Shown here piece after piece: positions 1 to 64,000 of a DNA stretch of 64,000 nucleotides. The stretch spans positions 1-64,000 of the forward strand of contig JAWXAT010000056.1 in the NCBI GenBank assembly GCA_034439615.1, in the 5' to 3' direction. The notes below the pieces were generated by a model that was given only the letters and a program-made list of their open reading frames with translations, made no database searches and was not told where the DNA came from. This DNA comes from Oligoflexia bacterium. Its GTDB lineage: Bacteria > Bdellovibrionota > Bdellovibrionia > JABDDW01. The position numbers and the translations under genes are program-made. Within the stretch, counting starts at the first letter, position 1. Each line of letters begins with the position of its first letter.

Positions 1-3000
1 ACACTGTCATTGTTCCGTTATCATTGAGTGTTATTTCTTCTGGAATTTGCTGTGCAAATGCTTCGTTCATTACTTCAACAGGCATTGTTACTACACCTGA
101 TTCAGTATTCACACTCATATCTGTTGGAGGTGTAATGGTAACTGAACCCTCTGCATCTGTGCTGGCGAAATCAACATTCTGAAAAGTTGCAGATTCATTA
201 ACCGCAGATGCTGTTGCCGTTGATTCAATATTTGGATTAACAGTTGTAGAACTTGCAGAATCAGCAGAACTCGAAGCTGTCGGCGTCGACGATGGTGTCG
301 GCGTACTGGTATCCGCTGCAGGCGTTGCACTTGCAAAACTTGGCGTACTTACAGTTCCTGCACTGGCTCCTGGAATACTAAATCTTCCAGTTGATGAATA
401 AAGATGACGATCGGGACGCGAACTAAAATCTGATCGCGTATGATGTCCGTTATCACGAAGATTGTATCGTGAACTTGTTTGACTTTGTTCAGTTTGAGAA
501 TAGTTATTTGAACTTACAAAATTAGCTGAAGGTGCAGGAACCGTAAAACTTCCATTGCTGTGATACTGAGTACCTGCAGGCAATGTTACAGTTAGATGCC
601 CTGATGGTTGTACTTGAAGCATTGGTGGTAAAATTTGATTAACAACATTATTTTCAAGACGAACATTACCAGTCGTTGCATCAAAAGACATACCGGGTTG
701 CAAAACTACTATGACCGTACCATTCTCAGTTATTCCAGCTTGAATTCCAGAGGGAATTTCATAGAGGTGCACAGATCCAGGAGGCATTTGAATTGTATTT
801 GTTGCCGCATCAAAAACTGTTCCCTCAGGAGTCGCGATAGACGCACTTCCATCAATATTTAAAGTTAAATTTTCAGGAATAAGTTCTGCAAACTCTGCAT
901 TAACAGTTGCTAGTGGTATTGTTGCAGTACCCGCTTCTGGGTCAACGACTACTTCTGCCGGCGGCTCAACTGTTATTGAACCAGCAGCATCGCTTGTGAT
1001 CCATTCTGGTCCATTGAGAACGTAGTCTGGTTCTGGTGAATTTATAAAATCAGCATCTGCTGTTGGTATCGTAAAACTACCATCGCTATAAAATTGCGTA
1101 GTCGCAGGCATATCTACAAGAACTTGTCCGTCAGTAGTCACATAAACACTAGGAGGAACAAATTCATTGACCCAATAGTTATCTACTTGAATGGTTCCAG
1201 TGTTTGCATCAAAGGTCATTCCATCCGGTAAATACGCAGTAGCTGTGCCATCGGGGTTTAAATAAACCTCTACTTGAGAAGGTAATTCACTAATATTTAT
1301 AGACGCTGCTGAAAAAGTAAGTGCATTTTCATTTGCGTCAAAAGTTGTACCCTGAGGAACAACTATCTCCATAGTGCCATCATCTTTAAATTCTACTTCG
1401 CCTAGAATTTGATCAGAAAATTCTGCTGACAAAACCTCAACAGACATCGTTACAATTCCAGTTTCAGCATTAACCTGAACACCTTGAAGTGGTTCAACAG
1501 TTACAGCACCATTAGCTTCAACAGTAACCCACTCTGGTCCGTTGACTGCATAATCTGGTTGAGGCTCTTCTAAAAATGTTGAAGATTCAGCTGAGATAAT
1601 AAAACTTCCATCTGATTTAATTTCAGTATCACTTGGCAACGCAACCATAACTGAACCATCAGTTTGTACTTCAACTTGTGTGGGAATAAGTTCGTTTGTC
1701 CAGTAGTTATCAACTTCGATAACGCCAGTGTCTTCATTAAATGTCATTCCATTTTGCAAGTAGGCTGTGATTGTTCCATCTTCATTAAGTACTGGAGCAA
1801 CTGCTTCTGGAACTTCTGCCATGTGCACACTTTCAGCAGGCAATGTAATAGAATTTTCTTCTTGGTTGAAAACTGATCCCTCAGGAACAGCAACAAGCAT
1901 TGTTCCCTCATCACTTAAAGTTATATTTTCAGGTAGCGGTAATTGTTCTGGAACTGCTGAAGCTGAAAATTGCAACTGGCCATTTACAACTTCAACACCT
2001 TGAGGAGGCGTAACGGTGTATGAACCGTCTCCATTTGCAATTGCAAAGCTTGAATCATGTACATAATCAGGAGCAGAGATGTCTAAAAAAGTATTATACT
2101 CAGCAGCGATTGTTAATTCTTTACCATCTGCAGAAACTTGTGTCTCAGGAGGTAATTCCACGGCAACTGAACCATTGGGTTGAATCACAACCGCATCTGG
2201 TACAACTTCATTTGCCCAGTAATTATCAAGAGTCACTGTACTAGCTGCAGCATCATACGACATACCATCCGGCAATGTTACAGTAACACTTCCGTCGGGT
2301 GCTGTAATTGCAACAACACCTTGAGGAATTTCACCAAGTTTTATTTCTTCAGGTGGAATCGTCAATGCATTTGTCTCAGAATCATATGTTGTTCCTTCAG
2401 GAACTTTTACATCCATTGAGCCATCATTGTTAATTGTGACATTTTCTGGGAGTGCGAGCAGTCCGTCTACTCCTGCGTGAGGAACAACGGCAATGCCCTC
2501 ATCAACAACAACTGCTGACGGAACTTCTAAACTTACTGAACCATCAGCATTTGCTGTTGCGAAATCTAGTTCAGATAATGATTCAGGTACTGGTGTATCA
2601 AGGTAGCCAAGAGATTCTGCTGGAATCACTAACTCACCTGAGTCTAAAACAACAGTTTCAGGTGGCAGAGTTACATCAACTGAACCATCGTCTTGAATTT
2701 CAACATATGAAGGCGCAATTTCATTTGCTAACTCATTATTGATAACCAAAGTATTTGACTGGGCATCAACAGTTACGCCATCAAACGGATACACAACACT
2801 TGTGGATCCATCAGGATTAACAAATGCATTAAATTCTACGGGAATCTGTTCAATCTTTACTGTATCGGGTGGAAGAATAACCGTATTTGATTCAGCTAAG
2901 ATTTGTGTTCCTTCAGGAAGATCAACTTTTAATGAACCATCTTCTTGAATTTGTACAGCTTCAGGAAGTGGCAAAAAATCATTTGCTGCATCTACCGGGA

Positions 3001-3727
3001 AATTTGCAATACCTTCGTCTATAGTCATTCCCTCAGGTGGTTGAAGTTGAACACTTCCATTATCTAATGGTGTTGCCCACTCAGACTCTTTCCAAGACTG
3101 CACTTCTTGATCAACATAATCTTGACCACTTGTATCACTGATTGAATCTGCAGATTGATTAAGTCCCTGTGCTGCGGTTGCAACAGAGGGTTCTTGTGAA
3201 TTGTTTTCAGGTGACGTAGCTACAGCTGTATCAACTTGTGAAAGTGTTTTTGCTGCAGATTTATCTGATTCTGTATCATCGGATGTTGAACCTGTATCAA
3301 CTTTTTTATCAAAAAAATCTTTGGAGTGATCTTTGAATTGCCCTTTGTGTTCACCTTGATTATCGCGATCGCCACCATGTTGATGTGCGCCACCTTGGCC
3401 ATGTTGCCCGCGCTGACTGTTATCATTTTTATCCCGTGAATCGTTGTCTTGCCCGTGTTGATTAGCACCACTGTGATCAAGCTTATCTATTTTTTGACCA
3501 TCTAATGAAGTCTCAACAACTTTACCATGCTTTTGCGAACGATCATCATCATCACCCATGTCTTGCGCAGCACCTGGGTCAACAAGACCGCTGACCATAC
3601 TGGGTGCAATTCGGTCTTCAAGTTTTACGACTTGTAGTTTGCGCACTGTCTTTTTCTTTTTTGCGGGTGAAGCTTTTGGTTCTTCTTTTTGACGACGATC
3701 TTTTTTCGAGCTGCTGGATTTTGACAT
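1..3727 (-). CDS. Giant repetitive surface/secreted protein, N-terminal part (3' end outside window)
   Basis: An uninterrupted reading frame runs from ATG at 3727 to the left edge, giving at least 1242 codons with no stop. A Shine-Dalgarno GAAAGG precedes the ATG. The N terminus is Ser/Lys-rich (about residues 1-30) and leads into VVKLEDRIAPSMVSG at about residues 33-48. This resembles the LEPR/LEDR-type N-terminal motif of large planctomycete-like exported proteins; no classical signal peptide is visible. A His/Gly/Gln/Asp-rich low-complexity stretch follows (about 85-135), then acidic Ser/Thr-rich sequence. From about residue 215 the protein is built of 172-177 aa repeats rich in DGS/NPDG turns, V/P and 'DNYW.NE'. 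A Ser/Thr/Pro/Ala linker lies near positions 240-330, after which repeats resume. It is divergent from the GAF-HlyD gene. The likely role is an adhesin or surface fibre; that is inference. Confidence 0.85.
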   Translation of the reverse strand, partial: MSKSSSSKKDRRQKEEPKASPAKKKKTVRKLQVVKLEDRIAPSMVSGLVDPGAAQDMGDDDDRSQKHGKVVETSLDGQKIDKLDHSGANQHGQDNDSRDKNDNSQRGQHGQGGAHQHGGDRDNQGEHKGQFKDHSKDFFDKKVDTGSTSDDTESDKSAAKTLSQVDTAVATSPENNSQEPSVATAAQGLNQSADSISDTSGQDYVDQEVQSWKESEWATPLDNGSVQLQPPEGMTIDEGIANFPVDAANDFLPLPEAVQIQEDGSLKVDLPEGTQILAESNTVILPPDTVKIEQIPVEFNAFVNPDGSTSVVYPFDGVTVDAQSNTLVINNELANEIAPSYVEIQDDGSVDVTLPPETVVLDSGELVIPAESLGYLDTPVPESLSELDFATANADGSVSLEVPSAVVVDEGIAVVPHAGVDGLLALPENVTINNDGSMDVKVPEGTTYDSETNALTIPPEEIKLGEIPQGVVAITAPDGSVTVTLPDGMSYDAAASTVTLDNYWANEVVPDAVVIQPNGSVAVELPPETQVSADGKELTIAAEYNTFLDISAPDYVHDSSFAIANGDGSYTVTPPQGVEVVNGQLQFSASAVPEQLPLPENITLSDEGTMLVAVPEGSVFNQEENSITLPAESVHMAEVPEAVAPVLNEDGTITAYLQNGMTFNEDTGVIEVDNYWTNELIPTQVEVQTDGSVMVALPSDTEIKSDGSFIISAESSTFLEEPQPDYAVNGPEWVTVEANGAVTVEPLQGVQVNAETGIVTMSVEVLSAEFSDQILGEVEFKDDGTMEIVVPQGTTFDANENALTFSAASINISELPSQVEVYLNPDGTATAYLPDGMTFDANTGTIQVDNYWVNEFVPPSVYVTTDGQVLVDMPATTQFYSDGSFTIPTADADFINSPEPDYVLNGPEWITSDAAGSITVEPPAEVVVDPEAGTATIPLATVNAEFAELIPENLTLNIDGSASIATPEGTVFDAATNTIQMPPGSVHLYEIPSGIQAGITENGTVIVVLQPGMSFDATTGNVRLENNVVNQILPPMLQVQPSGHLTVTLPAGTQYHSNGSFTVPAPSANFVSSNNYSQTEQSQTSSRYNLRDNGHHTRSDFSSRPDRHLYSSTGRFSIPGASAGTVSTPSFASATPAADTSTPTPSSTPTASSSADSASSTTVNPNIESTATASAVNESATFQNVDFASTDAEGSVTITPPTDMSVNTESGVVTMPVEVMNEAFAQQIPEEITLNDNGTMTV
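515..2823 (-). repeat. Tandem protein-coding repeats of about 517-531 bp in the giant ORF
   Basis: Successive units start near 2823, 2306, 1789, 1261 and 730 on the minus strand. Each begins with an NPDG/APDG/NEDG turn, then LPDGM(S/T)(Y/F)(D/N), then DNYW.NE, then DGS.....LP..T, then PDYV..., and ends with IP..V. The last unit before the linker is a half unit, and a diverged half unit precedes the first. The units are diverged at DNA level, so the array is old rather than freshly amplified. The alternating hydrophobic/DG pattern suggests a beta-sandwich or beta-solenoid fold. Confidence 0.8.
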
Positions 3728-3962
3728 TGTTGGGCCTTTCAATATGTTTATATTTTAAAAGTGATCACTAGAACTGTTTCGACATCATACTGAATTTCTT
3801 AATATATACCGCGCAGTAATCATGCATTTTAATTTTTAAAAAATAATTTAGATTTTTTTTCAATACGAAGGACTAGTCTACTTAACAATAATAGCGCTAA
3901 TTACCATCAACGAATTTCAATTAAATGTCGATGAACTATCTATAGAGGAGTATTTTTTTAAA
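3728..3962. promoter_or_regulatory. Divergent intergenic region between giant protein and GAF-HlyD gene
   Basis: This 235-bp, strongly AT-rich gap must hold the promoters for both outward-facing genes. GAGGAG just before 3963 is the ribosome binding site of the plus-strand gene. The shared control region suggests that the exported protein and part of its putative exporter are co-regulated. I cannot assign a specific operator or -35/-10 pair with confidence. Confidence 0.45.
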
Positions 3963-6560
3963 ATGGCGTTATCGCTGAAGAAAAGAAATTTGAAGGTCGC
4001 GGGTTCTACTGAAGAAAATGCAACTGATGCAAAAGGCACTGATGCGGTAACTCAGCTTCAAACACAAGATGAATCACCTCAGCAAAATTCAATAGAGCCA
4101 ACACATCAATCAGAGCCCCTTGAAGAGGGAATCGCAAATAAAAAAATACAAACTCTTCACCGCCTCAATCTTCTCTATCAAGAAAACAATATTGATATAG
4201 AAAAACTGATGCAAAAACTTTTAGTCCTTGTCGTTGAAAATATGGATGCTCAAGGCGGCTCACTATGGGTTTATAATAAAGAAAAAAATAATGTTACTTG
4301 TAAAGCAGCCACCGGCCCTGGCAGTGAAGGAGTTCTTAATGTTTCAATACAATCAGGAAAAGGAATTGTAGGTTGGGTGGCAGAACACCATAAACCCACA
4401 ATCAGTAATGACACCGGCCAAGATCGACGTTTCAGCAGTAAGACGGATAATCAAACACACCATACCACGCAATCAATTCTAGCGAGCCCCTTAATATGTC
4501 GAGGTGAACTCGTAGGTGTTATTGAAATTGTTAATAAAACTAAAGGTGAAGCAGAATTTAACGAACAAGATCAAAACTTTCTTTTTGATATTTGCGTACC
4601 AGCAGCGATGCACATCATGAGCTCTATAGTCATGAAAAGACAAGATGACCTCATTAGAAAGCTTGATGTTTTACACGGACTTCAAGAGTTATTTGGTTCC
4701 ACAATGGAGTATGAAAAACTTGTAAATCTGGTACTTCAAAAAGCTGTTGAATTATTAGAAACAGTTGCAGCCTCGGTGTGGCTCCTCGATGAAGCAGCTG
4801 AGAATGTTGTGTGCCTAACAGCTGAAGGGCCAACAAAAGATAAAGTTATTAAACTCGCAGTTAAAAAAGGCGATGGAATAGTAGGATGGGTTGTAGAAAA
4901 TAAACAATCTTCGTTGGTAGAAGATTGTTCAAAAGACCCTCGGTTTTTAGCTTCTCTAGATGAAAAAACAAAATTCGTTACAGAGTCTATGGTATGCGTT
5001 CCTCTTACTGCAAAGGGTGAATGCATTGGCGCTATTCAACTTATTAATAAACGCACAAAAGGACAACTTTTTTCACAAGATGATCTTGAGTTCGCAGAAG
5101 TCTTTGCAGCCAATGCTGCAATGTTTATAAAAAATGCAAGTCTCTATGCTTCAGAAAAAAAGGCCAAAGAACTTTCTGCGCTTATTACAATTAGTAAAGA
5201 AATCACCGCCACTTTAGATATCAATGCTGTTTTAATGTCGATTGTAAATCTATCAGCCGACGTGATACCATATGATCAAGCAGCCATTTCACTTTTTCAC
5301 CCCATCGAACAAAAATTTATCGTTAAAGCCATTAAGGGTTTAGAGTCCGTTGATCAAGATTTACCAGAAACACAAAGTTTAAATCGTATTCATAATTTGG
5401 TAGCTCAAGGCAAAGGTGAAGTTACTATTAATAGCCTAAAAGAGTACACAGACACTGCTGAATTTCAATCACCAGAAATGAATGGATACTTCAACAGCCA
5501 AAATCTCCAATCTTTTTGGGCTTACGCACTTAAAGATGACCAGGGCATTGTTGGTGTTTTGACTATGCAATCCAAAAAAATCAATATGATCTCTGCAAAT
5601 AAAAAAGAATTACTTTCTCTACTTGTAAGTCAATGTACCGTTGCCTTACGTAATGCAGAGCTCTACACAACGATTCCAAATGCTAAGGTTTTTGAATCTC
5701 TCAAATCTGGCTTGCTTAAAAAATTCTTAATGTTTCGACAATGGCCAATTAGAAAGCAATGGCATTTTGTAGCAGCTGTAGCTGTGGTACTTTTATCTTT
5801 AGTATTTTTAAAAGTCCCATATCATGTATCAGCAAATCTTGAAGTGGTTCCAGTCTCTACAACATATTACTCAGAAGCCAATGGCATTATTGGTTCAATT
5901 TCAGTTAACGAAGGTGCGCGCGTTAAAGCAGGTGATCTTTTAATGCAACTTAATGTTTCTGACTTGATTATTCAAAAGGCAAGTAAAGAAAGTACCCGCT
6001 CAAAAGTTAAGTCTGAGATGATTAAACTTTTAGTCGAAGAAAACATCGCCGAATTTAAAATTAAAGAAAATGAAAAAATATCTATGGATTATGAAATTGA
6101 ACGCTTGACCCTGCAAATTAAAAATGCCGAAGTTCGCGCCCAACACCCAGGCGTTGTAGTTACTGAGAAGCTGGGCGAACTCTTAGGCAAGCCAGTATCT
6201 TATGGTGATGAGCTCATCAGAATTGCACGCTCTGATGCAATTTATATAGAATTTGAAGTACCAGAAGAAGAAGTGGTTAATATACAGCCAGACCAAGAAG
6301 TTAAATTCAAAGTTTACGGCTTACCTGGTGTTAGCTTTTATAAAGGCTTAAAACTCGCCTCCGTTGGTGGAGAAGGAGTTCAATTAAATGAGGCTGATAA
6401 AAACAAGTACTTCATAGCACGAGCACAAGTAAAGAATGTTGAAAAAACTCAGCTACGCCCAGGCATGACAGGCCGTGGTCAAATTTATGCCGACAAGCAA
6501 TCATTAGGATTTGTGATCTTCAATAAACCATTTCGCTTTTTATCAATGAAGTTCTTCTAA
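3963..6560 (+). CDS. Triple-GAF sensor fused to HlyD-type membrane fusion protein
   Basis: The 865-aa protein has a polar N terminus (1-55), then three GAF-like domains at about 60-220, 225-400 and 405-570. The first two share the GKGIVGWV / GDGIVGWV signature and the 'GVIEIVNK' / 'GAIQLINK' strand. One membrane segment lies at about 597-617 (FVAAVAVVLLSLVFLKV). After it come a lipoyl/biotinyl half-motif (NEGARVKAGDLLMQL), a coiled-coil hairpin and a beta-barrel ending in LRPGMTGRGQI, as in HlyD/RND adaptors. The GAF part would be cytoplasmic and the adaptor periplasmic, so ligand sensing could be coupled to export. Start: ATG after GAGGAG. It is divergent from the giant protein and convergent with the next adaptor gene. 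Domain calls are firm; the ligand and cargo are unknown. Confidence 0.88.
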   Translation: MALSLKKRNLKVAGSTEENATDAKGTDAVTQLQTQDESPQQNSIEPTHQSEPLEEGIANKKIQTLHRLNLLYQENNIDIEKLMQKLLVLVVENMDAQGGSLWVYNKEKNNVTCKAATGPGSEGVLNVSIQSGKGIVGWVAEHHKPTISNDTGQDRRFSSKTDNQTHHTTQSILASPLICRGELVGVIEIVNKTKGEAEFNEQDQNFLFDICVPAAMHIMSSIVMKRQDDLIRKLDVLHGLQELFGSTMEYEKLVNLVLQKAVELLETVAASVWLLDEAAENVVCLTAEGPTKDKVIKLAVKKGDGIVGWVVENKQSSLVEDCSKDPRFLASLDEKTKFVTESMVCVPLTAKGECIGAIQLINKRTKGQLFSQDDLEFAEVFAANAAMFIKNASLYASEKKAKELSALITISKEITATLDINAVLMSIVNLSADVIPYDQAAISLFHPIEQKFIVKAIKGLESVDQDLPETQSLNRIHNLVAQGKGEVTINSLKEYTDTAEFQSPEMNGYFNSQNLQSFWAYALKDDQGIVGVLTMQSKKINMISANKKELLSLLVSQCTVALRNAELYTTIPNAKVFESLKSGLLKKFLMFRQWPIRKQWHFVAAVAVVLLSLVFLKVPYHVSANLEVVPVSTTYYSEANGIIGSISVNEGARVKAGDLLMQLNVSDLIIQKASKESTRSKVKSEMIKLLVEENIAEFKIKENEKISMDYEIERLTLQIKNAEVRAQHPGVVVTEKLGELLGKPVSYGDELIRIARSDAIYIEFEVPEEEVVNIQPDQEVKFKVYGLPGVSFYKGLKLASVGGEGVQLNEADKNKYFIARAQVKNVEKTQLRPGMTGRGQIYADKQSLGFVIFNKPFRFLSMKFF

Positions 6561-6628
6561 GCTCATTTGGCAATTAAATTTATTTGAAAAATATGAAATT
6601 GATTTATTTAGCCGTTATCGATTCAATC

Positions 6629-7423
6629 TTAAAATTCAAGATTTGCAATCATTCCGGGCTTTAGAAGATAGGTGCCATCTTCTGACTTTTTGACATTGCT
6701 GGCATCAAGCTTTACACGAACCGTTTCACTAGGCGAATCAATGACGGGACTTACGAAAGTTACAACTGCTTTGAATTTCACATCTTTTAACTCATCAACA
6801 GTAAACGTTAGTTCACTTCCCGTTTTAATTTTAATCGCATCAACTGATGAGATATAGGCCACCATAACGAGCTCGCCAATTTGTACAATTTGAAATGCGC
6901 GATCACCGGCTTGAGTTGTTTCACCGGCCTCAATATAGCGACGTGTGATCACACCATCAATGGGAGCGGCGATATGTGTATTGATTAAATTTATGTCACG
7001 AATTTCTAAAGCTGTTTTTTTGCTGTGATATGTATCTTCTTTTAGTCTTATCTCCTCACGAGATACGTATTTTTTAAGGCGTCTAGTTTTAACAAGGTCA
7101 TCACTAGCTGTTTTAAATTCCATTGATGCAAGCTCACGCTCAGCGCGCGGTTGTTTATCATCAATAACAGCCAACTCTTGACCTACTTTTACTTCACCCC
7201 CCTCATCAACACCAACGCTTTTAATCTCACCAGAAGCTTTTGCTTTCACAAAAATTTCTTTTTTACCAAAGATAAGGGCCGTCGCTTTTGATTTCATTTT
7301 AATTTGTGGAACTGATACAGACTCAGGGACATGAGGTTCCAAGACTTTAGCTTCGGGCTCAGTGTACGCCACTGCTATGCCTGTGAAGAATGTCAGAATG
7401 TAGAAAATCCATTGCAAAGACAT
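6629..7423 (-). CDS. HlyD/RND-type periplasmic adaptor subunit
   Basis: This 264-aa protein has an N-terminal signal sequence or anchor (WIFYILTFFTGIAVAYT). A first lipoyl half lies at about 60-90 (KASGEIKSVGVDEGGEVKVG), a short helical hairpin at 95-140, the second lipoyl half at about 150-175 (NTHIAAPIDGVITRRYIEAG), and a C-terminal barrel ending in LKPGMIANLEF. These are hallmarks of membrane fusion proteins that bridge an inner-membrane transporter to TolC. It starts 15 bp after the M50-HlyD gene stop, so the two form one minus-strand operon. A GAGGT site lies 12 nt before ATG. No partner RND pump is encoded nearby. Confidence 0.88.
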   Translation of the reverse strand: MSLQWIFYILTFFTGIAVAYTEPEAKVLEPHVPESVSVPQIKMKSKATALIFGKKEIFVKAKASGEIKSVGVDEGGEVKVGQELAVIDDKQPRAERELASMEFKTASDDLVKTRRLKKYVSREEIRLKEDTYHSKKTALEIRDINLINTHIAAPIDGVITRRYIEAGETTQAGDRAFQIVQIGELVMVAYISSVDAIKIKTGSELTFTVDELKDVKFKAVVTFVSPVIDSPSETVRVKLDASNVKKSEDGTYLLKPGMIANLEF

Positions 7424-7438
7424 ATTTATCTACTTACC

Positions 7439-9514
7439 TCAGTAAAAAAGATCTAATCTAAAAAACAGCATAAATTTTCGCACAACATAGCGAGCGACTG
7501 ATACAGACTTTGTACCAACCTCAGCTACACCTGTCATACCCGGTCGCAAATCACCGGGATTCCTAAATAAGATTTCGGCACTATACTGCTTAGCTTTAGG
7601 ATTTATTGTGTCAGGCCGACTAAGTGTACGAATACGAGCCACTTGCCCTACGTAAGTCTTGAAGGGCGAACTCAAAACCTTAAATTCAACAGTATCATTT
7701 TCAGCAACAAATCGAACTTGATCTTCTGGAATTTCAATCACAGCTTTTAGTTGCGCTACTCCATTAACTCGACAGAGCTCATCACCCGCTTTTATAAACG
7801 TATTGAGTTTTCGAATGATGTCATTACATGAAATAACGCCCTCTTCTTTTACTCCTTCAAATGTCAGTTTAAGTGCATTCACTTGGCGATCAAGTTCTTT
7901 GAATTCTGCCTGCTTGGCCACCATTTCACTTTCTAAGCCTGATTTATGAGTAAGATCATCACGCATCGCTTGTTTTACTCGAATTGACATTTTATCAACT
8001 GCTAAACTTTGAATAACGCGATCATAATGAAGCGAAGTATTTTCTAATTCTGCAACTACCTGCCCTGGTTTTACAACATACCCGTCATCAACTAATAATT
8101 TTCGTAAAAATCCGTCTGAGCCTGCACGAATTACTTGAGTAAACGTTGGCTCTAGTAAACAGTGACCATTGACTGTATAAGAAACAGGAATCAAAAATAG
8201 ACTTAAAAAAAACAACAAACCGAATGCTGCTATTTTTCTACCTTTAGGACTTTGAAAAAAAACTTTGTGCGAGAGCAAAAATTGAATTAAAAAAACACCA
8301 GCTTTTTTCATATGACTCCCAAATAGTTTGTACGCAACCCACATTGAAACAACCACTCCAAAACCAAAATAATTCTCAGTCAAAAATGTTTTAGCTAAGA
8401 AAAATAAACCCAACGTCAAACTTGTGACCCACATTAAAGAAAGAACACCATAAGTGAAAAAAATTATTTTCTCTCTTCTTGTTCCTGGAATCTCTTCTGG
8501 CTTTTGAAAAAATATATAGCGACTTACAAAGTATTTAACATATGAAAATGACGAATCACGAAGATTTGGAATTTCTAAAAAATCAGCCAACAAATAATAA
8601 CCATCTAGCTTCACCAACGGGTTGAAGTTAAAAAGTACTGTGGCTGCAGTACAAACACTTACAACTTGAAGACTAAGGGTGTTGAGCAATGTCTGTGGAG
8701 GAGAAATAAACCAAATATAAACAAATATTGTCCCCACAGCGAGCTCAATAAAACTCCCCGCCACTGTTACCATGATTTGTTTCCATTTTTGATCAAAGAG
8801 CCACGCATCGTTAACATTGCAATAAAGGCAGGGCTGGAAAAACAGCAATAAAACACCAATCTCATGAACTTCCCCACCATAATACTTACAAGTAAGACCA
8901 TGACCAAGCTCATGAACACCGATGATGGCAAAAATTGTAATCCATAGTAAGAGCCAATTAAATGCCGACATTTCACTAAATGAAAATACCTGCCTAACCC
9001 CTTGCTCAAAACCATTCCAATCATAAAATATTAATGAGGCTGCAAGTATCATTGACCCAATTGCTAAGACAAAAAACTTTTTGGTCCAAAAAAATCCAAT
9101 ATGCGGAATAATTTTGTTAAAAAATTTATCAGGGTCTATCACAGGAAATCTTCTGTAAAGCAATGTTCCCTTTTGACTTAACAAACGGCTTTTGCGCATC
9201 TCTTTCATTTTTTCAATGAGCATGATATTTTGATCACGCTTGGATGATTCAAGAAGTTTCATCTCTTCGAGTTTTTGTTGATAGTCTTTTAGTGTGCTAT
9301 GATCGATCTGTAATTTTGATTCCGTAGAATTGTAAGCAACAACCATTTCTTCTAAAGTGCGCGTGCCATCGAATAAAGATATTACCTTCCATTCTTCCTC
9401 ATCAAAACGGAAGTACTGAGTTTTAAGCGTGTCTTTAATAACAAAGCTTACACGCTCACTCATCACTTGACGTGACACCTTAAGATCTGATCTTAAGGCC
9501 GGTGCTTTAGGCAC
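7439..9514 (-). CDS. PqqD-like domain / M50 site-2 protease / HlyD fusion protein
   Basis: The 691-aa protein has three parts. Residues about 18-90 look PqqD/RRE-like: a predicted winged-helix peptide-binding module with VIKDTLKTQYFRFDEEEW and LFDGTRTLEEMV. The central membrane part carries the zinc motif HELGH (about 202-206) and the third metal-ligand region NPLVKLDGYYLLADF, typical of M50 'peptide zinc metalloprotease' proteins, with several membrane helices up to about 440. The C-terminal third (about 450-670) has lipoyl halves, a coiled coil and a barrel ending in LRPGMTGVAEV, as in HlyD adaptors. GTG start at 9514 has GGGAG 6 nt upstream. With the adaptor and TolC neighbours it likely forms an ABC-independent export complex (inference). 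All protease residues appear intact. Confidence 0.87.
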   Translation of the reverse strand: MPKAPALRSDLKVSRQVMSERVSFVIKDTLKTQYFRFDEEEWKVISLFDGTRTLEEMVVAYNSTESKLQIDHSTLKDYQQKLEEMKLLESSKRDQNIMLIEKMKEMRKSRLLSQKGTLLYRRFPVIDPDKFFNKIIPHIGFFWTKKFFVLAIGSMILAASLIFYDWNGFEQGVRQVFSFSEMSAFNWLLLWITIFAIIGVHELGHGLTCKYYGGEVHEIGVLLLFFQPCLYCNVNDAWLFDQKWKQIMVTVAGSFIELAVGTIFVYIWFISPPQTLLNTLSLQVVSVCTAATVLFNFNPLVKLDGYYLLADFLEIPNLRDSSFSYVKYFVSRYIFFQKPEEIPGTRREKIIFFTYGVLSLMWVTSLTLGLFFLAKTFLTENYFGFGVVVSMWVAYKLFGSHMKKAGVFLIQFLLSHKVFFQSPKGRKIAAFGLLFFLSLFLIPVSYTVNGHCLLEPTFTQVIRAGSDGFLRKLLVDDGYVVKPGQVVAELENTSLHYDRVIQSLAVDKMSIRVKQAMRDDLTHKSGLESEMVAKQAEFKELDRQVNALKLTFEGVKEEGVISCNDIIRKLNTFIKAGDELCRVNGVAQLKAVIEIPEDQVRFVAENDTVEFKVLSSPFKTYVGQVARIRTLSRPDTINPKAKQYSAEILFRNPGDLRPGMTGVAEVGTKSVSVARYVVRKFMLFFRLDLFY

Positions 9515-9578
9515 AAGTTTCTCCCAGCGTAGATTCGGTACACATCAACTTATCGACCTAAAAACGGTCACACTCAAG

Positions 9579-9592
9579 GCCAGAAGTCTGGC
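9579..9592. promoter_or_regulatory. Dyad in the M50 / TolC divergent promoter region
   Basis: GCCAGAAGTCTGGC is a perfect 6+6 dyad with a 2-nt centre. It lies in the gap between the divergent M50-HlyD and TolC-like genes. It could be an operator or a small hairpin. No regulator gene is adjacent, so this is a weak call. Confidence 0.25.
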
Positions 9593-9688
9593 TTTACCTC
9601 TCATCAGTATCTTGTCTTTAGGCCAATTTCTTTAGACTCGACCAGCAAGGTCATGCAGCAGAAGGGCTTTGTCTTTCATAATATAAAG

Positions 9689-11161
9689 ATGAGGGAAATG
9701 TATTTTTTCATAATATGCATAAGTGTGTCATTCGCGACTTCTAATTCTTTTGGATCCTCCCTATCATTACGCCAAGCTCTTATTGAAAGTTTAAAGCACA
9801 ACCTTAATATTAAAATCAGTAATCTTACTGCTGAAGAAAAAACAGCACTCGTCACAAAAGCTTTGGGTGAATTTGATCTCAACCTTAAACTTAGCTACAC
9901 ACAAGACCACAGTGACACACCCTCATCTTCAAGCCTTGATGGTGTCACTAGTTCGGTAATTAAAAACACCACAACTTACACAGGCGTATTATCTAAAAAA
10001 ACAATTTGGGGCGGAGAGTTTACTCTCCCCTATGATTACGCAACTTCTAATTCCAATTCTACAAACACTCGCATACCACAAGATCATACAACCTCATTTG
10101 GCATCACATTATCACAACCCCTTATCAAACCCTTTTACTTCGGATATTTTTCTCGCAATCATGCGAGCGCAGAATACGATTGGGAAATTGCCCAGCACCA
10201 ACGATATGAACAGATCATTGATTCATTGGTAAAAACTATGGGTCTTTACCTTGATACTTTAAGAGATTCTGAAGCTCTTTACATTAAAGTAAAAGCAAAA
10301 GATTTTTCTGAACAAACACTTGAATTTACAAAAGCTAAACTTCAGCTTGGTAAAGCTTCACATGTCGACAAACTTGTTGCTGAGAGTAAATGGCAAAAAG
10401 ATTCTGAAGATTTACGTGCCGCGAAGACTTCACTGCAAAATAAAACTGAAGAACTGGTTTTAAATATTTATGGCACTACTGACACACAAATTCAATTAGC
10501 ACAAAACCTCAAGGCCCTTGAAGTACCGCCACCCAACACCGAAATGGAAGTAGCCATCACTGAAGCCTTAAAAGCTCGTTCAGAATTGAGATCAGCAGAA
10601 ATTGCTGTTAACAAAGCTGATGCAGCAGCAGGTGCAGCATCGATTGAAAGATTACCTTCAGTCACGGCAGACGGCAAAGTGATCTATAAAGGTTTAGCTT
10701 CAAATTTTGATGACTCTCAGTCACAAGTCAAACAAGGGCTACGCCCGTCTTATACAGCGGGTGTTAAAATCGAGCAGCCCCTTTTAATGTATACATCTCG
10801 AGGGGAGTATCAATCAAAGTCACTTCAACTTTCACAAGAAGAACTAAAACGACTTCAGATTCGTCGTAATATCACTCTTGAAGTACGTAAACACATGCGC
10901 CAACTTCATACAAATTGGTCACGCTTAGAAGTACTCAGAGCCGTTGTCAAAGCTGAGAACTATAAACACGAAGGTCAAATACAACGTTATCAGCTAGGTA
11001 AGATTTCACTTTTTGAGTATTACCAAGCCCATCAAGATCTGGTGCAGGCCGAGTTTGAGTTAATAGATGCCCAAACTTCTTATATTAGATCTCTATACTC
11101 ACATTTTAAGTCTCGAGGTCGCCTTCTCAAAGAACTTGGACTTTCAATTAATTCAAATTAG
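9689..11161 (+). CDS. TolC-family outer membrane efflux protein
   Basis: About 490 aa in the outer-membrane-factor family. The chosen ATG (9689) puts a signal peptide (MREMYFFIICISVSFATS) at the N terminus; an in-frame ATG at 9653 would add 12 residues that do not look like a signal. The mature part has SLRQALIESLKHNLNIKISN, long alpha-helical stretches with repeated LGK(A/I)S turns (KLQLGKASHVD, QRYQLGKISLFEYYQAHQDL), and two homologous halves. These form the trimeric outer-membrane channel that pairs with HlyD-type adaptors. It is divergent from the M50-HlyD operon and is the likely exit duct for this locus. Confidence 0.9.
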   Translation: MREMYFFIICISVSFATSNSFGSSLSLRQALIESLKHNLNIKISNLTAEEKTALVTKALGEFDLNLKLSYTQDHSDTPSSSSLDGVTSSVIKNTTTYTGVLSKKTIWGGEFTLPYDYATSNSNSTNTRIPQDHTTSFGITLSQPLIKPFYFGYFSRNHASAEYDWEIAQHQRYEQIIDSLVKTMGLYLDTLRDSEALYIKVKAKDFSEQTLEFTKAKLQLGKASHVDKLVAESKWQKDSEDLRAAKTSLQNKTEELVLNIYGTTDTQIQLAQNLKALEVPPPNTEMEVAITEALKARSELRSAEIAVNKADAAAGAASIERLPSVTADGKVIYKGLASNFDDSQSQVKQGLRPSYTAGVKIEQPLLMYTSRGEYQSKSLQLSQEELKRLQIRRNITLEVRKHMRQLHTNWSRLEVLRAVVKAENYKHEGQIQRYQLGKISLFEYYQAHQDLVQAEFELIDAQTSYIRSLYSHFKSRGRLLKELGLSINSN

Positions 11162-11254
11162 CAAAAACTCTAGTATTTTTAGCACTCTTGATATTCACTA
11201 ATAGTGTGCAAAATTCACTTTTCACAATTCAAAGTAACCCTTCAAAGAGGTGTT

Positions 11255-13051
11255 ATGAAGCTTAGACACTTAAGTATGCTTTTGTGCATTTGTTATTCAA
11301 TTACTGCGGCAACTGACCCTGTGACTCCACCAGATAATTCTCACTTAAGCAATTATACGATCCCTCTTTTTTTTGATTTTGCACAAAATGGAGGTGAATT
11401 ATCGGGCTATGAATTTCACTATGTCCTTAAGGGTTCTGACGCTATTGAGATAGCGGATATTTCAATAGCAGATAATTCTATTTCGTTTGAACTAAAACAA
11501 GATACCAATGATAAAGAATCTTATATTGCTCAGTTCACATGGCCAACAACTTTAATTACACACGGTGATATTGAACTCATACATGAGGCTAAAGCTTTTT
11601 ATACCCAAAAAGTTCCATTAACATCAGATCAAGTTTCTTTTTCGTCGAAAATAAAATCAGACGAGTTAAAATCATGGCCACAAAATTTTCCATTTAAATT
11701 TTGCATGAAGAATTTTGTAGATGAATATAAAAGATCTTTTTGTTCTAAGAATTATATCTTAGTTAACAACAAAGACATTTATGCGATAAAGACTCCATCA
11801 GGTTTTAAAAAACAACCTCAAAAAATATTAATCAATGATCAACCCGCAAGCATTCACGGCCCTATTGTTGCCAAAGAAGAAACTAATAAGATTAATTTTA
11901 AAGCCTACTCATCAAATGGTGAGGAGTATGAATTCGATACTGCCCCACCCAGTCAATCTCCAGAATATTTTGATGTGATTCAATCTCCTGATCAAAAAAC
12001 CATTTCTATTCGAGGTAGAGGCACACGCCCCATTGAACCACTAGCTGATAATAACGATCACGACTGGCGCGCCGTCATTGATGCAAACAAACGACATCTT
12101 CGCTTTCGAGGCCTTGGCGAATTTTCTTGGCGTCAATCTCTAAAGCCCACACGTGTATTACCAAAAGAAGAGCACCGTATTTTTTTACAAACAAAATCAC
12201 GTAAGAGCACTTATAGTAGTCAAGTTTTACTTCAAGGGGCATTTCTTAATAAAGAAATCAGCGACATCACATCTCTAGAACACCAAGCCTCAATAACCGC
12301 TGATAAAACATTTGATTGGAATTATTCATCTCCCAAAAAAGCTAGTGTTAATCGCGCAAAAATTAAAATTCTAACTAAAAACAAAGAAGAATTTGGCAGC
12401 TATTTTGATATTTACAGAGGTTTACCCTATGAGGCGATTTTACGATTTACAGGCCTTAAAACAAGTTCATCTCAAGTATTACTAGCAGGAGAACTAGCAA
12501 CCAATGCGTGGCTTGAGCAAATTTTCGGTTGGAAAAACTCATGGTTAAGCGTTCAAAGATGGGGCGCATCTGCAAGATATTTTTCAGGCCTAAATACGGC
12601 AACAGATAGTTTTGAAAAAGCTGTAAAATTTAACACGCTCAATTTTGATTTGAAATACAACTGGAAACCAGGTGTTTGGAATCATGATCTTATTTACGGA
12701 ACCCACTTCAGTTATCAAAGTGTCAACTTCACCGCTACTTCAGCTTCAATGCTAGGTCTTGGCGCATATTATGGTATGCTGCTACCGAAATTTATTGATA
12801 AATTATTGCCATTTAAGCATCCAAAATGGATCAATGCGCAATTTGACTATTATCTGATGCCCGCAACTTCTGCAGCCACACTGAATAGAAATTTTAATCT
12901 CTCGAGTCACTTAAAAATTTATTTCACACCATTTCAATTTATTGAAATGGGGCTTGCCTACCGCTCTTTTGATTTTAAAAATAATGTCACAAAACTATTC
13001 ACACAAACATCCGTTGGATCAGCATCCCTAGGTTACGGTTTAAACTTTTAA
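11255..13051 (+). CDS. Predicted outer-membrane protein of the export locus
   Basis: About 598 aa. The start at 11255 is preferred over 11204 because AAAGAGG precedes it and it exposes the signal peptide MKLRHLSMLLCICYSITAA. The N-terminal half looks like beta-sandwich modules; the C-terminal half (about 350-598) has alternating aromatic/polar beta strands and ends in SVGSASLGYGLNF, a typical outer-membrane barrel terminus. It follows the TolC gene by 93 bp on the same strand and may be co-transcribed. I do not recognise the family. A surface anchor or late-export factor for the giant protein is possible but unsupported. Confidence 0.7.
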   Translation: MKLRHLSMLLCICYSITAATDPVTPPDNSHLSNYTIPLFFDFAQNGGELSGYEFHYVLKGSDAIEIADISIADNSISFELKQDTNDKESYIAQFTWPTTLITHGDIELIHEAKAFYTQKVPLTSDQVSFSSKIKSDELKSWPQNFPFKFCMKNFVDEYKRSFCSKNYILVNNKDIYAIKTPSGFKKQPQKILINDQPASIHGPIVAKEETNKINFKAYSSNGEEYEFDTAPPSQSPEYFDVIQSPDQKTISIRGRGTRPIEPLADNNDHDWRAVIDANKRHLRFRGLGEFSWRQSLKPTRVLPKEEHRIFLQTKSRKSTYSSQVLLQGAFLNKEISDITSLEHQASITADKTFDWNYSSPKKASVNRAKIKILTKNKEEFGSYFDIYRGLPYEAILRFTGLKTSSSQVLLAGELATNAWLEQIFGWKNSWLSVQRWGASARYFSGLNTATDSFEKAVKFNTLNFDLKYNWKPGVWNHDLIYGTHFSYQSVNFTATSASMLGLGAYYGMLLPKFIDKLLPFKHPKWINAQFDYYLMPATSAATLNRNFNLSSHLKIYFTPFQFIEMGLAYRSFDFKNNVTKLFTQTSVGSASLGYGLNF

Positions 13052-13070
13052 TAATAAAAGAGACTCATAA

Positions 13071-13535
13071 ATGTCAGGGCCTGAAATTACTTACCGAAAA
13101 GCGAATCTCAGTGATTCTGCGATGATTAAAACATTTCAACTTGCCATGGCATGGGAAACTGAAAAACTAAAGCTTGATGAAGCAATACTCATGCAAGGTG
13201 TTTTGGCAGTTTTTAATTCACCAGAATTAGGGCAATACTTTGTGTGCTCGCAAGGCGATAATTTAGTAGGTGTGTTGATGGTTACAAAAGAATGGAGCGA
13301 CTGGAGAAATGGCAACGTATGGTGGATCCAAAGCGTCTATTTTAAACCAGAATTTCGCGGCAAGGGTTTATTTTCAAAAATGTATTCGTATATCCAGAAT
13401 TTAGCAAAATCAGACGAATCCGCTCGTGGCATTAGACTTTACGTAGATCACTCAAACAAAAACGCCCAATTAATTTATGCAAAAATTGGAATGAATGGTG
13501 ATCACTATCGGCTATTTGAATGGATGAAGACATAA
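13071..13535 (+). CDS. GNAT family N-acetyltransferase
   Basis: This 154-aa protein fits a single GNAT domain. It starts with EITYRKANLSDSAMI and has the acetyl-CoA-binding stretch FKPEFRGKGLFSKMYSYI, which matches the Q/RxxGxG/A pattern as RGKGLF. The terminal strand is RLYVDHSNKNAQLIYAKIGM. It begins 19 bp after the outer-membrane protein gene with AAGAGA upstream. The acceptor substrate cannot be told from sequence. Confidence 0.85.
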   Translation: MSGPEITYRKANLSDSAMIKTFQLAMAWETEKLKLDEAILMQGVLAVFNSPELGQYFVCSQGDNLVGVLMVTKEWSDWRNGNVWWIQSVYFKPEFRGKGLFSKMYSYIQNLAKSDESARGIRLYVDHSNKNAQLIYAKIGMNGDHYRLFEWMKT

Positions 13536-13676
13536 CCCCCGCCATAATAAACATAATTATATCAAGTATTTATCTATCAAAATTAGAATCAAGTTAAACG
13601 ATTATAAAAGCAGACTTAAATCGAGAATTATAACTTTAAATTGTCGCAGTCAAACTTCTCTCTCTATAATAAAACA

Positions 13677-14573
13677 ATGGAAAATAACCCAACCAAGATT
13701 CAAAGTTCTTTATCTAAAAACCATCTCACATGCCTTTGTGGCGAACTCAATTCAACTCCTTACTATAATGCCGGCGAAATCAGCGAATTATTTAAAGGCT
13801 ATCAACTTGTCAGTTGTCATTCATGTGGTCTTGTAAGAACTGATCCAAGCCCTATTTCACAAAAGCAAGATGCGGAAAACCTTTACGACGACCCGCTTTA
13901 TTACGCTCAAGCGATGAATGAAAAAGATTTTTGGATCGGCAAAGCCCGTCTTGTTTTGAAAGACCTCAAAGGAATTTCACCCAATTCAACTTTGTTAGAA
14001 GTGGGTTGCGGAACCGGGTGGATTGTTAAAGCGGCCAGTGAACTAGGCTTTAAAGCTAAAGGGATAGATATAAATCGCCATGCCATAGAATTAGGGCGTG
14101 AACATTTTAAGATAAACTTGGAAAGAAAATTTTTAAATGAAGTAAAAGAAAAGTTTGACGTTATCGTGGTCAATCATGTGCTTGAACATATTCTTGATCC
14201 AAAACAATTTCTAATTGACGCCCATGAACGTTTAAACCTTGGGGGTTATTTATTTTTTGGTCTACCAAACCTCAACGGAGGTATCCCGACTACACTGCGC
14301 CTACTTAATAAACTTCCTGCAGGCCCAGGCTCGAATTGGCTTTGGATTGGTTACCAACCCAATCAGCATATATGGCATTTTACTCCCAAGACAATCCGTG
14401 ATTTTTTAGAACGTGAAGGTTGGCAAGTGACAAAAACTCGCACCAATTTGAATAATGCCTACGCATCTGTACCCGTGACAAAGCTTCGCCACCGCTTTAT
14501 TCAAAAAATATGGAAGGTCTATGAAAAATTTCATTGGGCCGATGAAATGGGAATTCTTTGTCAAAAAAAATAA
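13677..14573 (+). CDS. Class I SAM-dependent methyltransferase with N-terminal Cys cluster
   Basis: About 298 aa from ATG 13677; an in-frame TTG at 13641 is possible and neither has a clear ribosome site. The N terminus has CLCGE and CHSCGLV, four or more cysteines forming a likely zinc ribbon. The Rossmann core follows: LLEVGCGTGWIVKAASELGF (motif I, SAM binding), GIDINRHAIELG, then VVNHVLEHILDP and GGYLFFGLPN. This matches methyltransferases of polysaccharide or lipid-head modification loci. It is 18 bp upstream of a GT4 glycosyltransferase, so the pair probably acts on the same glycan. Substrate unknown. Confidence 0.85.
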   Translation: MENNPTKIQSSLSKNHLTCLCGELNSTPYYNAGEISELFKGYQLVSCHSCGLVRTDPSPISQKQDAENLYDDPLYYAQAMNEKDFWIGKARLVLKDLKGISPNSTLLEVGCGTGWIVKAASELGFKAKGIDINRHAIELGREHFKINLERKFLNEVKEKFDVIVVNHVLEHILDPKQFLIDAHERLNLGGYLFFGLPNLNGGIPTTLRLLNKLPAGPGSNWLWIGYQPNQHIWHFTPKTIRDFLEREGWQVTKTRTNLNNAYASVPVTKLRHRFIQKIWKVYEKFHWADEMGILCQKK

Positions 14574-14591
14574 CCTCATGAGAAATTCTCA

Positions 14592-15743
14592 ATGAAAATA
14601 TTTGTTCATTCAGCTTCAGATAATTTAACTGACTGGCAATCTCATGGTGAAGGGCTCATCTGCTTTTCAATTCTCAACGGCTTAGCTGAGCGAGGCCACG
14701 AAATTCATGCTTATGCCCCCCACTCCGCAGTTAAAGAAAAATCTCAGTCACTTAAAATTTATAATTCCAAAATTAAAACTTCTTTTGGTTTTACTCAATT
14801 TTGGCAACGTGGTTATGAAGCCAATCAACTTTTTGATCAACTTTCAAAGACCCATCGATTTGATCTTGTTTGGCGTATGAATCCTTTGGGAAATCACTGC
14901 CCGGTTGTCCCAAAGCACGGGCAATTACCTCTAGTTCTCGGCCCCTTTTATTACCCATGGCTTGACAATCAGAAACTAAAATCACGTTTTGGCTTTTCAC
15001 TTTTTGAATTAGCAAAGCCCCTGGCACTTTGGGGTTGGAAAAACGTTATAGATGAAGCAGATTTCGTTTTCGCAGCCACAAAACCGCACGCGCTCGAAAT
15101 TAAAAAAACTTATTCAAAAGAAAATGTCGATGAGCTTCCGTTGATTATCAACATCCCAAGTCAGGTGAAAAAATATTCTCTTTCTCCAAATCAGGAGATC
15201 TGTCTATCTTTTGTGGGAAATCTCGTTCCCAATAAACGACCTGATGTATTTATCAAAATAATTAAAGCTATACGTGAAAAAGCAATACCGGCTCGTGCCA
15301 AGCTGATAGGCAATGGCGTCATGATGCCAGAACTTCGAGAGCTAGCGAAAAAACTTAAAATTGATCAATGGATTGAATTTATGGGGCAAGTTCAAAACGC
15401 AGAGGTACCAAAGCTTCTTCAGAGCACAGATATTTTCATCTCAACAGCCATGGGCGAGCCCTATGGCCGCAATATCGTCGAAGCCATGAGTGGAGGTCTT
15501 GTTGTAATTTGCCATAAAAGCGGAGGAGCAGCAGACTTTATTCGCCATAATGTTGATGGAATGTTAGTAACAGACTCTGATGAAAATGCATTTGCTCAAT
15601 GCGTAGAACTTATTCTTAAAAATGAAAGTCTTCCTCAAACTCTAGGCACTAACGCCGCCACCAAATCAAAAAACTGGACAAAAGAAAACGTACTATCAGC
15701 TCTAGAAAAAACTCTTACAAATTTGATAGGGCAAGTTAAGTGA
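14592..15743 (+). CDS. Glycosyltransferase family 4 (GT-B fold)
   Basis: This 383-aa protein has a GT-B layout. The N-terminal acceptor domain begins KIFVHSASDNLTDWQSHGEG and includes NGLAERGHEIHAYAP. The C-terminal donor domain starts at LSFVGNLVPNKRPDVF and carries LIGNGVMMPELRELAKKL, FMGQV....VPKLLQSTDIFIS and GEPYGRNIVEAMSGGLVVI, the E-x7-E nucleotide-sugar motif of GT4 enzymes. It probably transfers a sugar in glycolipid or polysaccharide synthesis. It sits directly after the methyltransferase and ends six bases before the next small gene. Confidence 0.88.
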   Translation: MKIFVHSASDNLTDWQSHGEGLICFSILNGLAERGHEIHAYAPHSAVKEKSQSLKIYNSKIKTSFGFTQFWQRGYEANQLFDQLSKTHRFDLVWRMNPLGNHCPVVPKHGQLPLVLGPFYYPWLDNQKLKSRFGFSLFELAKPLALWGWKNVIDEADFVFAATKPHALEIKKTYSKENVDELPLIINIPSQVKKYSLSPNQEICLSFVGNLVPNKRPDVFIKIIKAIREKAIPARAKLIGNGVMMPELRELAKKLKIDQWIEFMGQVQNAEVPKLLQSTDIFISTAMGEPYGRNIVEAMSGGLVVICHKSGGAADFIRHNVDGMLVTDSDENAFAQCVELILKNESLPQTLGTNAATKSKNWTKENVLSALEKTLTNLIGQVK

Positions 15744-15749
15744 ATCGAA

Positions 15750-16070
15750 TTGGCACAAGGTCAGTTGGATGCTTATAACAAGCGCAACTTAGAAACTTTT
15801 TTAAAGTACTACAGCCCTAATGTCGAAATATTCGATTTTCCGAACGCTCAAGCGCGTGTGACTGGAATTAGTGAAATAAGAAAAATCTACGAAAAGCTTT
15901 TTGCAGAAAATCCTGAACTTCATTGTGAGCTTGTAAATCGGATGGCACTTGGGTCTGTTGTTATTGATCATGAGAGTGTAACTGGACTCGTGGGCCGCCC
16001 GCCAATCAAAGCCATTGCCATCTATGAAATCAAAGACAATTTAATACAGACTGTTAGATTCATTAAATAA
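15750..16070 (+). CDS. SnoaL / NTF2-like small protein
   Basis: A 106-aa protein starting at TTG 15750, the first start available after the upstream in-frame stop. It has the cone-shaped alpha+beta pattern of the SnoaL/DUF4440 group: LDAYNKRNLETFLKYYSPNV, then FDFPNAQARVTGISEIRKIYEKLF, strands HCELVNRMALGSVVIDHESVTG and AIAIYEIKDNLIQTVRF. Members are small isomerases, hydrolases or binding proteins. No catalytic assignment can be made. It probably ends the methyltransferase/GT4 operon. Confidence 0.72.
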   Translation: MAQGQLDAYNKRNLETFLKYYSPNVEIFDFPNAQARVTGISEIRKIYEKLFAENPELHCELVNRMALGSVVIDHESVTGLVGRPPIKAIAIYEIKDNLIQTVRFIK

Positions 16071-16213
16071 GTTTATTCTAAAAAACATTTTAAATTGACA
16101 TCATCACCGTCCTTAGAAAAAATAAAAAAATTCGTGATGTCATTAGCACATTTGTTCATTTTGCACTATTAGCGGACGCATGTTTTCTTTACTCGTTGAT
16201 TTGGTTTCTTCTT

Positions 16214-17653
16214 TTATAAATGCCCTGTAAAAATCAAAAGCGATATTATTTTTTCACAGAAGTACTCTACAAATTGTTTTGCCATTTTATTTTCATCAGC
16301 CGCATTTAAATCAGTTGCCTTTTTTGCATCCAAGTTTTGCCATCTAACCCATTCTTCAGCCATTTCTGATAAGCTTATTTTAGCTTCTCGTGTTAAGAAG
16401 CGAATTGCTTTTGAAATGCCAACTACATTCATTGCAGAGATGAGTTGATGGCCATGTTTAAAATCTTCTTGAGATAATGAGGGGCTAGAACGTAAAAAAT
16501 AAAAAGGTTCTTTATCATAAACTAATTTTAATGCGCCAGCTTTTCGCCATAGTTCTGTGCCGGGCAAAATCATAAGTGGGAATACTACTATCTTATAGGG
16601 GTTTAATGATGCTGCAAAATCAATTGAGTTTCTAAACGATTCAAGTGTTTCGCCCGGCAAACCAAAAATGAGTTGAACTTCAATCCTGAGATTAAATTTT
16701 GTAAGATTTTGTATGCCGCGAATAAATGGTTCTGTTCTCAGTTTTCTCTCTACAGTTGTTAGTGCATTTTCGTCAGTGGTTTGAAGCCCCACTTCTATAA
16801 AAGTAAAATTTGCCTCTGAGAAAAGACTTGCCATTTCTTCGTCAACAAATTCTGCCCAGATCTCTGTGTGAAATTGAACTTTGTTAGTGTTATGCTCAAT
16901 AATAAAACGTAATATTTCTTTGGCTCGCTCGCCATGCAAATTAAAAATTGGATCCATCAGATATATTTGTGACACATCTTTTTTGAGCCAATATAAAATT
17001 TCAGCTTTTACTCGTGTCAGATCAAATCTTCTATTTCGAATTGAATAATCTTTATTGTAAAAACAAAAACTACATTTAAACACACACCCACGCTGTGTTT
17101 CTAAACAAATAAACCGCTTATCGAAAGTTCCGTATTTGTCATTGTGTGGAGAAGGGAGAGAGTTTAAATCTGACATAATGATGGCATTCATATTTTCATG
17201 TAATTCATCACCATCACGATATGAAATACCTTTCACTAAACTTAAATCATCAGAGCATTTAAAGACCTCAATGATTTCGCTCAACGGAACTTCCCCCTCA
17301 CTTTTTACTATGGCATCGATGTAGGGGTGCTTTTTTAGAACATCAAGTGAGATGGATCCAACTTCTGGACCACCTAATATTATTTTTAATTCAGGATCTG
17401 CTTTTTTAAGAAGACAACTTGCATTCATTAAAGTTTTTATGTTCCAGATATAACAAGATAAACCCACTACCTTGGGTTTTGTTTTTAAAATATCACTGAC
17501 AAATTCATCAACGGATGTGGCTGGATGGCATTCTAAAATCGAGACGTCTGATTCTAAATGGCCTTTTTTTTCTACCAGATATGCTTTTAAATAGAGAAGT
17601 GCTAGTGGAGTAAAATCAGGATTACAGTGAATTGTTGCTAATGTGATTTTCAC
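16214..17653 (-). CDS. B12-binding-domain radical SAM protein
   Basis: This 479-aa protein has an N-terminal B12-binding-like Rossmann domain (about 1-140; KPKVVGLSCYIWNIKTL, KIILGGPEVGSISLDVL). A radical SAM TIM barrel follows with the cluster motif CVFKCSFC (C-x3-C-x2-C) at about 190-197. Further barrel features are IYLMDPIFNLHGERAKEIL, FIEVGLQTTDENAL and LIFGLPGETLESF. Family members do methylations or C-C bond chemistry on lipids, cofactors or natural products; the substrate is unknown here. It is monocistronic and convergent with the SnoaL-like gene. The canonical DxHxxG cobalamin His motif is not obvious, so B12 may bind base-off or not at all. Confidence 0.85.
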   Translation of the reverse strand: MKITLATIHCNPDFTPLALLYLKAYLVEKKGHLESDVSILECHPATSVDEFVSDILKTKPKVVGLSCYIWNIKTLMNASCLLKKADPELKIILGGPEVGSISLDVLKKHPYIDAIVKSEGEVPLSEIIEVFKCSDDLSLVKGISYRDGDELHENMNAIIMSDLNSLPSPHNDKYGTFDKRFICLETQRGCVFKCSFCFYNKDYSIRNRRFDLTRVKAEILYWLKKDVSQIYLMDPIFNLHGERAKEILRFIIEHNTNKVQFHTEIWAEFVDEEMASLFSEANFTFIEVGLQTTDENALTTVERKLRTEPFIRGIQNLTKFNLRIEVQLIFGLPGETLESFRNSIDFAASLNPYKIVVFPLMILPGTELWRKAGALKLVYDKEPFYFLRSSPSLSQEDFKHGHQLISAMNVVGISKAIRFLTREAKISLSEMAEEWVRWQNLDAKKATDLNAADENKMAKQFVEYFCEKIISLLIFTGHL

Positions 17654-18004
17654 CGATCTATCTCGATGTGAGCTTTTCAGTGTTGATAAGAGATTTCATA
17701 GCCATGATTCATCTTCGCGAGTGTGATATTTCATAGCAAGACTATTTAGTAGCTGAGGCGCGTTAGAGAGTCTTTTTACTCACGAAGATCTTGTTGCGAA
17801 ATGTTACGAAAATAACCCTCTCAAATTGTTCAAATATCCGCGACTGATATGCGGCCTACGGTGGTGTTTATGTGGTGACAGCAATTATTGTATTTGGTCC
17901 TCGCGCATAATTTAATTATGTTCGTGCGCTGCGTGTTAATATTAACTTACCCAAACCTATTTCAGTTTCTTTTTCTTTTGAACACAATCTAGAATGAATG
18001 CAAC
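17654..18004. promoter_or_regulatory. Intergenic region upstream of MotAB-like operon
   Basis: About 350 bp between the divergently transcribed radical SAM gene and the five-gene operon. I see no coding potential. There is an AT-rich dyad CATAATTTAATTATG near 17908 and GTTAATATTAAC near 17935. The region must hold the promoters for both sides; no specific operator is identified. Confidence 0.35.
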
Positions 18005-18754
18005 ATGGAAAAGTGCCTGTTTGTTCTCGCCATTTTAACTTTTTTGCAATCACCCAATGCCCTGGGCGAATCTGAAACCCAAACCCAAACATGGTTTATT
18101 ATCAGCGCCCCTCAGAGTGCTCCAACTTGGAAGTTACAAGCCATCAAAGAAACAACTTTAACTTATCTTTCAGATATTAAGTCGATTCATATTCTCGAAA
18201 ATACCGCGCAGGCAAGTTGTAATGGCCAGACTGAATGTATTTTGAATACAGCTGAATCACAAAGTGTGAGTCTTGTTATCTTTGGCGAACTCATCAGTAA
18301 CAAACTACTACTTAAAAGCTATGCCTCTCAGAATCATGCTCTCATCCAAGAAACTGAAATACCCCTCGGACAAAATTTAAGTCTTGAGGAGTTTCACCAC
18401 AAACTCTCACAGTTTACCAAGTCCTTTAGTCAGATTCCAAATAAACCCAACAAAAATCAAAATCAGCCCTGGCCACTTATATTTTTCTTAATTGGTGTTT
18501 CGGCCGCAGCAATCGTCATTAAAAGCATAAGTTTAATTATAGATAAGATTTATCCTCTCTTTAAACAAAGAGGTAGAATTGCCCTTGTCACCTTGGGCCT
18601 AGCTGTTGGCATTTTACTTGTGAGTGGATTGGTTACCAGTATTAAAAAATCTATCGGGTACCACCCGATTTACTTAAAACGTATAAGTCATTTGAAAAGC
18701 GCAATAGAAATACAACGAAATCAGAGGAGAACTCATGGCACAAGCAAGTATTAA
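18005..18754 (+). CDS. Envelope protein, first gene of MotAB-like operon
   Basis: This 249-aa protein has an N-terminal signal sequence (KCLFVLAILTFLQSPNALG). A periplasmic domain of about 130 residues follows, containing CNGQTEC and LVIFGELISNKLLLKSYA. The pattern of an 'x2-C-x5-C' loop followed by a gamma-turn strand recalls TolB-N/LpoB/CsgG-like folds, but that likeness is weak. Two membrane helices lie at about 157-180 and 195-217, with a basic C-terminal tail. It overlaps the next gene by 20 bp. Not recognised as a known family; its place in the operon suggests a structural or regulatory part of the motor-like complex. Confidence 0.75.
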   Translation: MEKCLFVLAILTFLQSPNALGESETQTQTWFIISAPQSAPTWKLQAIKETTLTYLSDIKSIHILENTAQASCNGQTECILNTAESQSVSLVIFGELISNKLLLKSYASQNHALIQETEIPLGQNLSLEEFHHKLSQFTKSFSQIPNKPNKNQNQPWPLIFFLIGVSAAAIVIKSISLIIDKIYPLFKQRGRIALVTLGLAVGILLVSGLVTSIKKSIGYHPIYLKRISHLKSAIEIQRNQRRTHGTSKY

Positions 18755-19505
18755 ATTTCATCCAGGTGGATCCGGTGCGGGTTTAACTGGTCTTCTCGGA
18801 TGTACCATCTTTTTTGGATTAAGTACCCTTCTCTTTATCACTGAGAATTATTTTGCTTCTTTGTTGTTTGTTTCTTTTGCCCTACTTTTCTACGTGACAG
18901 GCCGAGATATTACAAAAGTTATTTTATCTTCATTTACAATCTTTTTCTCGAACAAGCATCTTATTCCAAATGCCAATTATCTTGAAGAGACTGTAAATGC
19001 ATTAACCGATACCCTTCAATTTACGAGAGACTCAAAAGGTGAAATAAAAGTGGGCCCATTGAATCAGGGTCAAAAAATTACTCTTCCAAATAATCCACTC
19101 GTTAACGATATTCAAAAACTTCTCAGTGAAGGCAAAGGTGTTGATTATGTGGAGTATGTGGCTCACTCTTACTACATCGAATGTCATGAGCTCTATGATT
19201 TTACCAGCGCTAACCTCGATTTTGCAGCAGTATCGATGCCGATTTTTGGTCTCATCGGTACAATTATCGGTCTTATATCGATGTTCGATAATCTAGGAAG
19301 TGTAATCACCATTGAGGCTTTATCACCTCAATTGGCTATGGCCCTAAAGACCACTCTTTACGGCGCATTTTTCTCAGCAGTTTACAAAATTATGGGTTCA
19401 CGTTTTGAAAGACGCATCAGAACTCTTGATTATGATTACGAAACATTTTTCCGTGCTATTGAAGTACTTTTAGAAAACAAAGTCGAAATCGAGATCGGAA
19501 AATGA
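18735..19505 (+). CDS. MotA/TolQ/ExbB-type proton channel protein
   Basis: This 256-aa protein starts at ATG 18735 behind GAGGAG. Two N-terminal helices (GLTGLLGCTIFFGLSTLLFI and a second at about 38-57) precede a cytoplasmic domain. Then come the two diagnostic helices: SMPIFGLIGTIIGLISMF (about 165-185) and LAMALKTTLYGAFFSAVYK (about 200-220), as in MotA/TolQ/ExbB. It would form the pentameric proton-driven channel around the following MotB-like protein, overlapped by ATGA. It lacks the long cytoplasmic tail of ZorA and the FliG-contact loop of flagellar MotA cannot be confirmed. No flagellar gene is nearby, so the driven machine is unknown. Confidence 0.85.
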   Translation: MAQASIKFHPGGSGAGLTGLLGCTIFFGLSTLLFITENYFASLLFVSFALLFYVTGRDITKVILSSFTIFFSNKHLIPNANYLEETVNALTDTLQFTRDSKGEIKVGPLNQGQKITLPNNPLVNDIQKLLSEGKGVDYVEYVAHSYYIECHELYDFTSANLDFAAVSMPIFGLIGTIIGLISMFDNLGSVITIEALSPQLAMALKTTLYGAFFSAVYKIMGSRFERRIRTLDYDYETFFRAIEVLLENKVEIEIGK

Positions 19506-20101
19506 AAGTATACTCAAAAGCCTCACGCATCAGAAAAAGCAGTGAGACTTGGCAGGTAGTCTATATTGATCTTATGACTAATATGATGGTGATTTTCATC
19601 ATTCTTTGGGCCTTGAATCAAGTAAAGCCACAGAAAGCCTCGAGCAGAATAGGTGATACCACTAGCCATATGGTTAACTTAGCAGGAGATGTTATTTTTG
19701 CGCCTAAGAGATCTTCTCTTTCTACAGAGGGAATATCCATTTTCAAAAACCTCTTTGGCAAAACAGATGATAACCCTGTGCTTAATTTCAACACTGGTGA
19801 ATTTACTAAGCGCTATCTTGTTATCCACGGTCACACTGATGGTGATGGTGATAAAGACAAGAATTTTCAACTAGGATTCGACAGGGCGTTAGAAACCTAT
19901 CATCAAATGAGACTCTATAACAACGAGGCCTCAGATCATGTAATTCTTTGTTCTCATGCTGACAACTCACCTCTTCAAGAAATCAACTCGTCGAAGTCCG
20001 CTCCGACTCGATTTTCGCCTGTGGAATTACGAGCCATCAAGGCTAAAAATCGCCGCATCACCATCGAAGATAAAATCGACAGCCGAGTACAAATTCAGTG
20101 A
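19502..20101 (+). CDS. MotB/OmpA-type peptidoglycan-binding stator protein
   Basis: This 199-aa protein has one N-terminal helix, WQVVYIDLMTNMMVIFIILW. Asp23 sits at the position of the MotB proton-carrying Asp. The periplasmic domain is OmpA/MotB-like: VIHGHTDGDGDKDKNFQLGF with DRALETYHQMRL, and KAKNRRITIE at the C terminus, giving the Asp and Arg that bind diaminopimelate. It overlaps its neighbours by ATGA and GTGA. With the preceding channel it forms a complete ion-driven stator pair. At 199 aa it is shorter than flagellar MotB, with a short plug/linker region. Confidence 0.87.
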   Translation: MKVYSKASRIRKSSETWQVVYIDLMTNMMVIFIILWALNQVKPQKASSRIGDTTSHMVNLAGDVIFAPKRSSLSTEGISIFKNLFGKTDDNPVLNFNTGEFTKRYLVIHGHTDGDGDKDKNFQLGFDRALETYHQMRLYNNEASDHVILCSHADNSPLQEINSSKSAPTRFSPVELRAIKAKNRRITIEDKIDSRVQIQ

Positions 20102-21639
20102 AGATGACTATGAAGACCTCATCACTTTTGTTTTTTATAACTGTACTTACCCTTGCCTCGTTTCATCAGGGGCGACTTGATATTAAATACTTATTAGATT
20201 TATCAACACAGACAACACTGTTTATCGGTTTTCTCACAACTTTCATGGGATTTGGCCTCATCGTGCTTTTTGATTTAGACAAGCCTAACAACTCTTATAT
20301 TCGTAGTACTCTTTCTTTTTTTCTTTGTTTTAATATAAGCCTCATCTGTTTCAACAATCACACGACGACACTTCTGCTTGCGGCACCACAAAAACTTACT
20401 CACGGTGGACCCTACTGCCAAACAGAAAGTAAATTAGTTGCAAAAAAAAATGACAAAGTGGCGCCCGGTTGCGGACTCATCAAGCGCGCCTTTGATTTAG
20501 GACTTACTAAAGACATGGGTTCTTGTGGCGACAACATTAATCAAGAAGCGCTCACTATCTGCGAATTACAACAACCTGACGAACCTTGGTTACACTTTTC
20601 AGCTCGTCGCTTCAACGAATTTATGAGCGGCACCGGCAGCAACTGGTTGCGCTTTAGCTTTTGGAACAAAACTTTCGACATTTTTTTAGAGCAAGTAGCC
20701 CATACCCGATTTCTCTTAGGGAATATTGGTCATGTTGTTGAAGGATCTCCAAAAGCCTCACATCATATATTCACCAATCTCCCCGCACCAGAAGGTAGTG
20801 ATAATGATAATTGCTTAAGCGCTTACCGCGAACTTTCTTATGCAGTGAAAACAAATCTTCGCGACAAAGATATCAACAGTCGCATTCTCGAGCATATTTA
20901 TGGGCAAATGCTATTTGATCCGCACTTTGAAACAGCAGTTGGTTTTTGTAAAGAATATGCCATACACTGGGATTCTCCCATTGACAGCTGCGCTCGTCTT
21001 GCTCAACAGCCAGAGGTTTTTTTAAAATCTCAAGGTATCGATCAACAGATTATAACTGTTTTTAATCGCGCCGCCGAGAGACTTGATTCCCTCAGGTTGA
21101 AAGTAAGTATCAAATCAATCGTGAGCGGTGAAAGACCTCTACCTCCTCCTCCGAAGTCTGGTATTTCCTCTACAGACAGAAGACCAACTGCCTACCCCAA
21201 AGAAGAATCAGTGATGAGCTTTCAATGTTTTATAAAATCCGAAGCAGGCAGTAAATCAGCAACAGACAAAGCTCAAGATTTTCCTTTTCGACTTTATAAA
21301 CACAAATTTATAGCTAAAGAGACTAGATTTATTCCCGAAATAGATCCTCATAAAACACAAGTTGTGATGTACAGGTTACTAGCTCAAATGTTAGCTGAAG
21401 ATTTTCATTACAATAACCCTATCGTTGCCGATAAAGTGGAGGTCGATCCACTTTTTTTTGATAAAACCAAATATCCACTTATGAGCCTTGAGCTACTTAA
21501 ATACACAGATATTTTCATTGGCAACGATTGGCTTCATGATCGTGCGGATTTACTTGAGGTGTATCCGTACTATCATCATCTAAACTATTTCATTGATCAA
21601 TTTCGCGAAGAATACAGTACTCAAAGGACGCGATTATGA
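20098..21639 (+). CDS. Unrecognised membrane-anchored periplasmic protein of MotAB-like operon
   Basis: This 513-aa protein starts at GTG 20098, overlapping the previous stop as GTGA. Three hydrophobic segments lie in the first 100 residues (TSSLLFFITVLTLASF, TTLFIGFLTTFMGFGLIVLF, LSFFLCFNISLICF). A large soluble part of about 410 aa follows, Cys-containing (GPYCQTESK, APGCGLI, GSCGDN, TICELQ) and therefore probably periplasmic with disulfides. A Pro-rich hinge RPLPPPPKS lies at about 345. I recognise no known domain. Tight coupling to the stator genes argues that it is the load or gate of the complex. Confidence 0.75.
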   Translation: MKMTMKTSSLLFFITVLTLASFHQGRLDIKYLLDLSTQTTLFIGFLTTFMGFGLIVLFDLDKPNNSYIRSTLSFFLCFNISLICFNNHTTTLLLAAPQKLTHGGPYCQTESKLVAKKNDKVAPGCGLIKRAFDLGLTKDMGSCGDNINQEALTICELQQPDEPWLHFSARRFNEFMSGTGSNWLRFSFWNKTFDIFLEQVAHTRFLLGNIGHVVEGSPKASHHIFTNLPAPEGSDNDNCLSAYRELSYAVKTNLRDKDINSRILEHIYGQMLFDPHFETAVGFCKEYAIHWDSPIDSCARLAQQPEVFLKSQGIDQQIITVFNRAAERLDSLRLKVSIKSIVSGERPLPPPPKSGISSTDRRPTAYPKEESVMSFQCFIKSEAGSKSATDKAQDFPFRLYKHKFIAKETRFIPEIDPHKTQVVMYRLLAQMLAEDFHYNNPIVADKVEVDPLFFDKTKYPLMSLELLKYTDIFIGNDWLHDRADLLEVYPYYHHLNYFIDQFREEYSTQRTRL

Positions 21640-22208
21640 GACTGGCTATAATAATTGCCTTTTTTGCATGTACTGTACAAGGCGCTCAAAACTACACACA
21701 AACCGCTAGAGAGTCTTTTCTTAACCAATCCCTTGAGGCTTTTAGCAAAGCAACTTTAAAAAATACTCAAGATCTCTTGGCGGTTCTTGATTTCAACGAG
21801 AAACAAAAATGTCGCTCTTTTTTTGGATCCACGACTTTGAAGTGTCTTCAAAAAGTAGCTGAAAGCTATTGTCAGACTGGCACGCCTGATTGTCGTTTAA
21901 TTTGGGATTTAGCTGCTACCAATAAAATTAATGAAAACTCATTCACTACGCGTGAAGAAAGATTTCATATTTCTGAAAACACGGACAACTACCCTGTGGC
22001 CCTAGCAAAAGCCCTACGACTTAAATACGCACAACTCACCACAAGATTTCTTTTAGCTACAAAAAAAACATGTAACGAAAATGACAACTCTTGTTTAGCT
22101 CAACAGATTAATCAGTACTGTACTAAGAATGCTGACAATTTGAGATTGCCATGGCAGGCCTGTACTTCAGCTATTATTTGGTATCGAGGGATAAGCGCTG
22201 CAAAATAA
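21636..22208 (+). CDS. Secreted Cys-rich helical protein, last gene of MotAB-like operon
   Basis: This 190-aa protein has a signal peptide MRLAIIIAFFACTVQGA. The mature part is mainly helical with about eight cysteines (KCRSFFG, KCLQKV, YCQTGTPDCRL, TCNENDNSC, YCTKN, ACTSAI), suggesting an oxidised periplasmic or cell-surface protein. It overlaps the 513-aa gene by ATGA. No family is recognised. It probably works with the equally Cys-containing upstream protein. Confidence 0.72.
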   Translation: MRLAIIIAFFACTVQGAQNYTQTARESFLNQSLEAFSKATLKNTQDLLAVLDFNEKQKCRSFFGSTTLKCLQKVAESYCQTGTPDCRLIWDLAATNKINENSFTTREERFHISENTDNYPVALAKALRLKYAQLTTRFLLATKKTCNENDNSCLAQQINQYCTKNADNLRLPWQACTSAIIWYRGISAAK

Positions 22209-22262
22209 ACAAGGAATTCGATTCGAAAACGTCTCATCCTTGGGTATGACGCTAAGCTAACG

Positions 22263-22280
22263 AAAAAGGTACCGGGTACC
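22263..22280 (-). terminator. Rho-independent terminator of tRNA-Ala
   Basis: Read on the minus strand just past the tRNA 3' end, GGTACCCGGTACC can form a GGTAC/GTACC stem with a 3-nt loop, followed directly by TTTTT. The spacing of about 5 nt from the CCA end fits a short tRNA transcript. Confidence 0.6.
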
Positions 22281-22285
22281 GGAAA

Positions 22286-22361
<76 letters not shown>

Positions 22362-22484
22362 ACATTTGTGAGAGAACTGTTTCTAACCCTGATGCTGCGC
22401 GTTGAGCAAGTAAAAACTCACTTGAGAAATTACGGGTTTAGGTACGATACTATTGTTATCAAACTTTGACAGAGGACACACATC

Positions 22485-23018
22485 ATGAATTGCAGAGAAA
22501 ATAAATTCATCAAAATCCTAATCATCATTATGGCAATTAGTTTTAGCACCACCTCACAAGCCAAAGACATGACAAGCAGATTAGGCATTGGTTACTCTGA
22601 TTCCTTTAGCGTAAGTACACTACCAAGTATTGCTGTTAAATATTATCCATCACAAGATCTTGCCCTTTCTGCTGCCTTGGGAATCGACACCAACTCAACA
22701 AACTCAGCCACAGGCAATTCAAATTTTGGGGCAGGCGTTAAACTTTATAAAACAATTTTTCCAGAAGACAATATGAACTTCTACATGGGCGCAGGCGCAG
22801 GCCTTGTTAGTATCAGCCCCACTGCAGGCGGTTCAGGCACAACAAATTCTGGTTTTGAAATGAGTGGTTTTTTTGGAGCTGAATTTTTTATTCCAGGCAT
22901 TGATAGTTTGGGGATCAATTTTCAAGCTGGCATTGGGGTGACATCTCTTTCAACGGGAGTTCGTTTTCGAACAATCGGAGAACACCCTCTCAAAGCTGGG
23001 ATGTACTTTTACTTCTAA
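22485..23018 (+). CDS. Small outer-membrane beta-barrel protein
   Basis: This 177-aa protein has a signal peptide (KFIKILIIIMAISFSTTSQA). It is made of alternating beta strands typical of an 8-stranded OmpA/OmpW-like barrel: LGIGYSDSFS, AVKYYPSQDLALSAALGI, GAGVKLYKTIF, FYMGAGAGLVSI, FFGAEFFI. It ends in KAGMYFYF with a terminal Phe, the outer-membrane insertion signal. The start ATG follows AGAGGA. Function unknown beyond membrane location. Confidence 0.8.
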   Translation: MNCRENKFIKILIIIMAISFSTTSQAKDMTSRLGIGYSDSFSVSTLPSIAVKYYPSQDLALSAALGIDTNSTNSATGNSNFGAGVKLYKTIFPEDNMNFYMGAGAGLVSISPTAGGSGTTNSGFEMSGFFGAEFFIPGIDSLGINFQAGIGVTSLSTGVRFRTIGEHPLKAGMYFYF

Positions 23019-23148
23019 AAACTACCGTCTAATTAAGCGACATCTGCCAAAGGGCTAGTCGTAGGTCGTGTCTTAAAGTGGTCTTTGGTCCTTTCCTCTT
23101 GGCTTTTGGTTTGCTTTATTAAAGGATTAATAAAGGGGGTTTAATCAT

Positions 23149-23904
23149 TTGCGCGCTTTAGTTCATTCATTCATCATAGCCATTCTTCTGCAAGCCCCAC
23201 AGGCTTTTGCTCAAGGAGATTTCGTTCAAGATCAACCCTCTTCACAGGGTGAAGGTGGTGATACAAATTTTGATCCTTTCAGTGACTATGCCGAATTTGA
23301 AGAAGGAAGCGAAGAAGAAGCCGATGTTAACTTTTTTCATAATGGCCGCTTTTTCACATTAGGAATTTTAGCAGGGCATCAATCATTCACAGATGTTTTA
23401 GGTGAACTTTATAAACCCACATTCACATACGGTGTTTTTGTCAGCTATTTCTTTGATCTGCGTTTTGCCCTTCAAGCAGGTTATATCACAGCGGATCACC
23501 CCTTAAGTATTCTCGATGGCCGTACTCAACGAGAATACAAAGGAAAAGTAGGGCTTTCTCGAATGCAATTTGATTTTAAGTATTATCTCAACACACAAAA
23601 TGTGACTCGAGGCCTTGCGGCATTAAATCCGTATTTACTAGTGGGTGTTGCAAACTACTCACGCACTTACACGTTTGAAGGTGTGAGTGGCTACGTTCGT
23701 GATGCGTGTTGGGGTGTTCAAGGTGGTGCGGGTATTGAAATCCCCGTCTTACATAACAAGATGTTCTTTGGAGCTCAGTTCACTTATCACTATATAAGTT
23801 TTCCTGATAAAGGAGCGCCCATTGTCATCAATGGCAATCAATCAAATATTACACCCACAGGAGATGCTCTGAATATTTTAGGAATCATTGGGGCAAATTT
23901 TTAA
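23149..23904 (+). CDS. Outer-membrane beta-barrel protein
   Basis: This 251-aa protein uses a TTG start at 23149 with AAGGGGG about 9 nt upstream. A signal peptide (ALVHSFIIAILLQAPQAFA) is followed by an acidic stretch (DYAEFEEGSEEEADV), then barrel strands such as FTLGILAGHQSF, YGVFVSYFFDLRFALQAGY, FDFKYYL, NPYLLVGVANYS and FFGAQFTYHYISF, ending ILGIIGANF. The fold is clear; no specific role can be assigned. Confidence 0.78.
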   Translation: MRALVHSFIIAILLQAPQAFAQGDFVQDQPSSQGEGGDTNFDPFSDYAEFEEGSEEEADVNFFHNGRFFTLGILAGHQSFTDVLGELYKPTFTYGVFVSYFFDLRFALQAGYITADHPLSILDGRTQREYKGKVGLSRMQFDFKYYLNTQNVTRGLAALNPYLLVGVANYSRTYTFEGVSGYVRDACWGVQGGAGIEIPVLHNKMFFGAQFTYHYISFPDKGAPIVINGNQSNITPTGDALNILGIIGANF

Positions 23905-23940
23905 ACCAGGATTTTTTAAATCACGTTTTTCAATTACACT

Positions 23941-25299
23941 TTATAAAAATGCGATTATCACCTGCACCAAAAATAAAATTACAAGAAGTACAGGAACAAG
24001 ATATTTCACAGCACTAAGCCAAGTTAGGTAGAGCCTTACAGTGACAAGACTTGTTTCATCTACAAATTCTTTTTTCTTCACATCTTCTGGAACTTTGGTG
24101 GCTACAAATAGAATTATTCCAAGTGTAACTACTGGGAGCATCCAATTAATGATTACTTGATCAATAATCTCGAGCAACCCTCTTTCGCCGATTCTAATAT
24201 TCTTAAATGACGAACCTGAAAATGCAGAGATAAGCGCTAATATAAAAGATACTCCAGAAACAACTCCGGCTGCTTGGGGCCTCTTAAGATTTCTTTGATC
24301 CATAAGATACGCAACTAAACCTTCAAAGAGCGCAATACTAGAACTTAATGCCGCAAAATAAAGACATACAAAAAATGCAAGTCCCACCCAGTAACCTAAA
24401 GGAAGAGTACCAAAAATGACAGGCATGGTTTTAAATAAAAGTGCTGGCCCCGTACCTGAATCAACACCTGCAGTAAAAACAATAGGAAATATAATTACAC
24501 CTGTACAAAGTGCTAAGACTGTATCGATACCTGCTACAAGAACAGCTTCACTGGGTAATTTCACTTCAGCTCGCAGATAACTTCCGTAGGCGATCATCGC
24601 GCCAAAACCTAAACTTAATGTGAAAAGCGCATGACCTAAGGCTTCAATAACTGCAGAGCCAGTGAGTTTTGCAAAATCAGGATAAAACAAAAATCTTAAA
24701 GCCTCAGGTGCGCCAGGCAAAAACAAAGAGTGTACGAGTAAAAAAATCATAATGACAAATAAGATGGGCATAAATATGCGTGATGTTTTTTCAATACCGT
24801 TTTGTACACCACGAGCTACAATGCTTGTTGTAATTATCAAATGAACACTTGCAAGTAATACTTGTAAATAACCACGCACCGTTAGTTGATCAATGATATT
24901 TCCGGGCTGAGAATTTGGCTCTGTAAAGCGCCCCATAATTCCTTGAATAACAAAATGTATCACCCAACCACTAACCACAGTGTAATAGCTCAACACCACA
25001 AAGCTGGCAATAATACCAAGAAGGCCAAACCAGGACCATTTTTTTTCTGTGCCCACCCAAGGTTTGTATTTAAAAGCACCGACAATATTAAATCGTGTGA
25101 GTTTTCCGAGCATGAGTTCGCATATCAGGGCGGGTAAACCAATGGCTGCTACAAAAAAAATGTATAAAAGTACAAAAGCGCCACCACCGTTAACACCGGT
25201 GACGTACGGAAATCGCCAAAGTGTACCCAAACCCACAGCTGAACCAATTGCAGCCATGTAAAAACCAAATCGGCTTTGAAATGCTGCGCGTTGTCTCAC
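23941..25299 (-). CDS. Neurotransmitter:sodium symporter (NSS/SNF) family transporter
   Basis: This 452-aa protein has about 11-12 membrane helices. The N terminus carries the LeuT-type unwound-helix signature FYMAAIGSAVGLGTLWRFPY and GGGAFVLLYIFFVAAIGLPA, which holds Na+ and the amino-acid substrate. Family members import amino acids with sodium; the substrate cannot be named. Its ATG overlaps the stop of der by 4 bp, so it is the last gene of the rnc-era-der operon, an unusual place for a transporter. Confidence 0.9.
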   Translation of the reverse strand: MRQRAAFQSRFGFYMAAIGSAVGLGTLWRFPYVTGVNGGGAFVLLYIFFVAAIGLPALICELMLGKLTRFNIVGAFKYKPWVGTEKKWSWFGLLGIIASFVVLSYYTVVSGWVIHFVIQGIMGRFTEPNSQPGNIIDQLTVRGYLQVLLASVHLIITTSIVARGVQNGIEKTSRIFMPILFVIMIFLLVHSLFLPGAPEALRFLFYPDFAKLTGSAVIEALGHALFTLSLGFGAMIAYGSYLRAEVKLPSEAVLVAGIDTVLALCTGVIIFPIVFTAGVDSGTGPALLFKTMPVIFGTLPLGYWVGLAFFVCLYFAALSSSIALFEGLVAYLMDQRNLKRPQAAGVVSGVSFILALISAFSGSSFKNIRIGERGLLEIIDQVIINWMLPVVTLGIILFVATKVPEDVKKKEFVDETSLVTVRLYLTWLSAVKYLVPVLLVILFLVQVIIAFL

Positions 25300-26729
25300 A
25301 AGTTTTTCTTATCTCCGTAATGAGTATTTTGAGACTTAGAAGTACCTGAGCGAGTTTTCTTTGGATAAATACGAATTGGAATTCCGACAAGATTATAATT
25401 TTTCTTAATCTGCCCAATAATAAATCTTTTATAAGAATTGGTGATTCCACGAGGTTCATTAACAAACGCCATAAAAGATGGAGGGCGTTGTTTTGTCTGT
25501 GTAATGTAATAAAACTTAATATCATTACCTCTCCAACTCGGAGAAGGTGCTTGACGAATGACCTGAAAAAAGAAATCATTAATATCTCGAGTAGATATCT
25601 TTTTATTGAGTTGTTGCCATACAGCTTCAATTTTTGTGAAAAGACCATCAACACCCCGTTTAGTTTTTGCACTAATGTATTCAACGGGAATGTCGCGATA
25701 AAAATGAAATGTGTCTTCAACGTGTTGACGAAGTTTTTCTCTAAATTTTGGAATTTGTCTCTCAGCCAAATCAATTTTATTAACGACTAAAATAACGGCT
25801 CGATGATGCTTAAAAGCCATCTCAACAATTCGAGCATCTTGAACCGACGGGCCAAGCAGACCATCAACAACGACTAATAAAATATCAGCTTCAATAACAC
25901 TTTCTTCTGCCTTATAAGCTGAAACCATTTCTACATGATCAAGTCGTTTTGCATGACGTCTAAGCCCTGCTGTATCTACGAGAACAAATTCTTGATTATT
26001 ACGAATAAAAGGAACCTCAATACTATCAATAGTGGTACCCGCCACAGGGCTCACGACAACACGCTCTTCGCCTAATATTGAATTTACCAATGTGCTCTTA
26101 CCGGCATTGGGTTTACCAACGACTGCGAGCCTGATAGTTTTTGATTCTTCTTCTTCTTCTGGTTGTGGAGTTTGACCTTCGACAACCCAATCTAATAATT
26201 CATCAGTTCCAAATTTATGCTCAAAACTTGCAGCTATCATTGTCTCAAAACCAAGTTCAAAAAATTCACTTAGTGTCATATCGTTTTTAGTCGGATTATC
26301 AACCTTATTCACCACAGCGATAAATGGTTTATTAAGTCTCATAACAAATTGAGAAAGATCTTTATCTTCTGGGTTTAAACCATATTTTCCATCTAGCACC
26401 AAAATAATTTTATCTGCAGCTTGAGCAGCTTCTAATGCTTTTTTACGAATCTCACTGCTCCAAGCTTTATCCCCGCCCTGACTAACACCCGCTGTATCAT
26501 AAATAAAAAATGAAACGCTACGCCATTCAGCAACACCACGATGTACGTCGCGAGTAACTCCTGGTTGATCTTTTACAACAGCTTTACGAGTACCCGTAAG
26601 TTGATTAAAAAGTGTGCTCTTACCGACATTTGGTCTTCCGATAACAGCCACCTTCAGCTTTGCAATAATGGGTGCATGCACAGCTGTAGGTAAAGGTGTC
26701 ATTATAGGTTCATCATTTTGTTGCGACAT
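25296..26729 (-). CDS. der: Ribosome assembly GTPase Der (EngA)
   Basis: Der acts in 50S subunit maturation. Two tandem GTPase domains are seen: GRPNVGKS, DTAG and NKVD, then GKPNAGKS, DTAG and NKID. A C-terminal KH-like domain follows (IKFYYITQTKQRPPSFMAFVN) with a basic tail. The start at 26729 is chosen because GAGGA lies 8 nt upstream; the longer ATG at 26786 would overlap era by 74 bp. The N terminus has about 25 extra residues before the first G domain. It overlaps era by 17 bp and the NSS gene by 4 bp. Confidence 0.93.
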   Translation of the reverse strand: MSQQNDEPIMTPLPTAVHAPIIAKLKVAVIGRPNVGKSTLFNQLTGTRKAVVKDQPGVTRDVHRGVAEWRSVSFFIYDTAGVSQGGDKAWSSEIRKKALEAAQAADKIILVLDGKYGLNPEDKDLSQFVMRLNKPFIAVVNKVDNPTKNDMTLSEFFELGFETMIAASFEHKFGTDELLDWVVEGQTPQPEEEEESKTIRLAVVGKPNAGKSTLVNSILGEERVVVSPVAGTTIDSIEVPFIRNNQEFVLVDTAGLRRHAKRLDHVEMVSAYKAEESVIEADILLVVVDGLLGPSVQDARIVEMAFKHHRAVILVVNKIDLAERQIPKFREKLRQHVEDTFHFYRDIPVEYISAKTKRGVDGLFTKIEAVWQQLNKKISTRDINDFFFQVIRQAPSPSWRGNDIKFYYITQTKQRPPSFMAFVNEPRGITNSYKRFIIGQIKKNYNLVGIPIRIYPKKTRSGTSKSQNTHYGDKKNL

Positions 26730-27609
26730 AACCGAGTTCCTCAAGCCAATTTCTATCTTTGAGCCACTGTGGCTTAACAATGACATGGAGTTTTAAGAAT
26801 ATTTTATGGCCAAATATTTTTTCTAATTCATAGCGTGCACGGGTTCCGATTTGTTTTAGTGTTTGCCCACCCGCACCAATGACCATTCCTTTATGACTAT
26901 CTTTTGAGAGCATAATATCGGCTTCAATTTTAAATAATTTCTTTTCTTCAAATGATCTTAAAACCACAGCTAGACCATAAGGGATTTCTTGATGAAGCTG
27001 TTCAAAACAGTGTTTACGAATAGTTTCTGCTGCTAATTCGCGCATGCTTTGAGGGGTGAAAATATCTGTGTCGTAGTACTGAGGGCCTTCAGGTAAGTGT
27101 GAATAAATAAGATCTTTTAATTCTTCTAAGCCCTGCTCACGAACTGAACTTATTAACTTAAGTGGAGCGCTTGGGATCCATTGAGGCCAGAGCGTATCTC
27201 GTTTATTAATCATATCGGCAGTGACGTACTTATCAGATTGAGTTGCAATGTAGATCACTGGTTTATTAATACCTTGAGCAATTTGCACAGCCCAAGGTTT
27301 TTCTTCTTTATTAAATTCCCAAGGTGCAATTGCCGCGATGACAACATCGACATGCCCCAAAGATGCTTGAAGCTCTTGCTTTAAAAATGGGTTTAAACCC
27401 GCATCTGAATCGATGATTCCTGGGGTATCAACAAATACCATTTGGAATTGATTGGGTTGAGTCAAAATTCCAAGTGTTCGTTTTCGCGTTGTTTGCGGTT
27501 TTGCGGTTACAATACTAACAGATTCTTTCACTAGTGCATTTACGAGTGAACTTTTACCAGCATTAGGAACTCCAATGATAGTGATGTAACCAGACCTAAA
27601 ATTTCTCAT
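26713..27609 (-). CDS. era: GTPase Era
   Basis: This 298-aa protein binds 16S rRNA and helps 30S assembly. The G1 motif is GVPNAGKSS, G3 is DTPG, and a C-terminal KH domain contains IGAGGQTLKQIGTRARYELE (GxxG loop). The G4 position reads ATQSDK rather than the usual NKxD, which is odd but the rest of the fold is intact. ATG overlaps the rnc stop by 4 bp, so translation is coupled. The rnc-era pairing is common in bacteria. Confidence 0.93.
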   Translation of the reverse strand: MRNFRSGYITIIGVPNAGKSSLVNALVKESVSIVTAKPQTTRKRTLGILTQPNQFQMVFVDTPGIIDSDAGLNPFLKQELQASLGHVDVVIAAIAPWEFNKEEKPWAVQIAQGINKPVIYIATQSDKYVTADMINKRDTLWPQWIPSAPLKLISSVREQGLEELKDLIYSHLPEGPQYYDTDIFTPQSMRELAAETIRKHCFEQLHQEIPYGLAVVLRSFEEKKLFKIEADIMLSKDSHKGMVIGAGGQTLKQIGTRARYELEKIFGHKIFLKLHVIVKPQWLKDRNWLEELGYVATK

Positions 27610-28304
27610 ATACTTTTATCCTCAAGAACAATGCGTGCGGCTTCTTGTTCAGCCTCTTTACGGCTTCGCCCAATGCCTTCACCTAATTTTTTCTCACCTA
27701 AATGTACAGCCACTTGAAATGTTTTTTGATGTTCAGGCCCAGAAGTTGTTACGATTTTGTAGTTGGGTACTACTTTATGCTTACTTTGAATTATCTCTTG
27801 AAGCCTGGTTTTATAATCTTTGAAAAACGGTTTACCCATTGAAAGTTCTTCGATACGTGTGGCAAACAATTTTGCTACAACGTGAGTTGAGGCTTTGAGA
27901 TCCGAATCAAGATAAACAGCACCTAAAATCGCCTCTAATGCTGAAGCAAGAATTGAATTTTTCTCTCCACCTTTTGAGGCAATTTCTCCATGCCCCAAGA
28001 CTATAAAATCACTGAGTTTCATTTCTCGCGCGACCTCGGCTAAGGTGGCTTCGTTAACTAGTGAGGCCCTTCTTTTAGAAAGCTCCCCTTCAGAGGCGTG
28101 AAAATCACGATCCATTAAGAGACTGCTGATAGCTAAATCCAAGACAGCATCACCCAAAAATTCAAGTCGCTCATTATGAGCGAACATCTCTTGAGATGAT
28201 GTTTTTTCATGTGCAAATGACTTATGAGTCAGAGCTTCTTGAAGAAGACGTGGAGTCTTAAACGTGTAAACTAATTTTTCTTGTAAGGTAGTCAAGGGTT
28301 TCAA
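27606..28304 (-). CDS. rnc: Ribonuclease III
   Basis: This 232-aa enzyme processes double-stranded rRNA precursors. The signature NERLEFLGDAVLDLAIS holds catalytic Glu and Asp; the second metal-binding region is ASALEAILGAVYLDS. The dsRNA-binding domain occupies about 160-230 (DYKTRLQEIIQSK ... GRSRKEAEQEAARIVLE). The start is TTG at 28304 with AGGGAA 6-7 nt upstream. It is followed by era with an ATGA-type overlap. Confidence 0.95.
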   Translation of the reverse strand: MKPLTTLQEKLVYTFKTPRLLQEALTHKSFAHEKTSSQEMFAHNERLEFLGDAVLDLAISSLLMDRDFHASEGELSKRRASLVNEATLAEVAREMKLSDFIVLGHGEIASKGGEKNSILASALEAILGAVYLDSDLKASTHVVAKLFATRIEELSMGKPFFKDYKTRLQEIIQSKHKVVPNYKIVTTSGPEHQKTFQVAVHLGEKKLGEGIGRSRKEAEQEAARIVLEDKSI

Positions 28305-28358
28305 AATGAATTCCCTAATTTAAAGTTAATCAAAATTAAAATTGTTTTAGCACAGTTT

Positions 28359-29678
28359 TTAGGTATTTGCGACTATACCGGTGAGAATTTGCTCAGAATT
28401 TTTTAGTGGTGAAAGACCTGTAATTTCTACCTTGAGTTCACGATTTATGTACTGAGAATGATCAAATTCCGCTATTTGCACAGGCCAATAATCACGAGAA
28501 AGCCCTTGAGCCCCATGACTTGGATTTTCTAAGATCAATACATCTTTTATGAGCCCAACTTGTTTTTTTGCTGATTCTTTTTGACGCTGTAAACTTAATG
28601 CCCTTAAACGTTTTGCTCGCACATGAATTTCATTTGATTTCAAATGATCAACACGTTTTGAAGCCGTGGTTCCGGGTCTTATGCTGTAAGGAAAAACATG
28701 AATGCGTGTCCATGGTTGTTTTTCTAAAAAAGAATACGTGTCGTTAAAATCATCGTCTGTTTCACCAGGAAATCCAACAATGACATCCATGCCGATGAAT
28801 CCATGGGGCATGACACTCTTAAACTCAGTAAAAAACTGTGCGATATCAGCTTGTGTGTATTTTCTTTTCATATTTGAAAGCACTGCTGAGTTTGCACTTT
28901 GAAGACTCACATGTATATGGGGGCAAAGCCTTGGATTACTCTTAAATAGGCTCCATAACTTTGGTGTGACTTCAATTGGTTCAAGACTTGAGAGTCGCAA
29001 TCTGGGAATTTTAGTTTCGTTTAATACAGCCTCAACTAAATCTGAATAATTAAGCACACCATCTTCATAATCACCGCAATGCACACCTGTGAGTACAACC
29101 TCTTGGAATCCTCGCAAATGTAAATCACGTACGCGATGAATCAAGTGATCTTTAGTAAGACTACGTGATTTTCCACGTGCAAAAGGAATAATACAAAAGC
29201 TACAAAAACTATTACACCCATCTTGAATTTTTAAAAATGCCCGAGTGCGAGAACTTTCTATACCCCCACCCTCATCAAGCTCATCTTTTTTAAAAATATT
29301 GCTGTGAAATACACGCTCACTGCTTTTGCCACTGAGATGATCTTTTACGATTTGTTCAAATTCAGTTTTGTGCGAGTTTCCGATTATTAAATCAGCACCA
29401 GTCAAAGTCTTTAACCGATCAACATCCACTTGGGCAACACAACCAGTGATCACAACCGTTGTGCCAGGATGCAGCGCCTTTATTTTTTTTACGTAACGAT
29501 GGGTTTCAAGACTACTTTTTTCTGTGACAGCACAGCTATTGATAATATGAACTTGGGGGTTCTCACCACTTGCTTTGAATCCAGATCTCTCTAATTTCTG
29601 CTCTAAAAGACTTGTGTCGTAGGTGTTAACCTTACAACCCATCGTGACAATATTAAAAGTTGTTTGAGTGTCAGTCAT
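28359..29678 (-). CDS. mtaB: tRNA t6A37 methylthiotransferase MtaB
   Basis: This 439-aa radical SAM enzyme adds a methylthio group to t6A37 of tRNA. An N-terminal MTTase domain (TMGCKVNTYD, NSCAVTEKS, ITGCVAQ) holds the first three cluster cysteines. The radical SAM motif is CNSFCSFC in KIQDGCNSFCSFCIIPFARG, and a C-terminal TRAM-like domain follows. TMGCKVN rather than the MiaB form, and KIQDGCN, favour MtaB over MiaB or RimO. It lies 6 bp after mnmA in the tRNA-modification operon. Confidence 0.87.
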   Translation of the reverse strand: MTDTQTTFNIVTMGCKVNTYDTSLLEQKLERSGFKASGENPQVHIINSCAVTEKSSLETHRYVKKIKALHPGTTVVITGCVAQVDVDRLKTLTGADLIIGNSHKTEFEQIVKDHLSGKSSERVFHSNIFKKDELDEGGGIESSRTRAFLKIQDGCNSFCSFCIIPFARGKSRSLTKDHLIHRVRDLHLRGFQEVVLTGVHCGDYEDGVLNYSDLVEAVLNETKIPRLRLSSLEPIEVTPKLWSLFKSNPRLCPHIHVSLQSANSAVLSNMKRKYTQADIAQFFTEFKSVMPHGFIGMDVIVGFPGETDDDFNDTYSFLEKQPWTRIHVFPYSIRPGTTASKRVDHLKSNEIHVRAKRLRALSLQRQKESAKKQVGLIKDVLILENPSHGAQGLSRDYWPVQIAEFDHSQYINRELKVEITGLSPLKNSEQILTGIVANT

Positions 29679-29684
29679 TTGAAG

Positions 29685-30809
29685 TTATGAAGCAATCCAT
29701 CCGCCGCCTACAACGGTATCGTCTTTATAAAAGACAGCTGCTTGGCCAGGGGTTATGGCTCGTTGACCTTCGTGAAAATCAACCCATATTTCACCATCAT
29801 CTGCTTTTCTTAAGCGAGCTTTTGCGCCTTCATGTCTGTGTCTGATTTTTACAACATACTCATTTTCAAAATGCGGCTCTTGCATCCAATTGAGCTTTCG
29901 AACTTTCATGCTCTTAGAAAATAAAAGATCTTCAGGCCCCACATATACAGTGCCCGACTTTGCATCTATTTTTACTACATACAAAGGTTTACTGTGATCA
30001 AAACCAAGACCACGCCTTTGCCCTACTGTAAAACCATGAATGCCAGTGTGAGTGCCGATTTTAACATTCTCTGGAAGCATCATGATATCACCTTGACTTA
30101 AAAGATCAGAACTCACTCGTGATTCAATGAATTTTGCGTAACCAAGTTTTGATACAAAACAAATCTCTTGGCTGTCTTTTTTCTTTGCATTTAATAAATC
30201 AAATCTCTGCGCATGCATTCGCACTTCATCTTTTGTCATATCACCAACGGGAAATAAAAGATGTTTAAGTAATTCTTTATTGAGCGTAAAAAGAAAATAA
30301 CTTTGATCTTTTAACGGATCTCGTCCTTTAACCAAAACGTGTTGGGAATCACCTGTTTCTTGAACTTCTCCGAGTTGAACATAATGACCCGTCGCAAGAT
30401 AATCACAGCCCAACTCTTTCATCTTCACAAAGAGATGATCAAACTTTAAAAACGTATTACAGTTTACACAGGGGTTGGGTGTACGACCTTCAAGATACTC
30501 ATGAACAAAATTATCAATTACATAGGCTTGAAATTTACTTTCACAATTCATAACGTAAAAAGGAATATCTAATCGATCAGCAACACTTCTTGCATCTTGT
30601 ACATCGATTGATGAGCAACAAGTACCATTTTTTGCAGGCTGAGTGATGTCACATTCATTCTCTGAATAATCCCAAACTTGCATCGTAATGCCTATGACGT
30701 CATAACCTTGTTCACGAAGAAGTGCTGCAACAACAGAGCTGTCAACACCACCACTCATGGCGACTAATACTTTTTTTCCATTTTTTTTAACATTATCAAG
30801 ATTTACCAC
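29685..30809 (-). CDS. mnmA: tRNA-specific 2-thiouridylase MnmA
   Basis: This 374-aa enzyme makes the 2-thio group of s2U34 in tRNA-Lys/Glu/Gln. The PP-loop ATP motif is [15 protein letters not shown]. The catalytic Cys region is [17 protein letters not shown], with the partner Cys in SQEICFV. A C-terminal barrel ends in [10 protein letters not shown]. It overlaps the cysteine desulfurase gene by 7 bp, which supplies its sulfur. Confidence 0.95.
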
Positions 30810-31987
30810 GCCATTTCCTTATCTTCTCTTTCAACTAATTGCAAATTTGCTTCGCGCATCTTTGTTATCGCTTTTATTAATGCTTCGTAAAAACTTGAAA
30901 CTTCTTCTTGAGTTGTTAACCATCCAAGACTGATGCGTAAACTTTGTGATGCTTCTTCACTTGTCAAACCCATCGCCGTTAATACGGGGCTTGGTTCTTG
31001 GCTTCCCGAACTACATGCAGCACCACTACTTACTGCAAAACCTTGTGTGTCTAAGTTAATGAGTAAAGTCTCACCATCTGTGTTTGAAAAAGTAACATTG
31101 ATGGTGTTGGCTACTCTTAATGACTTGTCACCTGTGATAAAACAATCAGAAATATTTGTTTTAATTTTTTCTTCTAACTGATCTCTGAATTGCTTAAGGC
31201 GCTCACTTGTTTCGTTAATACGCGGACCCAATATCTTCACAGCCTCACCTAGACTTGAAATAGCGAGCGTGTTCTCAGTACCCGCACGACGTGATCTCTC
31301 TTGCCCACCACCATGAATAAGTGATTCAAGGCGTTTTCCTGATTTTACATACAAAAAACCAGAACCTTTAAGTGAGTAAAACTTGTGTCCTGCAAAGCTT
31401 GCGAAATCAACTCCAAGATCTTTTAAATCAATTGGAATTTTACCTAGGGCCTGCACCATATCAGAATGAACCAGGGCACCCACACTATGGGCACGACTTG
31501 TAATTTCTTTAAGTGGAAAAATATTTCCTGTTTCGTTATTCACAAGCTGAATAGTTACAAGACCCGTCTGAGGAGTGAGCAAAGTATCAAGTTGAGTGAG
31601 ATCAACAGAGCCGTCTTTTGAAACTTTGAGCCATTTAATTATAAAGCCCTTTTTTTTCAAATAATCCATCGTCTTAAGCACAGATGGATGCTCAACGGTT
31701 GAAGAAATTATTTCTCGACGCGTCTCAGCCAAAATTCCAATGGCTCCCTTAAGCACAAGGTTATTGGCTTCACTTCCGCCGGCTGTAAATACAATCTCTA
31801 GGGGATCAATGTTGAGAAATTTTGAGATATTTTCACGAGCCATTGAGATAGCTTTTTTTGATTCTCGACCTGCCCAATGCACACTGCTGGGATTTCCAAA
31901 TTTTGCAATAGCTTGAGTCACCGCCAAAACAAGTTCGGGGTGTAGAGGTGTTGTTGCGTTGTAATCAAGATAAATACGGGAATTCAT
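30803..31987 (-). CDS. Cysteine desulfurase (NifS/IscS-like)
   Basis: About 394 aa from ATG 31987 ([18 protein letters not shown]); a 32056 start would add 23 unrelated residues. This PLP enzyme turns cysteine into alanine and an enzyme persulfide. The PLP Lys is in [13 protein letters not shown], and the mobile Cys loop is [17 protein letters not shown]. The adjacent mnmA suggests it serves as a dedicated sulfur donor for tRNA thiolation. It starts the long minus-strand operon that runs to the NSS transporter. IscS versus NifS cannot be separated by eye. Confidence 0.92.
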
Positions 31988-32104
31988 TGTCATCTCGCAT
32001 GCTAAATAAAGAAACCTAGATACCACAAGACAAGCCTTTGTGTCGAGCTTGGACATTGATAACTCACTTTAAGAGAGATCCCTAAGTATTTGAATTTAAA
32101 TGAA

Positions 32105-35100
32105 TTACGCGGGCTTCTTAATAATTATAAGAGGTACAGGGCTTCGAACGAGCGGAGCATTTGGGTCACGGCGATTAAATCCAGGCACCTGATGTAAATA
32201 GCACCACCTTAACATGCCCGATTTCCAGCAATAAGTTGTACGAGTGATATTTCCAGAATCAACAGCATCGCGCAGCTGATCTACCCTGTAAGGACCATAG
32301 GTTTTTGTATCTGTTCCGTAGATATACCATTCATCTAATGTGGCAACGGCTTGTAAATCATCCGATGGCATTTCAGCGTTGATGGCTTTATCAGGATTAT
32401 GCACGCGTCTTGTGAATAGAGGCATTTGCGCCAAGGGCGTCATTTGAGCATCGCCATGTTTGAAAACAAAAGCTTCGTTAAAAGGAAACCCAGGTTGAGC
32501 AACCAAAACTTTGATTTGCGCAACAGTAAATGGGCCATCTTGCTCTTTACTTAAAGGATCCTTTGCCACATACCATTTGTCATGGGTGTTTGACATAGTT
32601 GGAATAGGTGGCTGCTCTTTAGCCATGCGTAACGGCCCTTTGGGATCTAGTTTTGTTGGAAATTGTTCGGAGGGCAATTTCGCCTCAGGTACAAACAAAT
32701 TTGAACCTTGAGTTTCAAATTCCTGAACTAGTGGCGAGGGTTGATGATTCACGTCTTGAGTAATTTCTGCGTATGAAACATCTAATACTACAGTTTTTAA
32801 TTGTTCAGGCTGTTCTTGATTCGAGATGGGGGCAGATATTTGCGCTTCTTGAACTGGTGGTGAGATGATATCAAATTCAAGTTCAGGCAAAGGTTGTTTT
32901 GCTTGAGCAACGGCCGTTGGTGGTGGTTGACCTTGTGATGACATAGGAATGGGTGCTGCTAATGACGATGATGTCGATGCCGATCCCGCTGGCATACTGA
33001 GTCCCATGGATGCTGAGTTAAAAAATGGATCATCCGCAGCTGGAGGTTGAACCGCATAGCCTGGCTGTATTGATACTTGGGATTGTCCACGTGGAGGATC
33101 TTGCACAGGCGGTGCATATTGCACGGATGGTTCAGGTTGCACAGGTGGTGCGTGTTGCACTGGCGGTGCGTGTTGCACTTGATGTTGTGGTTGCGCAATA
33201 TATGTCGGCGCTGCATGGGTGTTGTATTGTGCCGCTACATTTAACCTTGGCGATGATTCCTCTATTTCAATGTCATCGCTTTCATCTTCTTCATGACGAG
33301 ATTTTAAATGTTTTTTACGATGACTTGCAACTTTGTGCTTTTTCTTTAATTTAGGTTTCGGCTTTGGTGTGGGCTCATCATATTCATCGTCAAAAACTTC
33401 ACTTTGCACCCAGTCTTTGATAGTTGATTGTTGCTCAGCATTCAAAACAGTTTCAAGTACACCGTCTGCATTTTTAATTCCAATGACTTGATAAACGCTA
33501 AGATTATCAGCCTTACCTTTAACTTTGATAGACATTAATGGTCCAACTACCACGCCCTTACTCTTAACAAGTGCGTAAGTGGCATCGCTGATAAGAAGAT
33601 CACTTGCGTGTTCTTTATTTGCTGACTCAATACGACTGGCTTGATTTATAGTATCGCCAATAACTGTGTATTCTAAGCGTTGATCAGAGCCGATATTCCC
33701 AGCTAAAACTTCTCCTGTGTGAATCCCCATTCCGATTTTAATTTCAGGTTGGCTACGGGACTTTCTTTTTTTGTTCAGAGCAATCATCGCTTTACGCATT
33801 TCAACAGCTGCCGCTACGGCATCAAAAGCATCTTGTGTACCAGAATTTGGAACACCCCAAAGAGCCATAATCGCATCGCCGACATATTTATCTACGACCC
33901 CGTGATGTTTATAGATAATGGTTACCATTTCAGTCATGTACTCATTAAGCATGCGAACAACTTCATCAGGCGTCATAGATTCGCTTAACGGTGTAAACCC
34001 TCTGATGTCGCTGAAAAATATCGTGGCGATTTTTCTCTCTCCGCCTAACTTAATTTCTCCTGATAATATTTTTTGGGCTATTTCTTTTGAATGAAATTTA
34101 CTAAATGTGCTTTTTAATTTATCTCGCTCTTGCAAACCAACAGTCATTTTCTTAAAAGCTGTCGTAAGCGCGCCAATTTCGTCATTACTCTTTGGCTCAA
34201 GATTAACATTAAAATCTCCTTGAGCAATTTTTTCTGTAGCCCAATAAAGATAACTCAACGGACTTGTCATCGACTGTGAGAATACAAAATTAAAAATAAA
34301 TGCCAGGCCCACAACAATGCACGTAACAAGTAATGCTCTGTACTGAACGCGCATTACTGCAGCAAGGGCTTGCTCTCTTTTTACTTGAGCGACAACACCT
34401 GCACCACCAATACCCAAAGTTTTGTAAGCACCGATATAGGCTTCGCCATGAGTGTCTTCAAATTCCATTTGGTGATTGTTTAATTTGCCTTCGCGCATTT
34501 TTTGTACAATCGGATAAGTAGAGACGTTGTAATTTTGAACAATCATCTTTGGGTCTGAATGCACAAGTAAATTACCGCCTGCATCGACGAGGTAAGCCGT
34601 TAAAAATGATTTCCCTGCAAATAGTTTAATAAGTGCTTCTTGACGAAGTTCGCAGCGCACAAGCAAGCGCTCTTTACTTTGTGCACTTTCTTTTGTCAAA
34701 AAGGCTATTGTCAAAATCGGTTTTTTAAGTAACGGAGAAGTATTTAAAAGCGAAATAGTATCGGGGCGCTTTGCAACTGCATTTGCAATCACCGAAACAG
34801 GGCGACTTTTAAGATCTTCAAGAGTAAGATCAAATTCTGCAAGTACTTCGTCTTTGGTTGCAAAATAAATTTCATGATACCCGCCTTGCGAAGCCGGTCG
34901 ATAAACACCGAATGATAAAATTTCATCGTTTGATCGCAAAACATTTTGAATTAACTGCTGTGATTCTGGAGTAAGACTCTGACCTTTTGCTTGGGCCACT
35001 GTTTGAGTCATGAGGTTCATTTTGTCGGTTGAGTCTTTAAGAATAACAAAAGCTTGGTTTGCTAGTGATTCAGCTGTGTCTTTATTCATTTCTTGGACAC

Positions 35101-35221
35101 GTGTGAGTGATTCTTCACGAAAAAGATCCGTTGCGATGTACACAACTACACCAATGGCGATAACAACAATGAGTGTTACCATAAAAATCAGTTTCGTAGA
35201 TATTCCAAGACGTATCTTCAC
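32105..35221 (-). CDS. Membrane adenylate/guanylate cyclase with HAMP and two C-terminal GYF-like domains
   Basis: This 1038-aa protein has a first helix at about 11-33, a periplasmic Cache-like sensor (35-295), a second helix (300-322) and HAMP (323-375). The class III cyclase domain (about 400-570) has FFSDIRGFT, DKYVGDAIMALWG and VIGDTINQASRIE; both metal Asp and the adenine-selecting Lys/Asp are present, so cAMP is the likely product. A basic linker (KPKPKLKKKHK) and a long Pro/Gln/His region with HAPPVQ repeats lead to two GYF_2-like modules (DKWYVAKDP...GPFT, DEWYIYGTD...YGPYRVDQL). It is divergent from the FecR-like gene. The cyclase-GYF fusion is unusual. Confidence 0.87.
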   Translation of the reverse strand: MKIRLGISTKLIFMVTLIVVIAIGVVVYIATDLFREESLTRVQEMNKDTAESLANQAFVILKDSTDKMNLMTQTVAQAKGQSLTPESQQLIQNVLRSNDEILSFGVYRPASQGGYHEIYFATKDEVLAEFDLTLEDLKSRPVSVIANAVAKRPDTISLLNTSPLLKKPILTIAFLTKESAQSKERLLVRCELRQEALIKLFAGKSFLTAYLVDAGGNLLVHSDPKMIVQNYNVSTYPIVQKMREGKLNNHQMEFEDTHGEAYIGAYKTLGIGGAGVVAQVKREQALAAVMRVQYRALLVTCIVVGLAFIFNFVFSQSMTSPLSYLYWATEKIAQGDFNVNLEPKSNDEIGALTTAFKKMTVGLQERDKLKSTFSKFHSKEIAQKILSGEIKLGGERKIATIFFSDIRGFTPLSESMTPDEVVRMLNEYMTEMVTIIYKHHGVVDKYVGDAIMALWGVPNSGTQDAFDAVAAAVEMRKAMIALNKKRKSRSQPEIKIGMGIHTGEVLAGNIGSDQRLEYTVIGDTINQASRIESANKEHASDLLISDATYALVKSKGVVVGPLMSIKVKGKADNLSVYQVIGIKNADGVLETVLNAEQQSTIKDWVQSEVFDDEYDEPTPKPKPKLKKKHKVASHRKKHLKSRHEEDESDDIEIEESSPRLNVAAQYNTHAAPTYIAQPQHQVQHAPPVQHAPPVQPEPSVQYAPPVQDPPRGQSQVSIQPGYAVQPPAADDPFFNSASMGLSMPAGSASTSSSLAAPIPMSSQGQPPPTAVAQAKQPLPELEFDIISPPVQEAQISAPISNQEQPEQLKTVVLDVSYAEITQDVNHQPSPLVQEFETQGSNLFVPEAKLPSEQFPTKLDPKGPLRMAKEQPPIPTMSNTHDKWYVAKDPLSKEQDGPFTVAQIKVLVAQPGFPFNEAFVFKHGDAQMTPLAQMPLFTRRVHNPDKAINAEMPSDDLQAVATLDEWYIYGTDTKTYGPYRVDQLRDAVDSGNITRTTYCWKSGMLRWCYLHQVPGFNRRDPNAPLVRSPVPLIIIKKPA

Positions 35222-35312
35222 ATCATGTAAATCGGATATATTTTAAAAAACCTTTAAGAATCTCGCACATTTTGTCGATCAGTGATCGCATCACTTTGTG
35301 GAGAAAACAACC
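35222..35312. promoter_or_regulatory. Shared promoter region of cyclase and FecR-like genes
   Basis: A short gap of about 90 bp separates the divergent cyclase and FecR/Fn3 genes. GTGGAG at 35298-35303 is placed well (9 nt) as the ribosome site for TTG 35313. The upstream in-frame GTG at 35298 has no such site. Joint regulation of the two genes is likely. Confidence 0.4.
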
Positions 35313-37463
35313 TTGGATAGTTGGACTAAGAATATTACAGTGTTATTACCAGTGCTGATCGGCATTGGAATAGCTGGATATTATCTTTTTCAAGACTATC
35401 ATCCAGCTAACGAAGAGGTTGAGGGTGAAATACAACGTGAAGTAGTCGGTGAAATTCTTTTCTCAGAGAATAATGTCAAACGTCAATTCGGAAACGACGT
35501 TATGTGGGACGCCATTGCTACAAAAACAAGTGTCTATAACAAAGACTCCATTCGAACAGGCAAAGATAGCACAACAGCGATTAAGCTCACCGACAACAGC
35601 GTTATTGAACTAGGTGAAAATAGTCTTATTGTTTTAGATAAATCTCAACAAAGTTTAGGAATTAATTTTAAAGCAGGAGATATTTTAGCAAAAAGCTCAA
35701 GCACTGGCCTTGATATCAAAATTAAAGATTCAGTTTTGAGAGGAGCAGGCTCAGAATTAAAAATTAAAGCAGGAGCAGATTCACAATCAAGTATTGAAGT
35801 AGCACGCGGTAGAGTAATTCTTACTGATAAAAATAAAAAGCAAACTGAACTTAATCAGACAGAACAAGCTGGGCTCAGCACAGATGGTCTTGGTGCGATT
35901 AGTAAAATCTCAGTGGTACTTAAAAACCCTGAACACAAAACGCAAGTACAATCAAATCGTGATGAATTAAGACACCCCTTTACGTGGGAAGTCTTAAGAG
36001 CAGAACTAAAAGAAGAACAATTTGAAATTTCAAAAACAAAATTATTTAAACCTGAATCTACAAAAATATTTAAAGCCCACCAAGCAATTAACGCCACACT
36101 TACACAAGGTGTGCAATTTTGGCGCGTTGGTTGGAAAGACAAGGGCCAAATGTATTTTACTGAAACAAGACAAATCACCGTCGGTCACGATAAGCGTTTA
36201 GAACTAACATACCCTGAAAATGAAACTCGATTTGATCTAGAGCCTGAAGAAAACCAATTAGAAATGCAGTGGCGAAGTCAGATTCCGGTTAAAATTTATG
36301 TACTAGAGATTGCAGCCTCTAGTGATTTTAAAAGCATCGCCCTCACACGCTCGCTTGCAGATACAAAAGCTTTTGTTAAAGATCTCCCCCCTCAAGTTTA
36401 TTATTGGCGCGTTAGAGCATTTGGAGATAAAAACGCAGAGCTTGCCGTTTCGCCAGTATCAAGCTTTACTTTAAAGGTACGACTCCCAAAGCTTCCTGAG
36501 CTGATTAAACCTGTTCATGAACAAGATTGGGAAACTTCAGAGCCCATAGAGTTTAACTGGAAGAAAATGGAGAATGCTTCTGAATATCGAATATCAATTA
36601 CCAGAGATTTCGAACAACGAGAAATAGTAAAAACAAAAGTGGTTTCTGCTAACAGCTTTTCTTGGTCCTGGACAACTCCAAGTCATTACTATTGGAGCGT
36701 TAAAGCCATAGGTACAAAACAATCAACAATTGCAGCTAGTGAAATTAGACGCGTCAATATTAAACCAAAAGCGCGTGCCTCTGCATTTATGTTGATATAT
36801 CCAAAACTAAAAGGTGAAGTAATTCGAGATCAGTCAGAAAACCCTGAACCGATTTTATTTCAATGGCAAATCACTCGACCACTGCCAGGCCCAACTACAA
36901 TCATACTTTCAAAAAATATAGAATTTAAAGATGCTGTTAAACAAGATAATCTCACCAAACTTTCTGTTCCGATCAGATTAAAATCATTAGGTATATATTA
37001 CTGGAAACTCACAAGCTCCCAGGCAAAAGATGCAGGTAAAACCGCAGAGCAATCAAAAGATTTAAAAGAAGAATCAAGTGAAGTTGGAACATTTACCCTT
37101 AAATTATCGAGTAACTCACTTGCACCAGTTTTAATTGAGCCTGTTAATAAAGCAAATGTTGAGTATGAAGAAAAAGATGTAGCAGTAAAGTTTGTGTGGA
37201 AACCTTTAGTACCTTCATCGCAATACCACATTGTAGTTGAGCGCGTGGATATAAAATCTGGTCAGCGTGTAACTGTAGTTGATCGTGTAGTTAAAGAGCT
37301 TACTTTTTTATCACCACCGCTAGCTGAAGGCACTTACGTATGGTCAGTATCTGGAATGGATGAGCAAGGGCTTGAAACATCAACAAGTAGAGCAAGTGAA
37401 TTTAATATTATTCCTCAAGTACTCATGGAACCCCCAAAGCTTAATGCTCCGGTGATCAAATGA
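35313..37463 (+). CDS. FecR-domain protein with Fn3-like repeats
   Basis: About 716 aa from TTG 35313 (the frame is open to GTG 35298). An N-terminal membrane anchor (ITVLLPVLIGIGIAGYYLF) is followed by a FecR domain (about 50-180; DSIRTGKDSTTAIKLTDNS, GAGSELKI, VARGRVIL). Four or five beta-sandwich repeats of the 'F.W......Y.......YYW.V.A' type run to the end. The protein would be periplasmic, binding another envelope protein or glycan. It overlaps the next gene by ATGA and is probably a partner of it. FecR here need not be an iron regulator, since no sigma/FecA genes are present. Confidence 0.82.
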   Translation: MDSWTKNITVLLPVLIGIGIAGYYLFQDYHPANEEVEGEIQREVVGEILFSENNVKRQFGNDVMWDAIATKTSVYNKDSIRTGKDSTTAIKLTDNSVIELGENSLIVLDKSQQSLGINFKAGDILAKSSSTGLDIKIKDSVLRGAGSELKIKAGADSQSSIEVARGRVILTDKNKKQTELNQTEQAGLSTDGLGAISKISVVLKNPEHKTQVQSNRDELRHPFTWEVLRAELKEEQFEISKTKLFKPESTKIFKAHQAINATLTQGVQFWRVGWKDKGQMYFTETRQITVGHDKRLELTYPENETRFDLEPEENQLEMQWRSQIPVKIYVLEIAASSDFKSIALTRSLADTKAFVKDLPPQVYYWRVRAFGDKNAELAVSPVSSFTLKVRLPKLPELIKPVHEQDWETSEPIEFNWKKMENASEYRISITRDFEQREIVKTKVVSANSFSWSWTTPSHYYWSVKAIGTKQSTIAASEIRRVNIKPKARASAFMLIYPKLKGEVIRDQSENPEPILFQWQITRPLPGPTTIILSKNIEFKDAVKQDNLTKLSVPIRLKSLGIYYWKLTSSQAKDAGKTAEQSKDLKEESSEVGTFTLKLSSNSLAPVLIEPVNKANVEYEEKDVAVKFVWKPLVPSSQYHIVVERVDIKSGQRVTVVDRVVKELTFLSPPLAEGTYVWSVSGMDEQGLETSTSRASEFNIIPQVLMEPPKLNAPVIK

Positions 37464-39013
37464 AGATCATATATTTCTTAAGCATTTTGGCATTACAGCT
37501 CACACTTTTGTTAGGCATTTCAGCCCATGCACGTGATGTGGAATTAAGCTGGGATCCAATGACGGGTGCCGCTAAATATGAAATACAAATTTCTGATACC
37601 ACGATATTTGAAAAACCATTAAGCACCACTCAATTAGATAAACCATCTTATCAAACACAATTAAATATTGGTCAATATTACTACCGTGTACGCGTGATTG
37701 ACATCAAAGGCAAAGGTGGAAAATGGTCACCACCTACCCCATTAAATGTAACACCCTACGCACCAGAGCTCATTGAACTGCCAAACGGTTTTGAAACTGC
37801 ATTTTATGAAGTGCCTCCTGAGCTTTCATTTAGTTGGAAAAAAGTTGAAGGAGACCCTGAATATGAAATTCTTATTTATAAATCAACCGGCCAAAAAGTT
37901 TTAGAAGAACCCGTAAAAGGTGAAAATTTTAAAACAAGTAAAGTGACTGAAGGTGAATACTTATGGAAGGTGCGAAGTATTGTTAACAAAACACTTGTTT
38001 CACCTTACTGTGAACCTAGGCACTTCACAATTTCACGTAAAACGCTTACACCTCCTGAACTAATTACTCCCGTAAAAGATGGAACGTCTCCAGCATATAG
38101 AGAAGTAAAATTCACTTGGAAGCAAGATCCTGCTGCTAAATATTCTGATCTCTATTTTGAAAAGATTTCTGGAAAAGATGGAGCCAAACCTTTTAAGCGA
38201 AAAATCTCTAATCTCACAGAATCAGCTTACACTGCCGATTATGAAGAACCCGGAAAATACAAATGGACTGTTACAACAAAGCAAGACAAAGAAACTCCTG
38301 GTGTCTCAGCACCCTTTCAAGATTTTGAAGTACGCAATGATGTTATGAGTAAAGGTAACTATGAGTTTGAATTTAGCTTAAGCCCGGTGAGTGATCTCTA
38401 TGCCATAACTTCTGCGCGTCAAACCAGGGGTGTTACTGGAATCGCACAAGAGTCAAAAAGTAATGGTCTATTTTATGGTTTCTTAGGTGGTTACTATTTC
38501 ACTGAAGTAGCTGGACTCTTTTTTAGTACACGCACTGGAAGTCAGACCGTAGAAAACATAACAGCCTATGCACAAGAATCAGATTTAAGTTTTAGAGCAA
38601 GATTTGGAAGCAAAGGTTTTAATCAAGAATTTTGGTTTGGGTATCGCATGATGGATATCATTTCAGCAGAAAATACACCCACTACACTACTCACAAATTT
38701 TACGACATTTGGCGGCCTTGTAGGCACACGCATCAATGCAACTGTCTATGATGGCTGGCGCGCTTCACTCTCAGGATTTTATTATAAGCCCACAGGTAAC
38801 ATTGAAGGCTTTGATGGTTTAGTGGCTGACGTATATGGCGCTTCACTGGGAGTAAAGTGGAACTTCATGTATCAATTTTGGCTTGGCTATAAATATTCAT
38901 TTGAACGAGTTGCAGCAACATTCACAAGTGTGAATCAAGCATCATCTGTGAACTCAACTTGGACAATGTATAGAAGTGAGCCTTTTTTCTTATCGATTAG
39001 TTTTGAACATTGA
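37460..39013 (+). CDS. Secreted Fn3-like / outer-membrane barrel protein
   Basis: This 517-aa protein has a signal peptide (IIYFLSILALQLTLLLGISAHA). Three Fn3-like modules follow: LSWDPMTGAAKYEIQI...YYYRVRV, FSWKKVEGDPEYEILI...YLWKVRS, FTWKQDPAAKYSDLYF...YKWTVTT. From about residue 300 there are repeated beta strands ending in RSEPFFLSISFEH, so a small outer-membrane barrel is likely. The modules match those of the upstream FecR-like protein, with which its start overlaps as ATGA. The two may form an inner-to-outer-membrane pair. Confidence 0.8.
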   Translation: MKIIYFLSILALQLTLLLGISAHARDVELSWDPMTGAAKYEIQISDTTIFEKPLSTTQLDKPSYQTQLNIGQYYYRVRVIDIKGKGGKWSPPTPLNVTPYAPELIELPNGFETAFYEVPPELSFSWKKVEGDPEYEILIYKSTGQKVLEEPVKGENFKTSKVTEGEYLWKVRSIVNKTLVSPYCEPRHFTISRKTLTPPELITPVKDGTSPAYREVKFTWKQDPAAKYSDLYFEKISGKDGAKPFKRKISNLTESAYTADYEEPGKYKWTVTTKQDKETPGVSAPFQDFEVRNDVMSKGNYEFEFSLSPVSDLYAITSARQTRGVTGIAQESKSNGLFYGFLGGYYFTEVAGLFFSTRTGSQTVENITAYAQESDLSFRARFGSKGFNQEFWFGYRMMDIISAENTPTTLLTNFTTFGGLVGTRINATVYDGWRASLSGFYYKPTGNIEGFDGLVADVYGASLGVKWNFMYQFWLGYKYSFERVAATFTSVNQASSVNSTWTMYRSEPFFLSISFEH

Positions 39014-39164
39014 TTTAGTGAATCCTTTAAACTCACCTTCGTTAACCACTTAATTTTATTAAAATTTATCAGATTCTTTAGTTTTTATGCAATTAAGCCG
39101 TTAGTCTAGGTAGCGGCATTACATGCTAAATAATGCGAAACGTTTGTAGAAAAAGGAGACTCAC

Positions 39165-39503
39165 ATGTCTGCAAAAATGCTTAGTCCCGAAGAGGCAATG
39201 GTACTTTACAAAAATGTACGTCGTGCACCAAAAGTAGAAATCAATAAATTCTACGCTGGAATCAAAAATATAAATGAAAGAGAACTTACTAAAGCTGTTT
39301 TTCAAATTGCTCGAAGTGCATCACAACTTGAATTTATAGCACTCGTGACAGAAGGAAAACTTCCACAACTCAGAATGCCTACAGACCAAGCAAAACTCTT
39401 GACCAATAATACTGATTATTCTTATCAAGGCCCTTTAAGCCACGCTTATAAATGGGTTGATAATAATATTGGTGAGTGGCTCAAAGAATCGCTTGCTGCT
39501 TAA
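39165..39503 (+). CDS. Conserved-looking small cytoplasmic protein
   Basis: A 112-aa protein with a strong ribosome site (AAAAAGGAG) before ATG 39165. It is helical and soluble, with no signal or membrane segment: SPEEAMVLYKNVRRAPKVEI, ERELTKAVFQIARSASQLEF and a C-terminal WVDNNIGEWLKESL. No known family is recognised. Codon use matches its neighbours, and it appears monocistronic and convergent with the next gene. Confidence 0.7.
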   Translation: MSAKMLSPEEAMVLYKNVRRAPKVEINKFYAGIKNINERELTKAVFQIARSASQLEFIALVTEGKLPQLRMPTDQAKLLTNNTDYSYQGPLSHAYKWVDNNIGEWLKESLAA

Positions 39504-39517
39504 ATAAAAATTATCTC

Positions 39518-40183
39518 TTAGAAAAGATCAAATGGCATTTCAGCACCCACGCTGAAAAAAAATGGCAATGGGATAAATGATTTATTGGCTAGCCCATTAG
39601 ATGAATAGGGTGCTGCCATAAAAAGCATACTTCTGAGACTCATAAGCCCTGTGATCTTTGGTGTAAACGTGCGTTTAATACCCACACCACCTGATAATGC
39701 GAACCCTGAATTAGTGGTTTGAGATGTATCTGTAATTCCTTGATCAACACTACGTGATACGGTGACATTAGCGCCGCCGCCAAAAGCATAACCTAAGAGT
39801 GCTTCCCAAAATAATATTTGCCCGTGCCCTTGAAATCTGCCTTCTGCACCAAAACTAAGGAGTGTCCAATTTTGGACCATAGATTTCAAATGAGAATCTG
39901 GATATGCGTAATTCGTTCTGATTTTTTGTACCGCCTCTTCGCGTAAAGACACAGTCTCTAAACGCATTTTTCCACCAATGGGTCGTTCATTCCACATGGT
40001 CAAAAATAACGAACCTTGATAGCCCGCACCTACACCAAAGGCCTGAAGACTAGGATCTGAAAACATGAACGTAGCATTTCCACCTAAATCTAAACCAGCT
40101 GCAGATTTTATAGGGCTAGCAGAGGCAAATACACCGTTTATGCAAATAGCCGCCACAGTTGAAATGAAAATTTGAAATCGCAT
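39518..40183 (-). CDS. Putative outer-membrane barrel protein
   Basis: This 221-aa protein has a signal peptide (RFQIFISTVAAICINGVFASA). Strands such as LDLGGNATFMF, FGVGAGYQGSLFLTMW, LLSFGAEGRFQG, ALLGYAFGGGANVTV and GFALSGGVGIKR fit a membrane barrel. The C terminus FFFSVGAEMPFDLF ends in Phe. It ends 14 bp from the converging 112-aa gene. No family recognised. Confidence 0.7.
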   Translation of the reverse strand: MRFQIFISTVAAICINGVFASASPIKSAAGLDLGGNATFMFSDPSLQAFGVGAGYQGSLFLTMWNERPIGGKMRLETVSLREEAVQKIRTNYAYPDSHLKSMVQNWTLLSFGAEGRFQGHGQILFWEALLGYAFGGGANVTVSRSVDQGITDTSQTTNSGFALSGGVGIKRTFTPKITGLMSLRSMLFMAAPYSSNGLANKSFIPLPFFFSVGAEMPFDLF

Positions 40184-40312
40184 AATTTACGCTAGCAGAC
40201 CCACGACTGACGGTTCAAGGTAAAAACAGAATTTTAAGTCATTGGTCGAGTCACAGAGTATTAAATCTTACGACACTGAATGCCGATAGTTCAAATACAG
40301 GGAGAGTATTGT

Positions 40313-41500
40313 TTGTCACAAACACAATCGCAAAAGCCTGAGTGGGCTCAACAATTTAAGATTGACGATGATACTTGGACGACCTTGTGTTCCCAAGCTG
40401 CACGCCAAAAAAACACTCCCCTTGATGTTGCCTTAGATTCAGGTTTACTTAATGAGAATAAACTCATTGCATGGGATCGCAACCTCTCGGGTTTAGCATC
40501 TTTAAATACTTTATTTTTTAACGGTGAGCCACCCATTCATCTCTGGGAAAAACTAGATTACCACTGGTGCCGCGCACAAGCATGTTTACCTATTGGCGAA
40601 TGGGACGGACATGTGTACTGGGCAAAATTATCAAGTGAGCATATAGAATTCCCAGTTCCAACCCCAAACGTTATTTGGGTTATTGCTCCTTGGACTGGTG
40701 TTAAGAAATGGTTTTCGCAGTGGGAAACAAATCAACTTGAAGCACCTCAGGCCTTAAAGATCGACACTGGTGCAATTCTACCAGCGGGCCTTGCTGAATT
40801 TAAAATGCCCGATGCAAATGCAGTTGATGCACCCGTTGGTTTATCAATGTCGACACCCCAAATCGTTTCGCTAACATTAGCGCCTACTCCACCTCCAGCA
40901 CCAGCAGTTGCACAGGCAGCACCAATTCATATTCCGCCAACACCGCAACCAGTAATGCCACCCGCAACACCAATAGCACCTGTGGCGATTTCTGTTTCTA
41001 CAAATATCGCAAATCTTCCCATTGAACAATTAGCAGGGCGACTCAAGATTACATCTAACCAAGAAGAACTTGCCGCAACACTTATGGGTTCTTGGCAAAA
41101 TTATTTTACAAAAGTCATGATCTTATTATACCAAGGCAATAAACTAATAATTTGGCGTTGGAATGCTGGCTGGAAAGGCCAAATCAAAGTTGGTGATACA
41201 ATTACCCTAGATACACCCTCTATATTTAAAATAGTAGCTGATACTGGAACACTTTATCATGGCTACGTAGTAGCAGGCCCTGTCAACGATCGGTTTTTTC
41301 ATCAAACAGATGGTGGGCAATACCCAGATCATGTAACGGTTGCTCCAGTGATTGCACAAGGCAAAGTTGTTGCTATGCTTGTTGGAACTTGCACAAAAGA
41401 TGTGGGTCGCAGTTTGATTTTAGGTAGACTTGAAGAACATGCCGGACTCTTTTCAACAGCATTGATGCGACTACTTAATCCTGTTCAAAAAGTAAGCTAA
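40313..41500 (+). CDS. GspE-N-like / GAF-like two-domain protein with Pro-rich linker
   Basis: About 395 aa from TTG 40313, chosen because CAGGGAGAG lies 8 nt upstream; the in-frame ATG at 40280 has no such site. The N-terminal domain (about 10-145) resembles the type II/IV secretion ATPase N-terminal domain (TPLDVALDSGLLNENKLIAW), but the likeness is weak. A Pro/Ala-rich linker (TPPPAPAVAQAAP..., about 200-235) follows. The C-terminal domain (about 250-395) has a GAF-like look: MILLYQGNKLIIWRW, IVADTGTLYHGYVVAGP, AMLVGTC. No ATPase motif is present. It overlaps tsaE tail-to-tail by 26 bp. Function unknown; a regulatory adaptor is plausible. Confidence 0.65.
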   Translation: MSQTQSQKPEWAQQFKIDDDTWTTLCSQAARQKNTPLDVALDSGLLNENKLIAWDRNLSGLASLNTLFFNGEPPIHLWEKLDYHWCRAQACLPIGEWDGHVYWAKLSSEHIEFPVPTPNVIWVIAPWTGVKKWFSQWETNQLEAPQALKIDTGAILPAGLAEFKMPDANAVDAPVGLSMSTPQIVSLTLAPTPPPAPAVAQAAPIHIPPTPQPVMPPATPIAPVAISVSTNIANLPIEQLAGRLKITSNQEELAATLMGSWQNYFTKVMILLYQGNKLIIWRWNAGWKGQIKVGDTITLDTPSIFKIVADTGTLYHGYVVAGPVNDRFFHQTDGGQYPDHVTVAPVIAQGKVVAMLVGTCTKDVGRSLILGRLEEHAGLFSTALMRLLNPVQKVS

Positions 41501-41987
41501 TTCTACGCTCTGGCTCTGAGAGCAGATCGATTTTAATACTCAATACAGCTATTTCTTTTGGCCAACGAGGGGGCAGCATGTCTCCCCATTCTACGAGAAT
41601 TATGTTTTTGCCCTGAAGTAAATCCCAAAAACCCACACTTTCTAAATCATCCTCACTCTTTAAGCGGTACAAATCGACATGATAGACAGGCTTTGATTTA
41701 GTTCCATAGAGATTTACAATTGAATATGTGGGTGAGGTTACAATAATTTTTGATTTCAAATAGGCCTTAACAAATCCCCTCACCCACTCTGATTTTCCAA
41801 CACCCAATGCCCCGCTGAGTAAAATTAGGCATGGTCGTTTTTTTATTTTTTTTGCAATGGATGCAGCATGGGTATGTGTAGCCTTCACTGAATTTACAAC
41901 CAGGTAATTTCTGGGTTTTACAATTACATTATTTTTCAGAGACGATCGTTTTTTCTTTGGCTTTGGCTTTTGTTTTTTCTTACTCAC
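41475..41987 (-). CDS. tsaE: tRNA threonylcarbamoyladenosine synthesis ATPase TsaE
   Basis: This 170-aa protein has the P-loop LSGALGVGKSEWVRGF, switch-like SPTYSIVNLY, and HVDLYRL...LESVGFWDLL with VEWGDMLP, all TsaE hallmarks. It works with TsaB/TsaD in t6A37 synthesis. A basic N-terminal extension (KKKQKPKPKKKRSS) of about 25 residues is present. It overlaps the NAD(P)H-hydrate gene by 8 bp and is the last gene of the tight minus-strand operon. Confidence 0.92.
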   Translation of the reverse strand: MSKKKQKPKPKKKRSSLKNNVIVKPRNYLVVNSVKATHTHAASIAKKIKKRPCLILLSGALGVGKSEWVRGFVKAYLKSKIIVTSPTYSIVNLYGTKSKPVYHVDLYRLKSEDDLESVGFWDLLQGKNIILVEWGDMLPPRWPKEIAVLSIKIDLLSEPERRISLLFEQD

Positions 41988-43494
41988 GACTTAGTTGACC
42001 TAATAATTCTGGGGTGTTCGTTAAAAGATCTCGAGGCATGAGACTTTTTATATCTTTGCCATATCTGAGCCATTCATCTGATAGACGCCCATGAAAATAA
42101 GCAGCCGTACCCGCTGCTTGAAGTGGCTGTACATCTTGAGCAAGCAGAGCCCCAATAAAACCACTTAAGACATCTCCCGTACCTGCTTTTGCTAGTGATG
42201 CGTTGCCTGACGTGATCACTGCTACGCGACCCTGATGATCAGCTAATACTGTTCGATATCCTTTAAATAAAACTAAGCATCCAAATTTTTGTGCAGCTAA
42301 ACCCGCATGGTAAAAACGATCTTGCTCAATTTCTTCAACTGGTATTTTTAAAAGTTTAGATAATTCACCAGCATGAGGAGTCAATATCCATTGAGCTGGA
42401 AGTTTTACTGTACCCATTTCAGACAAAACAGTTAATCCATCAGCGTCAATTACGACTCTTTTAAAATTCTCAGCAATAAGTCGCTCTAATATTGAATTTA
42501 AGTTTTGATCAACTCCTGCACCAGGCCCAAGGACCACTGCATTTTTTTTCTCTAAGAGATCAGCCTCATCTCGCGTTTTGATTAAAACTTCGCTGCCGAT
42601 ATCTTTAATAAAAGATTTAAGTGCATCATCTCTATTTTCAACAGCCACAGTCACATATCCAACACCCATTCTATATGCTGCCTCACTGCAAAGTTGAGCT
42701 GCACCCCACATACCTGGTCTACCAGCAATTACCAAAAGATGACCGTTTTGCGCTTTATGTGAACGTGCTTTTCTAATGGGTAGCCAACGCCTTGCTAAAT
42801 GTTCGTTAAATGCAAAATGCGTCGTGGCTTTTTCACGAAATAACCTTCGAGGAAACCCAATTTGTAAAATTCTAATTTTTCCACAGACTACAGTTCCTTC
42901 ACCTGCAAGCATCCCAGGCTTAGCGAGTCCAAAACTGATGGTCATGGTTGCACGAACACAAGTCCCTAATATTTTTCCAGTTGTGGCACAAAGGCCTGAA
43001 GGAACATCAATACTTATCACCGAACTATTTGTAGCATTTAGGGTGTGAATAATCTGAGCGACACCGGCTTCAATTGGCCTGGAAAGCCCTATTCCATAAA
43101 GTGCATCGACAACAACATTATATTCTGAAAGTTCAATGACACGTGTGGGTTCATTTACAAGATCAACAATTGAGATGCCGTGTTTTTTTAAGCGATCAAC
43201 TTGAGTTTTATAAAGTTTAGATTGAAGTTCTTTTGGGGCATGTGTGAAAACTTGCAGAGATAAAAATCCAATATTATACAGATGTCTTGCAACCACAAGA
43301 CCATCGCCACCATTGTTACCAGGGCCACATATGATGGCAAGTTTTCCTCTACTCAACTCAGGTAAAAACGAAAGTTGTATCTCGCGAGCAGCAAGTGCAC
43401 CTGCTGTCTCCATTAAAATTTCATCAGAAAGATCAAACTCAACTTGTGTAAGGCGTTCGATCTCACGCATTTGTTCTGGAGTACAAAGTCTCAT
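41980..43494 (-). CDS. nnr: Bifunctional NAD(P)H-hydrate epimerase/dehydratase
   Basis: This 504-aa enzyme repairs damaged NAD(P)H hydrates. The N-terminal epimerase domain (1-210; ETAGALAAREIQL, IICGPGNNGGDGLVVARHLY, VVDALYGIGLSRPI, SIDVPSGLCATTG) is fused to the ADP-dependent dehydratase domain (220-504; GHLLVIAGRPGMWGAAQL, VLGPGAG, LTPHAGELSKLL, GTGDVLSGFIGALLAQ). This full-length fusion is the usual bacterial form. Its start overlaps the acpS stop by 4 bp. Confidence 0.93.
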   Translation of the reverse strand: MRLCTPEQMREIERLTQVEFDLSDEILMETAGALAAREIQLSFLPELSRGKLAIICGPGNNGGDGLVVARHLYNIGFLSLQVFTHAPKELQSKLYKTQVDRLKKHGISIVDLVNEPTRVIELSEYNVVVDALYGIGLSRPIEAGVAQIIHTLNATNSSVISIDVPSGLCATTGKILGTCVRATMTISFGLAKPGMLAGEGTVVCGKIRILQIGFPRRLFREKATTHFAFNEHLARRWLPIRKARSHKAQNGHLLVIAGRPGMWGAAQLCSEAAYRMGVGYVTVAVENRDDALKSFIKDIGSEVLIKTRDEADLLEKKNAVVLGPGAGVDQNLNSILERLIAENFKRVVIDADGLTVLSEMGTVKLPAQWILTPHAGELSKLLKIPVEEIEQDRFYHAGLAAQKFGCLVLFKGYRTVLADHQGRVAVITSGNASLAKAGTGDVLSGFIGALLAQDVQPLQAAGTAAYFHGRLSDEWLRYGKDIKSLMPRDLLTNTPELLGQLSRE

Positions 43495-43868
43495 TTGATC
43501 TCACCCATAATAATCACGATTGCCACAAGCCATTGGTCTTGATGACTCACAGAACATGAATAATTCCATTTTTTTGAATTTTTATTAAAACGCTGGCCGA
43601 CATATTTAATTTTGGGTTGACCAAGTTTTGTATAAGTAATCTGAATATCTTGAAAGCTTAAATCCTGGCCTATTCCAGTACCCAATGCTTTTGAAAATGC
43701 CTCTTTTAAACCCCAATAAGCTGCGAATTTTTCAGCCTCGCGCTTTTGAAGTTTAAGAAATTTAATTTCATCAGTGGTACATACGCGTTTTAAAATAGTT
43801 GTTTTTTGCCGCGCTAAAACTTTTTTTATTTTATCAATGTTAACAAGATCAATGCCCGCATGAATCAT
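43491..43868 (-). CDS. acpS: Holo-[acyl-carrier-protein] synthase
   Basis: This 125-aa enzyme transfers 4'-phosphopantetheine to acyl carrier protein. It has HAGIDLVNIDKIKK with the Mg-binding Asp, and KFAAYWGLKEAFSKALGTGI with the catalytic Glu and Lys. It overlaps pdxJ by 4 bp and the hydrate-repair gene by 4 bp. acpS next to pdxJ is a common proteobacterial pairing. Confidence 0.93.
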   Translation of the reverse strand: MIHAGIDLVNIDKIKKVLARQKTTILKRVCTTDEIKFLKLQKREAEKFAAYWGLKEAFSKALGTGIGQDLSFQDIQITYTKLGQPKIKYVGQRFNKNSKKWNYSCSVSHQDQWLVAIVIIMGEIK

Positions 43869-44590
43869 CGACTTTTCTCAACAATATTTTTCATTTCACG
43901 AACGGCCTGAGCTAACCCCACCATTACGGCTCTACAGACGATGGAATGCCCGATATTCACTTCTTCAAGATAAGGTAGTGCCGCCACATTTTGCGTATTA
44001 CGGTAATCAAGACCATGCCCAGCATGAACAGCTAATTTAAAACCGTGTGCGGCTTCAAAAGCTATTGATAAGCGCTTAAGCTGTTTTTCTTGCGTGAGAC
44101 TTTTTGCCAATGCATATTTGCCTGTGTGAAATTCGACAGCATCTGCTCCTAATTCATGACTAGCTTTTATTTGATTCAGTGATGGCTCAATAAAGAGTGA
44201 GGTTTTGATTCCATTTTTTTTAAATTCTTTAATGCATGTTTGAATTTTTTTATAGTGCTTCACAACATCTAAGCCACCTTCAGTTGTTACTTCTTGACGT
44301 TTTTCTGGCACAAGACAAACAATATCTGGGCGCGCTTTAAGTGCAAATTTGAGCATTTCTTTGGTTGCAGCGAGCTCAAGATTAAGTGGGGCTAAACGCG
44401 CACGTGCAATTTCAAAAAGATCTTTTTCTTGTATGTGACGGCGATCACCTCTTAGATGTATTGTAATTTGATCAGCACCATTTTCGACAGCTACACGTGC
44501 TGCTTCAAGAATATTTGGATAGTCTACAAGCCCCGCACGCAATTGGCGTAACGTCGCCACATGATCAATATTAACACCTAGTCGTATCAC
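43865..44590 (-). CDS. pdxJ: Pyridoxine 5'-phosphate synthase PdxJ
   Basis: This 241-aa TIM-barrel enzyme joins 1-deoxyxylulose-5-P and 3-amino-2-oxopropyl phosphate to make pyridoxine phosphate. It has [16 protein letters not shown] at the N terminus, [34 protein letters not shown] and [16 protein letters not shown], all as in PdxJ. It overlaps both neighbours by 4 bp, in the glmM-pdxJ-acpS run. Confidence 0.95.
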
Positions 44591-45960
44591 GCCAACTCTC
44601 GGTGAATGATATGGGCTAACTCTTCTGCTGCGGTATTGATTTCTTCACGACTCGGCCCTTCTACCAAAATACGAACAACGGGCTCAGTACCTGAAAATCG
44701 CAAGAAAACGCGTCCCTTATCAGAAAGTTTTTCTTCAATTTTTTTAACCAAATCATCAAGACCCTTGATGTCATGCAAATCTTTGCGTTTAGAAACGCGA
44801 ATATTACGTAACACTTGAGGAACATCTGTCATCAGTGAACGCAGTTCTGAAAGTTTTTTATTATTCTGAGCCATTACAGCTAACACACGAAGTGCAGCAA
44901 CGAGACCGTCACCTGTTGTGCTGTTTTCTAAGAAGATAATATGTCCTGATTGTTCACCACCCAAGACATAACCACCTTGTCTCATTGCATCGACAACGTA
45001 TTTATCTCCTACTTCTGTATGCAAAAGTTTTATCCCACGTTTTTTAAGGCATTGCTCTAAACCCACATTACTCATCTGAGTTGCAACTACAGTATTTTTT
45101 AGTAATTGTTTTTTATCAGCCATGTCGATTGCGCAAATTGCAAGCACATGATCACCATTTACAATTTGCCCACGTTCATCACTTAAAATCACTCGATCAG
45201 CGTCACCGTCAAGGCTAATACCAATGTCAGCCCGATACTCAACCACAGCACGTGAAACACTCTCAGGGTAAAGGGCACCACATTTATCATTGATATTCAT
45301 ACCATCAGGTGAAACGCCAAGCTTTATAACTTCAGCGCCTAGTTCTTCAAAAACCCACGGTGCAACTTTGTAAGCAGCACCATTTGCACAATCAAGAACA
45401 ATACGTAACCCTTGTAGTGTTAGAGCTTGGGGAAAAGTATTTTTAACGTAAACCACATAGCGACCAATAGCATCGTCGATACGCACGGTTTTACCAACAC
45501 CTTCGGCCGTAGGCATGTGATCACTCAGGTCTTGATTTAAAACCATATCTTCAATTTTATCTTCGTCACTGATTGGAAGTTTAAAACCATCTCGACCAAA
45601 AATTTTGATTCCGTTATCTTGAAAAAGATTATGACTTGCCGAAATTACAATACCCGCATCGGCTCTCATATTTTGCGTCAAAAATGCGATTCCAGGTGTG
45701 GGCAGTGGGCCAACAAGTAAAACGTTTACACCCATTGAACAAATTCCGCTGCTCAATGCTTGTTCAATCATGTACCCGCTGATGCGTGTATCTTTACCAA
45801 TAAGAATTTTTGGCTTCTTATCCCGCGCACCTGTTTGTTCTGATTTTACTTTGTAGGCAATTGCTCTGCCCACCTGCATGGCAATTTCTGTAGTCATTGG
45901 AAATTGATTTGCAGTGCCGCGAATGCCATCAGTGCCAAATAATTTTTTACGTGTGCTCAT
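44587..45960 (-). CDS. glmM: Phosphoglucosamine mutase
   Basis: This 457-aa enzyme converts glucosamine-6-P to glucosamine-1-P for peptidoglycan and LPS. It starts [19 protein letters not shown]. The phosphoserine loop is [17 protein letters not shown], the Mg loop [11 protein letters not shown], and the sugar loop [10 protein letters not shown]. The C-terminal phosphate site [15 protein letters not shown] is intact. It directly follows cdaA-ybbR, an arrangement also known in Gram-positives, where GlmM and CdaA interact. Confidence 0.95.
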
Positions 45961-46608
45961 TTATTTCACCACCAAGTCGATTTTCACTTTTGCTTCTTTT
46001 TTTTGCACAATATTTTGTTCATCAATAGCTAATGTTAATTCTTTAGTTGTAGATTCTTTAATTTCACTTAAATCTAAGGGTGTTGTCTTTAAAAATTTAA
46101 TACCATCAATCACACTTCTAGCACCCCAGACCTCCCAGGCAGCCGGAGTTATGACTGTTGAAACAAGTTTTTTACCTTCGGGCAAGGTTCCTTTTGTCTG
46201 CAATTGCACGGGCACATCACGATGCACCACACGCTCAAGCTTAGGAGTTAAAGACGCAGGAGAAACACTAGTAATTCTTAAACCCGCTGGAACATTTATA
46301 CTATCAGGATGAATACGAACAGTACTCACCCCTTCAACAGCAGAACTAAGATCTATACTCAGTGGTTCTGCAACTTCGGTGAAGCGCTTCAAAGCTAGCC
46401 TTGGGCCCGTCACACGAAATGCAACTTGATGTGGGACATTGTTAACAATCATCATGTCGCGAGGAAGTAGGTAATCAGCAGCAATCATTTTTACAATTGT
46501 AGCTTCTTTACTGCCAAGAATGATAACCCATAAAATGAGTGTGATAAGCAGTGCCACAATTTTATAACTAGTGTTTTCAGAAAGACTAAAACCCTGAGAT
46601 TGTTTCAT
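45961..46608 (-). CDS. YbbR-domain membrane protein (CdaR-like)
   Basis: This 215-aa protein has one N-terminal membrane helix (KIVALLITLILWVIILG) and two YbbR-like domains with LPRDMMIVNNVPHQVAFRVTGP and VPAGLRITSVSPASLTPKLE. In other bacteria this protein (CdaR/YbbR) sits between cdaA and glmM and modulates c-di-AMP synthesis. Here it overlaps cdaA by 4 bp and abuts glmM, so the same complex is likely. Confidence 0.85.
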   Translation of the reverse strand: MKQSQGFSLSENTSYKIVALLITLILWVIILGSKEATIVKMIAADYLLPRDMMIVNNVPHQVAFRVTGPRLALKRFTEVAEPLSIDLSSAVEGVSTVRIHPDSINVPAGLRITSVSPASLTPKLERVVHRDVPVQLQTKGTLPEGKKLVSTVITPAAWEVWGARSVIDGIKFLKTTPLDLSEIKESTTKELTLAIDEQNIVQKKEAKVKIDLVVK

Positions 46609-47411
46609 GCCTGATTTCGATCCTCTCTGTACTCACTTGAGAGACTAAAGAGATTATAAAGCGCTTTTCTCAAAGTCGGCATATCAAGATCAGCAGTAAT
46701 CTGCCCACCCATAACTAAACTCATATTCATATTTTCTTCACTGACCACAACAACTACGGCATCAGTTTCTTCTGTGAGTCCGATGGCAGCTCTATGGCGC
46801 GTGCCAAGATTTCTATCTACATTTGGATTACGCGTTAGTGGCAAAAAACACCCTGCAGCTGAAATGCGGCCACCTCGAATAATTAAAGCACCATCATGAA
46901 TTGGTGAGCTATTTACAAATATTGAATTAATCAACTCAGCATTTACCGTGCTGTCGATTCGGGTTCCGACTTCAATGTAGTCTTCAAGCCCAATTTCTCT
47001 TTCAATAACTATAAGTGCACCAATTTTTTTCTGCGCAAGTAAAACAGAAGCCTTTACCAATTCTTCAATGACAAGTGTTTCTTCATCAGCAGAGATGCTG
47101 GTGAAAAAAGGATTTCTTCCGATGTGAGCCAAACCTCTGCGAATTTCATGCTGAAATAAAACAACAATGATAATGAAAAGATTTGCGAAGAATTTCTCTA
47201 ACAACCAATTAAGAGTGAAAAGCTCAAGCCAGATACTACTGATATAAGCGATGGCTAAAATGCCAAGACCAGAGAGCATCTGTACGGCACGTGTTCGCTT
47301 AATAAGTAATAACACGCGATAGATGACAAACCAGACTACCAGCATGTCGACAAAATCGAAAAGTCTGAAGCTAGAAAACAACAGACTTAAATTATTTACA
47401 AGGGTGCTCAT
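46605..47411 (-). CDS. cdaA: Diadenylate cyclase CdaA
   Basis: This 268-aa enzyme makes c-di-AMP from two ATP. Three N-terminal helices (DMLVVWFVIYRVLLLI, ...GLGILAIAYISSIWL, ...FIIIVVLF) precede the DAC domain. Catalytic motifs are SPIHDGALIIRGGRISAAG (DGA) and LGTRHRAAIGLTEETDAVVVVVSEE (RHR). It lies 9 bp after ftsH with no folP between, and overlaps the YbbR gene. c-di-AMP control of cell wall or osmotic state is implied. Confidence 0.92.
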   Translation of the reverse strand: MSTLVNNLSLLFSSFRLFDFVDMLVVWFVIYRVLLLIKRTRAVQMLSGLGILAIAYISSIWLELFTLNWLLEKFFANLFIIIVVLFQHEIRRGLAHIGRNPFFTSISADEETLVIEELVKASVLLAQKKIGALIVIEREIGLEDYIEVGTRIDSTVNAELINSIFVNSSPIHDGALIIRGGRISAAGCFLPLTRNPNVDRNLGTRHRAAIGLTEETDAVVVVVSEENMNMSLVMGGQITADLDMPTLRKALYNLFSLSSEYREDRNQA

Positions 47412-47420
47412 CGTTTAAGC

Positions 47421-49370
47421 TTATGCCCTTACCGGCTTTGTTGCTACTTCTGCATTACTGGCAGTTTTTGCGTCTTCAATAGTGGCGTTTAAAGCAGCAT
47501 CATTTTGCGCTTTAAGAATCTCATGTCGTTTTTTACGTTCTTCATCGATATCGGCTAAAGTCTTGCCCTCAACAATCATATCAACTTCATGACCATCTAA
47601 AACTTCTCTCTGCACTAATGCCTCTGCAAGTGCATGAAGGGTTTCTACTTTGTTTTTTAACAGCTCTTTAGCTTTTCCGTAATTGCGAGAAATAATGTCG
47701 CGAATCTCTTTATCAATAGCCTGAGCCGTTGATTCTGAATAATCTTGCGACTTAGAAATTTCTTTTCCTAAAAACACTTGCTCTTCGCGTTTGCCAAAAG
47801 TCATGGGCCCTAAGGTCGACATACCCCATTCGCAAACCATACGCCTTGCAATCTCAGTGGCGCGTTCAATATCATTACCGGCACCAGTAGTTGTGTTATT
47901 AAAAATTAACTCTTCGGCCACACGACCACCCATTAAAAATGCAATGTTGTTTTCAGCAGCATGATTAGTGAGATTTAATCGTTCTTTTTCAGGAAGAGTT
48001 TGAGTAAGACCCAGAGCCATACCGCGAGGAATAATTGTAACCTTATGAATGGGGTCTGTTCCAGGTGTGAATTTACCAACTAACGCATGCCCTGCTTCGT
48101 GGTAGGCAGTGATTCTTTTTTCTTCATCACTGATGACCATACTTTTTCTTTCAGCTCCCATGATTACTTTGTCTTTTGCTAATTCAAAATCATCTGTGTC
48201 TAATTTTTGCTTGTTTTTTCGCGCTGCTAATAAGGCTGCTTCATTTACTAAGCTCTCAAGATCTGCACCTGAAAAGCCAGGTGTGCCGCGAGCGATTTTG
48301 ATAAGATCTACTTCTGTTGCCATGGGAGTTTTGCGTGTATGAACTCTTAAAATCATTTCACGGCCCTTAACATCAGGCTTACTCACAACAACACGACGAT
48401 CAAAGCGACCTGGTCTTAAGAGTGCCGGATCAAGAACATCAGGCCTGTTAGTCGCTGCTATGAGAATAACTCCGACGTTGCCTTCAAAGCCGTCCATCTC
48501 AACAAGAAGTTGGTTAAGTGTTTGTTCACGCTCATCGTGACCTCCACCCAAACCTGCACCACGATGACGTCCTACTGCATCGATCTCGTCGATAAAGATG
48601 ATACAAGGAGCATTTTTCTTACCTTGTTCAAAAAGATCACGCACACGACTTGCACCAACGCCTACGAACATTTCGACAAAGTCTGAACCGGAGATACTAA
48701 AAAATGGAACACCGGCTTCACCTGCAATGGCTCGAGCAAGTAATGTTTTACCAGTACCAGGAGGGCCCATGAGTAAAACACCCTTAGGGATACGGCCACC
48801 AAGGCGAGTGAACTTTTTTGGATCTTTTAAAAACTGAATAATCTCTTCGAGTTCTTCTTTTGCCTCGTTAATTCCAGCTACATCTTTGAATGTGACTTTA
48901 TTTTTATTCTCAGTCAAAAGCCTTGCTTTAGATTTTCCAAAGCTCATGGCTTTCCCACCACCCGCTTGGATCTGGCGCATGAAAAGTAAAAACATTACAA
49001 AAATAAATACTAAGGGGAGCCAATTTACGAAAAGGGCATGCATAAAACTTGTGCGCTCAGTATTTTCGTAATTAGGAATCAAGCCTGCAGCCATGACGAT
49101 TTTTAAAACCTCGTCACCCGTATTACCAACGATGTGAAATTGTTTGCCCTTATATTTTGTTTCAAAGGCAGGTTTAAGCTCACCAATGATTTCGCCATTA
49201 TCGCGGAATGTTATGTTTTCGATTTCGCCTGATTGAACTGCTTTAATAAATTTTGAAAAATTGAATTCAGTAATCATGGTCGAAGCGCGGTTATCATAAA
49301 AATGATAAAGCATGACACCCAGTAGAACAAGTGTTGCCCAGAGTGCCAAAGTTTTTTGGGATTGGCGCAT
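47421..49370 (-). CDS. ftsH: ATP-dependent zinc metalloprotease FtsH
   Basis: This 649-aa membrane protease degrades unassembled membrane proteins. Two N-terminal helices flank a periplasmic domain. The AAA+ core has Walker [20 protein letters not shown], Walker [16 protein letters not shown] and the [23 protein letters not shown]. The zinc site is HEAGHALVG, with the third ligand Asp in the [15 protein letters not shown] region. ATG starts after GAAAGGA on the minus strand. It leads the ftsH-cdaA-ybbR-glmM block. Confidence 0.96.
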
Positions 49371-49533
49371 GAGAAAAATCCTTTCGGTATAAGAGGTTAA
49401 CTACTTTTAAAGTTTACCATAGTAACCGTGTTTTTCAGGCCGAAAAATCTAGCCTTCCAACGGGTAGAGTCTCGACTTTCAAGTCTTATGTCAAGGGAAG
49501 GGAAAGATTAAATTTCAGTTTTTCAACACGAAC

Positions 49534-50490
49534 TTAACGTGGCGCGACGGAGTCTAGGGATACCATCCAATTTACTCCAGCAAGTCGAAATACAAAGTGA
49601 CGCTGTGGAGATCTTAATCGTTTCTTAAACTCGTTCACATGCCTGCTTGTTATTCGAGTTTGAGCATGATGACGCAAAAAGTTATAAAGCTTTTCATCAA
49701 TTTTGGGCTCATCAAAAGTAAGTGCTATTTTTCGATCAAAAACTGAATCAAGAGTTACTGGGTTATTATTTTGAACAATGCGCTGAAGACTTTCAAAAAG
49801 ATTATCGATGTACCCCGGATGTTCATTACGTAGGGGACGTAGCCATTTACGCCTGACCCAATTACGAAGTTTTGCCGTGTCTTCGTTGGTGGCGTCGTTT
49901 CGCCAACTTAAATCTTTTTTACGAGCATATTGTTCAATTTCAGATCTATTAATATCTAAAAATGGGCGCAGTAACCCTTCTTTACTTTGAATAACCATGG
50001 CTTTAAGACCATGAATGCCCGTACCTTGTAAGAGCCTTATTAGGCGCGTTTCTAATAGATCATCACGATGATGTGCAATAACAATAAACGAAGCTTTTAA
50101 TTTTTTCTGAGCAGCAAAAAGAACTTCATAGCGCTTATCGCGAAGAAGCCCTTCTCCTGCATCAGATTTTATATTAGCGAGTTTTTTAATAGAGTTAAGT
50201 ATTTTTAATTTTTTACACTGAGCTTTAACGAATGCCGCATCAGCATCAGAGTCAAAGCCTCGGACTCCATGATTCACATGAATGACATGTAGTGAATAAC
50301 CAAGCCTTGTTGAAAGTGAACAAAAGACATTAAGAAGAACTATAGAATCAATACCCCCGCTGACTGCCACAATGAGTTTTTCACCTTCTAATTTTGGGCG
50401 TAGGGACTTAAGCTTTTGATAGATTTTTTTCTCTAACGGTTCAAGCGAAGTGCCTGTAGGACTAAGCTTACGATCGCGGTATTTATTCAT
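49534..50490 (-). CDS. tilS: tRNA(Ile)-lysidine synthetase TilS
   Basis: This 318-aa enzyme makes lysidine at C34 of tRNA-Ile(CAU) so that it reads AUA. The PP-loop is IVAVSGGIDSIVLLNVF, with HVNHGVRGFDSDADAAF, IAHHRDDLLETRLIRLLQGTG and the KAMVIQSKEGLLRPFLDI core. It lacks most of the C-terminal domain of E. coli TilS (432 aa), like short TilS forms known elsewhere. It precedes ftsH by 163 bp. Confidence 0.93.
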   Translation of the reverse strand: MNKYRDRKLSPTGTSLEPLEKKIYQKLKSLRPKLEGEKLIVAVSGGIDSIVLLNVFCSLSTRLGYSLHVIHVNHGVRGFDSDADAAFVKAQCKKLKILNSIKKLANIKSDAGEGLLRDKRYEVLFAAQKKLKASFIVIAHHRDDLLETRLIRLLQGTGIHGLKAMVIQSKEGLLRPFLDINRSEIEQYARKKDLSWRNDATNEDTAKLRNWVRRKWLRPLRNEHPGYIDNLFESLQRIVQNNNPVTLDSVFDRKIALTFDEPKIDEKLYNFLRHHAQTRITSRHVNEFKKRLRSPQRHFVFRLAGVNWMVSLDSVAPR

Positions 50491-50597
50491 AAGCGGTCTT
50501 ATACCAGGGCAATAGGTGAATAGGCAAATCGAATTACCCCATCAAAAATGTGTGCGCGCTAGCATGCACGCACACACCACACATCAACATATTTAAC

Positions 50598-51122
50598 TCA
50601 CAGACTACAACTCTGAGCTCGAGATCCCCAAACATCAGTGACCCAGCCAAATCGAAAACAATCACCATTTTTGCAATAAGTTCGCGAGACACCATTTACT
50701 CTGCGGCTTTCCCAACCGAATCGGGCACAATCACCGTTGAGACATACTACATCTTGAATGCCCCAATTGGTTTGTATGCGCCAACCATTACGCAAACAAT
50801 TTCCACCCCAGCAAAGACCTTGCTCATAATACGTCATACCATTTGTGAAAACTTGTCCGCTCCAACCTGCACGAAAACAACCACCCTGATAACAATGAAC
50901 GCTGACTTGGTATCCAGCATTGTCATATGTCTGCCAACCACCTTGAGAACAACCGCCATTCACGCATTGAGTGTTACTTTGGTAATGACCACCCATTTGT
51001 TGAACGTTCCAGCCATACTGCATACAGCTATTTCCGTGACAATCAGAATTATAACGAGCTGCTTGTGAGCTCTGAGTAAAAAATATTCCAATAAATAAAA
51101 GACATAAGGTTAAGAGTTTCAT
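50598..51122 (-). CDS. Secreted Cys-rich CxxGxCxxxGW repeat protein
   Basis: About 174 aa. The start at 51122 is set by AAGGAGGA 7 nt upstream and a signal peptide (KLLTLCLLFIGIFFTQSSQA). The mature protein is six repeats of about 25 aa, each with the core C-x2-G-x-C-x3-GW (CHGNSCMQYGW, CVNGGCSQGGW, CYQGGCFRAGW, CWGGNCLRNGW, CLNGDCARFGW, CKNGDCFRFGW). The paired Cys would form one disulfide per repeat, making a stacked, rigid extracellular protein. No known family is recognised. It stands alone between tilS and a plus-strand gene. Confidence 0.8.
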   Translation of the reverse strand: MKLLTLCLLFIGIFFTQSSQAARYNSDCHGNSCMQYGWNVQQMGGHYQSNTQCVNGGCSQGGWQTYDNAGYQVSVHCYQGGCFRAGWSGQVFTNGMTYYEQGLCWGGNCLRNGWRIQTNWGIQDVVCLNGDCARFGWESRRVNGVSRTYCKNGDCFRFGWVTDVWGSRAQSCSL

Positions 51123-51382
51123 TTCTGGTTCCTCCTTAAATGAAAACCATTGAATCAAAATTTATCCATAAACTACTTACGACTTAAGTGCAGCATACAG
51201 ATCTACGGCTTACAAGCTTGATGTTGAATTTAAATGACAAACTTTTAAGCAATTTAAGAAACATTAACTAGCAGAAAGTCCTTAAGATTTTAGTCTAGCT
51301 ACCGATTAATCTTATGTACGAGCTAATTGGAAATACTGTTCTTAACACAGTAACAAAAAGCTCACTTAAGCGGAGGTTGGTT

Positions 51383-52309
51383 ATGAAAAAAATGAGTTTG
51401 GTTGTAGCAATTCTAGTTTTGATGACGACATCAAAGGCTCTTGCGACTAATAGCAAAATCGCTGAACTTGGTGAAAAATCATTTGAAGCTGAAATTGAGA
51501 ACCTTGATATTCATGATCTTGAAGGCCAACGCGAACAGTCACTCAACGAAGCTCGTCATCAAACAATTCGAGCTAAAGAATTAGCAAAAGAACTATCAAA
51601 TACTCGCAATCGAAAAAAAGTTGTAGAAAAACGTACAAGAATTTCAATGAACGATTCTGAATTTCGCCGCTCAAAAGCCGAAAAAGAACAACGTCGCGAT
51701 AAAAAAGAAACAGCTTTCTTAGAAAGACAAATTCAAAAACTCGAAAAAGATTCAGAAAAAGCAGAAATTCAAGCACGCAAAGCTCAAGAACGCGCTGAAA
51801 AAGCAAAAATCGCTCACGAACAATCAAAGGTGAAAAAGACTCAAACAGCATTAAGAAAACAAACTGCAATTGACCAACGTGTTCAAAAAGAAAATGAAAC
51901 CAAGCTCATTTTAGCTGAACGCAAGAAAACTTTAATTGAAGCAGCTCAACTTGAAAGAGAATCACTCACTTTAGAGAAAAAACTAGCAGTGGCAACACAC
52001 ATTGCTGAACGCGGAGTAAACGCTTTAGACATCGCTAAAGAAAAACGCGCACAAACTTTAGCAAAGCGAGATCAAGGCCGCATGGCACTTGCTACAGCAC
52101 AAGCTGACATAAAAGCACTTGAGAATGAATATCGCAAAACTATCTCTGAGACTAAAAAGTTTGAAGAGATCGCTCGCTTAAATACCATCGAAATGGAAAA
52201 ACGCCGAGCATTTGTTTCACATAAGCGTCAAGAACTCGCACTTGCAAAATCGCGAAACAAAACTGCACGCAATAGCATTGATCGCAGACCTGCCACATCA
52301 CAGCAATAA
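51383..52309 (+). CDS. Secreted long coiled-coil protein
   Basis: About 308 aa. The start at 51383 has CGGAGG 6 nt upstream and gives a signal peptide (KKMSLVVAILVLMTTSKALA). The rest is one long Lys/Glu/Ala/Arg/Gln-rich helix with heptad pattern and no globular domain (EKEQRRDKKETAFLERQIQK, KAEIQARKAQERAEKAKIA). It is probably a periplasmic rod or scaffold; no family is recognised. It is the likely first gene before the subtilase, which follows after about 180 bp. Confidence 0.75.
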   Translation: MKKMSLVVAILVLMTTSKALATNSKIAELGEKSFEAEIENLDIHDLEGQREQSLNEARHQTIRAKELAKELSNTRNRKKVVEKRTRISMNDSEFRRSKAEKEQRRDKKETAFLERQIQKLEKDSEKAEIQARKAQERAEKAKIAHEQSKVKKTQTALRKQTAIDQRVQKENETKLILAERKKTLIEAAQLERESLTLEKKLAVATHIAERGVNALDIAKEKRAQTLAKRDQGRMALATAQADIKALENEYRKTISETKKFEEIARLNTIEMEKRRAFVSHKRQELALAKSRNKTARNSIDRRPATSQQ

Positions 52310-52490
52310 TAGTACTGGCCTTAAAACCAGCTACCAGCATGGCGTTAAAGAGCTATCCATAAGTCTAGTCTTTTATGCAATCGTTGATTCAAGTACTTTT
52401 GGCGTGCTAGCCTTTTTGAATATCAAGGCGAGACCATGGGGGGATCGCCTGAACGACTAAACAGTATTAAAAGCGCACCAGGGAGGGTCG

Positions 52491-53765
52491 ATGAGAAATT
52501 TATTCATAATCAGTATGCTCGTGCTATTCGCACAAACCAGTTTTGCTGGTCAGTACATTGTTAAATTCAAAAATCCAATTAGCACAAAAAATTTGAACAC
52601 CATAAAAGCCATTACCAATGGCGAGGTAGAATCGCTTATTCCTCAATTAAATATGGCTGTTATTTCTGGCCAACCCACTCAAATAAATACGCTTTCACTG
52701 AGTATGGGAAATGAAATTGAGTACATCGAAGTTAATCACAAACGTTATGCCATTGGTAAAAAAGGTCCGTCTTACCCAAGTGAAGTAAATATGTGGGGAA
52801 TGCGCGCCATCAATGCTCTCCCCGCTTGGGCTATCACCAAAGGAAGTCGCAAAGTTATTATCGCAGTAAGCGATACCGGCACGTGGCTTGAGCATTCAGA
52901 TCTTAAAAATAATCTTTGGAGAAACGCTGGCGAAACAGGCCTCGATGCAAACGGTAAAGATAAAACAAAAAATAAAATTGACGATGATGGCAATGGTTAT
53001 ATCGACGATGTTCATGGTTACAATTTTGAAACAAATGTTGGTAACCCCATGGAAAATCATTACCACGGCACACACGTAGCCGGATCCATCGGCGCAGTTG
53101 GAAATAACAGTGGAATCGCCGGAGTAAACTGGGAAACCAGTCTTATGACCGTGAAATTTATCGGCATGGATGGCAGCGGTACAGATGACGCTGCAATTAA
53201 ATCTATTGTGTACGCTGCTGATAACGGAGCAAAGGTCATTAACGCTAGCTGGGGTGGAGATGAATTTGCCCAAGCACTTTATGATGCTATCGACTATGCT
53301 GGTAAAAAAGGTGTTCTCTTTGTTGCCGCATCAGGTAACGACGGTCAAAATGCAGATAAATATCCCATGTATCCAGCTGCATATGATCTAGATAGTATTA
53401 TTTCCGTTGCATCAATCAGTGATGTAAAAGGAAAACTCTCTGGGTTTTCAAACTATGGTGCTAAATCAGTTGATATCGCAGCACCAGGTGAAAATATTTA
53501 TAGCACCTGGAACCCAATGCAATCACCACTGCGACGAGTTTTGTATTACACAATCAGCGGAACATCTATGGCAGCACCACATGTAACAGGTGTTGTGGGA
53601 CTCATGTACGCGGCCAACCCAAATTTAACTTCAAAACAAGTTAAATCGATTTTGATCGAAACAGCAAAACTCACACCCCATCTCACGGGTAAAGTTTTAG
53701 CTAACGGAATGGTTGATGCTGGTGCTGCTGTTAAAAAAGCAAAAGAACTAGCCGGATCAAACTAA
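52491..53765 (+). CDS. Secreted subtilisin-like serine protease (S8)
   Basis: This 424-aa protein has a signal peptide (NLFIISMLVLFAQTSFAG) and an I9-type propeptide-like region (about 20-95). The S8 catalytic domain has Asp in IIAVSDTGTWLEHSDL, His in HYHGTHVAGSIGAVG, oxyanion Asn in AASGNDGQN and Ser in SGTSMAAPHVTGVVGL. All triad residues are intact. A Ca-binding-like DDDGNGYIDD loop follows the Asp. Start: ATG after GGGAGGG. Secreted proteases of this type are abundant in predatory bacteria, but the target here is unknown. Confidence 0.94.
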   Translation: MRNLFIISMLVLFAQTSFAGQYIVKFKNPISTKNLNTIKAITNGEVESLIPQLNMAVISGQPTQINTLSLSMGNEIEYIEVNHKRYAIGKKGPSYPSEVNMWGMRAINALPAWAITKGSRKVIIAVSDTGTWLEHSDLKNNLWRNAGETGLDANGKDKTKNKIDDDGNGYIDDVHGYNFETNVGNPMENHYHGTHVAGSIGAVGNNSGIAGVNWETSLMTVKFIGMDGSGTDDAAIKSIVYAADNGAKVINASWGGDEFAQALYDAIDYAGKKGVLFVAASGNDGQNADKYPMYPAAYDLDSIISVASISDVKGKLSGFSNYGAKSVDIAAPGENIYSTWNPMQSPLRRVLYYTISGTSMAAPHVTGVVGLMYAANPNLTSKQVKSILIETAKLTPHLTGKVLANGMVDAGAAVKKAKELAGSN

Positions 53766-53781
53766 ATAAGTATTTCAACGG

Positions 53782-53985
53782 TTACCGAGGTCGCAATAAT
53801 ACCTTGGGGCCAAATTTTCGATGGAGCTCATCTTTAAGGTGCTCCAGTTTTTCGACCCTCTCTCGACGCTCGGGATTCTCAAACAAATTCATTTGTTGAG
53901 GACCCGAGCTTTTTTCATCTACAAGTTTTCTCACACTCACAACTTCATGGTCGTGCCCGAATAAAAGGCAGTCAATTAAAACCAT
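53782..53985 (-). pseudogene. Possible remnant of a Y-family DNA polymerase C terminus
   Basis: This 67-aa frame, 22 bp after vapC, ends with PQQMNLFENPERRERVEKL and LKDELHRKFGPKVLLR. That combination, a QxxLF beta-clamp-binding motif followed by a basic helix and an RxFG tail, is typical of the last 40 residues of DinB/UmuC-type polymerases. No polymerase domain precedes it; the upstream frame is vapC. It may be a deletion remnant, perhaps made by insertion of the vapBC module. It could instead be a small clamp-binding protein, or chance. Confidence 0.45.
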
Positions 53986-54007
53986 TAGTCAATTTCATTT
54001 GCTAAAA

Positions 54008-54412
54008 TTACTTCGTCCAATTTTCCACTCGTAGCTCAGGTACACGACGGAATTCACGTTCATTATTTGTTACAAGAATCACGTCTAAAGCTCTGGCTTG
54101 GGCTGCAATCATAAGATCAAAAATACCAATGATTTGCCCTTTTTTCTCGAGGTGAGCGCGGATTTTACCTAACTCTAAAGCTGCATCAGCATCAAATGAA
54201 GAAATAGTAAAGGGCTGCATGAAATTTTTTAGAGCACTATGGTTTTTCTCCCGCTGCTCGCTTTTTTCAACGCCATAAATCAGTTCTCCAATAGTCACAG
54301 ATGAAATCAAAATCTGTTCTGGCAAAAGTAATTCGAGCTTGTTCAGGACTAAAGCGGACCGTTTTTTTATGATGTATATACAAATATCCGTGTCCAACAT
54401 GTAGTGGATCAC
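54008..54412 (-). CDS. vapC: VapC-type PIN-domain ribonuclease toxin
   Basis: This 134-aa PIN-domain protein has the metal-binding acidic residues: Asp in YMLDTDICIYII, Glu in SVTIGELIYGVEKS, Asp in GIFDLMIAAQARA, and TNNEREF at the C end. VapC toxins cleave RNA, often tRNA, when not bound by VapB. The GTG start follows directly after the vapB stop (TAAGTG) with GAGGGG 6 nt upstream, so translation is coupled. Active-site residues look intact, so the toxin is probably functional. Confidence 0.9.
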   Translation of the reverse strand: MIHYMLDTDICIYIIKKRSALVLNKLELLLPEQILISSVTIGELIYGVEKSEQREKNHSALKNFMQPFTISSFDADAALELGKIRAHLEKKGQIIGIFDLMIAAQARALDVILVTNNEREFRRVPELRVENWTK

Positions 54413-54640
54413 TTAAAACCCCTCACGCTTTTTTGGTAAAGGCTGAGAACGCTCACTTAGAAAGTCGTCTGAAAATTGATTTAAGCTTTCTTTTAACTTT
54501 TCCCAAGATTTTTTAATTGGAATTAAGATCACGTTGCTACCTTCGTGCTGGATGTAGACTTCGCTCCCTTCAAATCTGAATTCCTTCGGAAGTCGAACCG
54601 CCTGGCTTTGTCCATTTTGAAAGATTTTGGCTTTTTTCAT
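54413..54640 (-). CDS. vapB: VapB-type AbrB-fold antitoxin
   Basis: About 75 aa from ATG 54640, with GAGG 6 nt upstream. The N terminus MKKAKIFQNGQSQAVRLPKE is the swapped-hairpin AbrB/SpoVT DNA-binding fold of VapB antitoxins. The C-terminal half (KSWEKLKESLNQFSDDF) is a helix likely to bind VapC. It is expected to bind its own promoter, where two dyads lie just upstream. Confidence 0.9.
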   Translation of the reverse strand: MKKAKIFQNGQSQAVRLPKEFRFEGSEVYIQHEGSNVILIPIKKSWEKLKESLNQFSDDFLSERSQPLPKKREGF

Positions 54641-54662
54641 ATTACACCTCAATATATATTAT

Positions 54663-54690
54663 TAGTATATACTATTTAATTAATTAAATA
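54663..54690. promoter_or_regulatory. vapBC operator dyads
   Basis: Two perfect palindromes sit 23-50 bp upstream of the vapB ATG: TAGTATATACTA (54663-54674) and TATTTAATTAATTAAATA (54673-54690), touching each other. This is where AbrB-type VapB usually binds to autoregulate its operon, and the AT-rich stretch can also serve as a -10 region. Binding is inferred. Confidence 0.55.
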
Positions 54691-55084
54691 TATAAGTAGT
54701 TTAATATTTAAAATTCTCTAATGTTTGATGGTACTTACGTACTTTATTGAGATTAAGTCCATCTGTCTAGCTTTCTTGCGAAAAGAATCGCTCTACTGAG
54801 ACAAAAAATGAATCCATATCAACATGTGCTATCCACCGCATAATAAGGAAATAGCATAAAACAAATGTATATTGTAAGTGCCGATTTGACTGCGTCATGC
54901 GTTTTAATGTCACAAACGAGTCATGGCAACTTCACAAAAATTAATCACCACACAACTTTTAATGTTCAAAAACAATTTAACAGCTCTCTACACAAAATAA
55001 TCACGCAACGCTTCAAGGTACAAAAATTGAATATGCATCTTGACGAGTAATGAATCTCAAATGACTTTTGAAAGGAGTTCAAAA
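54691..55084. other. Intergenic region between vapBC and csbD-like gene
   Basis: About 390 bp, AT-rich, between divergently transcribed units. It has short open frames but none with a good ribosome site or codon pattern. It should hold promoters for vapBC and the csbD-like gene. I see no other structure. Confidence 0.4.
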
Positions 55085-55300
55085 ATGAATTGGCTAGAAA
55101 TTGAAGGTAAATGGGATCAAATCAAAGGAAAGATTAAAGAAAAATGGGGCAAATTTACTGATGACGATCTTAATCAGTACAAAGGAAACCGCGAGCATTT
55201 TGTAGGTGGCCTTACTGATCGTTACGGTTTTAGTAAAGAAGAAGCACAAAGACATGCAGATGAATTCGGTAGCTCCTTGAGATCAGAAGATTACCATTAA
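55085..55300 (+). CDS. CsbD-family stress protein
   Basis: A 71-aa protein starting at ATG 55085 after AAAGGAG. The sequence MNWLEIEGKWDQIKGKIKEK and KFTDDDLNQYKG, then FVGGLTDRYGFSKEEAQR, fits the CsbD/YjbJ family. These hydrophilic helical proteins are abundant in general stress responses, with no known enzyme activity. A strong terminator follows, so the gene is monocistronic. Confidence 0.93.
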   Translation: MNWLEIEGKWDQIKGKIKEKWGKFTDDDLNQYKGNREHFVGGLTDRYGFSKEEAQRHADEFGSSLRSEDYH

Positions 55301-55333
55301 GTTTTGGTAACTTTCTCCTCTCTCAATGGTAGC

Positions 55334-55370
55334 AAATGGCGGTCTAAAAGGCCGCCATTTTACTTTTTTC
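55334..55370 (+). terminator. Rho-independent terminator after csbD-like gene
   Basis: AAATGGCGG pairs perfectly with CCGCCATTT across a 9-nt loop, followed by TACTTTTTTC. It lies 34 bp past the csbD-like stop and is the clearest hairpin terminator in the window. Confidence 0.85.
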
Positions 55371-55492
55371 AATTCAAGTGACAGTATTTGGCTTAACCTG
55401 TGGAAACTTCACATTAAATCTCACACATTGCACTGCGCATTGGCACTTTGATTGCTCTTATCACCCTTGATATGCGTGGAACGTCTTTTGTC

Positions 55493-56986
55493 ATGAGGAG
55501 CATATTATCTCCTCTTATATTATTTATTTTAAGTATAACTCCTCAGAGTTTTGCTAGCTCCGAAGTACAGCCAATACAAGATCACTGTAATCGCATTCTT
55601 GAAGATTTACATGCCGGTGACCCACGCTACCTCATCAACCCCACTGATGATAGTTACGTTAAAAACCACATGCGTGGAAAATTTATTTTTGGAAAAGCTC
55701 AACTTGAAGCAACGCACTGGAAAGCATACAAAACAAGCCAAACTGTTAATGAAAATATTTACAAAATTCAACTCTCGGGCATTAAAAATCTTAATGAAGA
55801 TATTTGGAATTATACTGGCACAGAAGGATTATTAGAAATTATTTACCTCAGTACGCATAGTTATCTTGATTCATTTCCAAGTCATGGCCGCATATTAGAT
55901 ACAAAATTTAAAGATATTTTTGTTCAAACTCATCTGAATAAAGCTGATTTTCATGAGTTAATCATAAAGCCTGTTATCAAAATTGTAGACGAGTGGCTTA
56001 CAAAACGCGCTGAAACAAGTAAAACACTCACTCAACTTAAAAAAAGTGGATGGTCATGGACAAACTGGTTTAATAACAATCTTATTTTTGATTACGGCCC
56101 CACACCCGAACTTGCCCACTTTAAAACAAGACTTTTAATGGCCAAAAATATTTCTGATCCCAATATGAGTTATGAAACATGGCAAGCCCAAGCGCTTGAA
56201 AGAAGAAACAAGCTAGTTAAAATCACACAAGCTCTTCATGTTGACTGGAACCGCGTCATAGAAGCACTTCATAATTATGTTTCAAGAAATAATGGTGGAG
56301 AACAACAGTTTACACAGTGGTTCACTGAGCAAGCAAAAACAGACACCACAAAAATTACACCGAAATTTGTCTCATATTTAAATGATTTAAGTATCGGCGA
56401 TTTTTTCCCGATGCCCGAGGGTAAAGGGATTTTTAAATATTCTAATTATCCTGACTTAATTCAATCCCGTGCACGAGATCCGCTAGGTGCTCCTAGAGGC
56501 CCGTGGCAAATGGAAAGTCGTATTGCCCTAGAAAATGGACGCAATGCTTATTATGTCATGCTTACTGATGTTGAAGGACTAGGATTTCAGGCGCGCCTTG
56601 CACAAGATCAATGGATAGCAAAAGGAGCAAAAATCACCGAGCTTCAAAACATCTACAAGCCCCTAACTAATCAGCTTAATAAAATGTCTAGAAGAATATT
56701 TAGGGGAATTAAGCGAATCATCGGACCTGATAAACTTTTAATTATTTATCAAGGTGGAGGAGATGAACTCAGCATATTGCTACCTGAAATTAATGCAAAT
56801 ATGAAACTTCATATCGAAAAATTTATGGTATCAATCAATAAGGTTTCACTTGTAGGAACAAGTTTTAAAATCCACACATCACCGATTGTTCATGTAGAAG
56901 AACCCGGAAAGTATGCATCACTTGTTGAGGCAAACCATAGAGCCAATGAAATAATGATACAAAGTAAAAAAAGGTTGAAAAAATAA
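55493..56986 (+). CDS. Secreted protein with C-terminal GGDEL (diverged GGDEF-like) region
   Basis: About 497 aa. The start at 55493 gives a signal peptide (RSILSPLILFILSITPQSFA); upstream in-frame TTG/ATG starts would bury it. The N-terminal 330 residues are helical and unrecognised. The C terminus has MLTDVEGLGFQARLAQDQ, then LLIIYQGGGDELSILLPE (about 415-432), like the metal Asp strand and GGDEF hairpin of diguanylate cyclases. The 'Lys/ND' steps between are poorly conserved. A signal peptide would place it outside the cytoplasm where GTP is absent, so catalysis is doubtful. A degenerate or structural use of the fold is likely. Confidence 0.65.
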   Translation: MRSILSPLILFILSITPQSFASSEVQPIQDHCNRILEDLHAGDPRYLINPTDDSYVKNHMRGKFIFGKAQLEATHWKAYKTSQTVNENIYKIQLSGIKNLNEDIWNYTGTEGLLEIIYLSTHSYLDSFPSHGRILDTKFKDIFVQTHLNKADFHELIIKPVIKIVDEWLTKRAETSKTLTQLKKSGWSWTNWFNNNLIFDYGPTPELAHFKTRLLMAKNISDPNMSYETWQAQALERRNKLVKITQALHVDWNRVIEALHNYVSRNNGGEQQFTQWFTEQAKTDTTKITPKFVSYLNDLSIGDFFPMPEGKGIFKYSNYPDLIQSRARDPLGAPRGPWQMESRIALENGRNAYYVMLTDVEGLGFQARLAQDQWIAKGAKITELQNIYKPLTNQLNKMSRRIFRGIKRIIGPDKLLIIYQGGGDELSILLPEINANMKLHIEKFMVSINKVSLVGTSFKIHTSPIVHVEEPGKYASLVEANHRANEIMIQSKKRLKK

Positions 56987-56987
56987 T

Positions 56988-57317
56988 CTAATCTACAACT
57001 TTATCAATCAGTTCATTAATTTTAAAAACTTTGATCCATAATTTTTCACTAAATATCATTAAGATTGATCCAAGGGATCCTAAAAATAAAACACCAGCTG
57101 TGAGTGCAGTAATTAAATGTATTTTTTCTAATGGAACTCCTGAAACCAAAAGCCCTGTGTGAACCATTATAAAAAAAGAAACAATTAAGGTTGTCGTGGC
57201 CATTAATAATCCAAATACACCAATAACTAAATGCCTTAAATCTTTAATCCGATGAATATAACTTTTAGCAGCTTCACTCGTAGCAAGTGTTACTAAAGAC
57301 TCAGCGAGCTTTGGCAT
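56988..57317 (-). CDS. Small membrane protein, phage-holin-3_6 / DUF1469-like
   Basis: A 109-aa protein with two strong helices (VIGVFGLLMATTTLIVSFFIMV at about 30-52, and LITALTAGVLFLGSLGSILMIF at about 70-90) and an N-terminal amphipathic stretch. Such 'holin-superfamily' proteins are common next to CsbD/YqjD-type stress genes and are not phage holins. It overlaps the upstream gene by 17 bp. Confidence 0.65.
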   Translation of the reverse strand: MPKLAESLVTLATSEAAKSYIHRIKDLRHLVIGVFGLLMATTTLIVSFFIMVHTGLLVSGVPLEKIHLITALTAGVLFLGSLGSILMIFSEKLWIKVFKINELIDKVVD

Positions 57318-57630
57318 TTTTTCTCCCCTTTATTGAATCACGTCTTGCAATGATAAGACCTAATGAGATGACACACCCAAATGCTAGTGCGACTACCGGT
57401 ACAGAGGTATGCTTCATTCGCGCAATAATATGCTCCAGTTTCATTGCATCTTTCACTTGTTCTGCACTGTCGTCTGCAGCACCTTCAAATATTCCAAGGG
57501 CCTCATTCATAGAATTGACATTTTTTCGATCTGATTTTTTATCAATGGCATTTGGACCAACCGTGGGCCTAATCATTTCTCTCGTTGGCGGCATGGGCTT
57601 AATAAGGGGTCTTTCTGCTCTTTGGGTCAT
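57301..57630 (-). CDS. Small single-pass membrane protein
   Basis: A 109-aa protein. The Arg/Pro-rich N terminus (RPLIKPMPPTREMIRPTVG) leads to an acidic helix and one C-terminal membrane helix (VPVVALAFGCVISLGLII) with a basic tail. The layout recalls DUF3618/YqjD-like proteins, which often pair with the holin-like protein encoded directly downstream. Family assignment is tentative. AGGAGGAAAT precedes its ATG. Confidence 0.65.
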   Translation of the reverse strand: MTQRAERPLIKPMPPTREMIRPTVGPNAIDKKSDRKNVNSMNEALGIFEGAADDSAEQVKDAMKLEHIIARMKHTSVPVVALAFGCVISLGLIIARRDSIKGRKNAKAR

Positions 57631-57692
57631 ATTTCCTCCTCTTAATGAAGTTAAAACCTCATCTACACGAATACCTCCGTAAGTAGCAAACC

Positions 57693-58442
57693 CTAGACCA
57701 TGTGATTTAATGTTTTAAGAAGCTTCAGAATCTCTGATTGTTGTTTTAAATGAAATTGAGCCTTGGTTTTTTTTGAAACACCTACGCGTACTGTCAATAC
57801 GCGATTTGATGATAATTTAAAGGCATCCTCATCAGTAATATCATCGCCAATATAAAGTGAAGTTGTACAAACCGACTTTTTTATTAATTTCTTTAAAGCT
57901 TCACCTTTATTTCCACTTTTTAATGGCAATAAATTTAATACAAATATTCCATCAATTACTCGAGCTCGAATTTCAAGTTTTTTAATAATTTCTAATAACT
58001 GCGCTCGTGTTTTTGATCTATTAATCGCATGTCGATAATGAATCGATAATGAATATTTTTTATTCTCAATATTAACTCCAGAATACTTCAATACTTGGGG
58101 TTTTAATTTTTCATTCCATTTTGCGACTTGATTGAAAATATTATTTTTCGTTTTTAAATTAATTTTTGAACCCTCAATGCCATGATTCCCCAAAACTTGA
58201 ATTTTTTTAATCGGAATAAATTTAATTACATCACTTCGCTTGCGACCCGAAATAATAGCAACAGACTTTTTTAATGAAAGTTGTTTGAGAAGATTTAAAA
58301 CTTGCTTTTTAACGACGACTTTTTTTGGGTCAGACACAATTGAAACAAGTGTTCCATCAAAGTCAAAGCCGATTAAACAAGACTCTTGAACTAATGTTTT
58401 TAATCGTTCTATGCCAGCCTTAGAAAAAAGCGGGCGCGTCAC
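57693..58442 (-). CDS. otsB: Trehalose-6-phosphate phosphatase
   Basis: About 249 aa. The GTG at 58442 is the best start: CGGAG lies 6 nt upstream and it overlaps otsA by 23 bp instead of 104. The HAD phosphatase motifs are IGFDFDGTLVSI (nucleophile Asp), VAIISGRKRSD and YIGDDITDEDAFKL. It removes phosphate from trehalose-6-P made by the upstream OtsA. The C-terminal half of the cap domain is present, and the length is normal. Confidence 0.92.
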   Translation of the reverse strand: MTRPLFSKAGIERLKTLVQESCLIGFDFDGTLVSIVSDPKKVVVKKQVLNLLKQLSLKKSVAIISGRKRSDVIKFIPIKKIQVLGNHGIEGSKINLKTKNNIFNQVAKWNEKLKPQVLKYSGVNIENKKYSLSIHYRHAINRSKTRAQLLEIIKKLEIRARVIDGIFVLNLLPLKSGNKGEALKKLIKKSVCTTSLYIGDDITDEDAFKLSSNRVLTVRVGVSKKTKAQFHLKQQSEILKLLKTLNHMV

Positions 58443-60657
58443 GACAGACTCCGTCTGAATATTCGTTAGAATATTTATGCACTCGCCGACTAAACATATT
58501 TCTTTTTCGAATACTTGCAGCATCTAAAAGCATACGACCTGCCCAGCGATATACATTATACTCACGAATAGAGCTTCGCATACTGCGCATACGTTCTCGC
58601 TGCTCACGCTCAGACATACCCAATGCTTGATTAAGAGCCTCTGCTGCTTGATCTATATTATACGGATTCACAATCAAAGCTTCAGGCAACTCTCGCGAAG
58701 CCCCAGTAAAAGAACTTAAAACCAAAACCCCTCTTTCATCCTCTCGTGAAGCAATAAACTCTTTAGCAACAAGGTTCATACCGTCGTGAAGACTGCTCAC
58801 ATAACAAATATCAGCCGCTCTAAAGAATTTATAAACTTGCGGCGATTCGAAATGCTGCATCTTTAAAATGATAGGTTTGTAATTTTCAGTTCCATGACGT
58901 TCATTTATCTCTTTGGCCACTGATATAACTTGGTCATAAAGCAATTTGTAACTAGGAATTGTCGTTCTACTGGGCGCAGCTATTTGAATAAAACTAAATC
59001 TTCCAATCCATTGAGGGTGAAGCTTTAAGAGCCTATCAACCGCCAACATTCTTTCTACGATTCCTTTAGTGTAATCTAATCTATCTACTCCAATGCCTAC
59101 TTTTAATTCTTCAGGAAGTTCAAATTCCGCGCGTATATCTTCACGGCATTCTCGAATTGGCTTTTGATTTTTCAAAAGTTTAGGCGGCCATTCAATTGAA
59201 ATCGGGTACGGCTTAACCCCGGTTAACACACCAGCATGAGAAATTGCCGACCCCTCACGATCAATGCGTGATTCTAAAAAGCGATCAACTGTTTCAAAAA
59301 AGTTATTACAGTGAAATTGAGTATGAAATCCTACAATACTACTTCCCAATAAACCCTCTAGAAGCTCTTCTCTCCAAGGACAAATTCCAAACACTTCTGG
59401 ATTTGGCCACGGTATATGCCAAAACGTAATAATCACCGCCTTTGGAAGTTTCTCACGAATCATACTGGGCAATAACGCAAAATGATAATCTTGTATTAGA
59501 ATTACGGGCTCTTCTGATTTTGCTTCTTCAATGACCGCTTGTGCAAACCGCGCATTTACTTTTTTGTATTGCTCATAATCTTCTGTTCTAAAAATCGGTC
59601 TGGTATGGGCTATATGACATAGTGGCCACATTCCTTCATTTGCGAATCCGTAATAATAGCCAGCTTCTTCTTCTTTACTTAACCAAATACGTCGAAGTGC
59701 ATAAGTTGGCTTATCAGGTGGCACCATTACCTTATCATCACTATCAACTGATTCTTTATCAGCAGAACCACTCCCATGGGCGATCCAAACTCCTGAACAA
59801 GCTTCCATGATAGGTTCCATGGCAGTCACTAACCCACTTGCCGGATGTTGCACTTCGATAGTACCAGTAGCTGTACGATTATGAATAAAGGGCTCACGAT
59901 TTGCGACAATGATAACTTGTTCGTCAGATAATTCTTCATGCAAAATTTCTTTAAGTAATTTCGGTGACCAAGTTTGTCTAGCGTCATCACGTGCAATTCT
60001 TCGAGACTCAAGATCACGCACAAGTTTTCTTAAATCTTTAACAATAGGTGTGTATTGTAAAAATGCTTGCGTGGGTGGCTCAACAAAACCGCGAAAGCCC
60101 CGAACAAGCATTCTCATCGCATGAAGCCAACCATTCCAACTTGCACGAGCAATAATTAAAGTCACAAGTAAACTAAATGCAGCAAATGCAATAAGCATGA
60201 ATATAAAATATTTTCGAGTATCACTATTTCGCTTACTCATAAAACTCATATCATGAAATGTTGCGAGTTTTCCCATTCCCACTTCATTTAAAGATGTCAC
60301 ATAGCCATGAAATTTAAGGTCATCGATTTTCTTTACGTAAGACGATCCCGAAAGCTTGTTGTTAATTTCAGAACAGTCTATTTTGAAAGTTTGTGGAGCG
60401 GTCGAAAACTTGATTGTGTTGTTACTGGTACAAATTGCAATAAAGTGGGGCAGATCGTCCTGAAACTTTTGGGTCAAAATGGGACTTTTTGCACCACGCA
60501 GATTCTCAAGCACTAAATTTGCAATGAGCTCAGAGCGAGTGTTGAGATCTCTAGTAAACCAACGCTCTTGAACAGTATCAAGGTGGCGGATGCAAAAAAA
60601 TATGAGAGAACTTATTAATATAAAAAGTGGAATCATGAACTTTAAAACTTGTTTCAT
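58420..60657 (-). CDS. otsA: Membrane-anchored trehalose-6-phosphate synthase
   Basis: This 745-aa protein is about 250 residues longer than E. coli OtsA. Residues 1-25 and about 150-172 are membrane helices flanking a periplasmic loop (30-148), a layout like a sensor kinase input domain. The GT20 domain (about 245-725) has [46 protein letters not shown] and [13 protein letters not shown], so donor and acceptor sites are complete. It makes trehalose-6-P from UDP-glucose and glucose-6-P. The fused periplasmic domain may sense osmotic state (inference). It is divergent from the GH15 gene by 34 bp. Confidence 0.92.
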
Positions 60658-60691
60658 TTTTCTACCTAACCTTTTGGAATAAGGAAATAAA

Positions 60692-62470
60692 ATGTATCCT
60701 TACGGTGCAATTGGAAATTGTCATATCAACGCTCTCGTTAAAGATTGTGGTTCCATTGACTGGTTATGTTTGCCAAGACCTGACAGCCCACCAGTTTTTG
60801 GAAAAATATTAGACCCTCAAGGGGGTCATTTTTCCATTTTGTCACCAGATGGTGCAAAGGGCGTTCCACGCTATATTTCAAATACAAATATTCTTGAAAC
60901 TCACTTCACCCAAAAAAACGGTGCTGAATATAAAATCATCGACTTTTGCCCACGCTTTGAACAATTCGGCAGAATATATCGTCCACCCACATTGATAAGA
61001 AAAGTTATTCCCATTAAAGGCTCACCGACAATTCAAGTGGATTGCAAACCTGTAGATGGATGGTCAAAAACTCCACTTGGAGTCACTCAAGGAAACAGTC
61101 ATATTCGTTTTCAAAAAGGACAATCTGACGATTCAGCTTTAAGACTCACAACAAATATGCCCATGACATATTTGATTGATAATGTTTCATTTGCATTTCA
61201 CGAACCGATTTATTTTGTATTAACTTGGGGATCCTCACTTGAAAGTGATATTCGACCCACTGTTGAAATGTTTCTTATTCAAACAACCGATTATTGGCGT
61301 ACTTGGGTTAAACACTGTAATATTCCAACTTTATTTCAACAAGAAGTCATTCGCTCAGCCCTTGCCTTAAAACTTCATTGTTACGAAGACACAGGTGCAA
61401 TTTTGGCTTCACTCACGTGTAGCTTACCAGAAGAAGTAGGACACGAAAGAAATTGGGATTACCGTTTTTGTTGGTTGCGAGATGCTTATTTTTCACTCTC
61501 CGCATTTCACAATCTAGGTCATTTTGAAGAGATGGAAGGATTCTTAAAATTCTTACTTCAAATCGCAGAAAATGCAAAACAAGATGGTCTGCACCCTGTT
61601 TATAAACTTGATTCCACATTACCACTACCTGAACTCAGCCATGATAACTGGACAGGTTTTGACGGTTCAAAACCTGTAAGATCTGGCAATGATGCGGCGA
61701 CACACGTGCAAAATGATGTCTACGGTGAAATGATTCTTTGTTTAGCTCCTCTTTTCTTTGATGATAGATTTAGCAGTCATCGAACATCAGCACTTGAATC
61801 ACTGATAGGAAAACTTGCCAATCAGTGCATTGCTACCTTGGGTGTAGTTGATGCAGGAGTTTGGGAATTTCGAAATGCATGGAAAGTACATTCTTTTTCG
61901 ACATTATTGTGCTGGGCAGGTATTGAACGTGTTGAGCGATTGGTAAAACTGGGTAAATGTAATTTCGATTTAGAAAAGTTAACACAAGGAAAACTCAAAG
62001 CCGAAGCATTACTTAAAGGTTCAACGATCGCAGGCTCTGTACGAAATAGTTCTGATGACCCTTCATTTGATGCATCACTCTCACTTTTACCAATATTACG
62101 ATACTCTGACAAAGAGCTCAGCCGTAAGACACTCTATGAGATTATGGAAAACTTAGGTATGAAAGAAGGCGATGAACCACCCGCCTTTTTTTATCGCTAT
62201 ATTAAAAAAGATGATTTCGGAAATCCAAAAACTCCATTTCTTGCAATTTCGTTTTGGATGGCCAGTGCTTTTGCTGCCATTGGTGATGTGAAAATGGCAC
62301 ATTCGATCATTGAAAAAACTAAAGTTTCGGCCAATTCTCTAGGTCTCTACTCTGAGCATTATAATTCTAAAACTAAGATGCAATTGGGCAATTTCCCTCA
62401 AGCCTATTCACACGTAGGGCTTATCAATTCAGCCTTTGCAGTTAGCCCCCCATGGGATCAAATTTTATAG
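60692..62470 (+). CDS. Glycoside hydrolase family 15 (trehalase/glucoamylase-like)
   Basis: This 592-aa protein has an N-terminal super-sandwich (about 1-220; YGAIGNCHINALVKDCGSIDWL) and an (alpha/alpha)6 barrel with ERNWDYRFCWLRDAYFSLS and GVWEFRN (catalytic acid). The second Glu region is YSEHYN...QLGNFPQAYSHVGLINSAF. Cytoplasmic GH15 proteins of this type hydrolyse trehalose or maltodextrins. The location next to otsA/otsB makes trehalose the likelier substrate. ATG follows AAGGAAA. Confidence 0.92.
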   Translation: MYPYGAIGNCHINALVKDCGSIDWLCLPRPDSPPVFGKILDPQGGHFSILSPDGAKGVPRYISNTNILETHFTQKNGAEYKIIDFCPRFEQFGRIYRPPTLIRKVIPIKGSPTIQVDCKPVDGWSKTPLGVTQGNSHIRFQKGQSDDSALRLTTNMPMTYLIDNVSFAFHEPIYFVLTWGSSLESDIRPTVEMFLIQTTDYWRTWVKHCNIPTLFQQEVIRSALALKLHCYEDTGAILASLTCSLPEEVGHERNWDYRFCWLRDAYFSLSAFHNLGHFEEMEGFLKFLLQIAENAKQDGLHPVYKLDSTLPLPELSHDNWTGFDGSKPVRSGNDAATHVQNDVYGEMILCLAPLFFDDRFSSHRTSALESLIGKLANQCIATLGVVDAGVWEFRNAWKVHSFSTLLCWAGIERVERLVKLGKCNFDLEKLTQGKLKAEALLKGSTIAGSVRNSSDDPSFDASLSLLPILRYSDKELSRKTLYEIMENLGMKEGDEPPAFFYRYIKKDDFGNPKTPFLAISFWMASAFAAIGDVKMAHSIIEKTKVSANSLGLYSEHYNSKTKMQLGNFPQAYSHVGLINSAFAVSPPWDQIL

Positions 62471-62521
62471 TGGGTGTAATTTTGAAACTTCATCTTGCAT
62501 GGGATAATAGTTCCAGCGACA

Positions 62522-63034
62522 ATGTCTTATATGCATGCAAAACTTCTAAATGATATTCAAAGTAAGTGGGATTCATATTTTGAACAACTCCCTAAGCCCT
62601 ACACCCCGCTTTCGTCGAACAGCTTTGATGTGAGATGGAATTCAAAAATGCGTTCACGTGCTGGTGTTTGTTATCCTTATAAAAACTTAATCGTGCTTAA
62701 TCCTCATCTTTTAAAAACAGCTGATATACTTGAAGAAGTTTATATTCATGAACTGTGTCATCTTGTTGTATCCAAAAGGTGGCCCTTAGCCCTTGCTCAT
62801 GGCGCAAAATGGCAAGGGCTAATGCGACTTTGTGGATTTGAACCCAAACGATGTCATGAACTCGTTGTTGAAAAAAAACATAAACAAAGACGTTGGCCTG
62901 TGACTTGTAATTGCAAAACACATTTGATAACTACTGTACTCTATAATCGCCTCACCCGCGGTACTCATTACAAATGTCTTAGTTGCAAAGGATTACTAAA
63001 ACATGAACAAACTAAAAGCACTCAAGCTTCTTAA
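62522..63034 (+). CDS. SprT-like zinc metalloprotein
   Basis: About 170 aa from ATG 62522 (a TTG at 62495 is also in frame; neither has a clear ribosome site). The core is VYIHELCHLVVSKRW with HExxH (HELCH), then LAHGAKWQGLMRLCGF. A zinc ribbon CNCKTH...YKCLSCKGLL follows. This is the SprT/SPRTN fold, a peptidase-like domain. It overlaps the DUF1232 gene by 32 bp. Protease function is likely but not proven. Confidence 0.83.
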   Translation: MSYMHAKLLNDIQSKWDSYFEQLPKPYTPLSSNSFDVRWNSKMRSRAGVCYPYKNLIVLNPHLLKTADILEEVYIHELCHLVVSKRWPLALAHGAKWQGLMRLCGFEPKRCHELVVEKKHKQRRWPVTCNCKTHLITTVLYNRLTRGTHYKCLSCKGLLKHEQTKSTQAS

Positions 63035-63329
63035 GAAAGCACAACGCCTCACTAGCGACAATAAAGATCAGTTTATCGATATTCAATCCGATCTGAATGT
63101 ACTTTTCGAAATGGTTAAATCATGGACTACAGGTGGGTATAAAAAAATCCCATGGAAGACCATTGGTCTCATTGTCGCGGGTCTTGTCTATCTTGTAAAT
63201 CCACTTGATGTACTTCCTGATTTTATACCACTGCTTGGTTTTTCTGATGATTTGACTTTTTTTGCATTTATCATCAGTTCGCTTAAATCTGACATTAAAG
63301 AATATAAAAAATCAAAATTTGATTTATAA
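63003..63329 (+). CDS. YkvA/DUF1232 membrane protein
   Basis: A 108-aa protein with the DUF1232 signature LVYLVNPLDVLPDFIPLLGFSDD followed by a helix. Such proteins are small inner-membrane proteins of unknown function. Its start lies inside the SprT-like gene, so translation is probably coupled. Confidence 0.88.
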   Translation: MNKLKALKLLKKAQRLTSDNKDQFIDIQSDLNVLFEMVKSWTTGGYKKIPWKTIGLIVAGLVYLVNPLDVLPDFIPLLGFSDDLTFFAFIISSLKSDIKEYKKSKFDL

Positions 63330-63415
63330 GCCCTGATTTATTTTTGCTGCACCACGCTAAACTATACTGGCATTCTCTTTGCTATATCTAGCTCTCGTTA
63401 TAGAAGGAGATAGAT

Positions 63416-64000
63416 GTGCCTAAAAAATTAAAAAATAAAATCAGATACGCTGTTGTAGGTCTTGGTCATATTTCCCAAGTTGCAGTATTACCCGCATTTA
63501 AACACGCAAAAAACTCTGAACTCGTTGCACTCATCTCATCTGATCCTGTGAAATTAAAAAAACTCAGTAAAAAATATCACGTGAAACACACTTATTCTTA
63601 CGAACAATATGATGATTGTTTAAGGAGTGGTGAAATAGATGCCATCTATATTGCGCTCCCCAATAATATGCACAGAGAATACACAGAACGTGCTGCTCAG
63701 GCAGGTATTCATGTGCTTTGCGAAAAACCCATGGCTGTTACTGAACAAGATAGCAAAGCCATGTTTGAATGTGCCCAAGAACACAATACAAAACTAATGA
63801 TTGCCTATCGCCTTCACTTCGAAGAAGGCAATATGCAAGCCGTGAAAATCGCTCAGTCAGGTAAACTTGGTGAGCTACGACTTTTTAATTCAGTATTCAC
63901 TATGCAAGTCAAAAATAAAAATAACATCAGGCTACAAGATCACTTAGGTGGCGGTACACTCTATGACATTGGTATTTATTGCATCAACGCTGCTCGCTAC
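63416..64000 (+). CDS. Gfo/Idh/MocA family oxidoreductase, N-terminal part
   Basis: The frame starts at GTG 63416, with AGGAG 6 nt upstream; the overlapping ATG at 63414 ends after five codons. It runs open to the right edge (195 codons). The Rossmann NAD(P)-binding motif is YAVVGLGHISQVAVLPA (GxGxxx). Further features are AIYIALPNNMHREY and HVLCEKPMAV with the EKP motif, and then IAYRLHFEEGN and GGGTLYDIGIYCINAAR. Members oxidise sugars or their derivatives; the substrate cannot be told. The 3' end lies outside the window. Confidence 0.93.
   Translation, partial: MPKKLKNKIRYAVVGLGHISQVAVLPAFKHAKNSELVALISSDPVKLKKLSKKYHVKHTYSYEQYDDCLRSGEIDAIYIALPNNMHREYTERAAQAGIHVLCEKPMAVTEQDSKAMFECAQEHNTKLMIAYRLHFEEGNMQAVKIAQSGKLGELRLFNSVFTMQVKNKNNIRLQDHLGGGTLYDIGIYCINAARY

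Follow-up and report, generated by a model that had tools for sequence, protein, structure and literature searches.

The locus at the start of this contig raises the question of how a repeat protein devoid of a hydrophobic signal could be exported when HlyD-type adaptors and a TolC-like channel are encoded beside it and a pump is not. The cluster probably exports this large protein via TolC without the usual ATP-driven pump. The whole stretch of DNA analysed (the window, 64 kb) corresponds to C56:1-64000 of a 70-contig draft genome (3.0 Mb, 96% complete). The source organism is a relative of predatory bacteria; among named genomes it is closest to MAGs labeled "Oligoflexia" and "Bdellovibrionales" (Bdellovibrionota).

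Gene layout and the tagged repeat protein

The putative cargo is encoded on the reverse strand (ORF 2-3742, ATG at 3727), with its 3' end beyond the contig edge. The contig start cuts the gene after 1,247 codons; complete orthologues comprise 1,012 (L023), 1,220 (L041), 1,226 (L040), and 2,079 (L039) aa. The protein carries beta-rich repeats of approximately 176 aa, for which the structural model is moderate (pLDDT 82, pTM 0.55) and the fold search against solved structures gave nothing below E 0.001. No classical or Sec hydrophobic signal segment was seen by hydropathy. Instead, the N-terminal region carries a conserved tag of approximately 25 aa, KLQVVKLEDRIAPSMVSGLVDPGAAQ (3563..3640, reverse strand; LEDRIAPS codons at 3599-3622), which is kept in six orthologues and followed by a variable linker. 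This tag is the single site of LEDR[x]AP in the window genome, and the window protein gave no match to NF012209 (LEPR-XLL) at the curated cut-off. The preliminary description of a giant repeat protein with LEDRIAPS and no signal peptide is therefore sustained for the repeats, the tag, and the missing signal, whereas "giant" is unproven for a contig-cut gene.

The gene next to the cargo encodes three GAF domains, a transmembrane segment (residues 602-620), and an HlyD adaptor (3963..6560, forward strand; Pfam GAF, HlyD_D23, and HlyD_3). It is followed on the reverse strand by a small periplasmic adaptor of the HlyD/RND-MFP type (6629..7423; Pfam HlyD_D23, TIGR01730 over cut-off) and, separated by 15 bases on the same strand, by a PqqD/RRE-like-M50-HlyD fusion, the putative inner-membrane component (7439..9514). 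A TolC/OEP outer-membrane channel (9653..11161, forward strand; PF02321, TIGR01844 below cut-off) is oriented, like GAF-HlyD, opposite to the M50-HlyD/small adaptor pair. The three adaptors and the channel that had been read from the sequence were all recovered in place. The adjoining 615-aa protein, a probable outer-membrane protein (11204..13051, forward strand) that matches no family, had also been counted as a component; this assignment was dropped, as no homologue was found at the other loci, and the protein is probably outside the system. Further along the window, a MotA/ExbB- and MotB-like pair (18735-20101) may form a proton-driven unit near the locus.

The M50-HlyD fusion and the SecA neighbor in many relatives

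The N-terminal domain of M50-HlyD (residues ~5-92; 9239..9502, reverse strand) was assigned by a family profile and AlphaFold2. The profile matches PqqD 3g2b (E 2.4e-5) and 5sxy (E 0.0064); its matches to TfuB1 (E 0.012) and TbiB1 (E 1.1), which bind lasso leaders, are weak. PF05402 scored over cut-off on three of ten M50-HlyD N-terminal segments and below it on four more, and gave no match to the window segment alone; the PqqD assignment in the preliminary description is thus upheld by relatives and the family profile, with Pfam giving no direct hit for the window protein. AlphaFold2 predicted three strands followed by helices (pLDDT mostly 84-93), the element order of PqqD. RRE domains bind N-terminal leader peptides, as is established for RiPPs, and binding of the LExR tag is therefore a natural hypothesis. 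Profile and model together suggest that the M50-HlyD N-terminus is PqqD/RRE-like and a putative leader-peptide binder.

Both motifs of the M50 site-2 protease signature (HExxH and NxxPxxxxDG) are present in the window protein, as HELGH (8900..8914, reverse strand) and NFNPLVKLDGY (8597..8629, reverse strand). The H, E, and H of the former and the N, P, L, D, G, and Y of the latter are invariant, with the catalytic residues unchanged in 48/48 homologues, and HExxH plus NxxP...D are kept in 86/86 cases. The curated M50 models that come closest are those of RiPP-pathway metalloproteases (daptide and YydH/LiaK); NF041824 covers residues 19-391 with a score under the equivalog cut-off. The C-terminal part forms an HlyD barrel-sandwich with a short hairpin (7535..8140, reverse strand), according to Pfam and to Foldseek matches with MacA/MexA.

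A wider search, by tblastn on plasmids and by a genome scan that gave at least 587 loci (the best 80 used), found the module to extend to Planctomycetes, Verrucomicrobia, Acidobacteria, Nitrospirae, Zixibacteria, and alpha-, beta-, and gammaproteobacteria. The recurrent ATPase neighbor at these loci is SecA, not ABC. The operon SecA of Methylosinus, roseobacters, and others is ~620-750 aa in length and contains SecA_DEAD, PPXD, a P-loop domain, and GEGKT; the wing/scaffold domain gave no match in these short proteins (e.g., L029:16886-18844, L030:17171-19087, and L033:20093-22075, one annotated as "prepilin peptidase"). A short second SecA was found in 27 of 50 M50-HlyD genomes, and its presence in 19/22 genomes with a LEPR-8K match, compared with 8/28 others, gives p 5e-5, uncorrected for phylogeny. 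The preliminary description captured the module with its tagged neighbor and missed this SecA in the operons of many relatives. The window genome and two related genomes of the phylum each possess one full SecA. No secondary SecA_DEAD protein was detected in the window genome, where the second match is weak and spans 66 residues; the window locus is therefore a SecA-less variant.

The M50-HlyD protein might alternatively be a processing or retention device, in which the RRE-M50 part clips the tag and HlyD/TolC keep the protein at the surface or let it go there, the cargo itself crossing elsewhere, for example via SecYEG with an atypical signal. The invariant M50 residues, the RiPP metalloproteases as closest curated models, and the single SecA of the window genome agree with such a role, and to our knowledge there is no precedent for an M50 channel or for a giant protein passing through an M50 protein. 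However, the cargo has no hydrophobic signal, TolC and two adaptors are encoded alongside, and short SecAs occur in the operon although their wing/scaffold is not detected, making this explanation unlikely.

Pairing of tag and machine

Among 241 genomes of the phylum, three encode full-length M50-HlyD; distant matches (G003 and others) were left out of this count as partial or shared-domain hits. The DNA pattern LE[DE]RIAP matched 11 times over 232 phylum genomes, and just three of these matches fell in the N-terminal region of a long ORF, namely those of G000, G211, and G164, which are the M50-HlyD genomes (Fisher p 5e-7, to be read as one association because the two genes are linked). The other eight matches were rejected as internal, in short frames, or without coding context. 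In the three phylum genomes and in the named Bdellovibrionota loci L039, L040, and L041, which show the same synteny, the LE[DE]RIAP protein is located near M50-HlyD, accompanied by TolC and the small adaptor; GAF-HlyD is likewise present at these six loci, except that it was not found in the L040 stretch examined. No relatives of the module were found in viral contigs.

Beyond the phylum, the neighboring long proteins carry tags such as IEPRILLSAD (Thalassospira), LEPRVLLNAD (Methylosinus, 26.5-kb gene), FEPRVLLSAD (Pseudosulfitobacter, 38-kb gene), LEPRYLLSAD (Shimia), LEPRLLLSAD (Thiodiazotropha), LESRQLFDG (E. coli), LEPRMLFDG (Kosakonia), LEPRVVYDA (Burkholderia), LEPRFMFDA (Azospirillum), and LEPRIAPA (Chthoniobacter). 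LE[PDSE]R is one kind of N-terminal tag common to neighboring long proteins in Proteobacteria, Planctomycetes, Verrucomicrobia, and Bdellovibrionota. The motif falls within the first 120 aa in 15/321 machine-adjoining ORFs and in 0/1,218 internal windows, a count that speaks to where the motif lies and cannot serve as independent evidence of its discovery, since the regular expression was built partly from these sequences. Tagged ORFs beside the machine have a median length of 1,720 aa, versus 638 aa. In the Shimia genome of L103, a 9,696-aa ORF with a LEPR-8K match adjoins a short SecA (L157, G282:C37). A small DUF3467 protein recurs at 15/91 loci, including many of Planctomycetes, beside the cargo or directly after M50-HlyD (e.g., L028:13502-13798, L030:12693-13013, and L033:15702-16043), and is a candidate chaperone or accessory part.

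The curated LEPR-8K model scored over cut-off in 22/50 M50-HlyD genomes and 1/14 controls. A purpose-built tag model added nine further genomes at E<0.01, five of which had supplied training rows, and detected none of 20 Bdellovibrionota control genomes at this threshold. The expected co-occurrence of M50-HlyD and LExR thus holds in 31/50 genomes and fails in the Acidobacteria, where neither model detected the tag in any of seven genomes; several other genomes were also negative. Many of the genomes compared share ancestry, so that these comparisons are often not phylogenetically independent. The acidobacterial M50-HlyD sets (L042, L043, L044, L045, L078, L084, and L113) have no detectable tag, and the second SecA is missing from most of them.

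When 21 M50-HlyD proteins were placed in a tree and labeled by the class of the adjoining tag, the labels required 4 changes, compared with a shuffled mean of 10.0 (0/200 shuffles as low). The FD class comprises E. coli, Kosakonia, Burkholderia, and Azospirillum (support 100/100), and the remaining alpha- and gammaproteobacteria form the LL clade (support 100/100); the IAP class originates twice, and the long-branched FD row L104 stands apart. Tag subclass tracks the clade of M50-HlyD and is independent of species, and the tag accordingly goes with the machine and not with the host lineage. The E. coli operon consists of cargo-TolC-MFP-MFP-M50-HlyD and nothing else, with neither SecA nor ABC, and its M50-HlyD gene occurs in 24/5,426 E. 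coli genomes, either plasmid-borne or chromosomal and with IS elements alongside. This mobile-looking operon (L188:9723-29474 in E. coli H5; L121:4830-18209) pairs an Ig-like protein of 4,459 aa with its putative exporter.

It could also be supposed that what the module exports or matures is a small molecule or peptide, with the tagged proteins as mere hitchhikers, because RiPP pathways typically employ PqqD and M50 domains and the acidobacterial sets have no detectable tagged cargo. Against this, the machine has a tagged protein as its neighbor in four phyla or more, and the tag class tracks the machine clade, which leaves this interpretation improbable. Conserved synteny and co-occurrence bear out the claim that an HlyD/M50/TolC module without an ABC partner lies beside a protein tagged at its N-terminus.

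Energy source, proposed route, and known systems

A search with ABC and MFS reference homologues gave no match in the 64-kb window. A 1,038-aa ORF at 32105, suspected from its length to be an RND pump, was rejected as a guanylate cyclase; this HAMP-guanylate cyclase-GYF_2 protein adjoins a FecR-domain protein (32105-37463). The reported lack of an ABC, RND, or MFS gene beside the locus is thereby confirmed. Four ABC_membrane proteins were found genome-wide in the 96% complete draft, and no HlyD, TolC, or cargo gene lies next to any of them. TolC and HlyD usually partner ABC proteins, and one of these four might drive the adaptors as a type I system from elsewhere in the genome, but by inspection they resemble MdlAB, MsbA, and PglK relatives, no ABC gene occurs in the operons of E. 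coli, Kosakonia, Burkholderia, and Azospirillum, all of them complete, and the recurrent ATPase is SecA, so that this option is a shade less probable still than the hitchhiker explanation.

The reading that we consider rather likely is an RRE-M50-HlyD/TolC exporter that recognizes the LExR tag and is powered by SecA, whether dedicated or housekeeping. The cargo tag would first be bound in the cytosol by the PqqD/RRE-like domain of M50-HlyD, and the M50 membrane domain would hold or clip it and form or gate the inner-membrane passage. SecA would then feed the chain, as a short dedicated protein in many relatives and as the housekeeping protein here and in E. coli. From the SecA-less E. coli operon and the one full SecA here, we infer that housekeeping SecA may drive the SecA-less types, which is the weakest step of the scheme. 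By homology, the bridge to TolC would be built from the HlyD parts of three proteins (M50-HlyD, GAF-HlyD, and the small adaptor), with the GAF domains possibly sensing a cytosolic signal, and the repeat protein may fold outside as a surface fiber or adhesin. Extended to a widespread non-type-I pathway, in which a PqqD/RRE-like domain reads LExR and a SecA-driven M50-HlyD threads giant repeat proteins through TolC, the proposal is tentative. If true, such a pathway would account for the tagged giants known from Planctomycetes and Proteobacteria, where LEPR/LEDR proteins reach thousands of residues and for which no export route was found in the literature searched. Two orphan halves, the SecA-HlyD locus of 2015 and the LEPR-XLL tag, would each gain a partner open to testing, for instance in Methylobacterium extorquens.

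The module itself has been known since Kamneva, Poudel and Ward (2015; PMC4452313) described a secondary-SecA locus with HlyD/M50/GAF proteins and no ABC, comprising three HlyD-domain proteins and sometimes an OEP, and spread horizontally; in Methylobacterium extorquens AM1 the operon is META1p2402-2399. They proposed M50 as the membrane pore, SecA as the ATPase, and GAF as the sensor, so that neither the module nor M50 as inner-membrane component, as suggested in the preliminary description, is new. What seems to be new is the tag-machine pairing and the RRE-like domain: "LEPR" is absent from that text, LEPR-XLL is mentioned once each in two of 5.39 million open-access papers, and no publication joining tag and machine was found in this open-access set.

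GAF-HlyD, M50-HlyD, and a small HlyD protein occur together without an ABC gene in the Kamneva locus as here. The secondary SecA of that locus is lacking in the window genome, and the window locus is thus not a full member; conversely, its accessible description includes no PqqD/RRE-like domain or tagged cargo, as proposed for the window locus, and its title taxa omit Bdellovibrionota, to which the window locus belongs. Type I systems (HlyB-HlyD-TolC) share the HlyD adaptors, TolC, and a repeat-rich cargo without Sec signal, whereas they employ a dedicated ABC ATPase and a conserved C-terminal signal in place of the M50-HlyD fusion, without adjacent ABC gene, and the conserved N-terminal tag found here. 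The LEPR-XLL (NF012209) giants likewise bear an N-terminal LEPR-type tag on long repeat proteins and differ in that the window tag is LEDRIAPS, with no match to the model. RiPP leader recognition and intramembrane proteases (daptide, YydH/LiaK) combine an RRE-like domain with M50 as well, whereas the window M50 is fused to HlyD and its putative substrate is a large protein.
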